64,000 nt of DNA from Pomacea canaliculata (Eukaryota > Mollusca > Gastropoda > Architaenioglossa > Ampullariidae): assembly GCF_003073045.1 (NCBI RefSeq), contig NC_037601.1, positions 10,279,807-10,343,806 on the forward strand, given 5' to 3'. This document shows, piece by piece, positions 1 to 64,000 of this stretch; position 1 is the first letter of the stretch; each line of letters starts with the position of its first letter. The notes under the pieces were generated by a model. That model worked only from the letters and a program-made list of their open reading frames with translations. It was not told the DNA's origin and searched no databases. Made by a program: the position numbers and the translations under genes.

Positions 1-883
1 ACCATTTATCCATTGGTCACAGCCCCGAGTCAATTGGACTTATAGCCCTGTTTCGATTTGATTTCCGATTACAGAAATTACTATTCAGCATAATAACACT
101 CTCGTTACTCGCATGTAAACAAAGCTACTTGTTTTCAGTGCAAATCAGTCAAGTGATTAATTGTTATTAAGTAAAACTGGACGCTGCACAAAGTAACAGA
201 GAGTTTGAGATCCTTAATGACTAGGTAAGACGGGTACGGGTACCTATGACCTCATCCTCTATATATACGGTATACCCACGCCGTGAGGGATGACCACGGC
301 ATTAGGCAAACTATATAGGCAGTTGCATAGGGCAACAATATAGAGTGGGGTGCAGGGATGGTCTGCGGTATTTTTTTTTAAGAGATGTACTTCAGTAAAA
401 AAAATATAATGTTCACAGTATTACAGGAAAACTTTAGGTTGCTTTACGATAATATCACCGTGCTGAGTGTGCCAGGACAGCACCTATCACCCTTTGCGGC
501 CCCACATTTCAACTGTCGAGAGTCCACGCCCAATTCGCAGGAAATGGAGGGAAATCGAACGCGGCTCGATCAGGTAATTACCTAGGAAGAAGACTTAAGT
601 CAAAGCTGACCCCGAGGGTAGAGGGCCCCGCATCTGCCACCTCTTTCGTACCTTTCCCCAAGTCAGCAGAAACCACAGGCCTTAGGCAGCAGCATTCAGG
701 GGCAAAAACACTTGAGGATCTATTGTGCCATGCATGTTTCTAACTGGTTGTGGCAATTATGATACATACAGTGTTTATCATATAAAAATAATTCCTTAAT
801 ATAGAAGTATTGTGACAAAGAACAATCAGTATGGGGTTATAGTAATTAAATATGCAGAATAAGGAAACATCTGCACGAAACTT
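1..883. other. intergenic, no gene recognised; SINE-like 3' piece
   Basis: I see no convincing gene here. The short open frame at 385-585 has no recognisable domain. Bases about 540-665 resemble the 3' half of the tRNA-derived SINE at 31.03-31.34 kb: both share a core beginning AAAGCTG(A/G)CCCCGAG followed by a C-rich stretch. This is probably an old fragment of the same SINE family. The remainder is AT-rich unique sequence. Confidence 0.35.
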
Positions 884-960
884 GCAATGACCCTGTCAGG
901 TCAGGCAGATACCCTTCAACACACTGCGATGACCCTGACAGGTCAGGTTTGCCCTTCAGC
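884..960. repeat. two-unit tandem repeat (about 40 bp)
   Basis: The core TGACCCTGTCAGGTCAGG recurs about 40 bp later as TGACCCTGACAGGTCAGG, each followed by a CCCTTCA motif. This is a short local duplication just left of a hAT-type MITE. Confidence 0.6.
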
Positions 961-986
961 AAGGGGCAGCTTTACATAGCATAGAA

Positions 987-1172
987 CAGGGGTGGGACCG
1001 TAGGCAATTAATTTTCCCAAGGGGCCGCATGAGAAATCGGGATGGTTTTAGCGGGCCGGACTAATATAGTTAACTCAGTTTTACCCAATACTGTATATAT
1101 AGTATATATAGTGGCGGGCGGGCCAGCGGGCGGGCCGGTCAGAGACAGGAGGCCGCCCCTTGCCCAGGTCTG
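987..1172. mobile_element. hAT-type MITE (186 bp)
   Basis: The element begins CAGGGGTGGGACCG and ends GGGCCGCCCC-like sequence then CTG, which is the usual hAT/Charlie terminal pattern. It has internal GGGCCGCA and GGGCCGGA motifs. Flanking 8-mers are GCATAGAA (979-986) and GCATAAAA (1173-1180), 7 of 8 matching, as expected for a hAT 8-bp target duplication. It has no coding capacity and would be mobilised in trans. Confidence 0.6.
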
Positions 1173-1380
1173 GCATAAAAGATACGAATGTGTTCGACGT
1201 AAAAGCTGGTATATCGTCTGGATATTCTGTTGTAGGTCCTTTTGCATGAATGAAATGTTTTGTGTATATAAATAAATGTAAATCTGTTCACCATTTCGAC
1301 CCGACATAAATAAAAGCTCTGATCTCATGTGTAATAACGACACAGAAGGATAAGGTCAAGGGCGGGACACTCAGCAATCG

Positions 1381-2450
1381 TCACCCTCCACAAAAAAAGG
1401 AGACACCAACAACCCGGCTAACTACCGTCCGGTGTCGTTACTTCCCTAGCACCATCGGAAACCAAAAGTTTGCAGACGATCGATGTCGCACTCATCTCGG
1501 CGACACCCACAGGCCTCCAAAACCAAATTACAAACCTAGAGCAATCATCAAAACAGCTTGGGTTAGAAATTAACTAAGAGAAAACAAAAACCATGGTATT
1601 CAGAAAAGGAGAGCATCTCTCAGAAAGCGAACACTGGTATATTGGCTCAAAGGAAATTAAAGTTGTAAACAGCTACAGGTATCTAGGTTTTTATTTTAAC
1701 AACAAAATTATCGCTCACGACTGCACTTTTTGAGGTTGCCAGAAGAGGAAAAGAAAGTTGCTGAAAACAATGTGGAGGCTATGTAACCCGAATCCTAGTA
1801 TATTTTTTAAACTGTTTGATACCCAGATCTTAACCAGGCCTGACGAGAGGGGGGGGGGGTCTAGTGTACCCGGGCCCGCGGCTGTCAAGCGGGCCCGGCC
1901 TTGGTCAGTGGATTTTTTTTCTTCTTCTCCTTTTCTTTTTCTTTTTAAAGAAAGGTCTAAGGACAGAACACCCAAGCATTACACATGCAGAAGTTGAGTT
2001 TGAGTGTAGATATTGAGATTCGAATTGTAAACATACATTATATACTGGGAAAATAATTTACGATTACAAGTACAAGGGGCCCGGAGAGGTCGTCTGTCCC
2101 GGGGCCCGGGCTGGCTCTCGGCGGCCCTGGTATTAACCATAAGAAAGTTCAGAAATACTCAAATACGATTTAGACTAGGAATTAGCGAAATAAATATCAA
2201 TAACAGATACTCTAAGTCTAACACTTTGATCAAAAACTGCCCTTTGTGCCAAGACAAAACGAAAGACGAAGAACACTTTCTGCTACAGTGTCAAACCTAT
2301 GTGGATATCAGGACCAAGTATCTTGCACCCGTAATAAACACGTGGATACCCGCAGACGACATTGGCTGTGTTGCTGTCTAGAGGGGAAACACACTATCAG
2401 AAATGTAGCCATGTACATTTTTTATGCTTTATAGAGGCGCAACGAGAACG
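1381..2450 (+). mobile_element. non-LTR (LINE) reverse transcriptase fragment, interrupted
   Basis: Broken plus-strand frames read as LINE reverse transcriptase. At 1381-1440 there is a GDTNNPANYRPVSLL-type motif. At about 1455-1510 there is FADD-like sequence. At 1590-1720 there is KTKTMVF followed by VNSYRYLGFYF. At 2131-2340 there is a C-terminal CPLCQ-x-DEEHF-x-C zinc motif. The core RT catalytic segment is missing between the first two pieces. A hAT-type MITE (1835-2129) sits inside it. It is an old, dead copy; clade not assigned. Confidence 0.75.
1835..2129. mobile_element. hAT-type MITE nested in LINE (295 bp)
   Basis: The insert starts CAGGCCTGACGAGAG and its reverse complement at the right end starts CAGGGCCGCCGAGAG, so the termini are imperfect inverted repeats with hAT CAG...CTG ends. 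Flanks are ATCTTAAC and GTATTAAC (6 of 8 alike). LINE homology resumes right after it, which shows the order of insertion. Confidence 0.6.
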
Positions 2451-2779
2451 TTGAAAGTACTGGACAAACAACGTGACCCCGGGTGGTTGGACTCACAGGA
2501 CTGGTCAAAATGTAAACAGGCTGGGGCCGATGGCCTAATAATATATAAATGTGTGTGTGTGAGAGAGAGAGAAAGCGAACATATGGGTGTGTGCGTGTGT
2601 GGTGCGTGCGTATAGGTGTGGAAGACACGAGAGAGAGAGGGGGCAAATGAAGAATGATGGTTGGTAAGTCTAAGTGCTAGGTAATGAGTGGTTGAAACGA
2701 TACGAACATATATATGCACTTCATTTAAGTTACATATATTCTACCTGTGTATATTCTACTGTCGAGGACGAAATAACGC
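2451..2779. repeat. GT/GA microsatellite tract and unique flank
   Basis: A (GT)n run and a (GA)n run occupy about 2550-2640. Overlapping open frames on both strands here are products of the low-complexity sequence. Bases 2778-2779 (GC) are the apparent left target duplication of the large TIR element. Confidence 0.7.
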
Positions 2780-3030
2780 CCCCAGCAGCAAAGGAATATT
2801 GGCTACAGGTGGGGGACATGTCTTGAGTATCCGGGGGCCATGTGGCAAAATGGCGTCCGACCCATAGCGAAAGTGAAACCGGGCCGTAACAACGGGGTCA
2901 TGTCGGTTTTACCTGTGAAACAAGCGTGGGACGCTTCTCTCCCCCTTGTGACCGCTAGTCAACCCTGATGGCTCATGGGTACGTCCCATCTTTTTTTTTT
3001 TATATATCCCACTATTTATATCTTCAGATT

Positions 3031-3114
3031 ATTGGTATTTTTAGGGATTTCGGCATATCCTGATTTACATATTTCTAAATCAAGACATGCCAAAATTCCT
3101 AAAAAAATACCAAT
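3031..3114. repeat. subterminal hairpin of TIR element copy 1
   Basis: Two arms of about 37 bp pair as an inverted repeat. The left arm starts ATTGGTATTTTTAGGG; the right arm is its imperfect reverse complement and ends ATACCAAT. The loop is about 10 bases. The same structure is in copy 2 at about 9060-9142. Confidence 0.75.
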
Positions 3115-3245
3115 ATCAAATGGATTAATAATTTGTGTATTTTGCAATAATTATATATATATAACAAGCAGCAAAAGAGTGCACAAAAGTGCAAAATGTT
3201 ATAAAAAAACAAACAAACATGATTTGTTATTTATTGGCGTTTATT

Positions 3246-3595
3246 GAGGTAAAATAAGGATAAAAAGCAAACTAAAAAAATTTTTTTTAATATAAAATTT
3301 TTTTTAAAGCATTGTCTCATTTGTATACATAAACAATTTATCATTTATCAAGGTAAAAATATTATCACAAATAAGGATAAAAAGCAAACTAATAAAAAAA
3401 TAATGTTAAAAATATACAATTTTTTTTAAAGCATTGTCTCATTTGTATACATAAACAATTTATCATTTATCAAGGTAAAAATGTTATCATAAATAAGGAT
3501 AAAAAGCAAACTGATAAAAAAAAATAATTTTAAAAATATATAAAATTTTTTTTAAAGCATTGTCTGTTTGCATACATAAAAGATGTTTCCTCTTG
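3246..3595. repeat. AT-rich tandem repeats, about 120-bp period
   Basis: The phrases AAGGATAAAAAGCAAACT and TTTAAAGCATTGTCTCATTT recur three times at a spacing of about 116-124 bp. The array recurs in copy 2 at about 9280-9605. Confidence 0.75.
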
Positions 3596-4224
3596 ATATA
3601 TTAATGCAACATTCGTTATTTAATTATAAGTTGTAGAACGATGCAAAACCATGTATCCATTGACAAAACAATTAAAATTAAATTGCAGTTTCCTTAACAC
3701 TAATTACATTTTCCCAAAGAAAAGGTTCAAAGATCTATGACAATATATCAAATGATAAGTATGAACTGAATTGCTGTCAAAAAAGAGTGATGCTTTAATA
3801 GACATTTCTAAAAATAAATCAAAGTCATGAAATTAACTATAAAAGGTTCTAGGTTGGATTGCAGCTTATGGTATTAACTACAATCTTTTAAAACAGATTA
3901 AAATTTTAAATTGCACCTTTATCACTAAGAAAAGGAAACCATCAAACACATGTTTGAAACACAATTATGTTCAAGAATTTTAGAAGGTATTAGAAAAGAA
4001 CTGTAAACATATAAATGATTCTGAATTTACCACAACACATCTCTTATTGGATCGGGTGAAAATATCCTCATTGATAAATTAATGGGTTAGAGTAAATAAT
4101 AATCACAGCACAGTTTTATATAATTATATAAATCCAGATTTAGTATATGCAGGTTTATGTACAAGAATTTTACAACTGTAGGTAGAAAGTTGCACAGCTT
4201 TACTTGTCCTCCACCCCAGAACAA

Positions 4225-6526
4225 TTAACTGACGTATAGGCTGTGCTCAACCCTTTCCCTTCTGCCATTCTCTTGATCCCTAGCACCAGCTAACCAAGTT
4301 GATGCATGCAAGTCAGCATCCGTAGCTTCAGGATAACTTTTTCTTGCAGCATCTAAAAATAGAACAAATATAAGAATATGAGGTCTGCATAAAAAAGTAA
4401 TCACTTAATTGTAGGTTACTGACCCTAAAATCCAGAATATAATGTGAAACAAAAGAGGTACAAGCAAATTATACTGATATGTAAAGTGGCATAAAAATTT
4501 AAAGCGTTATAAACAGAAAGGAACTACAAGTGGAACTGCATTTGAATTTCAGTTAGAATTTCTATAGGCAGAAAAACTCTGGAAATTCTAATTTCAAAAA
4601 CAATCCCAATACATGGGAACTGTAAAGATGTCTATAAACTGTCATTTTAATTCCTTTCTACACAGTGTTAACCAGCTGATTAAAGGACTACAGTCACTAG
4701 AAATTGCGTAAACATGTGTCCATATTTTATTTTGGCAATGTAATTCAATCACAATAAAATGAGGTAGGGACAGTTCTCCAGGCCTGATTTATCTTCCTGT
4801 CATGTTTTTTTTTTTTTATGACTCATGAAAATTCTTGTCTGCACCTAGCAGAGTCAAAGGTTAAGGTTCATAACTAAAAGATAAAGAAACAATCCAAACA
4901 GTCCTATTTTATGACAGGCATGTATTAATGTACCGTATACACACACACACAGAGTCAAATATTTAAATCCTTACCCTGAACTGTTTGTAAAATGAAGGGG
5001 TGGTTCTTGAGTCCCATTGAAGTTGTAAGATCAGGCCAACTCAGTTGAAAATAGCACAGATAGAATGCCCCTCACTACATGCTTTAATGTGAAGCCCGAC
5101 GCATCACCGAATGGCATTCCTGAAAACAGACAAAAATAAATACACATCATTTAAAAAAAAATTGCAGTGGGCAACATTATAATACCTGTTATGACAACTA
5201 GTATTTAAAGACACCCCCCCCCCAAAAAAAAAGACAGCAACAATTCAGGAAGTTTCATACAACCAAGCAAAAGTGGGTACAGAAAATTTACTATCTGCTC
5301 TAATCAATGCCACCATAACAATGCCTTTATTACTTTTTAGTACTGCAAACATGTCATTAGTTTTATACAATGAATGGTATGGTATGGAAACCTTTAAAGG
5401 GAATCAGATAAAAAGATTTGACTCCTCCTACTAACAAATCAGAATAAAGCACATACCAAGCATGTCCTTTTTATGGGTCTGTCTTCATATCTCCCTCAAG
5501 ACTCTCTACATCTTCTGCTGATTGTTAAGCGAGACTGGAACCCCTCTGGCAGATTTCCCGTGTCATTTGCCTTTCCTGTTCTTGTTCCTCCATCCATGTA
5601 AACATCCTTTTAAGGTTGTTTGTATCATTCTTCATCTCTTCCAGAAGAGACAGTTGTTGCATCCCAACTTTCTCTAGTTTAGTTCTAACCTAAGAACACA
5701 ATAGCAGAAAACATGTAAAATAATGATCTTTTCTAGCTTTGCTATAGTTCACAATGCCTGGAAAATACCATTAATTTTGGTTAATCTTTACCATTTGTCA
5801 TATCTATCTGATATGTGATCCATATTTGTTTCAAATTTTTTCACTATGGCAAAAGGCTGGGATTTTCCGCTTCCAGTTTAACTCATAAAAGCACTGTTCA
5901 TAACTCTTGGCCAAGGGTAAGAAGAAAAAAAAGCTAAAATGATTATAAACAAAATGGCTTTAAATTACCTTCCAAGGGTTATGGGTCTTTATGCTGGCAG
6001 GCTGAAAACCAGACAATGGAATCGGAAGGCGCTGGGGGTGTGAAGGCAAAGGTGAAACAGTCCTTTTTTGAAAGCTGCTACTTGGGGACACCCTTGAGAT
6101 GGTGCCAACCACTAGTGGCAAAGAGTATGGCAATGGTGGTGGACATTGCTGCATAACTGAATGGTCAGCATATAGTGATTCCTCGGCATCCTTCTCTCCT
6201 TCGCTGTTAGCTGTGCATCCCTGTGTCAAATGAATACATTTGCATAAACTTTTTTCAGCTTAGTACATTTAAAACTGTCAGCTGCTGATAGGTTGTTAAA
6301 ATTTTTTTAAAGAACATTTTATTGTTATTGTACAAAACTTGTTTATCACTGTATGCTATTTTACCAGAAAGAGGACACAGCCTTGTGTCCCTACATGATG
6401 TCCACCAAAAAAAATTCCCTAAAATTAAGCAGAGGAAATGAAAACAGACCGAAATCTAATCGGAGTTATCCGTATCCTTTTTGGTTGAGTGGGAGCATTT
6501 TTGTCATCACTCTCCACCTCCGACAT
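4225..6526 (-). pseudogene. decayed DUF4806-like gene in TIR element copy 1
   Basis: Minus-strand exon-like blocks with good splice sites. Exon A has a start codon at 6526 and reads MSEVESDD. Exon B is 6220-5969, 84 codons, Pro/Ser rich. Exon C is 5689-5457 and begins with a helical, Glu-rich coiled-coil segment (LEKVGMQQLSLLEEMK). Exon D is 5119-4975, containing TLKHVVRGILSVLFSTELA. Exon E is 4352-4225, containing SYPEATDADLHASTWLAGAR and a stop. Exons D and E follow the DUF4806 pattern as I remember it: VRRIL..LFTNELA..YN, then FPEAT..E....WL..A..R. Stop codons in exon C, plus an in-frame TGA and a needed frame change in exon D, mean it cannot encode one full-length protein as annotated. 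Exon A to B phase is also unresolved. Family assignment is from memory. Confidence 0.5.
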
Positions 6527-6566
6527 TTTTGTCCCTTGCAGATTCAGCTAGATTCTTGGTAGTTAC

Positions 6567-8100
6567 CTGCATGGAAATAAATATAGAAGGCAAATAAGAT
6601 TTCACAAATCAAGATCAAAAGTATAATAATAACACACTCTTATAGTGCAGCATCACAACAAAAGCTACACTATCTGTGGTGTAATGACTGTGTTCAAACA
6701 GTTCAGGTATTATCTTTTTCTCCTTCCTTAAATCTGCAGCACACAATAACATAGAAGTCATTTTGACCATTAATGGTCACATGCTTCATAAATTTTCTTT
6801 CTGCACAAGGATTATGAATATTATGAATCAAAAAGTAAATTGCACTTACTTAATGACTTGTGCAGGAGAACTGGAAGCATAGGACATGAGGAATCAGCTT
6901 TATAGCTCTAATTAATGAAGCTTGCATCTGGTTCAATAGATTGTAGTGGGAAGTTGCACACCCTGTGACCACTTTCATCTTAAAATGCCAGCAGCCAGCT
7001 ATCTAGAATAACAGTAAAATAAATTATTGACCATTATGCAGTTATTATGATTTGTTGTTGAAAAAGACCATTAAAGTTGTCTGAAATGATACTTCCAGTC
7101 ACAATCAGTTGTCAATGGGCTATCTATATAAGTTTTTTTTTTGGTTCACCACTGGGAACACAATCCTTATGCTGCTCTTTGACAAATATTCTTAATTAGC
7201 TGCTGCAGTGGAAAGTTTGGTGTTTGAAAAAGTCGTTTAAGCTAGCCTAAAAAAATATAAAATTGAGAGGCAGAGTTAAGAGTCCAAAGGACCAAATCTG
7301 TCAACATTATCAGCAATATGTGACAAAGCAAGTACATTTTACACCAAAAATCCTTTACCATACAAACACTGCTTCTTGAACAAATAAACATGAAAGGTTA
7401 TGAGCCTAATAATCAGCATAGTTCACACACAGCCCAGGACTTGCAAGACAAAAAAAAAAACAAACCCACAATAAATAAGAGAAAAAAATATTATACTGCC
7501 CGAAGAAACCTGGCATTTTAACGCTATCGTACCAGTAAACAGACGGAACTGTCGAAGCTCTGTTACGTTCCACTTTCGTAATCGCAATTTGAGGAAATTC
7601 TGACAGCTCCAAATTCTCTCCATTGCTAACGGCTAAAGAATTATCAAATGCAAGCGTTCAGAACTGCTGAGCACGATTTCTACCTCTGTCTGGAAAACTT
7701 GTGCATTTATTGCGTTAATGTGTACTCTTAATCTTTTTTCTCTTAGAATGATATTCTGCATTAAATTTGGACATTTCTGTAGTTAAAATCTCAATAACTA
7801 TGTTAATATAGAGTATAAAAATTATACGTACTGTTATCGAAGCGTCGAACACATGTATCAGTATAGAAATTGACCGCTTGAGAAGCTTTTCTGTTGGGAA
7901 AAGTGTAGACTCACACATTTGAAAATGGCGGCTTTGCCTGCACGCATGTGGTCGTATGTAGCACGCCATGGCGAAGAGTCATTGCCATTGTTAGGGGTCA
8001 CGACCCTATATGTGGGCATGATCTCCCGCACTCTGGTTTCGCCTCGGCGAGCGTGGAGCTTGGCTTGTGTGCGCATGCGCTGGTAGCGGCATGCAAGACG
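6567..8100 (-). promoter_or_regulatory. probable 5' UTR exons and promoter of the relic, copy 1
   Basis: The 5' leader of exon A begins after an acceptor at 6567-6568. Further upstream on the minus strand, a block at about 7640-7510 reads ELSEFPQIAITKVERN and is followed by a usable GT; it may be an older coding exon. The GC-rich stretch 7910-8190, next to the right terminus, has CpG-rich, GGCGGC-containing sequence and would be the natural promoter position. Function is inferred from position only. Confidence 0.3.
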
Positions 8101-8198
8101 AGTCAAGCATTGCGATAGATTGACCCCCTGTATCACAGTCGGATCAAGACAAACTTGGTGGACCCCTTGAGCTTATGGTTTCCGATGCTGCTAGGGGC

Positions 8199-8804
8199 CC
8201 TGCTTTGAAAAGGTCGTTGACCCACCAAATAAATAATTCAAATTCAAATTCTCAAAGGTCACGGGGCTACCTTAACCTTCACCCTGCGTGATAAAGCTTG
8301 TTGAGACCACGAACGTACACACACGTCCCCTGTTCAGACTGCATGGGTAGAAGAAATTAATACTCAAAGCTGTGATACGGCTGAGGTGACGGTCAAAACG
8401 TTTAAAAATTATATTTATTAACGATTGCAATGCAGAAGAAAGAAATGATTCGTCTCTAACTTTATTACCATTTATTAGCACTATTTCGGTTACCGATGTT
8501 TATAAAAATAATATTAAAAAATAAAAATCCAGTGAAATCGACCGTTGTGTCCATCCGCCGAGTAACCACGATATCTTCCCGAGACGGTTAGCAGACGAAC
8601 TTGCGTGTGACGTAGGACCCAGACAGGCAGCAAGTGTCGGTGATTATTGCTGGGATTTGAACTCGTGATCGGTGGTGTCTCGTTAGGTAATTTAGGTTTT
8701 GAAGTGAACTTTTTTAAAGTGAAGTATAGTTTTAAAAATTATAGAAAACAGTCTGTCTCACTTGGTAAGCAGTCTTGGTCATATGGAATATTAAGGTAAT
8801 TTAT
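8199..8804. other. spacer between the two TIR elements
   Basis: About 600 bp unlike either element copy. I see no gene. Bases 8225-8255 hold a short ATTCAAATTCAAATTC direct repeat. The minus-strand open frame at 8272-8481 has no recognised similarity. Bases 8805-8806 (TC) are the apparent left target duplication of copy 2. Confidence 0.5.
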
Positions 8805-9059
8805 TCCCCCAGCAGCAAAGGAATATTGGCTACAGGTGGGACACATGTCTTGAGTATCCGGGGGCCATGTGGCAAAATGGCGTCCGACCCATAGCGAAAG
8901 TGAAACCGGGCCGTAACAACGGGGTCATGTCGGTTTTACCTGTCAAACAAGCGTGGGACGCTTCTCTCCCCCTTGTGACCGCTAGTCAACCCTGATGGCT
9001 CATGGGTACGTCCCATTTTTTTTTTTTTATATATATCCCACTATTTATATCTTCAGATT

Positions 9060-9142
9060 ATTGGTATTTTTAGGGATTTCGGCATATCCTGATTTACATA
9101 TTTCTAAATCAAGACATGCCAAAATTCCTAAAAAATACCAAT
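9060..9142. repeat. subterminal hairpin of TIR element copy 2
   Basis: Same inverted repeat as at 3031-3114 in copy 1, with arms starting ATTGGTATTTTTAGGG and ending ATACCAAT. Minor loss of A residues in the right arm compared with copy 1. Confidence 0.75.
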
Positions 9143-10248
9143 ATCAAATGGATTAATAATTTGTGTATTTTGCAATAATTATATATATATAACAAGCAGC
9201 AAAAGAGTGCACAAAAGTGCAAAATGTTATAAAAAAAACAAACATGATTTGTCATTTATTGGCGTTTATTGAGGTAAAATAAGGATAAAAAGCAAACTAA
9301 AAAATTTTTTTTTAATATACAATTTTTTTTAAAGCATTGCCTCATTTGTATACATAAACAATTTATCATTTATCAAGGTAAAAATATTATCACAAATAAG
9401 GATAAAAAGCAAACTAATAAAAAAATAATGTTAAAAATATACAATTTTTTTAAAGCATTGTCTCATTTGTATACATAAACAATTTATCATTTATCAAGGT
9501 AAAAATGTTATCATAAATAAGGATAAAAAGCAAACTGATAAAAAAAAATAATTTTAAAAAATATATAAAATTTTTTTAAAGCATTGTCTGTTTGCATACA
9601 TAAAAGATGTTTCCTCTTGATATATTAATGCAACATTCGTTATTTAATTATAAGTTGTAGAACGATGCAAAACCATGTATCCATTGACAAAACAATTAAA
9701 ATTAAATTGCAGTTTCCTTAACACTAATTACATTTTCCCAAAGAAAAGGTTCAAAGATCTATGACAATATATCAAATGATAAGTATGAACTGAATTACTG
9801 TCAAAAAAGAGTGATGCTTTAATAGACATTTCTAAAAATAAATCAAAGTCATGAAATTAACTATAAAAGGTTCTAGGTTGGATTGCAGCTTATGGTATTA
9901 ACTACAATCTTTTAAAACAGATTAAAATTTTAAATTGCACCTTTATCACTAAGAAGAGGAAACCATCAAACACATGTTTGAAACACAATTATGTTCAAGA
10001 ATTTTAGAAGGTATTAGAAAAGAACTGTAAACATATAAATGATTCTGAATTTACCACAACACATCTCTTATTGGATCGGGTGAAAATATCCTCATTGATA
10101 AATTAATGGGTTAGAGTAAATAATAATCACAGCACAGTTTTATATAATTATATAAATCCAGATTTAGTATATGCAGGTTTATGTACAAGAATTTTACAAC
10201 TGTAGGTAGAAAGTTGCACAGCTTTACTTGTCCACCACCCCAGAACAA

Positions 10249-12556
10249 TTAACTGACGTATAGGCTGTGCTCAGCCCTTTCCCTTCTGCCATTCTCTTGA
10301 TCCCTAGCACCAGCTAACCAAGTTGATGCATGCAAGTCAGCATCCGTAGCTTCAGGATAACTTTTTCTTGCAGCATCTAAAAATAGAACAAATATAAGAA
10401 TATGAGGTCTGCATAAAAAAGTAATCACTTAATTGTAGGTTACTGACCCTAAAATCCAGAATATAATGTGAAACAAAAAGAGGTACAAGCAAATTATACT
10501 GATATGTAAAGTGGCATAAAAATTTAAAGTGTTATAAACAGAAAGGAACTACAAGTGGAACTGCATTTGAATTTCAGTTAGAATTTCTATAGGCAGAAAA
10601 ACTCTGGAAATTCTAATTTCAAAAACAATCCCAATACATGGGAACTGTAAAGATGTCTATAAACTGTCATTTTAATTCCTTTCTACACAGTGTTAACGAG
10701 CTGATTAAAGGACTACAGTCACTAGAAATTGCGTAAACATGTGTCCATATTTTATTTTGGCAATGTAATTCAATCACAATAAAATGAGGTAGGGACAGTT
10801 CTCCAGGCCTGATTTATCTTCCTGTCATGTTTTTTTTTTTATGACTCATGAAAATTCTTGTCTGCACCTAGCAGAGTCAAAGGTTAAGGTTCATAACTAA
10901 AAGATAAAGAAACAATCCAAACAGTCCTATTTTATGACAGGCATGTATTAATGTACCGTATACACACACACACACACACAGAGTCAAATATTTAAATCCT
11001 TACCCTGAACTGTTTGTAAAATGAAGGGGTGGTTCTTGAGTCCCATTGAAGTTGTAAGATCAGGCCAACTCAGTTGAAAATAGCACAGATAGAATGCCCC
11101 TCACTACATGCTTTAATGTGAAGCCCGACGCATCACCGAATGGCATTCCTGAAAACAGACAAAAATAAATACACATCATTTAAAAAAAAATTGCAGTGGG
11201 CAACATTATAATACCTGTTATGACAACTAGTATTTAAAGACACCCCCCCCCCAAAAAAAAGACAGCAACAATTCAGGAAGTTTCATACAACCAAGCAAAA
11301 GTGGGTACAGAAAATTTACTATCTGCTCTAATCAATGCCACCATAACAATGCCTTTATTACTTTTTAGTACTGCAAACATGTCATTAGTTTTATACAATG
11401 AATGGTATGGTATGGAAACCTTTAAAGGGAATCAGATAAAAAGATTTGACTCCTCCTACTAACAAATCAGAATAAAGCACATACCAAGCATGTCCCTTTT
11501 TATGGGTCTGTCTTCATATCTCCCTCAAGACTCTCTACATCTTCTGCTGATTGTTAAGGGAGACTGGAACCCCTCTGGCAGATTTCCCGTGTCATTTGCC
11601 TTTCCTGTTCTTGTTCCTCCATCCATGTAAACATCCTTTTAAGGTTGTTTGTATCATTCTTCATCTCTTCCAGAAGAGACAGTTGTTGCATCCCAACTTT
11701 CTCTAGTTTAGTTCTAACCTAAGAACACAATAGCAGAAAACACGTAAAATACTGATCTTTGCTAGCTTTGCTATAGTTCACAATGCCTGGAAAATACCAT
11801 TTATTTTGGTTACTCTTTACCATTTGTCATATCTATTTGATATGTGATCCATATTTGTTTCAAATTTTTTCACTATGGCAAAAGGCTGGGATTTTCCACT
11901 TCCAGTTTAACTCATAAAAGCACTGTTCATAACTCTTGGCCAAGGGTAAGAAGAAAAAAAAGCTAAAATGATTATAAACAAAATGGCTTTAAATTACCTT
12001 CCAAGGGGTTATGGGTCTTTATGCTGGCAGGCTGAAAACCAGACAATGGAATCGGAAGGCACTGGGGGTGTGAAGGCAAAGGTGAAACAGTCCTTTTTTG
12101 AAAGCTGCTACTTGGGGACACCCTTGCGATGGTGCCAACCACTAGTGGCAAAGAGTATGGCAATGGTGGTGGACATTGCTGCATAACTGAATGGTCAGCA
12201 TATAGTGATTCCTCGGCATCCTTCTCTCCTTCGCTGTTAGCTGTGCATCCCTGTGTCAAATGAATACATTTGCATAAACTTTTTTCAGCTTAGTACATTT
12301 AAAACTGTCAGCTGCTGATAGGTTGTTAACATTTTTTTAAAGAACATTTTATTGTTATTGTACAAAACTTGTTTATCACTGTATGCTATTTTACCAGAAA
12401 GAAGACACAGCCTTGTGTCCCTACATGATGTCCACCAAAAAAAATTCCCTAAAATTAAGCAGAGGAAATGAAAACAGACCGAAATCTAATCGGAGTTATC
12501 TGTATCCTTTTTGGTTGAGTGGGAGCATTTTTGTCATCACTCTCCACCTCCGACAT
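10249..12556 (-). pseudogene. decayed DUF4806-like gene in TIR element copy 2
   Basis: Equivalent of the copy 1 relic: start codon at 12556, exon B 12250-11998, last exon from 10376 to the stop at 10249-10251. Exons D and E are essentially identical to copy 1, including the in-frame TGA after FSTELA, so that damage predates the divergence of the two copies. Copy 2 also has its own changes: one extra G at the end of exon B shifts the frame, and one extra base near the end of exon C. It is therefore more damaged than copy 1. Whether transcripts are made is unknown. Confidence 0.5.
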
Positions 12557-14197
12557 TTTTGTCCCTTGCAGATTCAGCTAGATTCTTGGTAGTTACCTGC
12601 ATGGAAATAAATATAGAAGGCAAATAAGATTTCACAAATCAAGATCAAAAGTATAATAATAACACACTCTTATAGTGCAGCATCACAACAAAAGCTACAC
12701 TATCTGTGGTGTAATGACTGTGTTCAAACAGTTCAGGTATTATCTTTTTCTCCTTCCTTAAATCTGCAGCACACAATAACATAGAAGTCATTTTGACCAT
12801 TAATGGTCACATGCTTCATAAATTTTCTTTCTGCACAAGGATTATGAATATTATGAATCAAAAAGTAAATTGCACTTACTTAATGACTTGTGCAGGAGAA
12901 CTGGAAGCATAGGACATGAGGAATCAGCTTTATAGCTCTAATTAATGAAGCTTGCATCTGGTTCAATAGATTGTGCACACCCTGTGACCACTTTCATCTT
13001 AAAATGCCAGCAGCCAGCTATCTAGAATAACAGTAAAATAAATTATTGACCATTATGCAGTTATTATGATTTGTTGTTGAAAAAGACCATTAAAGTTGTC
13101 TGAAATGATACTTCCAGTCATAATCAGTTGTCAATGGGCTATCTATATAAGTTTTTTTTTTGGTTCACCACTGGGAACACAATCCTTATGCTGCTCTTTG
13201 ACAAATATTCTTAATTAGCTGCTGCAGTGGAAAGTTTGGTGTTTGAAAAAGTCGTTTAAGCTAGCCTAAAAAGTTATAAAATTGAGAGGCAGAGTTAAGA
13301 GTCCAAAGGACCAAATCTGTCAACATTATCAGCAATATGTGACAAAGCAAGTACATTTTACACCAAAAATCCTTTACCATACAAACACTGCTTCTTGAAC
13401 AAATAAACATGAAAGGTTATGAGCCTAATAATCAGCATAGTTCACACACAGCCCAGGACTTGCAAGACAAAAAAAACAAACCCACAATAAATAAGAGAAA
13501 AAAATATTATACTGCCCGAAGAAACCTGGCATTTTAACGCTATCGTACCAGTAAACAGACGGAACTGTCGAAGCTCTGTTACGTTCCACTTTCGTAATCG
13601 CAATTTGAGGAAATTCTGACAGCTCCAAATTCTCTCCATTGCTAACGGCTAAAGAATTATCAAATACAAGCGTTCAGAACTGCTGAGCACGAATTCTACC
13701 TCTGTCTGGAAAACTTGTGCATTTATTGCGTTAATGTGTACTCTTAATCTTTCTTCTGTTAGAATGATATTCTGCATTAAATTTGGACATTTCTGTAGTT
13801 AAAATCTCAATAACTATGTTAATATAGAGTATAAAAATTATACGTACTGTTATCGAAGCGTCGAACACATGTATCAGTATAGAAATTGACCGCTTGAGAA
13901 GCTTTTCTGTTGGGAAAAGTATAGACTCACAAATTTGAAAATGGCGGCCGGTCGTATGTAGCACGCCATGGCAAAAAGGTCATTGCCATTGTTAGGGGTC
14001 ACGACCCTATATGTGGGGTTGATCTCCCGCACTCTGGTTTCGCCTCGGCGAGCGTGGAGCTTGGCTTATGTGCGCATGCGCTGGCAGCGCCATGCCCCAT
14101 GAGTCAAGCATTGCGATAGATTGACCCCCTGTATCACAGTCGGATCAAGACAAACTTGGTGGACCCCTTGAGCTTATGGTTTCCGATGCTGCTAGGG

Positions 14198-15616
14198 TCG
14201 ACACAACTTTCAACAAAACCTTCAGCTTTATCCACATGAACAGACACGAAAATGAGATTCTAAGCAGTTTTATTTTGCCTTTACGATCCCTTTAATGTAG
14301 TTGCAGGGGAAAATACTGCGTACACGAAAAGCCCGCCCGCTCGTCATTGAGCTCGTCTGGCATCGTGACCGGCTGTGTGTGTGTGAGGCTGCAGTCAGCC
14401 AATCGCAGGAAGTCAACACATTGCATGAACAAGGGTCGCGTTGGGTCAGTACTCGAGCCACCGCCGAGGGTAAAGGGAGTATAGAGGAACGGTTCTGTTG
14501 TTTTGCATTTCTGGAGATCGGAAGGTTTGTTGACGTGCTCTTTGAAAGATGTAAAGCTAACTGTTACTGTTTATTTGCTTGTGCTGAGTTTGATTATGTG
14601 CCCTATCGTATATCGCCAGTTTGTTTCTTCCGCATCGTCTTTATTATTCTTGTGATTTCATTATTTTGGTAGCAACACAAGCTAAGTGTTTTACGCCAGA
14701 CTTTAAAAGGCTTTGTCAGATTGCGAGAGTGGTACATCTGGTAGTAATTGAGAGTGGTAGTATTCGTAAAACTTGTGAAAGCGGCACGCTGGTAGTAATT
14801 GTAATGCTAGCAAATAGTGATGTCAATGCCGGCTTTGAAGGTGAAGGCCGGCCCCTGACTGACCTTGAGAGCAGGAAAACATTATCGCATTTCCGTGATT
14901 GTGCGTCTTTTTTTCTTGCTATATGTGTATTCTGAAAACTACAGTGCATTTAATATGCAGTTTCTTACTATTTTGTTGTTCTGTGTAACTTTGACTAACA
15001 GCCCCACAAAGAAGTTAATATTCAAAATGCCCGTAACCTACAATAACCTTGACCTATCTAGAACGAGTAAACAATACAGTAAAAAAAAACCAGGGCTGTT
15101 GCCATATATGACTTTGTGCAAAGCAAACAATAATTTTAACGTTTGTTAGGATTAAGAGGTTTGTTGCATAGTTGGTTTTGCTTGCTTTTACTTGTAATGC
15201 ATCTTCTGCTCAGTGGATGTGACCAAGGACGTGCATAGGATATTATTGTTTGTGATGTTTCTTGGACTGGTTAAAGGACATGCAGTGTACATCAAGTTCA
15301 CACTTTCCGATTATTAAACGTCCTTGAGCATGCCTTCAGTCAGAAATACTTCGTGCTTCTGATGATTAAAAGATCTGTTTTATAATCAGTTTGTATTGTA
15401 ACAAGATAATGTATATTCACATTCAGAAGAACAAATTGCAAATATATTAAATCATTAAATATTATGATCATCAGTTTAAAAATCTCGTGAAATTATTATT
15501 CTTTCTGGCTTGTGGAGAGAGCCTCTTTTTAAGAGTAATTTGAAAAAAATTTGCAGTAAGATTAAATGTTGTACTTGTTTTTGTGAATAACTCAATGTGA
15601 GCTTCTTCTGGTTCAA
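14198..15616 (+). promoter_or_regulatory. PEPCK upstream region, probable promoter and 5' UTR intron
   Basis: A GC-box-like CCCGCCCGC lies at about 14331 and a CCAAT-type motif (CAGCCAATCGC) at about 14397. A plausible donor (GGAAG then GTTTGT) lies near 14525. A pyrimidine-rich acceptor ending in AG at 15616 lies 12 bp before the PEPCK start. A short promoter, an untranslated first exon and a 1.1-kb 5' intron are therefore likely. I see no TATA box or clear cAMP-response element. The 123-codon open frame at 14301-14672 covers this segment and looks fortuitous. Confidence 0.35.
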
Positions 15617-15628
15617 GTGAGAGCAGAG

Positions 15629-16505
15629 ATGGCTGACAAGCGGAAGTACAGGATGTATCCTGACATTAAGGAGGAGGATCTCTTTAATGAGGTGCATGAA
15701 ATTGTCATCCAGAAAGTTGGTCATGTCCAGATTGTTAAGGGCAACTTCAAAGACATGACCAAAAATGCCAGGATCTTCGTGTGTCACTGTGTGAGTATTG
15801 CTGCATGCAGACTGAATGTGTTTGGTGCAGTCAGAACCAGATTGCAAGAACCAGTTAAATGTTTAAAGTTGTCAAACCATTTTTGGAAAAATAATTATTG
15901 CAAGAAGCAGGAGCATGCCACACACGTTGCCATAGAAATTAAAGGCCAAACTTTCAATGTGTGGCGGGAAAGAACAGTTGTACCTGGAGGAGGAAGACAA
16001 GGGTACTTGTCAAGTCAAATGGAAACGATATTGATTCCAGTGCCGGTGTAGCTTTATGCAATTTATAATTTTGGTTGCTGTTAAGAAACCAAAGGCAACA
16101 AATTAAATCATACTATGATTCTTAAACCCCATAAACTGATTTGCTTCAAATTTTACTTGTGCAGCTTAGTAGTTTACTTAGTACTTGTAGCACTTTGGGA
16201 TCCACATACAAATACACAAGTTTGTCAGGTCCTATGTTTGAGGGAAGGGATGTATATAAGCTAAAAAAACCTTTGACTTTATTTCTGCAGATTCAACTGA
16301 TGAACCCACGATGTGTGTACATCTGTGATGGGTCAGAGGAGGAGGCTCATGAGATCACCAACAAGCTGTTGGAGCGTGGTGTTCTAACCAAGCTCAAGTA
16401 TCCTAACAGGTCCTGAGTGAAATCAGTTTGAAAGCTGTAGTAGTAACTTAGGGAGATTTGGGATTAGAAACTGCTGTTTACATCAGAAAAGTTGTCAGGG
16501 TTATT

Positions 16506-16539
<34 letters not shown>

Positions 16540-19500
16540 TCTGATATTATTTTTCCCAGTTTGCCAGTGCCAAATCTCCTTTACATATATGATGTATGAT
16601 GTAAAGACAGCACACAAATCACAGTGATGCAAAGAGCAGCACAGATTTCTTGTACTAAAAGTTGGTGTCTGGATTATTTTTGTAAATAATTAATGCTTAA
16701 AGGTTCAAATTTAGATTTACATGCCATCTTAAACCTTTAGAATCTTAGGTGATTATTTTTATATTGTTGCTTTATTATTTTGCCTGTGTCATGCAAGAAG
16801 TGAAGCACCTGCTGGATTTATTCTAGCTACCTGTGCCGCACAGACCCTAGTGATGTGGCACGAGTTGAGTCTAAGACCTATATTGTTACTGCTGACAAGT
16901 ATGAGGCTGTGCCACACACCAAACCTGGAGTGGAGCCCATTTTAGGACATTGGATGAGCCCTGACGATATGCAGAAAGAACTAGATGAGCGTTTTCGTGG
17001 TTGCATGGCAGGTAAGTTTTTGGGTTGTTTTTTTTTATTTGTCTGATAGGTTTTCATCTAGGTAACATCTATACATAATTTACTTGCTTTTGGAGGAACC
17101 TTTTAGATGAAAATGCAGATTAAATATCTGTAGCCAAATATTTGTGTGAAGTTAAATGTGGCGCTGACATTTATTTATAAATTCCTGTTAACTACTTATT
17201 ATTTGAACCCTATAGAATCTGGCAGAATGTAGCCATTCACAATTTGTAATCTCTTGATTTTGCAATGTATTTCACTTTCGATTGAATCTGGCAACTGTAA
17301 TCGTGCAGTCTTGTCTCTTGAATTTGCAGTGTAAGTCACTATAGATTGAACTTGGCACCTGAAAACATGCCGACTGGTCTCTGGAAGCAAGATTAGTTTT
17401 GTATTCAAATAGGATTCAGTTTCGCTCGTGGTGCACACTGCACATCAAAGACAATGAAAGACTTTTTAAAATTTAGCTCATTTAGCAAAAACACTATGCT
17501 CAGTAAAATAACAGTAATTAATATTGCATAATGTCCTTTTTTGAAGCAAGTCCTGTCACTTTTAGTCATTGGGGAGAGAGATGTAAGAAGACATTTTTCT
17601 TGGGGCCTGCTTTTTGTGAGAGTGGAACCTATATCCTCTTCTTTATCTTTCCCCACCCTTTAACAAGTTAGATCTATTCAACATCAGTATCCATTTGGGT
17701 CTAACTCTAACCCATTCAACAGCAGAGTCCATTTGCGAATGTACATTGCACGCCTCCAGCAGGTGCAGACACCAATGCTGTAACCACTCGGCTATCCACT
17801 TTCCCATTATGCCCTTTTTTGGGCAAATTACTCAAAGCATTGACAGCTAATAAAGGAAGGATTATGCAGCAGATTGTTCATAGGGGCCTATATAGTTTAA
17901 GCCAATATGTTGGCAGACTTCATAAATCAGTCAGTGATGCAGTGAGGAACAGAAGACGTGGAAGAGATGAATGAGTTACTTATATTGAATTTGGTTTTCA
18001 GGTCGCACTATGTTTGTCATACCCTTCAGCATGGGGCCTGTTGGGTCACCATTATCAAAAGTTGGAATACAAGTAACAGATTCCAACTACGTGCTGCTGT
18101 GCATGCGCATCATGACCCGCGTCACACCCAAAGTTTGGGATGTATTGAAAAGTCAGGAAGAAGATGACTTTGTGAAGTGCATTCACTCTGTAGGACTTCC
18201 TCGACCTGTGCAGCGTGAGTATAGCTCATTGTACATGCACTCCACTTGCATCCTTCGTCACCAGCAGATGTTACTGCTGGGCTATTCTGTCACAAAAAAC
18301 ATGTCAGAGTGATAGGGCCCATTGTTTACAGCTGCAGTAATTCTGTGCAGGTCCTGTAAAGAACCACTGGCCTTGCAATCCAGAAAAAGTCATGATTGTG
18401 CACTTCCCAGATGAGCGCAAGATCAAATCTTTTGGTAGTGGCTATGGTGGGAACTCTCTTCTTGGAAAGAAGTGCTTTGCCCTGCGTATTGCCAGTGTCA
18501 TTGCTCGGGATGAGGGCTGGATGGCAGAGCATATGTTGGTATGTTTGCCCTACTCATTTTAGAATGTTGCAGCAACTAGTTAACCTAGAGGTACTGCTCT
18601 ACTATACTATGAAACGCAAGTACAATAAATTAGAGAATATTTGGACAGTGTTTCACCCTGTCTTTGGTGTTCAGTCTGTTGAAGTATCTTTTCAAAAATG
18701 ATAAAAATGATAAGGTCACAAGTACACGTGAAATCAGCCAGCAGGCAGTAAAGTTGTTCTTTGTGAGCGTAGATTATGTTTATTCAATTTTACATGGTGT
18801 TTAAACATTACAATCCACTAAATATCAGACATAACATTACCAGATTGTTCATAAGCCTATATCAAAATTTTCCTTTAGAAATACGATTTAATAGACTTAA
18901 TTTCCTTTGGATTTACAAGAACGTGCAATTTCACAATGGTTTAAGGTTGGAAAAGTTTCAAGCTGGTTTCCAGGAGCACTTTACTTTTTAAAATTATAAC
19001 TTAAGAAATTTCGAATCTGTTTATGTACTGCTTTCTAATAATTTTGAAAAGAAGGAAATTCCATGTTATAAATAATGTTTAGGTTGAAGCTGTTATAGTT
19101 TACTATAGTTGCAGGTAAAAATACAGGTTACAATTTAGCAACATGCGAGCATGACAGATTGTGTGACTAGATTTCAGGCATCACTCCACCAGATGGAGAG
19201 GAAATGTTCATTGCTGCTGCCTTCCCCAGTGCCTGTGGAAAGACAAATTTGGCCATGATAACACCTGGACTCCCTGGATTCAAGGTCCAGTGCGTAGGTG
19301 AGTAAATGAGTTGTTCATTGCGTAATGTCTCACAAAATTAAGGGTATGATGAAGCTGTGTAGGCTTTAAGAACGGTACAAAACAGTATTCGATGCAAGAT
19401 GTTACATTTTTTTTCCAGATTATTAAGGCCAGAAAGTTGGTTAATATGCTCAGCAAGTAAAGAGTGCCTAAAGATATATTCTTAAGTCTTATGCTGGTCC

Positions 19501-22500
19501 TTTGTAGCATTTTGATTCATAAAATGATTATCTGAAACTTTCATTGATCATTGAGCTACATGGTATATCATCTAGGTGATGACATTGCATGGATGAGGTT
19601 CAACAAGAAAGGTGAGCTTCGGGGAATAAACCCAGAAGCAGGATTTTTTGGTGTGGCCCCAGGAACCAACTGGAAGACTAACCCAAATGCTATGAAGAGC
19701 TTCCAGGCCAATTCCATTTTCACTAATGTGGCAATGACAGCAGATGGTGGCTACTACTGGGAGGGTCTGGAGGATGAGTATCCTCCTGTGAGTGATCTCT
19801 GTTTTTTCAATTCTATGCAGCTTCTTGAAGGTATTTGTCACTGACATAGGCATGTGTACATTGAAAAAAGTTCCACAAGATGGGATTTGTAGGCACATGA
19901 GAAATGTATGTAATGTATCGGGCTCCTTGCACTGCTCTTCCAGAATAAGCTTGTGGGTGGGTTAGTTTTATTTTGAATAAATGGTAGTAGTTACTAAAAG
20001 ACTGTTAAAACATTCAAGCTGCAATAACAGCATAAAGTTGTGCCTGTGTTTAGGGAACATGCATAATGATGTTATGTGGGTATCACATGTAAAATTGGGT
20101 CAGTGTTGTGTATCACATATAAAGCTGCTCCAATGTTGCGTGGGTATCGCATGATTTAGTCCCAGTCATCTCTTTCTCTTACCCATCACTTTTGAAAGCT
20201 TAGGGTTCCTTTTCCTTTGTACTTTGGTAGCTGAGAGCAGATATTTTGACGATAAACATGATTTTGTTTTAGTAATAATAATGGGAACTTGTAACGCACA
20301 ACATCATGACCAAGATAGGTCGCACTCAATGTGCAGACCAATAATGATAAATGAACGATAACAGCCAGTGGACAGTGAGGTACATCTAGGCACACTGAAC
20401 AAAATGAAGATATAAACAGTGTAAGATTGAGTATTTGCATGATTACCATGACAGACAGTATTACAAGGTAACTCTTGTATTATTGTTTGTCATGTTAACC
20501 ATCAAGTATGAAAAGGGCATTTTACTTTACACTGTGTAATGAGACGTTACAACTTCTCTTTTTGTGGACAGGATTTTTGTTGTCTACAATGCTGTCAGAC
20601 ACAAATCCTCTGTCTACATAATTATGACAGACAATGATGTAAGACAAACTTATTCTCTGTATACAGGGAACAGCTATAACAACATGGCTGGGGACTCCAT
20701 CAGCTGTGGGATGGTCAGATACTCAAGCCGCTCATCCAAATTCTCGCTTCACATGCCCTGCTAGCCAGTGCCCGATCATACATCCAAAGTGGGAGGATCC
20801 AGAAGGGGTGCCAATCAGCGCCATCATCTTCGGTGGGCGCAGACCCAAAGGTAGGGTAACCCTAATCCAAAGATGAGGTGAGCCTGACCTCAAGATAAGG
20901 CAACCCTAACCCATAGATGATATGACCTTAACCCCAAAATAGAATGGCAAAAGTAGTGCTTTTTGCACTTGTACCCTTTTCTTTTTCATGGCTTTTTTCT
21001 TTTTAAAGAAAACAACTTTGTGCCATTTCTTGGTTATGAGGCATGGGTCATGTTGGCTTGACATAATAATTTTTTACATAAGTGATTACAAATTTTTGTC
21101 AACCATTTAAAAAATATTAAACTTTTCAGTGACTATGTGCATGATCCACAGAAAATCCAAAAGTAGGGGTGGAATAAGAACCAGCTCTTTGTGTCAAAAT
21201 TTACTTTTCTCCATGGGCAGGAAATGCTTTCATTGATCATATTTGTGAATAAACTATGACTGTCATTCTATCCTTCTGATAACCTTTTAAAGGACTGCAT
21301 TACTGCTTCTGTGTAAGTGTAAACCATGACAACCAGTACCACTGATTGGTTTCACCTTTTTAGTATCACTTATTGGCAGGTGTTCCGTTGGTGTATGAAG
21401 CCTTCAACTGGGAGCATGGTGTCATGATTGGTGCTTGTGTCAAGTCAGAGGCCACAGCTGCAGCAGAGTTTAAGGGTAAGTGTTTAACAGGCTGGGGGGT
21501 ACTATTATTTTGAGATCAAGTTTGGCAGCAATATGCATGCATACAATAAAAGAATAGTGCATTTTGCACTTTTGCAAAAATCTCATCTAAACCATGCAGC
21601 TGTCATCACCAAAGTATTGTCAAATTGTCTGGTTCAAAAGATTAAATGCAAGCAATCATGACAAGCACAAAGCTTATGTAGTTCTGCTTTACAACAGGCA
21701 AGACAATTATGCATGACCCCATGGCTATGCGGCCATTCATGGGCTACAACTTCGGTCAATACCTGCAGCACTGGCTGGACATTGGCAAGGTGCCTGGCAG
21801 AAAGGTGAGAGCTGTGTTGATAGAGACCCATTGTTGAGTACCTGGCAGGAGTGGACTTAATATTTGACAGGAGGTCACAGTAAAGTGCCCAGCATTAGCA
21901 GACTGGTAGACAAGATCCTTGGAAGTATTAGACATGAGCAAGTTGCCCAGGGGGTGTAGGATAGGTGTTTTACACAGAACCAGCAACTAATGCTTTATCC
22001 AGGCAAGACAGCCAGCCCTGTAAAAAGATGCCATATGCAGATAAGTTGCCCTTGAGTACTAGACACATGGTAAGCAGGGAATTCAGAAGATAAGATCATT
22101 CTTGAAAGTTAACACAAGACTCACTCTCAGACTAGCAGACTGTTTTCTATGTGTTTCTGGACCCATGGGCTTGTTCACTAATGTCCCCCTTAAGACCATG
22201 AAGGTCAGGGTTAGAAGACTTTTGATGTCAGTTATTGAAAAATCATTTATTCAAATGATTACATAAGATTTTCCAATGCGACAAAAGTTCCTCCACGTGA
22301 TTGCACCATACTGTGTGTTTTTTTCCGACAAATAATTGCATAACATTTTCCCAGCAGGTTTGTTTCTTCAGATGATTGCATGATATTTGTCTACCTGACT
22401 AGAGTTCATTGAAGAATTAATGGCCAGTTAAGTTTAAACCTTGGACGCATCATATGCCATCTTTAAATTTTTAACCATTTCTCCCAACAGATTTGTTCCA

Positions 22501-23182
22501 AGAGATAAAACTGTCTTTAAAAGGATGTGAGGTTAACACTAATACTTTATCTGCCTTATCATTTGTCACTTTTGAATGTGTAGCAGTGCAGTTCGATAAT
22601 CCAGCTAGTTTCTAATTAGTATAGCCAGTTCCTGCACAGTGGCTACTTCATACTATAGCAAGTTCCTACATATTGGCTTCTGTTTTAGCTTCCCAAGATT
22701 TTCCATGTCAACTGGTTCCGCACCAATGATCAAGGCAAGTTCCTGTGGCCAGGATTTGGGGAGAACATTCGCGTCCTTGACTGGATCCTGCGTCGTTGCA
22801 AAGGAGATGACTCTATTGCTGTGAAATCTCCCATTGGCTACATTCCTAAACCAGGTTAATTTCATATTGGCTTGAATATGCAGCAACTCTGTTCTGAAAA
22901 AAATCAAATACACATAAAAAATTTAAGATTTGGTTTAACTTTTGACATCATTGGTTATAATTTTTTGCTAATTTTTGTTTTTGATTAGGTACCATCAACA
23001 TGAAAGGACTGAGCAACATAGACGAGAAGGAGCTGTTCTCACTGCCCAAGTCCTACTGGATGGATGACACGCGGGAGAGTCGCAGGTTCTTGGAGGACCA
23101 GGTGGGCTGCGATACCCCCCCAATCATTTTCAAGCTGCTTGACGAGCAGGAGGCTGCTTTCGCCGCCTGGCCTGATGATTAA
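15629..23182 (+). CDS. PCK: phosphoenolpyruvate carboxykinase (GTP)
   Basis: Catalyses GTP-dependent decarboxylation of oxaloacetate to phosphoenolpyruvate (gluconeogenesis; in molluscs also the reverse, anaerobic direction). Twelve exons, all GT-AG: 15629-15790, 16291-16409, 16827-17011, 18002-18214, 18351-18538, 19171-19297, 19576-19787, 20667-20850, 21380-21475, 21698-21804, 22689-22854, 22989-23182. They total 1,953 nt (650 aa) with all phases consistent. Key motifs: [35 protein letters not shown]-loop FPSACGKTN (307-315, catalytic Cys 311); kinase-2 motif [35 protein letters not shown]. Human PCK1 has 622 aa; the extra length is N-terminal. The ATG at 15629 is the first in frame after a stop. 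No obvious mitochondrial presequence (the first 20 residues are mixed-charge), so the compartment is uncertain. The gene looks intact. Confidence 0.96.
17640..17815 (-). mobile_element. tRNA-derived SINE fragment in PEPCK intron 3
   Basis: On the minus strand the sequence begins GGATAGCCGAGTGGTTAC, matching a pol III A box of a Ser/Leu-type tRNA. The same head occurs in the SINE at 31.03 kb. The expected B box is poorly conserved. Confidence 0.5.
20851..20945. repeat. 22-bp degenerate minisatellite at a splice donor
   Basis: Four diverged copies of an about 22-bp unit (pattern GGTAACCCTAATCCAAAGATGA) start exactly at the donor of the PEPCK exon ending at 20850, so the first unit contains the donor GTAGGG. 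Confidence 0.65.
22205..22400. repeat. degenerate tandem repeat, about 50-60 bp period
   Basis: The phrase AAATGATTACATAAGATTTT recurs in diverged form (for example GATGATTGCATGATATTT), with intervening ACAAA and TTCC motifs. It lies within the PEPCK intron between 21805 and 22688. Confidence 0.4.
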
Positions 23183-26040
23183 AGCGGTTGGCAGTGCAAA
23201 CTTGCTGACCAGACAGACCGTTCAGTGTTTCTTTTTGAGGCTGCGAGTCAAGTAGTTCTTGGACACTTCTGCGTCTTGATGCTCAGAATAGCTCTTCAGT
23301 AGTTTTCAGACACTTGTGTTTATTCTCCTCTTTATTTTGTCATGTATGAAGATTCTGTTATATATCATCTGTAAGCACTATCTGCCAGTTTGTCTAAACT
23401 GATTTTTCCTTCATCAGCAAACGACTGCTGAATCCAGATATTTTAGTATACTTTTGTATAAAGTTGGTTGTTATTGTTATTGTATTATTATTAGTAGTAG
23501 TATTGGGTTTTTTAATACATTTTCTTTGTAGGAACTGATGTGGAGTTATCTGTGTAATTTTTGTTAATTTTTGGTGTGTATGCACACTTAAGTAGACAAC
23601 TACAATAACAGTATAGTCAGGTTAGAAAAATTTAAAAAAACTGTTGAAAAGATAGGTCAAAATTAAAAATTCACAAAAGTTAGAAGCTAGAGCTGGATGC
23701 ATCAAAGAAACTTGAGCACAAACTTGATAATCTAGTGTTGCCCAAAGTCAGTGTTCTCCACTTTGACCAGCAGTTTGAAACGAAACAGCAACACTTAAAC
23801 AGAGTTCAATGAACAAAATAGTCTGTCTCCCACCATGCTGTATAAGATTTTTATCCAGGTTTTCAGGCCTGAGCTTTGAAAGGAGCTTACTGTAGCAAGC
23901 AAGTGATATTTTTTTCCAGTGATGTTCTTTCATGAACTTGGAATTGGCTAAAATGTTCAAGTAATTGTATGCTTGATTTAAAGTGAATTCAGTGTCATGT
24001 GCATTCAGTGTTTTTTGGTTTAGGTTTTAATTAAAGAGAGTCTGATTAGTACTTTGTAAATATGGCATTGTATGTCCAGACAAAGTGGATCTTCAGAAAA
24101 AAATTCTAATGCCAGTTTTTCTTATTCATTATTTCTGTAAATCAGGTTTGTTTTGAAATAATAGTTATATTATTGTTATGAGTATTGATTTTATAATTGT
24201 ATGAACTAAGCTTTTTACCTGATCTTGTTCTTAATAAGATTGTGGTGACTTAAGGCAGTAGTTGTGTTGGTACATTTGTTATCCGGCTATTTTCACTAAT
24301 TGCTTTCCGCAGGAATTGCAGTGTCTGAGCTGACTTGTCACCACCCTATAGCTTCCATGTGATTAGGGTGTCAAGTGCAGTTTTGTTTTGACTTTCCTTG
24401 GCAAGTCCTGGGGTAGAGTTTAGGGGATGGAAGTGGGCTTGGGTTTAGGTTAAGACAATCTATTGTTTGGCCCCTCCTGCATACTACCAGCTGAGGGAGC
24501 ATTTACTACTTCCAGCAATAGTTGGGTTATCCAGTGTCCCTTGTGTTCCTTAGTAAACAAAACTAGCCTGCATGTTTCTCAAGTGGATCTTGTCCCTTCA
24601 GCCCCCACGTCTCACCTGAAGACTAGTGTGAACGCACATAGTGTTGGAAGCACTTTTTATTTCTTTGTGGGACCGAAAAGATTTGTGGAAATGCTCAAGT
24701 TATGCTCAGATACTATTCAGTTGAGAGCTATGCTCACAATGTTTCTTTAAAACAACCCCTAATGCTTTTGTTCATGTCACAGCAAAATGGTATGTTTTAA
24801 TAAGATTCAACAATGTTCACATGCAGTTGAATGTCATGTAAACGAATGGTATTCACATGACAGGCTAAACAGGCCTTGTCAGGGTAGAGGGATGGATACC
24901 GTTTGCCACTATAGTCGGATTGGATTCTAAATATTGATGTGATGTCATATTAGGAACATCCTTGCCATTATGTGTGATGTAGTTCATATATATTGCTATA
25001 CCTAATAAAGAGACAATGTTTGTGATGCTTTACTCAGTCATGAAAAGTGGATTGCTTGCGTACTTTCATTGCAGCTACAATTGGTCAGTGTTACCTGACT
25101 TTCTGATATAACTGCTTCAAATTTCTCAAGTTTGCTTCGGCGTGTTTTGTTCAAAATTTAATCTTGATCAACACTCTTACCAATGCTGTCCTGTGTGGAT
25201 GCAAAATGCCAATCACTGAGAATATATTTGAACACCACATCCATTTCCTCATGATTGCACTTGAGGTGTCCTGGAACCTTAGCCAGTTCAGGAAGACCAG
25301 GTTTGGGAATACCCCAGAATTCAGAGACCCCCTCATCAGTTACTATCATTAAAATACTTGCTCAGTTATAGAAGACCAAGCAAAGGATTTAAACTCAATA
25401 ACCAGCACTAACTGTTATTAACACTAATATTTAAGTAAATCAAAAGGAGAGGGTTTTTTGACAATGATGTAAAAATATATATGTATAGCATATTTTGGCT
25501 GAATTGTAATATAAGCAAAGTTATGCAGTACCAATATTGTCATTTTACCTGCTAAGGCCTTCGTAATGCTATATGTATGAGCTTTTCTCACAAACTTCAT
25601 TATCGATTTGAGACGCTTGCTTGTCACACACCTTGACACTGATGTTCCTGCTTTGTCCAGTGCTGGTTACCAATAAACAGAAAAGCATAGAAACATAAAT
25701 TTTAAAAATACCATACCAAACAAAGTCCTGCGTCCTAAAACTTTTCGAGTATAGAAGAGGGGGACAGGCAGAAGAGTGAGGTGTGAAAAGATATTAAACT
25801 TAGTGTATGAAGCTATCTCCTAAGGTCCAACCGTACAAGCTTTCTTTGGTCCACGGACTCCGAGCAAAAGGGAGGGGAAAATTAAGTGTCAAACACTCGG
25901 CGACTCGACTGCTGACTAATTAAATAACTCATAAAGATTACTTACAAACCCCGACAATCTAGTTCCCATGAAATCCCATCCCCTCGTGGCCTCGAGTGTT
26001 CCAGAAAATATCACCCCCCCTCCCCACCTTTCCCCTCTTG
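23183..26040 (+). other. PEPCK 3' flank, no second gene seen
   Basis: An AT-rich 3' UTR probably extends from the stop at 23182. A canonical AATAAA occurs at about 25005 (in CCTAATAAAGAG), so the UTR could be long. Open frames at 24463-24750, 25151-25352 (both strands) and 25424-25639 have no recognisable domain and no supporting splice pattern. Nothing else is identified. Confidence 0.4.
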
Positions 26041-26045
26041 TCAGG

Positions 26046-26350
26046 CGGGGGCGCCAGCGGTAGTGTAGTGGTGAAAAAACTCACTTGTCACCACTGCAGT
26101 GAGCGGCTCAGGGTTCAGATCTCGTCTCGGGACACTCGCTTGTTTTTGGCGGGGGGCTAGGCATCGCGAGAGAGGATACTCGGCAGTGAGTGGCTGGGGT
26201 TAAAGCTGCTAATTGCTCCGGCCCTACAGGAGCATCGCGGAGAAAGGTTTGCCTTCGGCGGATGAGAGAGAGCACACAGACATGTGACAGTAGACGACAG
26301 CCTGACTTTTAGCGCCGCTGACGATGCGACGCAGCCGTGGCCATTGTACA
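26046..26350 (+). mobile_element. tRNA-Asp-like SINE
   Basis: The head at about 26050-26135 has an A box (TAGTGTAGTGG), an anticodon-loop-like CTTGTCACC and a B box (GGGTTCAGATCTCG), spaced as in tRNA-Asp. The stems do not close well, so it is a tRNA-derived retroposon rather than a gene. A GC-rich body follows to about 26350. The 3' boundary is unclear. Confidence 0.55.
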
Positions 26351-27042
26351 AGCCTGTGTATTAAAGGGTCGCACACCTGCTGACTGCTCCTGCCTTTGTT
26401 CGAGTGTTGGAAGTTTGTTGTCGTCACACCACAACCCCTACAACTCGGCTGCATCTGAAAGACTTGATCCCCAGTGCCAAAGTATTGCATAGACTGGGCT
26501 GCCCAGAGGTGGATAGTGTCAGGTCACCACATGTAACGCTGCTTTGTCACCGGAAATGGTACAAAAGAAGTAGCCACAGCTCTTAGCTTCCGGTTCCAGA
26601 TCAGCGGCCTGATTACAGTCAAGTAGCCGTGTCTGTATCTGACTGGCAGTTTTGTGAGATGTAAGAAGGAACCAGACTTATCTGCAGGTTCTCAGAGTTC
26701 TTTTCTCTCTGACCTAGGATACTTTAAGCTTTGGGGGACTCTTTCAAGAGGTTTGCCTTGGTCTTCTTGACGGTCGACATCTTGCGTGTAACACTTCTTT
26801 TTCTTTAGCCTTCTATAGACCTAACCAATGAACCTCCCGTTGACTGCAAAACAAAATGCTTGTCCCTGACCCTTCGTGTAGACGCAACTGTTTTCGCATC
26901 TCGTCTTGGTCAGTAGGCTTGCCAGACTGGTGTTTGTTCTCGTGGCCACACGACCTAATGTCTAGCATTTAGCTAATGAAGCGCAAATTAAAACACATTG
27001 CTTACAAGAAAGTCGAGTGAAGCGAATGTCAAGCATCTAGCC

Positions 27043-27050
27043 TATAAATA
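27043..27050 (+). promoter_or_regulatory. TATA box of the coiled-coil gene
   Basis: TATAAATA lies 378 bp upstream of the coding start at 27421. Initiation would fall near 27070-27080. Confidence 0.45.
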
Positions 27051-27069
27051 GAAATGATTTCAGTCATAA

Positions 27070-27396
27070 ATGAATCTTAACGAGAGGGCAGCAACACTTG
27101 CCATGGCTCTTGACTATAAGCCAATCGGACCTTTTCCTGCTTTCTCTGTGACCCTTGACCTGGCCGTCGATCTGGCCATTCAGCTGGCAAGTAGAAAAAC
27201 TCCGAGCCCTGACCAACTTCACTTACCTCCCCCTAACCCCACTTCCCCTGCCAACCCTCCGCAGTGGCGGCATGAAAGAGTCAAGGCGTGTGTGTTGCGT
27301 AGACAGCGGGTACTGGCAGGGGCGTGGGGGTGGTGGTTGTGGTGGGGAAGAGCAGGGAGGGAGATCAGCGGCAAAAGGATAGAGTCTGACCGTTAG
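27070..27396 (+). other. 108-codon upstream open reading frame
   Basis: If transcription starts just downstream of the TATA box, this ATG is near the cap and its frame ends 24 nt before the main start codon. The encoded Pro/Trp/Arg-rich sequence resembles nothing I know. It could be a translation-damping uORF or chance, since the region is GC-rich. Confidence 0.3.
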
Positions 27397-27420
27397 TCGG
27401 CACGTCACGTCACGCACACA

Positions 27421-30400
27421 ATGGCCGTGACGTCGCTGAGAGTGGCCGGTGCTCTACTGCTGGCCCTCATCGCCAATGCTGCGCTTCTGTCCGTTCTGCT
27501 GGTGCAGAACGCTAGTCGCCACTCTGCACACCACAGCGACAACATCAACGACAACGCCTTGGAACTCATCTACCACAAGGAGGGCGACGTCGGCTCTTAT
27601 TCAAACTTGGTGTCAGGTGGCGGCAAGGCCGGGCAAAGCACTACGGGGCGTGTCATGGGGGCAGCGCGTGACGTGCAGACACAGAAAGTCCTGTTGTCTG
27701 GAGCAACGAGAGCCGACAGCAATGGAGGTGTCAGAAGTGTCAAAGACATGAGCGCCGATAACATTGGAAGTGGTGGAGTGAAGAAGGTCGTCCATGTCCT
27801 TTCACGTTCACAGAGAAGCACAATTTTGAAAGTCGCCGACACGGGCCGTTACCTTAATGACGTCATTGCGTCTCTGACATCTGCTGAGCTTCAAAGTCTG
27901 GAACCAGGCGTTGCAAAGGTGAGCTGTGTGGTGTGACAGATGGGAAGATGCGTGAATCTGACGAGGCTTCACTGCGTGTGACTAGGGAGGTGACGTCGTG
28001 TGCGAACAATCTCCGTGAGTGTTAGTAATATGTAATCTGTCAATATGAACTGCAAAATAGTGTGTGTGTGTGTGAGAGAGAGAGAGAGGTAGAGAATAAT
28101 TACCTGTGTGATTTTGACAAAATGAGCTGTACCACGAACTAATATCCCTGGACTGCTAGCAGACGATTTTTTTCCAGTTAACTGCTAAAACGAGGCATTA
28201 GACGACATCTATCTAATCATCTTCGTGCATCAGGTTGCACATAAGGCACATGTCGATCGGCTGAAACCCGCTCTAGGTGACCCCATGTCCAGCCCTTTCC
28301 TTTCCTCTCCCTTTCCACTGTTCTTCTCCAAGTTTCCTTTGGGCGGCCTCGTTTTCTTCGGCCGTCTGGAGTCCATCATAGGTCGATTCTGGAGAGGTCT
28401 GCTGTCTGCTGGCGGAGCACATGTCCAATCCATCGCCAACGCCTTCGTTGAACCTGCGTGGTGATGGACTCGGTTTCAATTCTTCGGTAGAGTTCTTTGT
28501 TGGTGATGGTATTTGGCCAAAAGATGTTAAGTATGCGCCTGAGGCATCTGTTTTGGAAGATGTCAAGGTTGTTACTGATGGTTTTGGTCATCTTCCATGA
28601 TTCTGATCCGTAAAGAAGGGTGCTGATCACGTTTGACTTTAAGATTCTCAGCTTGATCTTCTGGCTGATGTTTTTTGCCTTCCATGTGCTCCTGAGTGAG
28701 GCGAAGAAACCCAAAATTAATTAACCAAAGTACGCGATTCACACCTGCGATCAACGAGCGCCGCTAGCAGTGTCCTACGTCACGGTGGTACACCATTCAC
28801 AACGTTGTGAGCCGTCAACGCCAATCACAACGACAGTTCGGGTTATGCGGACGTTGAAAGTCCGGACTTTCTTGTACTAAAATCGCAGTTTTCAGAACCA
28901 CATGAATGCAGACTGTCAGCGTCTGAATAACACGAACTGTCGTTCATCCTCTGTCTCTCTCTCTGACTAGTGTTGACTGCTGCCAATGCTGTGAATGGCG
29001 CACTGTTACGGCGCTCGTTAATCACAGCGGATAATAAGTATGGATGGGTTTTGGAGGCTGAAATTTACAGGTTAGGCTTGTATCGCCTATATCTATTGAT
29101 GTCTGAAAAAAACTGCAAACTATTCAGGTTGGTCTTTAAAACTTTTGTTGAAACATCAGTCATGCTATTGTGTGCTAAGTATTGGGTACTGGCTGGCGAT
29201 GAACAGTTGGTGTGCACTGCACTGCACTATGTTAATGAATTATCAGCTCTTAGTACCTAGTGACTGGTGATGACCATCACATTGCTTTACGGTGTAATAA
29301 TGTTTGCAACTGGCTTGTGGTCAGTGCAGCTTGCGTGATTCTTGCTCAACATTTACTGATGACGAAGTAAGGGTTAACCTTGATCCTGTGTGTTTCCTGC
29401 TAAATACTTAATTCCTTATGACACGTTTAGGTTAGGATTAGCCCTGATGTTGTGTGTTTCTCGCTAGATATATTTGTGATCACATGGTACAGACGCTGGT
29501 ACCGGCGCTGGTGGGGCTGGAGAGTATGGTGCTACGCGAGCTGGAGCGATTGCACGCCGTCAGCCTCAACCAGGAGCTGCGCATAGAGCAGCTAGAGACT
29601 AGGCAGCTGGACCAGCAGGACCTTCTGGACAGCCTCAGCCTCGCGCGGTAAACAATCTGTCTGCCTATACCTGTTTTTTGTATGCTGTTTATTAAGCTGG
29701 CTGGTTGTCTGTCTGAATGGCTGTATGCCCTAAAGTCAGTCTGTGCAAGTGGTCCTCTGGTTGACCGTTTCCTGCCTTTCTGGCTATCTGTCTGTTAGTG
29801 TGCCCCTCTTACTGACTCTTCCTGTTGTAGTCTGATGTATTAGTTACACTGACAAAATCTTTTCAAAGAAAATTAAGTTGTTCTAGTCTGTTTACGGGAG
29901 AAAACTCGTAACTTTAGAGGAAGTTGTCATCCTGTTTCTTTTCTTTCGTTTTCTTCTTTTCCTCCTCCTGAAAGTACCATGTTATTTTTATGCATTTGTG
30001 TTTTTGTTTCGGTCCGCATCTAAGCAGGAAAGAGCCAGTGGAGAACCAGAAGCAGGAGCCGTTGGAACATGACGTCACCGCTGGATTATCAGGCAATATG
30101 TCTGTGCAGAAAGTGGCATCAGAGCGAGGCTCAGAGCTGTACTCTGCGGTACAAGAAGAAACTTGGTCTGGAAGTGGTGAAGGCGTCACTTTAAGCCCAC
30201 CAGCAATGACAACTCTTGCAACAGCGACAACAACAAACGGTGACAACGCGATCATCAACCACATTTATGAAATCTACAGCTCCCTTACTTCTCTGGAGCA
30301 CAAGGTGAGGGTTAGCTGAATAGTGGGGACCAGGGCCGTGCTTAGGGGCAGGCAGACGAGGCATCTGCCTAGGGCCCCGCACATTTCATTAAATAACAAC

Positions 30401-33400
30401 CGTGGCGATCGTGGTGTCAAGGGCCCCGCACATACCCTATGCCTCGGGCCCCGCGGGGGGTAAGAACGGGCCTGGTGGGGACAATAGGGAGTAGAGATTC
30501 ACAACTCACAACAGCCGTTAATCCTAACAGATATGAGCAGTTCCTATAGATGACTAATCAGTATCACAGACATCACAATATCAAAATGCCAGTATACCCA
30601 TCTTATCAAATTATCAATAATACTGAAAGGCTCACAGTACAACAGTACCACAAGTTTTGACATAAAAGATTGTACAAAGTCGTATAGCAAGTGTTCCCCG
30701 GTGGTTGAGTATTCTAGAACGTTCCCTGCAAATGAGTGCTCAATGGTAGTGGGGATTGAAATCCACGCATGCCTTATAAGGGTAAAACTAGTTCTATGTA
30801 GATTATATTTTCTTTAAATAACTGTGTACCCTGGTGGCTGAGCTAGGTTCCCTCTGCAAACTTGCATTATGCCATAGGTAAATTGCCTGCTGCTTTGTAG
30901 GTAATCCCGGGGTGAGGGAGTCTACAAATGAATGGCAAAGCTCGGCCCAGTCATTTAACGACTATTGGCAGAAATAGTGAAGCGAACTTGATCGACGAGG
31001 AAACCAACGACAGGGGCCTAAGATTCGGTGATTCGGATAGCCGAGTGGTTAGATTGCTGGCGTCCGAACTAAGAGTAGGCTGATTCAATACCCGATTAGG
31101 GCAGCAAACTTCCCCAGTCATCCCAGCTGACGGAAATGGTACCTGACTCCAGAGGGTTGGGGAAGGTAAGGCAGCGGGGATAGGAGACGGGCACCGCCCT
31201 CACGTAAAGCTGGCCCCGAGAAAAGTGAGGTCTCTAACACCTTACTCCCCTCCAACTCCCACAAGAAATCGAGAACGGCGATTCGGCTGGTAGTCAGCTG
31301 GTACCGTACCAGTCTAGGAATAACTGTTGTTGGTTTTTTTTTTTTTTTTTTTTTTTTTGGCAGTGTCCACGAATTTAAAGATGTGATTAAGACTCAAAGG
31401 TTCCTGTAGTTAGCAACAAAGTATGATCTGGGATACATAGTGAGTCGGATAATTTATTCAAGTGTACAGGGTCAGATTCTGAGGGCCAAGCTCGTTACTG
31501 AGTATGATTACACCGTGAGAAGTGAGCCATGCGGGATAGAGTGTGGGTGGAGGCATAGATGTATAAACAAGTGTGAGCCAGAGTACAGCATTGGTTTTTA
31601 TGTACAGTTAGTCCCTTGACCGGCACCTGTGGCTGTGGCTGACTCGCCTGCCACTCTTGCCTATTGTGGGCGATAACAGGTCCTGTACATGACGACCAGT
31701 CCAGTCTTTGACCTTTGTAAGTCATTTCTCCCTCTGGCCACCACAGCGTCCACTACCCTCAATGGTCCCTCGAAGGACAGTCAGTCTTCGACAGGGTGTT
31801 GTGCAGGATCACATGACCAAAGAAGACCAGCTTATGTCACTTGACTCTTGACAATAGTTGTACAAAGTGGTTGGTTCTGTTCTCTGTATATATAAGATCG
31901 GGAGCAGCCTCCCCAGGCACTTGTTCTCCTGGATTATCCTTCGCATTTTGCAAGCACCTTTCATATCAGTAAAGCAGGAGCTGTACTACAAGGGACTTGT
32001 ACATACTGTACTTTGTAGTAAACAGGTTGTTATGGCTCTACCATATCCTATCCAGCCTAGTCATTGTCGCTTTTGCGATCTTGATATGGATGGTGCCTTT
32101 GTTCCAGGTGCTTAAAGCTGCTTACCTCTTCGAGCCGTACCCCGTTCATGCAGATTTCTGCTTTGCCGTTGTCAATGACCACGACTTGACTCCTATAGCC
32201 GGACTGAACAGATTCAACAGAAAACATTTCAGGCCGCGACTCCATTTACTTGTAGCCGGACCGATTCCTTTTCTCACTCGCATTAAGGCTAACACTGCGG
32301 CTCTAGCGCCAAGTCAGTCCGTTCCTCTTTGGTGTTCCAGGAAAGGGGATGGAAGTTTTCAAGGAGAATTTTCTGACCACATCAAAGAGGGTAGATATAT
32401 AGAGGCTGCACTCTGGTAGCATCACATTTCGAAGGGACGCAACATTTCATAACAAAGAAGGACAAAGAAGGAGTGCAGCCTCTCTATATCTATGCTCTCT
32501 GGTATGACCAGTGACTGCATCCATTCTTTGAGACATTCCTTGGGCTAGAAGACTTTTTGGCACAGAACAGTCAGGGCCTTTGTTATTTCATCCTCACCCT
32601 GCTTGGGCAGCTCAGCTGGTGTGTGTCAACGCCAGACGACTTTCCTTCTTTCACACTTTTCCATTATCTCTTCAAGGCCCTCCTTTGGTCATGATATCTA
32701 GGATGTCATTCGTGACCCAGAGTTATTTCTTATTCATTTGATGCCTTAGAACTTTCTGGGATATTGGCAATAGCACCTCTTTCATGTTTCTAGCAACGGT
32801 GTCTACATCACAGACTAGTACAATGAATTTACCTCCAACTGTGGTCTTAAAGACCACAATCAAATCAAGGCAAACTTGGGTATGTTTGAGTGGTGCTTTG
32901 CTTTCAGCTTTAGCTTTGAGCTCATTGAGATGAGGTCATGGTAACTGGATATGTCCTCACCTTGGCCTTGTTAATGCGGGATTTGAGGCCCCTAGGTAGT
33001 AAGAGGAAGTCAATTTGGTTATGGACCAATCCATCTGGTGAGTATAAAGTGGCTATGATCAATTTCTTGTCAGAATGTAAAGTGTTTGCTGAGATGAGTT
33101 GATGACTCTGCATAGACTCTAGGAATCTGAGGGCATGTGGTTGGTTTTGCCAATGCCAAATTTGCCCACCGTTCCTGCCAGTAGGCCTCTGGGACATCCT
33201 TAGCATTCCAGTCACTGAGTACAAGAATGTCCTTCTTTGGTACTGCCTTTATAACCTTGTCTAGATGTTGTATGATGTACTGCTTATTTTGCTTACCTGT
33301 ATTTGTATAATGTATGTGTACCTTGTTTACCTGTGTATATAGGCTTGCTCATTATGTGCAACATATATTTGATGCACTTGTTTGCATATGTGCATTAGGA

Positions 33401-34907
33401 TAAACATGCTCATTTAATGCAACATGTCTAATGCATGTGCGCTTTGTTTATCTGTATGTGTATGCTTGCAAATTATGTATAACATAAATGAAGCAATTTC
33501 TTTGAATCGTTTAAATGTATGAGGATAGAATTGCTTATTTTGTGCAATGTTTGTGATGTGCACTCACTTTGTTTGCATTACCTGGCTTAGGGTTACTGGA
33601 TGTACATGTTCACCTGGGTTAATGTTACTGAGTATTTACCTGTGTACAGGTGACAGAGCTAGGCAGCAGTCTGACTGCAGCAGTGGGGGAGACATATCGA
33701 CAGCGCTCCAGTCTAGTGCGCATAGAGGACATAGTTGGAGAACTGGGGCGCACACAGCGAAATCTTGTCATGCGCACTACCATGCACACCTTCAAGCTGT
33801 CTGACATGGAGCAGTTCAAAGGTCACTTGTTCTAGTGTTTTTTTTTCCCCCAAAATATTATAAAAATATGGAGTGCTCCAGCTACCTCATGGGTGGGAAC
33901 CAACATTTTTCCTGGGATTGAAGTATGGTAAACTCCAGACATCCCTACCCCTTGTTCAAGATACTCGATGTTCACCAACACTGAGGAACTTTGCGACAAA
34001 GTGAACCTAACTGAATATTATGACAATAAATATTAAGATTTGCATAACAATTTGGACAGTCAAATTCAGCACTATCGCAAGTATCCTGCATAACTGAACA
34101 ATTACAGTTACCCATTAAGCAACTGTCTTTTGTCCTGGATAGCTTTCAGAAAAACAAAAGTAAATCAGAAGCAGGTTGTAAGTACAAAGTGAACTGTGCT
34201 AACAGAAAAGGGATGAGGGCAGCTGGGGAGGACTAGACTGAGGGCCAATGCCAGCCTATAGAGGAGGAAATGGGGTGAACCCCTACTTCCAACAGTCAAG
34301 TGGCTTAAGCTGGTTTAGCTATGTGGCCCAGCATTATACCTTGTCAAAGACTGACATTTAATGTACTGTTACTTACAGCTGAAATCACTAAAGATAAATT
34401 TCAAATATTAAACCTGTGTCTCCTCCCGAGTCATTAACAGTTCTTTAGAATAATGAGCATTTTACATTACTAGCATCTTCACTGACTGGAAATTTTGTTT
34501 CTGTCTTCAAAAATCTTTCATCCATTTATAAAAATAATGCCACAAACACTTTATCATTAACCATACTGTTTGCAGGCCAGACAGAGATACTGCTGCAGAC
34601 AACATCCGGCACACTGTCACGGTTCCAAGGGCGGCTGGAGAGCTTCAAGGACAAAGTTACAGAGCAGCAGGATGAGATGCAGAACATGCGTGCCATCTTT
34701 GGTCGCCTAGAGCAAATGGCCAGTGAGCTTCGTGCCGCTGATACATATAAAGCTCATGACATTCAGGAGCTGAAACAGAGCGTAATGCAGCTAGAGTCAC
34801 GTTTATCACACCTGTATCACTCACTCGACCGCTCTGTGGGAAACCTGCGTTGGGATGTTAAGACGTACCTGGATCATTTGTGTTCTTCCAACAGCCTTCA
34901 GTGTTAA
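27421..34907 (+). CDS. signal-anchored coiled-coil protein, family unknown
   Basis: Five exons: 27421-27918, 29493-29647, 30028-30304, 33650-33821, 34576-34907. They total 1,434 nt (477 aa) and all phases agree. Residues about 7-28 (GALLLALIANAALLSVLLV core) form a signal peptide or type II membrane anchor. A low-complexity Ser/Gly-rich stretch follows. From about residue 135 to the end the protein is dominated by amphipathic heptad-like helix (for example LESMVLRELERLHAVSLNQE, LRIEQLETRQLDQQDLLD, KQSVMQLESRLSHLYHSLD). The C-terminus is CSSNSLQC. I see no globular domain such as C1q or fibrinogen, though coiled-coil secreted mollusc proteins often end in one. Exon 2 is assigned to the acceptor at 29491-29492 because the upstream AG at 29466-29467 breaks the frame. 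An AATAAA follows at 35258. Function unknown; a secreted or membrane-tethered oligomer is my inference. Confidence 0.75.
28205..28714 (-). mobile_element. LINE reverse transcriptase C-terminal fragment
   Basis: The minus strand reads KLRILKSNVISTLLYGSESW, then CLRRILNIFWP, NKELYRR and RRRWRWIGHVLR, the typical post-RT region of RTE/CR1-related LINEs. The 3' end finishes in a short AGATAGAT-type tail. The fragment is 5' truncated. The same 3' end is found at 45.6 kb. Confidence 0.8.
28746..29027. repeat. 282-bp palindromic foldback element
   Basis: Left and right arms are inverted copies over almost their full length. CTGCGATCAACGAGCGCCG at the left pairs with CTGTGATTAACGAGCGCCG read from the right. 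The inner arms share AACGACAGTTCG-GTTAT. The loop is about 20-30 bases. It inserts directly beside the LINE fragment, in intron 1 of the coiled-coil gene. Confidence 0.75.
30331..30474. mobile_element. hAT-type MITE with perfect 8-bp TSD (144 bp)
   Basis: Ends CAGGGCCGTGCTTAG and, in reverse complement, CAGGCCCGTTCTTAC. It is flanked by an exact GTGGGGAC duplication (30323-30330 and 30475-30482). Two internal GGGCCCCGCACAT-like repeats. No coding capacity. Confidence 0.85.
30690..30930 (+). mobile_element. diverged tRNA-derived SINE pieces
   Basis: CCGGTGGTTGAG followed about 60 bp later by GGGATTGAAATCC looks like pol III A and B boxes. A second, weaker copy begins with CCTGGTGGCTGAG near 30829. 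Both are old fragments in intron 3 of the coiled-coil gene. Confidence 0.4.
31030..31360 (+). mobile_element. tRNA-Ser/Leu-derived SINE
   Basis: A box GATAGCCGAGTGG and B-box-like GATTCAATACCCG sit at tRNA spacing. A body with AAAGCTGGCCCCGAG follows, ending close to a long T tract at 31335. Related pieces occur at about 540-665 and 17640-17815, so this is a family in this genome. Confidence 0.6.
31460..33260 (-). mobile_element. LINE fragment: endonuclease plus RT remnants
   Basis: Reading the minus strand from 33240 downward: an endonuclease C-terminal region (LRFLESMQSHQLISANTL, then GLVHNQIDFLLLPR). Next comes a linker at 32.9-32.5 kb, a short RT segment (ICMNGVRLEEVSSFKHL) at 32.24-32.06 kb, and a diverged 3' segment with FGHV-like and KVKDWTG motifs to about 31.46 kb. 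The catalytic RT core is absent and frames are broken. A small hairpin insertion lies at 32392-32492. Confidence 0.75.
32392..32492. repeat. small foldback insertion (22-bp arms)
   Basis: TAGATATATAGAGGCTGCAC at 32392 onward is matched by its reverse complement ending at 32492, with a loop of about 57 bases. It lies inside LINE sequence, so it is a separate insertion or a local inverted duplication. Confidence 0.7.
33270..33590. repeat. degenerate tandem repeat in intron 3 of coiled-coil gene
   Basis: Variants of TTGCTCATTATGTGCAACAT and TTGTTTGCATATGTGCATTA recur about every 70-100 bp. High AT, strongly diverged. Confidence 0.45.
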
Positions 34908-35055
34908 GAGAAAAATAATAAGCAACCATCGCTGTCAAGAGAAAAACAACCATCAGTGTCTAGAAAAAAATGAACACCTTAGGTATAATAAGAAAATAGT
35001 GACCTTTGGTGTTATGAGAAAACCAGCAAACTCTATTGTTAAGAAAAACAAACAT
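34885..35055. repeat. about 26-bp minisatellite across the stop codon
   Basis: About six diverged copies of a unit like CAACCATCAGTGTCTAGAAAAA run from the last codons of the coiled-coil gene into its 3' UTR. The stop at 34905-34907 lies within the first unit, so the C-terminal residues derive from repeat sequence. Confidence 0.55.
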
Positions 35056-35257
35056 GCTTCTCCAGTTCTTACTCCCTCTGAAGGTGGCTGAAGGACACAT
35101 CCCCCTGTTCTTCCAGGTAAAAGGTCACTTAATGACCTTATGGTGGAGTTAACCAAATATATGAAAGATGAAGTATTGCATCAACAGAAATTAGACCAGA
35201 CCAGAATCTTTCTTTACAAAGGAAGAAAACACCTGAAAACATCATCTTCCTTTATTA

Positions 35258-35263
35258 AATAAA
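35258..35263 (+). terminator. poly(A) signal of the coiled-coil gene
   Basis: AATAAA lies about 350 bp after the stop codon. Confidence 0.5.
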
Positions 35264-35699
35264 ATGTGATCTCTTGAATGGCAGAATTTGTTCAGATCTT
35301 AAAAAAAATGATATATTTAGGGATCAGGGTTATATTTTTATGACCCCTTTCATAATCACATTTCGATGGGAACTTTCTGACCTATTATACTATTATTCAC
35401 GATGGATGCCATGATCCATGCTTTTATCAAACCACATGCAGTTTACCAGTCAAACCAGTAGCAAGAGGACAAGAGTTATCAAACAACAGCTGTAGAGCTT
35501 TATTAAAAAATTACAAAAACAGAATAGTTTATTTGTCCAGCTAAGTGTACAAGGCATAAAATGTCATACCAGCTGTAAGACCTATTTATAACTTCCAAGT
35601 AGTCGTGCAGCACAGCTGTAATTCACAAATAGTCTATGTATCATACAAGTCAGGCCCCCTACAATAGTGCATGAATAGATAATAGGGTTCATATCACCA

Positions 35700-36557
35700 G
35701 CCAGGTTTACACTGTTCAGTTTGTTCCAAAACTGGTGTTGAGGCAATTTTTTGTGCAGCGGTCATAGGGGAGCTTTGATGTAGTGCAGCAGAGGTGAAGT
35801 CACACTATCAGGGCCATAGGGCCAGTTTTCTGCCTGACTGAGAAGGTCCCCCCAAAACAGCCTATTCCTTCACATTAGTCACCCATCCTTTTTTGTGTTT
35901 GCTTTGGCATCAACTGCCTTCGGCATGGTGTCATGTCGAGCCTGGACTGCTGCTCGTTTTGTTTGCTAGGTCCATGTTTCGCAGCCGTGCAGAATTGGTT
36001 GGCATAATGAGACTTATAGCACCTGAATCTGGTGAAGCTGCTGCTCTGAATTTGCTGTTCCAAAGTCTGTTAAGTCTGCCTATTGCCCCCGACAAATGTC
36101 CTTTGCACAGCTACCATCTTTGGAACTGGTTACGCCCAGGACTGCACCTCCTCCAGCTGTACTCTGCTCATTCGGATCTCTGCCTTGTTACCATGACCTT
36201 ACTTTTCGTGCTGGACTCCATCCCATATGGACTGGTGCTGGTGGCGAGTTTGTCCATAAGGCTCTGTAACTTGCTGCTGCTGCCCACCATGAAATCTATG
36301 TTGTCTGCAAAGCAGAGGTTACCAGTTGGACTTCCCTGATCAACATGGAGTTGTGGTGGTCCTGGAATGTATCACCCATGATTTTCTCCAAACAGGTGTA
36401 GAAAGTGGGCATCCTTAGGTTCACCCACCATTGTGGGAAAGAGTGTACCCACGTGGTTACTGAGCTCCTGGAGCCATTGTACTGTGCCTTGATGGTGCAC
36501 ATCAGACCTTCCTCCAACTTGAATAAGTGCAGTACATTCCACATTCCTTTGTGCCAT
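35700..36557 (-). mobile_element. LINE reverse transcriptase fragment
   Basis: The minus strand reads broken RT: a LENIM-like helix (HLFGENHGDTFQDHHNSM), then an LRFADDI-equivalent segment about 36300-36240, then MSRVQLEEVQSW, then a thumb-like region to about 35.7 kb. Several frame changes. Same broad LINE type as at 31.5-33.3 kb. Confidence 0.65.
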
Positions 36558-36559
36558 GC

Positions 36560-37590
36560 TCTATTAAATGATTCTTTAAGTAATGGTACGGATCTTTGCT
36601 ATACAACAGTGTACAAATATAGAAAATACAATATCCTCCATGCTGTAGTGTAGCAACAAGACAGTGAAAAACAGATGACACAACAGGCCACATGCAGGTT
36701 AACAGACATTGTGTCAGGGCTCTAAGCATATCTTGACAGAGTGAAAAGTTGGCATTTTATTTCTCTCTCCAGTGTGACATGACAGATGCAATTCATATTT
36801 CTTGAATAGCTGGCTTACCAAATCTTTAGCTCTAGGACTCTTTCACCTTCCTGATTCCGATGCAAGCCTTCAACTTAGCCAGTGAACTTTCATCTTCTAA
36901 ATCAGGAAGTAATAAAACTTGCCATGACAAACTTCAGCTATAGCAGCCTTAGGCGGTAATGCAGCTTTTGTTCATCTTGACAAAAGCCTTTTAACAACAG
37001 CATTTAGACTGGTAATTGACAGGTTGCTTGCAGTATCACTTCTGATTAATAAAGAAGCCATCATTATGTGCAACTTCAGGAGCTCCTCCTTGAAATATTG
37101 GTAACTTGGTAACAGAGAACAAAGGAAAAAAGAGATAGCAGAAATTTCTTGTACTATATTTATTCGACAAGCACATGCAATGATGGTCATATTTCAAATA
37201 GCTGCTCTAAAAATACAATCATGAGGGTAATGACTTTTCCTCACATTCGAAACAAGATGTAAAAACTGGGTTATCATGAAAGCAGAGACTGCTAACATCC
37301 AAACAACACTGTGCTTAAATAGTGCTGATTTAACTGCATCACCTTATGGCACAATGCTTGAGGTTAACTAATACATCCTGAAGTTTGAGTGGAATATGAA
37401 GAGCACTTTCCTTATACTTGCACCTCTTTGTCTTTATCAGTCTCTTTAGAATGCACACCCGATGCCCATACTGAGTGTGCATAGCTGTTTGTTCCAGTTT
37501 TACCATCACGTGTTTCAGGACTAAGAATCAGAGCAGGGTTTACAAATACACAACAACAAAAAACAGAAAGATGACAACAATGATAAATGT
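36560..37590. other. 3' flank of PSME3IP1, no gene seen
   Basis: Probably holds the 3' UTR of the minus-strand gene ending at 37591. A reverse-complement AATAAA (TTTATT) at 37159-37164 is a candidate poly(A) signal. No other feature is recognised. Confidence 0.35.
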
Positions 37591-40500
37591 TTAATTCTCC
37601 TGCACATGCACTTTGGCATACACAATTTTCCTGGTAACCATGTAATCCTCAATATCAGATTCCGCACTGGAGGACTCTGAGTCTGAGGTGTTCACGTCAT
37701 AGACACCAATGCCAGGCAAAATTCCAGCCACCTGTGCCACTTGTGCTGATGGGTCAATGAGCGCCATAAGTTTATCTGTGTTAGGGGTAATGTCAAGGTT
37801 GGGTGTAGCTTCTGACAATATCTCGTTGCTCAGTGCCTCATCTGCCACAAATCAGACATCAGGCATATGACGAAACAGACATATGATAACAATTCTTAAG
37901 ACATGGCAACTATGTGATAACATTGCAGTTGTAGTTTTATTTGTATAAAAAAGTTTTACTTAACAAATATGGACTAAACATCTGCATTTTAAGCACTATT
38001 TACAAAATAACCAGTTTTAACTTACTACAGTAAATTCCAAGTGAATAAATAATTCATTTCATTCATGCACACAAAATGTTAGATGCTGACGGTGGAAGAT
38101 ATTAAGCTTACATTGCCAAGGCAACCCCCAATAGTAGACAGTCGATGCAGGTTAATTAGTTTCAAATGGTTCACAATTTTAAAAATTTGACCTATTTCTG
38201 TGAACAAGTGAAAATGTAACCATTTAAAAATCGTTTGTTAGTGTATTACACCATACCAGCAACTAAGTATCATGGAGAAAAAAAGGAAGTGAGATATTCA
38301 AAGGTTAGTGTTTAAAAAGGTGATTACTCCCTCAAATTATTACAGAACAGTATAGAAAAAGCTTCTCAGTAAGACCTTCTGTATTGTGACCCCCTCTCAG
38401 ATATGACCCAAACATTATTCATGGATATATTTTGCTATATTAAACATCATCTCTACCTCCCCAACACAGCTTATGACCAACATCTTGTGCTTTTATTACC
38501 TTTTTCCAGAAGATGCGTGATGAAAAGTATTAAATACTTTTTAGGATTGACCACTTCTAGCTGACCATTTGCTTTGTACTTTGAAAGAGATTGCTTGTTT
38601 ATTGTGTTACCAGTCATTTCAACCCAGACCATACTCTTTCAGTCACATCTACTACTTGCTTGAGTCGAATCAACCCCACCATGATCAATATGATCATAAC
38701 ATAAATACAAATCATCCCAACACCAAAAGTTGAGTCAATCCATGCCTAAAAGACAAATCCATTACTGATAACATGAGAAGCTATCAATGTCAAATATTAC
38801 CAACAGAGCATTGTGCTGCTGAAGCAAGTGCAGTCACTATCTTATTAAACCAAAATTACCACTTGTCAATTTATGTTCAGAGAACAAATCTCACAATAGC
38901 ATATAAACACAATTTTCTCTTAAATCATGACTTTTAAAAAAAATAAAAAGCCTTCTTTAGTTTAGAGGTTCAGATTAAATGTATATGCAGATGTTCAATT
39001 AACAGGTGTCACTGACTCGGCATTCGTTTAGCCTGGGTCTGGGCTGACTTGATTTTTCATGTTGGAATGGTTTAGTCTTGTGTGGAATGATATCACCATG
39101 GTGGGACGGATTTGACTTCGGAGGATGGGTGCGTGGGGGGTTGATATAGCAGGTACAGTATGATATGGGGTCGAAATGACTGGCCCCTATATAGTGTTGT
39201 TTCTTTACCAGTGTATATCAGTCAACTATTCTTCTATAATAACTTTTTGCTAAAGTCATGCATTTATAAAAATAAGGTTCTTTTGTTCATCTGGGCTTAA
39301 CTGTGACTTTTTTGCAGAAATCAAATTAAAAAATATAAAGAAATATAAAGCACAACCAATACTGATGACTGCTTTTACTTGAAAAGCTAGCTCCCACATA
39401 AAAGTTTAGGGAAGCCCAACAATCGCAGAATAAGCATGACCAGGCAATAGAGAAAATAACAATTAAATCCATCATAATATCAGTTTTTCTGAGCTTTATT
39501 TCAATATGTAATAATGAACTTGAATTTATAGGTGTCTGAAGTCATGGTTTTTGGAATTAAAGCAGACTGGTTGATTTTATATTTGAGTGAGCTGTAATAT
39601 TGTATCTTGCATTATGCATAGCACAGGTGTGCCCAATCCAAAGTCTACATAAGTAGGTTGCATATGTCTGTAAACAAAATGAGTTCTTTTTTGAAACTGA
39701 ATTAGGTAACTGGTCATCACTGTTAAAAGTGTTTTAATAAGTTTAGATCAGCTCTAACCTGCAATTAAATGTAGAATACAAAACAATGTGTAAATCACTG
39801 CCAAAACACCCATGCAATGTGATAAATGTTTTCTAAATTTGGTGATGAAAATCTGTCCTAAGATGGAGGACTGGCATCCACATACAGTGGCATACACAAT
39901 TTTGGTATCTACCAGCTAAGATCCCATGATTAAAGACTCAACAGCTTGGCATATCAGTGGGCACTTTTGTGCCTTCATTTTGCAAGTTTGTTACTTCACA
40001 CGCTGGTTCTTAGTTGCAGGATGACATCTTGGTTATTAGTGATCTACCCTGCCCACCTTTTATCTTCATACTGACCATTTTCAGCCACAAGAGTGATGGC
40101 TTAATGTCTGCTCACTCTCAATCACTGAAGTCACCTAGTCTAGATTTTTTTGCCAAGAAAAATGGTGTCAGATCTACTGCACTATGTAACCTGCCTGGCC
40201 CATTCCAGCTAAGATTGTTAGCCATTTCAAGGATCCGATGTGAAATTTACCATGTTTTCTATTTTATAATGTTTCAGGAACCATTTAACATTTCTAAGAT
40301 CTTTATAGGTAATATTTATAAAAATTTTGTGGGATTTTAATTCATTATTCATAAAATATTCCTTACCTTTTGATTGTTTCTGCCTCTTTGTGTCTTCCAT
40401 TTTGTCCACACTGAAAAGCATTTGTTAGCAAAATTAATACTAATACTCTGATCAAAACAGCATATGTGACCTAACAAATGATTATACAATAAGTAAACTG

Positions 40501-43500
40501 TGTTGAAAATGTAAGTGTCGATTGGCGTATCAATAATCAACAAACAGTAAACATGTCCGATGATATAATCAACAGTGAACCTGTTCTATGCCACGATCAG
40601 CAGTAAGCATGCCCCCTGATGCCATCACAATCAGCATGCTCAGCAATATTATCAACAATGAACCTGTCCATCAATATACAATAGGCAGTCACACTAGAAG
40701 CCTACAATCAAAAGTTAGTGATCGAGCCCATCAATAATGTCATCAACAAGCAGCTACTGATATGGTTACAATCATGTATTTGTTAACATCAAAGCATCTG
40801 CATATAGTTGACAGGTTACTTTCCCCTAAAGATGTTGACATAATCAGCAAAGATATTTCCAGACTGTACAAAAAAAAAGTAGGGACCCAAAAAAAAAAAA
40901 ACAGCAGCAGAAAATGACCTTTTCCTCTTGATGGCTCCCAAGAGTAAAGACTGTTGAGACTTTTTGTTGATCAATGCTGTTCCAGACACAGAAGACAGTT
41001 TTTTAGACTCTGTGGCTGGGGCACTTTTCTCTGTAGTTCTTTTTGAAGCTGCCTCGTGAAGAGAGTTAAAGAAAACAACTGCCTTACAATATTCTTTGTT
41101 GCAAATGATGTGAACAGTAGTCACAATTCACTCTCTGCACAAATATTGTTTTCTCTTTTTCAAACTTCCCATTCTCAGAAAAGCAAGACTAATAAAGTAA
41201 TTTAATATTTCTCTGTGATACTCCTTCCAAAAGAAAACTGATCATTCTCTCTAGGTTACCTTCTATATATGATTGTGAATTGAAAGGGGCATGGGAAAAC
41301 CTAGTATTATTCCTATGATTTAAAAACACAATAGACCACATATAGCAACAATTTCACTTATAACATGATAAACTACTACCAAGTACTTGCATTGCAAATG
41401 CCTATCAAAAACATATGCCATATTTAAACACAGTAAATGTTGCATATAATCCATACTTTAAGGAATTAAGTTTTTCCTTACCTTATGAGTTTTTTCTCGC
41501 ACTGATTACATATACCAAGTTAAAATGAAATCAATACAGCCAAAAAAACACCATAAATAAACAAGGTCACATCAAAATAAGTGATAAAATAATTAAAAAA
41601 AGGATATCTTAAGTTCTTCAAAAAGAGCAGTTTCTTCTTGTTCCCGTTCTCGCTGCAGCTGCATCTGACAGCTGGATACATGTTCCAGAAACTTTACCTC
41701 CTCCTCCTCTAGCCCTTTAATGCTGTTGCCTGTACAAGATTATTGCATCCTTTCATCAGCGCAAAAAAGCATGCTCGGACTATCTATCATAAATAAACAC
41801 AGGAAAGCAAGAATCATGTTCCAAATAGTTTGCATACTGTCACTTATCACTGAGTTAAGCACTTCTTCTCACCAGTCAAGTTCGCAAAGTAGCTTGTCTT
41901 GCAAAATAATCAAACTCTTGTAGGAAATAGCTCTTTTAACATTGTTAAATTATGAAAGTCAATCTGCAGCTATTTTTGATCTACAAAATAGTATTTTCAT
42001 GTATAAAACCCATCTTCAAAGCAATGTTTGTCTTGAACGTCTGAGAAGAAACATCTGCATATCATGTAATAAGAACCTCCAACCTCAAAATTATGACATC
42101 AAAGGCCTAACCCTAACCCTAACCCATTAAGAAATGATTTTAAAGAAAGTTGTTTTATGTGACATTTGTTCTCTGAACGTGTAACCAAGCAGCCATTTTT
42201 GTTTAGTAAGACCTCAAACAAAAACAACTGATACTTGAATGTTATACCTTATCATGCTTGCATTGCTTAGAACATTTATTAATGGAGATAATGTGCTACA
42301 TCTATGACAATTTGGGAACATGAAAAGTGATACTAACGAAGGCGGTTCTGTTCTTCGTATTCCCTCTCTTTAATTTCTTTGTTGTCCTGCAGCTGTTGAT
42401 AAAGTGTACGAGTCTCTTCTTCGGGACATTCTGAAACATAATAAAAGACATAAGACAATCTTCACACTCACTTGCTTACAACATAGTAGTCATAATCCAG
42501 CTCATAAGAACCTTTATTACACAAAAAGTAGACAAGATAATAGCCTCACATTTATAAAAGTTATTACAGACACATTGCTGGGCATCAGTACCACTAATGA
42601 ATCACAAAATTTTGAATACCTACATTAAATGGACAATCACCGTTCATTTCAGGGTTCTCACTTCCCTCCCTTCTGTCATGCATCTGGTTGAAATTATCCT
42701 CTAGTGTCAGTAACACTTTAGAGTGAAACCTCTGGCCTAACTTATGTTTTTAGATCCAAAATTGCTTATACCTTGACCTTAGGAAATTTCATTTATATGA
42801 TTTGGAGGTCACTTATGCACAGTTCTACCTGACAGGAAACAACAAAAGTTGTGAAGACACTCGTGGCAAAACCATTTATGTCTGATCATACACTTTGTTT
42901 TCCTTTAATGCTCTTTTCCAACTACGTATTTTACCCACTGGACTTGTACAAGTAGATTTTATTGGAAACGAGTTCCAGGATGCCTTTCCCGAAAGATGTT
43001 ACTGCTTAATATCTTTCTTCCAAACCATTTGGTTTCTGATTAACATGCTAAGTTATGCCCCCAAATCCTACCTGTAAAGAGTTTGATACCCAGTTATCAT
43101 TTTCTGCAAATTGCTTCCAGGCAGGTCACAGTATGGGAGAGGGGAAGAGGGTCTTTAGACCGCTCACAACTCAGTTTAGTCCCCTGACCAAAGGTAGACA
43201 GGCCAGTTTACTGTGCTTAATTACAGGGTAGCCCCTAACATTCCTTTCTTTCCATTTCTATGCTTTTCTTTTGAAAGAATAGGGCTTGGCCTATTGCCAT
43301 GGCGAGTGGACCTAGAGCTCAGTAGTAGGCTGCACCTCTATCAGATATAGTAAACCTAATGGATCCCAAGCCTCTTAGATCATGAAAGCTTCTTGAAGCT
43401 TTCCGCATCTGCAGAAATAGCCAGGGAGGATGGGATGGGGAGAAAAGTCTTTTTTGCACTGTAGGAGAGGTCTATGTCAGTTCATAGAGGACGCTGGTGG

Positions 43501-44521
43501 ACTGCCAAGTTCTAGAGGATTCTGGTGTTTTGGGTACAGCAGTAGTGTGCGAAGTTGGACAGATTCCTGGCAACCTTAATGTGCTTTCTGCAAGTGACAG
43601 AAGGACATATGTCACATGCTGCTGGGTAAGTGAGGAGGATAATTACTGCCGCTATTACTGATGGCTGCTCTGGCCAGCATGCAGAGATGTGCGTGATGCG
43701 CAGATGAATTTGGCTGCGAGAAAATTTCTGTGTCTTCTGACCACTGTCGATCACCATTAACCACTTCGGATCACCATTTGGTGGCTTGTCGTTACTGCTG
43801 TGGCTGGGGGTTGCTGGTCTAGATGTGCATTGGACTGAATCTCACCAAGTGGGACTCTGTCACTGGAAGACTCCAAAGAGAGGTGGTCAGTGGCCAGCAG
43901 AGGAGCAATGCCTGGGTCTACAGGAGCCTGGAGACAGCAGGTGACAGATGATTCACTCTTAATACTGTGCTCTAAGGTGGGTTGCCATCAAGGACTCAGG
44001 CATAAGGCCCTTCTGGTACATACATACCCAATTAGAGTTACCGGTCGATGCTTAGCCCTTGCCAGGCCTCTCCAGTTTGGGTAATTGTTTCTGAAATAGT
44101 GCCTATGGCCCCAGGCAGGTGGGGGTTAGGAAGAAGGTTGCATGTAGCACTATGACACCAGAGGGTTGTTTTGTTTTGTTGTCTGCTCATTTTTAGCCAC
44201 TGTAAATAAATATTTGTTTTGTGTTGTCCCTATGTGTGTCTTTGTTCCCTGAGGAGCAATTGGCTATGTGCTAGCACTGGGTGCATGATTGTTCACTGAA
44301 CATGTTTGCCTGTGAGCATGCCCGGGAAAATGAAGTGATTAGAGCTTGATTGCATAAGGTAACATAAAAATCAGTGTGACTGGTGAGATAATACCTTCTG
44401 GATCATCGGGTTTTCTTGTCTTTTCCCACTGCTCCTGTTTCAGCCGCCTCTTTTCATCAACTTCATTTTGACTCTCAAATTTCTTCACTTTGAGACTTTC
44501 ACTTGCTGACACAAAACTCAT
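37591..44521 (-). CDS. PSME3IP1: PSME3-interacting protein 1 (FAM192A/NIP30)
   Basis: In vertebrates this nuclear protein (PIP30) binds PA28-gamma and modulates its proteasome interactions. Six coding exons, minus strand: 44521-44395, 42430-42338, 41729-41608, 41055-40919, 40410-40367, 37841-37591. They total 774 nt (257 aa; human about 254), all in phase. The N-terminal NIP30 region has EVDEKRRLKQEQWEKTRKPD, CPEEETRTLYQQLQDNKE, a GLEEEEVKFLEHV segment and ALFEELKEA. The KKSQQSLLLGAIKRK segment matches the human SQAKLLAGAVKHK region. The C-terminus has GILPGIGVY then SDSESSSAESD, the conserved acidic Ser motif that CK2 phosphorylates in mammals. Intron 3 is AT-AC (see separate entry); the others are GT-AG. 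The start exon follows an acceptor at 44540-44541, so a 5' UTR exon exists upstream. Confidence 0.95.
38610..39183. repeat. foldback element with long imperfect inverted repeats
   Basis: Left end CCAGTCATTTCAACCC pairs with right end GGGTCGAAATGACTGG. Similarity continues inward: a CCCCACCATG-type motif and a CCAACA..AAAA..GAGTCA motif recur in inverted order across about 140 bp. A non-homologous core of about 270 bp separates the arms. It lies in intron 5 of PSME3IP1. No clear target duplication. Confidence 0.6.
40500..40770. repeat. degenerate minisatellite, about 28 bp
   Basis: Variants of ATCAACAGTGAACCTGTCC recur repeatedly (AATCAACAAACAGTAAACAT, ATCAGCAGTAAGCATG, ATCAACAATGAACCTGTCC). 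It lies in PSME3IP1 intron 4, just upstream (in transcription order) of the small 44-nt exon. Confidence 0.5.
41056..41607 (-). other. U12-type AT-AC intron of PSME3IP1
   Basis: Reading the minus strand, the exon ends CTTAAG and the intron begins ATATCCTTT, a perfect U12 donor consensus. The intron ends TTCTTTAACTCTCTTCAC, with a U12 branch-point-like TTCTTTAAC close to the terminal AC. The next exon starts GAGGCAGC. No GT donor near the exon end would keep the frame, and the phase-0 join restores ELKEAASK, aligning with ELKEYRNN in human. Confidence 0.88.
42102..42126. repeat. short telomere-like repeat
   Basis: About three CCCTAA units in a PSME3IP1 intron (intron 2 side). Too short to be more than an interstitial remnant. 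Confidence 0.5.
43080..44330. other. PSME3IP1 intron 1 distal part, unassigned
   Basis: This stretch is richer in GC than the surrounding intron and holds several long but interrupted open frames on both strands (for example around 43510-43760 and 43890-44084). It may be an old repeat, but I recognise no domain. Confidence 0.25.
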
Positions 44522-44641
44522 AGTGCTTTACTACTGACCCTGAAATCATCATTGGTACAAGTTTATATCTTTCTCTGATATATAATATCTAGATACAAAT
44601 ATGTAATTATGCAACTATACACACATCACTATATGCATATA

Positions 44642-45205
44642 CAGTCAAATCTCTCTACTATGCCACCCCGCTACTATGCCACTCTCGGTATTATGCCACT
44701 TTTGCTCGGTCCCGACTATAAATTCAATGTAAAAAAAAAATTTACTATGCCACCCCTACTCTCGCTACTATGCCACTTTTTTGTGATTGTTAAAAGACTC
44801 AAGTTGTAAAATTCCGCGCAGTGCTCGATTATTATACTCTATGGTAGTGTGGGACATCGCAGTTAGGTGGATGGAACCTAGCACGCACACAGGGAGGGTG
44901 GAGGGTGGTGATGGGGGTAGGTCGCTGGCCGGGTGACAGTCACGTGACAAAGGGAGAGCGGGAGGGGGTCGACTAGCGACAGGATGCAGGTGTGCGGATG
45001 TGGTTGGGAGGGGTGGAGGATGAAGAGGTGAGGGGGAGAATGAGAGGAGACAACTAGCGCCAGCCGACTATTCTTGAGAGCTTTGGACTGACGGGTAACT
45101 TGAGCAAATAAAGCCGTTTTTACGAACCCTCCGTATTATGCCACTCTCGCTACTATGCCACTTTTGCTCGGTCCCGGTAGGTGGCATAGTAGGGAGATTT
45201 GACTG
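44642..45205. mobile_element. mariner/Tigger-type non-autonomous element (564 bp)
   Basis: Left end CAGTCAAATCTCTCTACTAT and right end GTAGGGAGATTTGACTG read as near-perfect inverted repeats. They are flanked by TA (44640-44641 and 45206-45207), the Tc1/mariner target. The phrase CTACTATGCCACT is repeated several times just inside both ends. No transposase frame. It lies in the first (5' UTR) intron of PSME3IP1, about 120 bp from the coding start. Confidence 0.85.
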
Positions 45206-45621
45206 TATGACACTTTATAATGACATAATTCTAGAAGAAAGCTGGTAAGCTAATGTCGAGTGCCAGTGTTTAAATATTTAAAAAAAAACAAGGCCAGCAT
45301 GGTCATATAATACTAACATTAAAATGTTTACTTTAAAACACTGAATGCTTGAATTTTATGTCTACCTGAGAATCTGCATAATGTGCATATAAATTAGAAG
45401 TTAACCAATAAAATAAACCAAACTGTCAGAGGAATATGATATGACAATTTATTTACTATTTGATGGATCCAATTTCAGTTCTTGCACTCAACACAAATGG
45501 GGTAAATAGGAAATACAAAAAACAAGAATATATAACGCAGACAATAACCGTTGAAAACCTGAAGGTGAGAAACATCCACAGGGTCAACAAATGCACAGAA
45601 ATGGTGTTTTATGCTGAGCCA

Positions 45622-45815
45622 GCTATCTATCTAATCCTCTTCGTGCATCAGGTTGCACAGAAGGTCTCAACCAGAGTCCGCCACCGATGTCGATCGGCTG
45701 AAACCTGCTCTAGGTGACTAAATGTCCAGCCCTTTCCTTTCATCTCCCTTTCCCTGTTCTTCTCCAAGTTTCCTTTGGGCGGCCTCGTTTTCTTCGGCCG
45801 TCTTCTAAATGAATT
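45622..45815 (-). mobile_element. LINE 3' end fragment
   Basis: Nearly the same sequence as 28205-28370 (shared CTTTGGGCGGCCTCGTTTTC and GATGTCGATCGGCTGAAAC), including the ATCTATCTAATC tail on the plus strand. A 5'-truncated insertion of the same LINE family. Confidence 0.75.
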
Positions 45816-46004
45816 CTGTAGTACTACAAGTGTATTACAGTAGTAGGAGAAGAAAATGTCTCCACACTTCGACTGAGGCGTATTTGATCTGCGTTCCTTA
45901 GCTCAATCGGTCACTATGCAGACTTCATTAAGACTGCTATATTTTAAATATGCGCGAACAACAAAAAAAATCCTTTTGCAAGTTGTTAACATAAGAGGTG
46001 TTAC

Positions 46005-46305
46005 CTGTAAAATTCATAAAACTCCAGAGGAGACGCATTCAATAAGGCCGACGTAGCTTCTAAGGGGCTATAAGCGGAAATATCTGCAATACAGAGTGAC
46101 TGTTCCTGATTTTCTACGGGGTAAGGTGTGTGTGTAGGCGTACAAAAAACATTTTGATATTACTGTGTACATATGTGTCGACAGCACCCATGTCTACATA
46201 ATCAACTTATAAAAATTACATCTTGACTATTTTGACCATGATACTAATATTGGTCATAAGAGGCTGCCCTGATTGAGAGACTTCCGGGTCAACGTAAACG
46301 TAAAT
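46005..46305. promoter_or_regulatory. probable bidirectional promoter, PSME3IP1 / F-box-UBC gene
   Basis: On the minus strand a donor (TTACAG then GTAACA) at 46005 would end a PSME3IP1 5' UTR exon starting near 46.1 kb. On the plus strand the F-box/UBC start codon is at 46306. The two genes thus start head to head within about 200-300 bp. No TATA box is evident. This is inference from exon positions. Confidence 0.4.
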
Positions 46306-49300
46306 ATGGCACGACAGAAACGGCACACCATACCTGAAATACAAGCATTTTTGAAACCAGAGGTAAACTTGAAAAAAGCAATTCTTTCATGATTTTCACT
46401 TTCTGTATTTTGTTTTCTTGATTTGTTCTCATTTGATTCCCTCATTTCATGTTCTTCCTGTTGTCCCAGTTTGCTTATCGTAAGCAAAACAATGATAGTG
46501 AACAGAGATGCTTGTATTTAGATGTTTGATCTGCTAGGCCCAGTTAGTAATATATAAATCAGATAAAGTTTAATCAGGAAAATGTAAGTCCAAACCCAGG
46601 TAATTATTTAATAATAAAATTACTAAACATGCAGTAGTGCTGCTGAAAAAGGAAAGAATAAGATTTTGTAGATTATCACGTAGGAAAAGTAAATAAACTA
46701 CATGATGCATACGAGGAGGCATTTCCACTCACGATAGCCTTTCGTTATCTAAAGAAGCCTAATTTTAATCGATTCCAAACAAAAAAACGTGCATCATCCG
46801 GTTCATTTATAGAGCTGTATGTCATTAGCAGCACATAACTTGATCACGAGGCACTCTCTTCTGTTTGGTCTGCTCATCTCCACCAAATTATTTGTATAAC
46901 TCAACATTTCAGCAATGTCATCTCCCATAACCACATCACACTTGTTAACTACTCCTAATGAGTAGTAGTGGAGGTTCTAGAATAAATATCTTCCCAGTTG
47001 ATGGTACTTCATTAGCTAATGTGACCTTCAAATATGAGGTTCTGTTTTAGGTGTCTTGTTCAGTTGTATATCTGTCAAGTTGGTCCAGCCATATACACAT
47101 TACCATGTAATTTTGGAATAAAATCAGAGAACATGAAACAATGGAAGATTAGATAACTTCCTGCCCTTACAGCAATATATGTTTCCATTTTAAGGTTTAT
47201 GCCATAATAAAACTTAGTTTACCACTAATTTAAAGAAGATATAAAAGGGATTAAAGGTTTCAATTGGTTAGATTATATATTTAAAAAAACAGTTTGAATG
47301 GTTTAAGAAATGTAATCTGCTTTGCAATTTACTATTAAAGGCAGACTGAAAACATTGACATTATGATCCCCAAATATACTTTATTGCAGATACCATTACA
47401 AAAAGTTCTTAAATGCTTTTATTGGTTCTTGACAGTATGATTCGTGTATGATGTGCTGTGGTTTCTATGGCAACAACTTTGGTCAGCCAGTTTGTAGCAC
47501 ATGTCATCTTTTTCTATTTTCTATCAACAAAGAAGAAGGAGAAGGCGAGGTCTATACAGAGGTATTTTGTTTAAGTAATTAGTTATCAGTACTGAACTAG
47601 ACATTAGAACAGTTATTAAAAGACAATAACAGTGGGATAAAGTGTTTTTTAATTTACTGCTTAGATGATCAAATACTGGACTACTTTAAAGTGATCCATT
47701 TTCTATGTATGTAGTCATTACTTTACTGGCACACTGCTCACCACCACTATGACACTAACCACCAGGACGTGTTGCCTCTAGAACAGTTAAACAGACCTTT
47801 AAGATGTATCTGTTAAGCATAGGAAATTTAAAACTTTTTAGTTTTTATAAAGTTATATATGTAATTCAGCGGGTTACTTCAGTTAATTTTTTTTTGAATA
47901 GCCAGATAGCTAAGCCTCCAATACACGTCTATTTTAAATAGCCTGATAGCTCAACCTACAAATTTATTTTGCAGAAAGCAGATTCTGATGACTCTGGTAA
48001 TGAGGAGCCTGTTGCTGAAGCAGATTTTTATGCTAGCAGTGATTCAGGAGCAAAGGTAGTGAAAGCTGTGGTGCATAAGACGGACAAACTGGCTGAGAGA
48101 CTTGGCTGTCTGACTGTGGTACGTGATAGGGACCAGGTGCCTGAAGGCCTTGTTGATTCTTTGCCTCCAGAAGGTATGTGACCAAATAGGCATAAGTATC
48201 TTATAGGTTTTGGGAAAAAACAGCAGACTTCTTATGAACAATAAACATTTGTTAAAAAGAAACATTTAAGATTGGTTAAAGAAAAACATTGAATGGCTGA
48301 TGTAGAGATTAGTTAAAGGCAAACTGTTGTAGAGATTGGGTGGAGGTTAAGGAAGAGATGCAGACAGACTAAGAGGGAAAAAAGAATTAAAGTTAGCAAA
48401 GACATTACTGAATTTAAAATTAGGAATGTCTTATTGCTGAACTAGTGAACTGCAAACCATAATGTCAAGAAATTAACTGCAATAATCAATCTTAAGTTGC
48501 TTTGGAGAACTTCTGTGCCAGCTTAAGTACTCTCACCTTGCAGACACCTTTTCTTTTTAGCATTGCCATTTTCAAGTTTTTTTTTCTCCTTTTTATGGAA
48601 TCATGAAGATAAGTTTGCAAATGCTTGAAGTGGGTTTTTTTTCCTTTAGGAACATTAGCTTCTACTCAAGTGTGCTGACCAGTCCATATATGACCTACTT
48701 ATTCACAACATGTTCACAACATCATCTTAGGTACCAAATGTTGCAAGGTGGTTTTAAGTGGTTGTAATAGTTTCTTTGCTGGTCTTTTTCACCTGTAGAA
48801 TGATGATGTTAGAGTAATGGCTGAGTTCTGGTGTCTTTTTCTCATCCAGTGCTGTTAGTAGTGTTCAAATACCTTGATGACATTTCAAAATGGACAGCGG
48901 GCCAAGTTTGCACTAGATGGCGCCAGATTCTGGATGCAGAAATGTCACAGTCCAAGTGGAAGCATTTTATAAGTCTGCGCTGGCCACTTTTTCAGCCACA
49001 ATTCAAGGTGACTTGCTGGAAAGCCATCTACACACAGCTGTAAGCTATTTATGTGCAGCAATAAATACATGTGCAGCTATAAATACTATTGTTGTCTTTG
49101 TTTATCTTTTGGGGTTAGGCTATGGTTAAGCTACAAAGGCAATTCATAAGGCACATGTGTACTATATTACCATAGATATTTAGATATCATTTGTTAATTT
49201 GTTAATACACAAGAGTGGTTTATTCCACCTACCAAATATTCGGTCCGTGGGCACGCTAACGCTTGTATTGGTGTTTTCCGACCAAATTCAATTGGAAGCA

Positions 49301-52300
49301 GCCAAGGTGTTAAGGCCAAGTGAAAAGTGCAGTAAAACCATTTTTGGAACTCCCATTCAAGGGCAAAATAGATGATATAAAAAAAAAAATCAGCAATATC
49401 CTGTGAAACGTGATTTTTTCCGGGGCATGTCAGGCCTTAATATTTTAGTAGCCAGATAAAAGTAAAGGTCGTTATGTAACTTTTCATTTGTGGAATGAAG
49501 TGTTAGAGACTTACTGATCTCAGAGCTATATTTTTTTTTTGTCAGTGCACGTCTCCCATCCCTGTCTGCTTTTTCTTTCCCTACACTCAAATGGGTCAGG
49601 TAGCCATTCAGCTGCTGTGCTTCACTGTCTGCTTTTCCTTTCCCTGCACTCTATCTGGTTAGGTAGCCCTTCAGCTGCTGGGTTCACTGGAAGATTTATG
49701 ATATGCCAATTGGGTATTGAACAAGCCAGTGTATGTGTGTGTGTGTGCCTTTGGCAGTCTTCTAACCCTGTGGCTGTCCACTTCCACTTTAGTATCCAAC
49801 TAAATTGTTACATCGCCAACTAATGAACCCTGAACATTTTCATATTTTCTTTCTATGGATGATTATTTTACTCAAAATGCTCAGGTTTTTTTTTTTTTAA
49901 TAGTGATTATTACCAGTCGTCAAAATATCAAACTGGCCACATGTTTTAACAAACAAGCTTGGTAAGCACAGCAGTTTGCACACAAGGCCAAACAATTGTT
50001 ATCTGTCACTGCAGACTTTTTGTGGTCATTTGCTCAGATTTTGGGAAGTAGTGAACTAAACTCATCCATTTCAAAATAAGTTTCACTTTTGTTGGTTTTT
50101 AAGATTTGTTGTGTGAGTGTTAGTAAACAATGCTGTCTCTACTTGTATATTGTATAGACTAAATAGGTGTACATGTTAGTGGTACATAAGGTTTTACAAA
50201 GTAATAATAAGTGAAGATTTGCCATAAAGCTGGCAAAATAATGATCATTAAATTATTTGTGCAAGTTTATAAGATGCTGGATTATCCAGTCAGTATAAAT
50301 AAGTCAATATGATGTTTGTGCTTGCAGTATATTGTTTTAAATGTACTGTTTGTCCATTGATACAAAAAAAAGCAGTATTTTTGACTAGGCATATAATTTT
50401 TGTTGACATTTAACTAGATGGTTGTACTTGACATATAATGCAGTGATGTATATTTCAGATTGGAGAGTTCTCCTTGTCGTTATTGCTTGGACAGTATGAT
50501 GCTACAGGTGAATATTTTTGTCTCTGTTGATTTAAACTATTCTAGATGTAGAAATTGATTATAAAATCTTTGTGGTTTTGAGATCTGCCATTAATCCACT
50601 GAACATGTAAAACAATATATAATTTAGGCATAAATTTGATTTTTCAGGAGCCCATATTTCATATCCAAGTGTCAGTTTTTGATCAGTAGTTCTAGCCAGT
50701 AGATGGGATAATGTCAGTCTTATTACCTACTTTCAGATATAGCAAAATACCTGATTGGTTGACTATTTCAGTTCATTAAGGAAGGTAAATTCATAGTAGA
50801 ACAATTCTGAAATGTGCCTACAGTTTCTTCCCTTATTTCATTCATTTACGCACATCGCAATGTGGTTTTTGACATGACCCAAAATGGGAAAAAGTTTGCT
50901 TTCGAGGATGTGACAAACTGAGAATTGGTTAATGAACTTTCCTTGCATATTTATAATCATTTTTCTTGTCAAATAGAAAGCAAAATCAGCTTCAGCTTTT
51001 TTTGTATGTTAAAATCTGATTACACTTGTGAAGTCTACTGCATATTTTCTGATGATCACTTATGGTTGCTGTTATTTCAGAGCACACCACCAATTGAAGA
51101 GAATTCATGGCGGCATCGCCGTCTTCGAAGTGAGTTGAAAACATTAAAATCAGATCCACCTGAAGGCATCCAGGCTACACCACTGGATCGGCACTGTTGT
51201 CACTGGCAGGCGTCCATCACAGGACCACAAGGCAGCCCCTATGAGGGTGGACTTTTTCTCCTTTATCTACAGATTCCGCAGAGGTTAGTGTCTGGGGCTG
51301 TATGCATGAATGCTTGTGTGTGTGAATGTTTGTGAGAGAGAGACTTTGATGTGTTGAGGACCCTGACAGCTTGTAAGTTTGCTAATGTATAGGCTTGGAC
51401 TTATTACCTGCATCCGGCCAGTTCGGAAGTTTTGCAAGTTCGGAAAACAAGACAAGCTGCTGAGTTCTGGAATTTCTTAAGCTTATCAATGAGGAACTGT
51501 GGACAGCCAGCAAGAAGAGAGTTGCAATAGTGGAGACAGAACAAAACGCTTCACATGAGGGAGACTGGTGAACCACTCACAGAATTTATCTGCCAATACC
51601 CAGTGACTCTTGTGTTCCCAATATCCTCTGTGGGAACATTGACATGCAACAGGTTCTTTCACCACATGATTCTTTAGAGCATAATCACATTTGGACAGAA
51701 CAAAATATTGATTGAAGCCTTAATGCTTATTGCATCAATTATCCTGTTTACAGTTTATCACAAAATTCAATTAGTTGTGTGTGGTGAGCTCTGTGAATAT
51801 TCTAAATACGTGCATGGATGGCATGTTTAACATTTGACATTGAACTAACTGCCACACACATTGAGAGACTTCAGAAGCTTCAGCAGGCAGGATCATTGCT
51901 AGTACAAAGGCCTCTTTAATGCATCACAGCAGTTCTGCACTAACTTCATCACAGGCCTGCAAAATAGAAAGGTATTGTGTACAACATCCTGTCACACACT
52001 AGTCAACACTGCTCCAGAGAACTTTCAGCGGATTGTATCTGTGTAAGAGAGCCAGTTCTCTCTGTTGACCACATGCTCCTAGTTTTTTCCTCCCTTCTCA
52101 AATGGACACCAACAAAAAGGGTTTGGGATTTTGGCATTCCAGAATGCAGCTCATATGCAATGGAACCCTCTATCTCGCTTGGGAAGGCATGAGTCTTCTG
52201 AAAGTGGCTGAAGACACATATTTATCAACTAAACTATTGATCATCAAGCTCACCAGCACCACACTTTCCTCTCTGTTCTCACTCTCTTTTGCTTTCCTAT

Positions 52301-53437
52301 CATTCTTGAAGCTTCATTCTTCCTTTGCACAATGAAAATCTTCATGATTGATGGATTACATAATTGTGAAAACACGTTGTGTGTGTGTTTCTAACATATC
52401 TGTTATAAAGGAAAAATCTGTTTTGATTGTTACAGCTACCCTATGCGACCACCAAAGGTCCGTTTTATCACAAAGATTTTCCACCCAAACATCAGCCGTC
52501 ATGGAGATGTGGGGCTGGACTCCATCCATCATAACTGGAGTTTAGCTCTAACTATTTCCAAAGTGAGTATCATAACTGGAGCTCTGTTTCCAAAATGAAT
52601 ATTGCTTTACAGATGGTGGTACTCCATTCTGTGATCTTTAGTTAATGCAGTCTGTCTTTTCTGCTTTTCTGCCCTGTCAAAGTAAATCTCATGTTACAAG
52701 ATTGAACATCAGTCCGTTAGAATGTCACAGCACAGTGTCATGTTCAGAAACTGTGTGATAGGTGGGATGTGATGTCAGTCTAGTACCCTGGTTTTAAAGT
52801 CAGTCTTTGAATACTGCCTGTGACACCACCATGCTGTGTTATGCCAGTCCTCTGAGCTTCATTGGAAGGGTGCAGCACCAGCCAAAGTTTTCAGTGGTTA
52901 TAGCATCTGGCAGGATGAACTTAATGTCAGTAACCAATCTCTACTTTTGCAATTACTGTATGCATGCACGTACTATAAAAAACAGGACACTGAAGTCCGG
53001 AAATTTTATATTTATGGCAGAAAACTGAATGGTATGAAGTGGATATCATTGCATTTTCTCTGTTTTTATACTTCAGCAAAAGAGCTCTGATTATGATTTT
53101 GTGATTGATTGTGTTTGTACATTATTTTTAGTATCCACACAGCCTCAGCTTCTTTAAAACACTCTCTGCATATACAAACACATTCATATAAACTATGTTG
53201 TTTAATACTCAGCATTAACATAATATAATAGTATTAGACTCTCGCTGTCGACAGGTATTAATCAGCATACAGTCCCTGCTGACGGACCCATATTGTCATG
53301 TGTGCATGGAGCCCAGTATTGGAGCCTTATACCGAAAAGCCAAGTCAGAGTTTGAGCGCATTGCCAGGCTATGGACGTGGAAGTTTGCCATGCATGACTA
53401 TGTCATGCCCACAGATATAGACCTAAATGGAGTTTAG
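46306..53437 (+). CDS. zinc-ribbon / F-box / catalytically altered UBC (E2-like) fusion protein
   Basis: Eight exons: 46306-46362, 47436-47561, 47975-48173, 48850-49039, 50459-50507, 51081-51283, 52436-52562, 53255-53437. They total 1,134 nt (377 aa), all phases consistent. Residues about 20-45 hold a C-x2-C-x12-C-x2-C zinc motif (CMMCCGFYG..VCSTC). An acidic linker follows. The F-box is about 124-165 (LPPEVLLVVFKYLD, then VCTRWRQIL). A small Cys pair (CRYC) follows at about 196-200. The UBC fold spans about 217-365 (GPQGSPYEGGLF, YPMRPPKVRF, HPN at 291-293, NWSLALTISKVL). The position equal to the E2 catalytic Cys is Gly 301 (HGDVGLDSI, where UBE2D has NGSICLDIL). It should bind SKP1 through the F-box but not form a Cys thioester there. 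I know no vertebrate protein with this order. Confidence 0.88.
49557..49690. repeat. two-unit tandem repeat, about 65-70 bp
   Basis: CTGTCTGCTTTTTCTTTCCC recurs as CTGTCTGCTTTTCCTTTCCC, each followed by a GGTAGCC..TCAGCTGCTG segment. It lies in intron 4 of the F-box/UBC gene. Confidence 0.65.
51380..51600 (-). mobile_element. CR1/L2-like LINE fragment (minus)
   Basis: Minus-strand frames resemble the conserved LLAGCPQ..LQKVQNSAARLV region of CR1/L2-type LINEs, seen better at 56.2 kb. Broken, short, in intron 6 of the F-box/UBC gene. Confidence 0.5.
51950..52270 (+). mobile_element. LINE 3' fragment (plus)
   Basis: Broken plus-strand frames resemble the extreme C-terminus of the same LINE type (AP..WN.LP....... 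V..FK..LKTHL pattern, here ending in WLKTHIY). It is in opposite orientation to the adjacent minus fragment, so the two pieces were inverted or inserted separately. Confidence 0.4.
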
Positions 53438-53519
53438 AGTGAGCCAGCATAGAACTCTTGTGCCAGACACCAATGAGCAGAGTGTTGGTGTTACCTAGAG
53501 TTCAGCATTAACAGTGGAC

Positions 53520-53525
53520 AATAAA
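53520..53525 (+). terminator. poly(A) signal of the F-box/UBC gene
   Basis: AATAAA begins 83 bp after the stop. A second AATAAA is at 53964-53969. Confidence 0.6.
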
Positions 53526-54599
53526 ACTGATTATGCAGAATTCTTGGTTTGGCATGGCATGTAAAGGTCATGAGAGATGTCACAGTGACCTGTTCGTGCA
53601 TTTAATTCAAAGTTGAGATGCATGCCATGAATGGTGACAGCTGTGATATATAGACTACTGTTAAAAATGTAAGCACTTGATGTCTCTGACTGGTGTATTA
53701 GTGATGGCAGTGTTTGACATGATGGTATCACCTGCTAGAACACTGGAATATTGGTGTTGTCACATTGAAAAGTGCACTGTGCGATATCTCTTGATGGAAT
53801 ATTGCTGACATTAGCTACAATGACAACTATCCTTTGTCGTTTGCTGGAATACTGGTGATACCAGTTACATTTACATTGTGCTGTGTGATATCTTTTACAG
53901 GAACTTAAGAACATTGGTGACACCAGTTTCCATCATAATTTGTGACCTTGAACAATGTGATATAATAAAGGAATTAATCACTGAGCCCGTATAAATCTAA
54001 TGAGACACTTATCATAACTACATACATCTACTGGGGAATTGTGGGTATGTGATGCTGGTTGTAACCATTGTGGTTTGAAAGTGATGCAGGTTGTACTTAT
54101 GCCGTTTGTATGAATGTTAGCTACATGAATACTAAATGTATTTATTGCTGGAAAAGTGCGTTTCCTAAATTTCATTGTCTGCTAGGATTTTACAATTTTG
54201 TTTGTAATTTTGTGGGAGTTGTGTGATACCTTGATGAAGAAATTGGGCAAAGTATTTTTTCTTTATTTTGGTAAGGTTTCGTACTTGCACATTCTATGTC
54301 TACAATCTGGCTGCAAACCAAACTACCATTTTTCAATGTTTAAAAACTACCCAACAACTAAACTATCCTGTCTTTTTTAATGTTGAGCAACTCGCAGCCA
54401 ATCATATCATGCAGAGACCTCAGAAATGAGATAAATTTATTTTGCAACATCTAGTGGTAAAAACTGATCTTGATTTTTCTTTTTGATATAGAGGCAGTGA
54501 ATGTAAGTGGTTGCGAATGTCCAAGGATAGACACATTTTAACACTAACTACAACTCCCCTTTGAGTGCATTAACTAGCTGGCCACTTCATGAAAAAAAG

Positions 54600-55060
54600 A
54601 GATGAAACGTCAGTTAAGTGAAGACAGAGAGCGCTTTGCAAAATTTTGGTCCGTCAGTAAGTGGCAAAAAAGACAGTTTGCCAAATTTTTGGTCAATCAT
54701 TAACTGATGAAATAAACTGTGTACCATGTTTTTAGTTGGTTGTTAGCAAGAGATGTTAACCCTAACGTTTTTAGTCATCTTTAAACGGTGAAAGAAAGTA
54801 TATGCCAAGTTTTCAATTAGTTGTTGAGTGGTGAAAGAGACTATGCCAGCTTTTTGATTAGTTATTAAGTGGCGAACTGTATGTCAGATTTTCAATTAGT
54901 CGTTAAGCTGTGAAAGAGTCTGTATGCTAGGTTTTATGATTACTCATTTAGTGGTGAAGTTTTCAGTTTGTCCTTAAGTGGTGAACGATAGCCAAGTTTT
55001 CAATTAGTCGCTTAGTAGTCAACTGTATACCAAATTTCTGGTCACTAATAAGCTTAGAGA
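54600..55060. repeat. degenerate minisatellite, about 45-60 bp
   Basis: Seven to ten diverged copies of a unit built around CCAAGTTTTCAATTAGTCGT and TTAAGTGGTGAAAGAG. Copies differ strongly, so the array is old. Confidence 0.7.
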
Positions 55061-55499
55061 GCGATGCACGTCTTGTGAAGCTGTGGTAAATAACTGGATG
55101 TGGACACAGTTAATTCCAACACAGCGACTGATGTGTTCACTTGGTAGATGAGCACCTGTGAATGCAAGAGCTTGTAAATGAATCAAAGAATTAGATTGTC
55201 AGTTCTTCTCAAATCTGCAGCTGCAGCTCCTTTTTATTAAAAGGAGAGAGCAACCCCTTGATCCCACATGGGCAAACAAGTGTGGAGAATAGCGTAGCAG
55301 TAGTAACGGTGGTACACTTTGGCAATGTTGCAGGTTTTTCATCTTTCGTTTTCCTCTTTCTTATAGTACTAACCCTAATCCAGTACCTTGAATATTCTAG
55401 ACCTTTATGAACATACATTGTACACTCTGGGAAAATTTCAATGAGCTAACGGAGCTCACATATGCACACTTGTACACTCTGGAAACATCAAAGTAAGCT

Positions 55500-56975
55500 A
55501 ACAGCTCACACATTTGTACAGTCTGGGAGCAATAATAATAAATGCAAAACTTGTAAAGCACATACTCACACTCCTAAGGAATATGCTCTTAGTGTTTAAG
55601 AACAAAAACGAAACATGGGCAGCATATGAGGACAGGAACACAAATAACATATGAAGTATAAAAGAATAAACAACAGTGTTAAACAAACAATAAAATAAAT
55701 ACAGAAAACACAAAGGAACCAAATAGCAAGAACAAGAGCTGAGAGTAACATGACATTGCAAAAGGAAGGGTGTGAAAAAGACTAGCATTATGGGAAAGGG
55801 TGTTAGGAGTAATGGTTACGAAAGAGATGCATCTTCAGTGTACGTTTAAAAGATTCAATAGTGGGTAGGTGGCGGATATGGAAAGGGAGAGAGTTCTATT
55901 GTTTTTCTGCACGATAACCAAAAGTCCTGTGGCCATATATTGTTGTTTTGGTGACACGAAGAGTAAGAAGACAATCATCAGATGAAGAGCAGAGTTGTCT
56001 AGCTGGGACGTAAGGGAAGAGCAGTTCAGAGAAATAATCAGGGAAGGTGCCAACAAAGAAATTAAAACACAGCATGGACAGTTTGTACTGAATGTGAGAA
56101 CGGATGGGAAGCCAGTGTCGATAACAAAGGTGGCATGGTCCTGTTTCCGAGCTCTAAGCACCAGACGTGCAGCAGAGTTCTGAACTTTCTGGAGTTTGTG
56201 AAGAAGGTATACAGGGCAGCCAGCAAGCAAGGAATTGGAGTAATCAAGTCTAGATAAGACAAACGCACAGACAAGAGTGTTAGTAGTGCGCGTAGACAGA
56301 ATGTGACGGATGGCCCTGATCTTGTGTAGTTCATAATAGGCAGACTGACTGACAGTCTTAATTTGTTAATCATAATAGATGGACAGCTGTGACTTGTTTA
56401 GCAAGAGTCATGTCTGCAGTGACAATGAATCCTAGATTCCTGATGGAGGACGCAAAGGTGATGTTGGTTTCGCCCACCTTGATGTGACTTGGTGGACAAA
56501 CGAGTGAAGATGGATTTCTTTTTCTCGAACATAGGAGTGCTTCCGTTTTATCATCATTGAGTTTCAGTTTGTCTTAAGTCTTTGACTTCATTAATACAGA
56601 CTTCTATGGTGCTGGTAGCAGAGTGAGGCTCAGTCAGTGGAGTGGAGCAGTACAGTTGCGCATCATCAGCATATGATTGACGAGAAACGTTGAGACTGGA
56701 TGCAAGATGAAAGTGGCATTATATACAAAATAAACAGAACTGGGCCGAGTACTGAACCTTGAGGGACGCCACAAGAAAGTAGAGCAGGGCGAGATGTTTG
56801 ACCATCAACAAACCCAGTCTGCGTCCAATCAGTGAGATAGGAGTTAAACCACGCTAGTGCAGGTCTAGAAATCCCATAGAGGGTGTGTAGTCTATGAAGG
56901 AGCAGAGAGTGGTCCATGGTGTCGAATGCAGCAGACAGGTCATGTAGAGTTAAGGCAGAAACATCACTGTCAGGG
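55500..56975 (-). mobile_element. CR1/L2-like LINE, 5' truncated
   Basis: Minus-strand reading: DHSLLLHRLHTLYGISRPAL, then CGVPQGSVLGPVLF (RT motif B) and a YADD-equivalent site near 56670. Then comes a degraded thumb region, LLAGCPVYLLHKLQKVQNSA at about 56230-56170, and a C-terminal NSLPFHIRHLPTIESFKRTL segment ending near 55805. A 3' UTR follows to about 55500 with an ATTATTATTG-type tail. The frame is broken several times. The 3' UTR recurs at 61.8-62.08 kb. Confidence 0.85.
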
Positions 56976-57239
56976 CAGATATTATGTCGGTAGTGCCTTT
57001 AATTAAAGTAGTTTCAAAAAAAAAGAAGTAATTAAAGTTGCAGTGTTGTGAATACACTGAGGTGTGTAAAACTGCAGTCTGTGACTGGCAGTGTAGTGAG
57101 TGCCGTTTGAGCATCTTTTAGGATGGGACAGATTAGATGAAGTTCATAAAGAACGTCTTTTAAAGAATTAGCAGAAGTTTATAAATAGCACCATTAGTTA
57201 AAGTTTATAAACAACATACACCGATCGACATTTATTCAA

Positions 57240-60200
57240 ATTAAACTTTAATTCTTACCAAACGCAGGTGAATCTACGTTTCAAGGCATGTAAGGTTGTT
57301 GTTGTTTTTTTTAATCTTACTTGCCTTGAATGAGTCAGGTGTGGCATCAGTTGAATGGTGTCACGTGTCAATCCTCTTGCACTGGCCCTGCCTTTGCACA
57401 CGGCCCGCTCGTTGTCTGTGCGCGCGCCGTAGTCCGTAGACCGCGTGCTCTTTGTTGTCTTTTACGTCGACGTTATCTGCTGCCTAGTCCCTCCACCCTA
57501 CCCTGCCCGTGCTCCCAAAAGAAGAATCAAGAATAGCTCCCCACCCCCTTTACCCCCGCGCCAAGCATTTCTGTTTTCTGTTGGTGCTGTGTTCATCCTG
57601 CGAGCACAATGCCTGACATGTCAGTCGTTAGATGATAGTCGTTATTTGCCGACAAGTGCCACAGAGCACACAGCTGGGCGGTCTGCGACACTTCACAGCG
57701 GCTTGCTGGGAACTTCTTTGTTTGCAGCATTGCCAGCACCGTCTGCCCCTTGCAGCAGAAGGGATGAATGAGTAGACGATGACTAATAACTAATCGATAA
57801 CAGTGACGAGTGTGCAAATGAAGATGATAACTTTGTAACAGACTGTTCTTTTCGCTTGGTGTCGGTGTACTGTAGTAGTAGTGATAGTGTACTGTCTTTC
57901 TCTCCCGATCGCATCTTTCCGTTGCAGCACACGGGGTAGTGGTGGGGCCTCGCTCGACTTACACCAGACTGTTTGGCACGTGCACAGGCTGGGTAGAACC
58001 GCGGTTCTTCATTGCTGTGTCGACTGTACAGCCACTGCAACCTAGCGTGTTGTGTGTTGGCACTGCACCCACTGTAGCAAAGTTCGGTGTGTGTCAGCTG
58101 TACACTCATTGTAGCATATAGCATTCTGTATTATCAAACTCCAAGGTGTGATCGCCATGCTATCCTTCACTTGGCCTTCTCGGAGCTATACCTGTGAGTG
58201 TTTAAGTGTGATCTCAACATTTGGGATTTACCTGGGTCTTTTGGCTCATTTCATGCACCGTTTAGATTCCGCAGTACGAAATCCCATCCATGGTGATTAT
58301 GCGTGCTAGAGAGGAAATATTAGTCGTTTAATGCTTTGCTGATATTATGACCATTTGTCGAAATCTAAAGAAAGTAAAGAAAAAAGGTAAGTAGAATGCT
58401 TTGACAACATAATGAAAGAATAAAACATCATGAGTGTAGTTAAGACGGGTATATTGACAATAGTGTGCTGACATTGGCATTATGGATTTGTGTGAAAATA
58501 AGTGTAAGAAACTTTGTGATGGTAGATTTTAATCCTCTTTATCATCTGGTATGACAGATGTGGCCACCTGATTCTGAATATCATAGACTGTAATTACTCT
58601 ATCTGCAAATATCTCTATCCACTCGTTCTGGATAGAACTGAATATCCCATGATACAACCAATGTAATATACTTGGCAACTACATTTGTCGAATTAGACAA
58701 TATACTTACAGTGCAATATATGCTTGGAGGGTTTCCGTAAAAGTGAATGACCTGGAAAATCCACTTGCTGACCATATTATTTGTGCTTATGTAAATGAAC
58801 AGAAATGTCATCAGTATTTAGCTTGCTCTGGGAGAGAGTATAAAAATACCATGAACTAGGTCTTTAGTGTTGAGTCATGGGTGACTGGGGGGGGGGGGGG
58901 AATTCTTTGTTGACATAAGCACTGGTTGTTGGTACTCATTTTGTTATAGTTTTTAATGTTTCAATGCAGTAGAACATTGCATAGCAATGCCATTTTTGGG
59001 AATGCGGGGAAGAATCTATAAGACATGTGACTTGCAACTTACTATATGAAAATAATTTGGTACATCATATGGACTTTCCAACCATGGATAACCGTTGACT
59101 TTGATAGTAGGATACACAAGTCTCTGTCAAAATGTATTATCTCACTGTTGAAATGACAGGCCATAGCTGATTATATTCAACATTTCTCCAAACAACAAAT
59201 GAAAATGTCAGTGATAAAGGAATTTATTTAAGAAACCATGGGATGTCAGGGATTAGCTACTTTTAATAAAGAAAATCCAGTCAAGTGAAAAAAGATTTGC
59301 AATCTGTTGGGTCTTTTATTGTGGAAACCCATTTTGAGGCTGTTTTAAAGGCATTTTGTTATTAAGTTTTCCAAAATGAGCTGAATACCTTGTAAAAGAG
59401 CCTACCATTCATGAAAAAGAGTTATTGACGGAGTTTTTGTCTTATATTCGAATAGTATCTGCTGTCAGTGCTGTAATGTGTATATTTATTTCTGCTGGTT
59501 GATTCTTTATGCATAGCTTATCCACAGAATATTACCTAAGTGAAATTTATTCTTAATGATGGTGTGATGAATCCTTTGTCTCTTTCTACAGAACTACTGA
59601 CTTAATTCCTTGAAAGCTAAGTACCTGTCTGACTTTCTTCCAGTTACCTGGCAATTTCTTGATGTGTCACCACTACCTAGCTGATTTGCCAGTTCACAAG
59701 TACCCAGCTGACTGGCTCTCACAAGTGCGCCTGACTGACTGGCAATCACATATCTGATTGCTGACTTGCTTGCTGCTATACGTCTTCGCCACTCACCACT
59801 CCACCAATTACCATTGTCTGGGCCGATCAGCCTCAGGAAGGAACCAATGTACTTTCAGCACCTGTAACCCTTGTTCTTGTCTGTAGAAAAGGGACCGGCA
59901 CCCTCTCTTTTTAGCTGCTATAATTCTTGTAACCCTTGGTTTTGTTTGCTACACTTAAAAGTGACTGATAGCCCTTGGTTTTGTCTATCGTACTTGTCCA
60001 ATACTCATTCGCGCAGGGCCAAATTTTTCCTGTCGGTCGTGAGAGCTACTCAAAACTATTCTCTTGTGTTTATTAGAACCAGGGTTAGTTCACTGAGTTT
60101 ACCGCAAGGGCTTCTTAATTTCCTTATTCTTCTTCATCCCTCATTTATGGTTTTTTCCCCATAATGAAAAAAATCAGTGTACATTTTTTTCCTCGGAAAC

Positions 60201-60307
60201 ATGTAACTCTGCCACAAACATAGTGAAAATTGTGTAGCACTGTAGGTTTCACTTCATTCATTGCTATCCAAGGAAGGTGGCGTCAGTAGTTTCTACCGTT
60301 GTCTTAG
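57240..60307 (+). other. ASB upstream region with probable 5' UTR exon
   Basis: A CpG-rich stretch (about 57340-58120, containing GCGCGCGCC) may be a promoter. A strong donor (AAAAAAG then GTAAGT) at about 58386 could end a non-coding exon joined to the acceptor at 60306-60307, 21 bp before the ASB start. Open frames at 57330-57771, 57783-58124 and 59871-60164 show no domain. A weak tandem pattern of ACCTGACTGACT-like phrases runs 59630-59770. Confidence 0.35.
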
Positions 60308-60328
60308 ACCCAGTAACAGACGCTGACC

Positions 60329-61738
60329 ATGTCAGCCATGCTGTCGTTTGTCCAGGACAAGCTGCTTGTCATCGAGGCAGTGAAGGCCGGCCGTGAAGAC
60401 AAGGTGCAGGCCCTATTAGACAGTGGCTGTCAACAAGACGCAGTGGATGCGGATGGCCGCACAGCGCTTCACTGGGCATGTCAATACGGTCATCTAACCA
60501 TCACATGTCGACTTCTCTCCACTGCTGCCATGGCTGTTTGCTCGACATGTGGGGGTCGGTGGAACTTGAACGCTCATTCCGCCCTTCACGTGAACTCTAT
60601 CTCAAACGTTCACTTGCAAGCCAGCAGGCCTGCAGTTACAAACAAGGCGACTCTCGTAACCGTTTCTCGCAGAGGTGACTCGCAGTCGTCTTCCCGTGGC
60701 AGGAAGCCGATGTCGCCAGGTGGTCGCGAGGCTGATCAGCAGACGGATATACCTGGCAAGTGCAGCTGCCTCAAGACCAGAGACTGGCAGCTGCGTGACG
60801 TCATCAACAGACGAGACGCCAAAGGTCAGACCCCGCTGCACGTGGCATGTAACTTCCGTCGCGAAGACGTGGCCGCCTTCCTGGCTACTCTCCCCCTGTG
60901 TGACCTAGACGCACGAGACGAGCAGGGCCATACGCCGCTTCATCGAGCCGTGCACGCCAATCTGGAGACGCTGGCGGCCTTGCTGTGTGACTTGGGCGCC
61001 GACGTGCACGCACGTAACGCCTTGCTGTGGACGCCCTTGCACGAGGCAGTGCGCACTGGCAATGAGAACGTAGTGCGCATGCTGGTGAACAGAGGCTGCG
61101 ACCTCAACGCTGTGACGCACAACGGTATGACTCCTTTTTTAACGGCCGTCTTTTATTACAGGATCGCCCAGCGCGCTACCTACAAGACTCTTGATGGCGT
61201 GTTGAGACACTTGATTGAGGCGGGTTGTCGCCTGTCGCAAGGGGACTCTCAGTGGACCCCACTGTCAGCAAGCATCGCCATCGACAACAGCATTATCGCC
61301 TCTCTTCTTCTGTACAATGGCTGTCGTTTCGAAAGGTGTTGTCCCACTTACAGTCGGAGCATGCTTGTTGAGGCTTTCTCTCGCTGCGAGCCTTTGGTGG
61401 CCAGACTGATGGTGGAATGTGGCTACCAGCCTAATAACGAGGAGATGGAACTGTGCTCACGAAGGATTCCAGCCTTCTCACCCATCTTTCTGCGCTTGCC
61501 TGTTGCCCATGCGCAGACGTCTTTGAAGGAGAAATACCAGCTTCTGCAATGGCTGCGGCAGCGTGCACACAATGCATGCTCGCTGATGGAGCTGAGTCGC
61601 ACGGCCATCCGGCTGGCCTTGAACCACGCCGCAGACGATGCATCCATCTTGAGGCGCATGGCACAGTTACCACTTCCCTCAGCTCTTCTGGATTTCATTC
61701 TTCTGCAGAAGTTCACCGACGACTTAACAATGAGCTGA
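60329..61738 (+). CDS. ankyrin repeat and SOCS box (ASB) protein
   Basis: A 469-aa protein from one uninterrupted coding exon. Two ankyrin-like repeats at the N-terminus (DADGRTALHWACQYGHLTIT) are followed by a non-ankyrin linker at about 70-160. A block of clear ankyrin repeats follows (DAKGQTPLHVACNFRREDV, DEQGHTPLHRAVHANLET, WTPLHEAVRTGNENVV, NGMTPFLTAV). The C-terminus has SLMELSRTAIRLAL and LPLPSALLDFILL, matching a SOCS box that recruits Elongin B/C. A Cul5 substrate-receptor role is inferred from family knowledge. The linker splitting the repeats is unusual; it could be an insertion specific to this lineage. GC content is higher than the surroundings. Paralogue number within ASB not assignable by eye. 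Confidence 0.9.
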   Translation: MSAMLSFVQDKLLVIEAVKAGREDKVQALLDSGCQQDAVDADGRTALHWACQYGHLTITCRLLSTAAMAVCSTCGGRWNLNAHSALHVNSISNVHLQASRPAVTNKATLVTVSRRGDSQSSSRGRKPMSPGGREADQQTDIPGKCSCLKTRDWQLRDVINRRDAKGQTPLHVACNFRREDVAAFLATLPLCDLDARDEQGHTPLHRAVHANLETLAALLCDLGADVHARNALLWTPLHEAVRTGNENVVRMLVNRGCDLNAVTHNGMTPFLTAVFYYRIAQRATYKTLDGVLRHLIEAGCRLSQGDSQWTPLSASIAIDNSIIASLLLYNGCRFERCCPTYSRSMLVEAFSRCEPLVARLMVECGYQPNNEEMELCSRRIPAFSPIFLRLPVAHAQTSLKEKYQLLQWLRQRAHNACSLMELSRTAIRLALNHAADDASILRRMAQLPLPSALLDFILLQKFTDDLTMS

Positions 61739-61796
61739 GAATGCATGCTTCTGGTTAAGAGTTCGTGTACTCTTATGATGCGACAGTGCAGGTTGC

Positions 61797-62080
61797 ATAA
61801 TAATAATAAATGCAAAATTTGTAAACCGCATACTCACATTCCTAAGGAGTATGCTAATAGCGCTTAAGAACAAGAACGAAACATGGACAGCATACGAGGG
61901 ACAGGAAAACAAACAAATAACATCTGAACTATAAAAGATTCAACAACAGTACTAAACGAAGAATAAAATCAAATAGAGAAAACACAAAGAGGAACCAAAT
62001 AACAAGAACAAGAGCTGAGATTAACATGATATTGCAAAACGATGGGTGGGTGGGAAAAAAGGACTAGCATTATGGAAATG
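61797..62080 (-). mobile_element. LINE 3' UTR fragment, 5' truncated
   Basis: About 280 bp closely similar to 55525-55800 (shared TACTCACA-TCCTAAGGA and AACAAGAGCTGAGA motifs), same orientation (minus). It begins 59 bp after the ASB stop and supplies an AATAAA (61804-61809) on the plus strand, possibly used by ASB. Confidence 0.8.
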
Positions 62081-62195
62081 CGAGATGACATCAGAAATTA
62101 AACAAGAGCTGCAAGGCATATTTTCATTAACGTTGAAAAAACCCTTATCAGTAGTCTAAATGGTCGTGCGTGCACGTGTATCAGTACGTCTTGTG

Positions 62196-62342
62196 TGTTA
62201 GAATGGAAAAGTGCATTGACTTTGTACATCGAACCTAGTCGAATTTGACCATCATCATCATCATCGATGTAGCCATATTGTTGCCTTGAAATGGAATGGA
62301 AAAGTGCATTGACTTTGTACATCGAATCTAGTCGAATTTGAC

Positions 62343-62391
<49 letters not shown>

Positions 62392-62416
62392 GATGTAGCC
62401 ATATTGTTGCCTTGAA
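62196..62416. repeat. tandem duplication with expanded (ATC)n
   Basis: An about 86-bp unit (GGAAAAGTGCATTGACTTTG ... TAGCCATATTGTTGCCTTGAA) occurs twice. The first copy has four to five ATC triplets and the second about seventeen. The minus-strand poly-Asp frame over it is an artefact of the microsatellite. Confidence 0.85.
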
Positions 62417-62483
62417 TAGGCACATAGAAAAAAAAAGAAAAAAAGGAAAAGGCAACTGACGGCATATCCCACAAGACAACTGT

Positions 62484-62680
62484 ACGTAGTCCAAAGGAAC
62501 ACGGACGTTTACAAAAGTTGATGACAGGAGGTTAAAAACAAGCGACATGTACACAAGCCACAGGAGGTCAAAAACAAGCAATCTGTACTCAGTCCATAGG
62601 AGTTTTTGTGTACACAGTTCATAAGAGGTTAAAAACGTGTACTGCGTCCATAGGAGGCTAACAACAAGCATCACTTTGGT
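62484..62680. repeat. degenerate minisatellite, about 45 bp
   Basis: Four or five copies of a unit with GTCCATAGGAGGTTAAAAAC variants, directly following the (ATC)n duplication. Confidence 0.6.
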
Positions 62681-62764
62681 GTTGATTGAGAATAATGACG
62701 AAATTTATGTTTGACGTCATTCCATGTCACAAAGTGCGTTAATTGATGACGTCAGTCGACTCAT

Positions 62765-62880
62765 GGTAACTTCCGGTGGTGAAGACACTAACCTGTAAGA
62801 ACATGACCTGATGTACAACAACATTGTGGTGAAGACATTAATCTGTAAGAACATGACATCAGTTACAACAACAGAGTTTA
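62765..62880. repeat. two-unit tandem repeat, about 50 bp
   Basis: GGTGGTGAAGACACTAACCT recurs as GTGGTGAAGACATTAATCTG, each followed by GTAAGAACATGAC. Confidence 0.7.
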
Positions 62881-63827
62881 CAATTAGACGGACAACAGTC
62901 AAAGTCACTCCTTAACCGAGCCCTGGGTTCTCCTATGAAACGTCTGTAAATTTGTCTGCTTACTGAACTTACTCAGACGCAAGTATTTTTCCTTCAGTCA
63001 CTTTTGTGAAAAGAGCTGTTCACATTACAGAACACTAATGACAATTTTAGTTTCATAAAAACAGCAAGTTTTCATCACGTAGAAGTTCATTGCGCATGCG
63101 GAGAAAGATGGATAAAATGGATTGACAAACACAGCTAAAGAACAGAAAAGAGGGTGGGGTAGCTATATAGCTTGAAACTGAATGAGAGATAAATAGTTTT
63201 GTGTCAGCAAATAGATGGCCATCCAGTTTCACTGCTATATCAATTGTTAAGAAATGTTTAGCGCGTGTTGCTTGGATCTTAAGCGGCACACAACTTGTGG
63301 TTCAATGTTAGAAACTACTATAGTATAGACTTACTGTGATGGACGAATATTGTAGTGTATGTGGGGAGGGGAACAGGTCTCCTACGATTATTTCTAGTGT
63401 CATACTTGCAAACATCCCAGTAGTAATAGAGGAGTGCATGCTGTTCTGTCAGGATGTGTTCTTTGTCATCGTAACTTCATTGGCAGTAATGGCCAGATGT
63501 CAATAAAGAGTTCGATTTCACTTCTCTCCGTCCTTTATCTTTCTCAAACTGACTACCCGTCTGTCATATTTTGTGATAATGTAGAGAGCGTCTCTCATAG
63601 TTGGGGAGACACCCCCCCCCCCCACCATCCCTAACAAATAATATTTTGACAACGGCTTATTTAATTAATTGGTATGCGTGCGTGCATGTGAATCTGCATG
63701 ATTGTGCAAACTGCCAGGGATTTGTGTAGCAATACAGAAATATAGGCGATATGGATTGTGCTAAGTGCCAGTAATTTGTGCAGCAAACTCAGGTGCTTCG
63801 ACAGGGCGTGACGGACACGCATCAGAC
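62881..63827. other. intergenic, nothing recognised
   Basis: AT-rich unique sequence with a C homopolymer at about 63611. Open frames at 63053-63289 and 63434-63634 show no domain. Confidence 0.4.
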
Positions 63828-64000
63828 ATGACAGATCAGCCAACTAGTTCCGGTGTAAATGAAGGCGAGGCTCGCCATCGTCCAAGTGGCACCGCTGGAC
63901 GGAGAATCAGTGAAGTTGCCCCTTCTGCGCCTCTCTCTGACTCGTACGCGGCGCCCTTCAGCAGCACGCGCCGTAAGGTAGATCTACCCAGCCACAGGCG
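63828..64000 (+). CDS. 5' part of a gene running off the window
   Basis: An ATG at 63828 (MTDQPTSSGVNEGEARHRPS) opens a frame that stays open for 57 codons to the edge. It is Ser/Arg/Pro-rich and GC-rich compared with the DNA to its left, and is preceded by an acceptor-like CTCAG at 63787-63791. It looks like a disordered N-terminus of an unknown protein. The gene body lies outside the window. Confidence 0.45.
   Translation, partial: MTDQPTSSGVNEGEARHRPSGTAGRRISEVAPSAPLSDSYAAPFSSTRRKVDLPSHR

Follow-up and report, generated by a model that had tools for sequence, protein, structure and literature searches.

The gene on the forward strand at positions 46306–53437 of the window, the whole 64,000-nt stretch of Pomacea canaliculata DNA that was analyzed, is very probably the snail orthologue of the Drosophila gene for Morgue. 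On the basis of its architecture and of the marks that it shares with the published protein, we put the probability of this assignment at about 95%. The gene itself looks real, with domain matches far beyond chance. Its architecture is already known and named and does not represent a new fusion: the initial annotation could point to no named protein with its domains so arranged, but Morgue has both this arrangement and the glycine at the catalytic position. The snail gene is a clean instance of a protein that is unusual yet already published, and its use is modest.

The gene model comprises eight exons and seven introns, all of them GT-AG and with every junction in phase when splicing is inferred from the sequence, giving an open reading frame of 1134 nt including the TAG and a predicted protein of 377 aa. 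Exon 1 (46306..46362) carries the start ATG and residues 1–19 and stays in phase at its donor (GAG/GTAAAC). Exon 2 (47436..47561, phase 0-0) encodes the C4 zinc motif, C23-x2-C26-x12-C39-x2-C42; exon 3 (47975..48173) an acidic linker and the start of the F-box (residues 62–127); and exon 4 (48850..49039) the F-box with Trp 142, 151, 164, 172, and 184. A linker containing C197xxC200 and an in-frame ATG ATG is formed by the 49-nt exon 5 (50459..50507). The UBC domain begins in exon 6 (51081..51283), has its core in exon 7 (52436..52562), where HPN 291–293 and Gly301 (GGG) are found, and ends in exon 8 (53255..53437) before the TAG. These eight exons lie on the + strand, as does a possible polyadenylation signal, AATAAA, downstream of the stop codon at 53520..53525, with a second one at 53964. 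The GC content is 0.40–0.51 in the exons vs 0.32–0.41 in the introns, two ranges that just touch. A donor at 49007 was rejected for exon 4 because the frame is lost with it; with the donor at 49039, both the frame and the residue numbering given initially are recovered. Right past this donor (49040–49065, + strand), a stop codon is followed by an AATAAA at 49060, and a shorter form containing only the F-box is possible.

When the 377-aa translation was searched with Pfam, an F-box-like domain was found at residues 122–156 (E 3.1e-9, 36.9 bits for a cut-off of 24.3), aligned over profile positions 2–36 of 47, and a UQ_con domain at residues 221–357 (E 7.8e-42, 142.6 bits for a cut-off of 27), aligned over positions 1–139 of 140, which makes it a full UBC domain. 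The NCBIfam search of the protein returned a single match, at chance level (E 0.08). The initial annotation had described a single in-phase 8-exon model that encodes a C4 zinc motif, an F-box, and a UBC domain of the UEV-like kind, with the catalytic Cys absent. This model was reproduced with its 7/7 GT-AG introns, the HPN motif at 291–293, and glycine at the catalytic position (Gly301, GGG), and the F-box and UBC matches do fall within one translation and one gene model. The spacing of the zinc motif is present as well, but the motif has no Pfam match.

A whole-genome protein search, in which only the best candidates were scored, found one copy of the gene in P. canaliculata, on contig C12 of the 24 contigs searched (440,159,624 bases). 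The best 6 of the 21 listed matches correspond to its own exons 2, 3, 4, 6, 7, and 8, and the remaining 15 to UBC domains elsewhere, at 36–57% identity. Exons 1 and 5 had no match in this search; exon 5 was matched in place by a separate one. For the F-box, the best relative elsewhere in the genome had an E of 0.0056 and covered query residues 3–47 only. Among viral contigs, 6 stretches fit the pattern and 0 were confirmed as relatives, and in the collection of genome contigs 13 fit and 0 were confirmed, as expected for an animal gene.

A 2002 report describes Morgue in Drosophila, and one from 2009 records it from Lophotrochozoa, Platyzoa, and Ecdysozoa (both cited in PMC3787007). In the published description, the C4 finger lies at the N terminus and its CX2CX12CX2C spacing is practically invariant, the F box in the middle usually carries five conserved Trp, and the UEV domain at the C terminus has Gly instead of the active-site Cys, a substitution that, according to the same source, is found in no other UEV (PMC3787007). 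In the snail gene model, a zinc finger (recognized by its spacing), an F box, and a UBC/UEV domain likewise follow one another in a single chain. The finger has the CX2CX12CX2C spacing at residues 23–42, Gly301 takes the place of the catalytic Cys, and five Trp (W142, 151, 164, 172, and 184) lie within residues 122–190, an agreement of count rather than of places aligned with fly Morgue. We propose orthology because domain order, finger spacing, the five Trp, and Gly all match the published marks. Mollusca is reportedly among the phyla in which the 2009 survey found Morgue. The snail protein differs from that of the fly by its shorter length (377 aa, where a fly C-terminal construct reaches residue 491) and by the position of the Gly, 301 vs 421 in the fly (PMC3787007), and its finger also fits the A20 register, as described below.

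Judged by its sequence, the UBC domain is a settled pseudo-E2 and not the product of a base-call error, as the changes extend beyond the Cys to other active-site positions and to the E3 loops. Its alignment with UBE2D2 (reference chain 6w9d_A, an engineered form) is gapless, with 69/146 identical residues (47%). The catalytic residue, Cys 85 in UBE2D2, is Gly301 in the snail, where the codon GGG is two substitutions away from TGT/TGC, and the changes D117V, N114Y, L119M, F62M, and P95L accompany it. We take D117, N114, and L119 of UBE2D to lie near the active site, and F62 and P95 to belong to loops that contact E3 ligases. K8S, I88S, L104I, and Y74F were also observed, while HPN, D87, A96, L97, K101, S105, and S108 are unchanged. 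By sequence, the HPN kept at 291–293 fits a UBC fold. The Cys is kept at the catalytic position in 12/12 other E2 loci of the genome that were fetched by place, a subset of its E2 genes.

Among the best 60 of 312 PDB matches, all were UBE2D-type E2s, headed by a plant UBC core protein, Arabidopsis UBC8, and UBE2D1-D3/Ubc4, and none was a UEV. The domain resembles the UBE2D (UbcH5) family in its gapless alignment and in the nearly identical position of one intron, but it is changed at C85, D117, N114, F62, and P95 and sits behind an F-box. This last intron lies, by eye, within 1 nt of the K101/V102 intron common to the three UBE2D genes of the genome, with phase 0 in the Morgue-like gene vs phase 1 in the UBE2D genes; the other intron within the UBC domain (codon 275, position 59 of UBE2D) coincides with no UBE2D intron place. 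The three UBE2D genes are clustered on one strand at C1:33539500-33567500, with equal intron places where these were read. UEV proteins such as MMS2 and TSG101 share with the snail protein an E2 fold without the catalytic Cys; the snail protein differs from them by having Gly at this site and additional domains. In the E2/E3 hybrids BIRC6 and UBE2O the UBC domain is active, and to our knowledge neither carries an F-box. Like the snail protein, they have a UBC domain joined to an E3 part in one chain (PMC13061254).

Other explanations can be given for this locus. The gene could consist of two transcripts, one for an F-box protein (exons 1–4, ending at the TAA past the exon-4 donor) and one for a dead E2 on its own, initiated at the ATG codons of exon 5. 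Read-through of the exon-4 donor does meet the TAA at once, with an AATAAA at 49060; exon 5 does carry an in-frame ATG ATG; and the exon-4 donor (GCT/GTAAGC) agrees with the consensus at 5/9 positions, fewer than the other six donors. The 2009 survey is also said to include a UEV-only form in an arachnid. However, every exon junction is in phase, and AATAAA is a common hexamer here: the + strand of the window has 66 of them, one per roughly 970 bases, and 7 fall between 46613 and 49060. We consider such a split very improbable.

An even smaller probability is given to a lineage-specific fusion that would resemble Morgue by chance. The match to Morgue is known here from published marks, and the position of the last intron, at most 1 nt from the UBE2D K101/V102 intron, would fit a local UBE2D origin. 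Against this, chance would have to reproduce the set of three domains and their order, the finger spacing, the five Trp, and the rare Gly; UBC identity to UBE2D2 is just 47%; and the intron at codon 275 is off the UBE2D intron places. That a sequence or assembly error hides a true Cys, and with it an active E2, is hardly credible: no evidence was found to support it, GGG is two substitutions from every Cys codon, D117V, N114Y, F62M, and P95L would be separate changes, and Gly is the published state in Morgue (PMC3787007). The orthology with Morgue is the reading that we retain.

What is reported for the fly protein gives an indication of what its snail orthologue might do. Tagged fly Morgue pulls down SkpA and K48-linked polyubiquitin (PMC3787007), and SkpA binding depended on the F-box in the pull-downs cited there. 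In vitro, chains are bound by the half containing the finger and F-box and by the UEV half, and best by the whole protein (PMC3787007). Over-expression of fly Morgue is lethal; the lethality is weaker when either the finger or the UEV domain is removed and is hardly affected by loss of the F-box (PMC3787007, Table 2). Mutants with Gly421 changed to Ala, Cys, or Ser retained lethality and the enhancement of cell death, and G421A was somewhat stronger in the midline assay (PMC3787007). For cell death in the eye, deletion of the UEV domain is described as causing little change in the Results of PMC3787007 and as weakening the effect in its Discussion. Fly Morgue may lower DIAP1, with a direct action not established according to PMC3787007, and its over-expression alters circadian light responses (PMC2789323, PMC9502492).

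By extension from the fly, the snail F-box would dock on SKP1, so that the protein could sit in an SCF ligase, and the N-terminal half and the dead E2 domain would hold Lys48-linked polyubiquitin. Snail Morgue would then not act as an E2 but as an adaptor keeping or extending chains on proteasome-bound clients, for which a death inhibitor of the IAP kind would be the precedent in the fly. We regard the odds for such a chain-holding SCF adaptor as even. The initial annotation had suggested that the protein could hold ubiquitin at an SCF ligase, an idea that agrees with the reported association of fly Morgue with SkpA and K48-polyubiquitin (PMC3787007). It had also attached weight to the Gly, which the over-expression data from the fly do not bear out, as replacement of Gly421 by Ala, Cys, or Ser kept the effects (PMC3787007). 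An SCF role is unproven even in the fly, since over-expression there is lethal almost without need of the F-box and tolerates replacement of the Gly. The snail protein shows a catalytic face altered at several places while the fold is kept, and these several changed positions may explain why restoring the Cys alone does little in the fly.

Morgue could also bring a deubiquitinase to its clients and spare them, with the finger and the UEV domain reading the chain. A two-hybrid link between fly Morgue and the deubiquitinase Ubp64e is reported and such a role is discussed (PMC3787007), but the authors of that work find it a poor fit with the reported lowering of DIAP1, and the snail sequence is silent on deubiquitinase recruitment. 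Between the two mechanisms, we favor the chain-holding adaptor and consider the recruitment of a deubiquitinase unlikely.

The C4 motif of the snail finger can be read in two ways by spacing, as C23-x2-C26-x12-C39-x2-C42 or as C23-x3-C27-x11-C39-x2-C42. A20 fingers follow the pattern C-x2-4-C-x11-C-x2-C, in which two adjacent aromatic residues come after the second Cys. The second reading, followed by F29 Y30, is in this A20 register; the Morgue spacing uses C26 and not C27. The snail finger aligns gaplessly to the A20 fingers of ZFAND5 and Rabex-5. The Pfam A20 model PF01754 had no match in the snail protein at E up to 10, and a PDB search with the finger gave 8 matches at E up to 10, including ZFAND5 (0.068 and 1.5) and Rabex-5 (0.22, two sequences) but also PKC-theta (0.068, equal to the best ZFAND5) and AreA (1.1 and 2.2). 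AlphaFold prediction of the exon-2 open frame (49 aa) from the single sequence had a mean pLDDT of 58.9 and was uninformative.

A small A20 model was built from 5 fingers, 2 from the PDB and 3 from this genome, with two controls: 20000 shuffles in which the Cys stayed in place, of which 19573 were reported, and 7843 open frames, of which 5776 were scored. The shuffles are 46 aa long vs 377 aa for the protein, which makes the comparison a rough one. With the HMMER composition correction, the snail protein scored just 7.4 bits, a value reached by 98/19573 shuffles and 19/5776 frames. The 19 frames were 4 copies of exon 2, 4 Pfam-supported A20 fingers (over the cut-off), and 11 others. Without the correction, the score was reached by 10/19573 shuffles (best-domain score) or 14/19573 (full score) and by 8/5776 frames, namely the 4 Pfam-supported A20 fingers (3 of them in the model) and the 4 exon-2 copies, with no other open frame of the 5776 scored reaching as high. 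That the Morgue zinc finger is a diverged A20 finger seems possible from these comparisons, though doubtful; in PMC3787007 the finger is said to match no previously identified ubiquitin-binding type and is likened to the Npl4 finger. If it were true, Morgue would have its F-box flanked by two domains that read ubiquitin and are both of known type, and would be an SCF receptor choosing its clients by the chain that they already carry.

Other features were observed in the window. A 473-aa open frame at 60317-61735 (+) contains ankyrin repeats, with a SOCS box at its C terminus (Pfam 2.5e-6), and encodes an ASB-like protein, likely another ubiquitin-ligase adaptor ~7 kb downstream of the Morgue gene. 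Frames at 16135-19841 (+) match GTP-type phosphoenolpyruvate carboxykinase (PEPCK_N twice and PEPCK_GTP once). Likely retroelement remains were found on the reverse strand, with a reverse-transcriptase match at 56669-56998 (2.2e-10) and a DUF6451 match at 28379-28720 (1.5e-7). Also on this strand, the open frames at 5963-6259 and 11975-12289, ~6 kb apart, are nearly identical and thus point to a repeated element.
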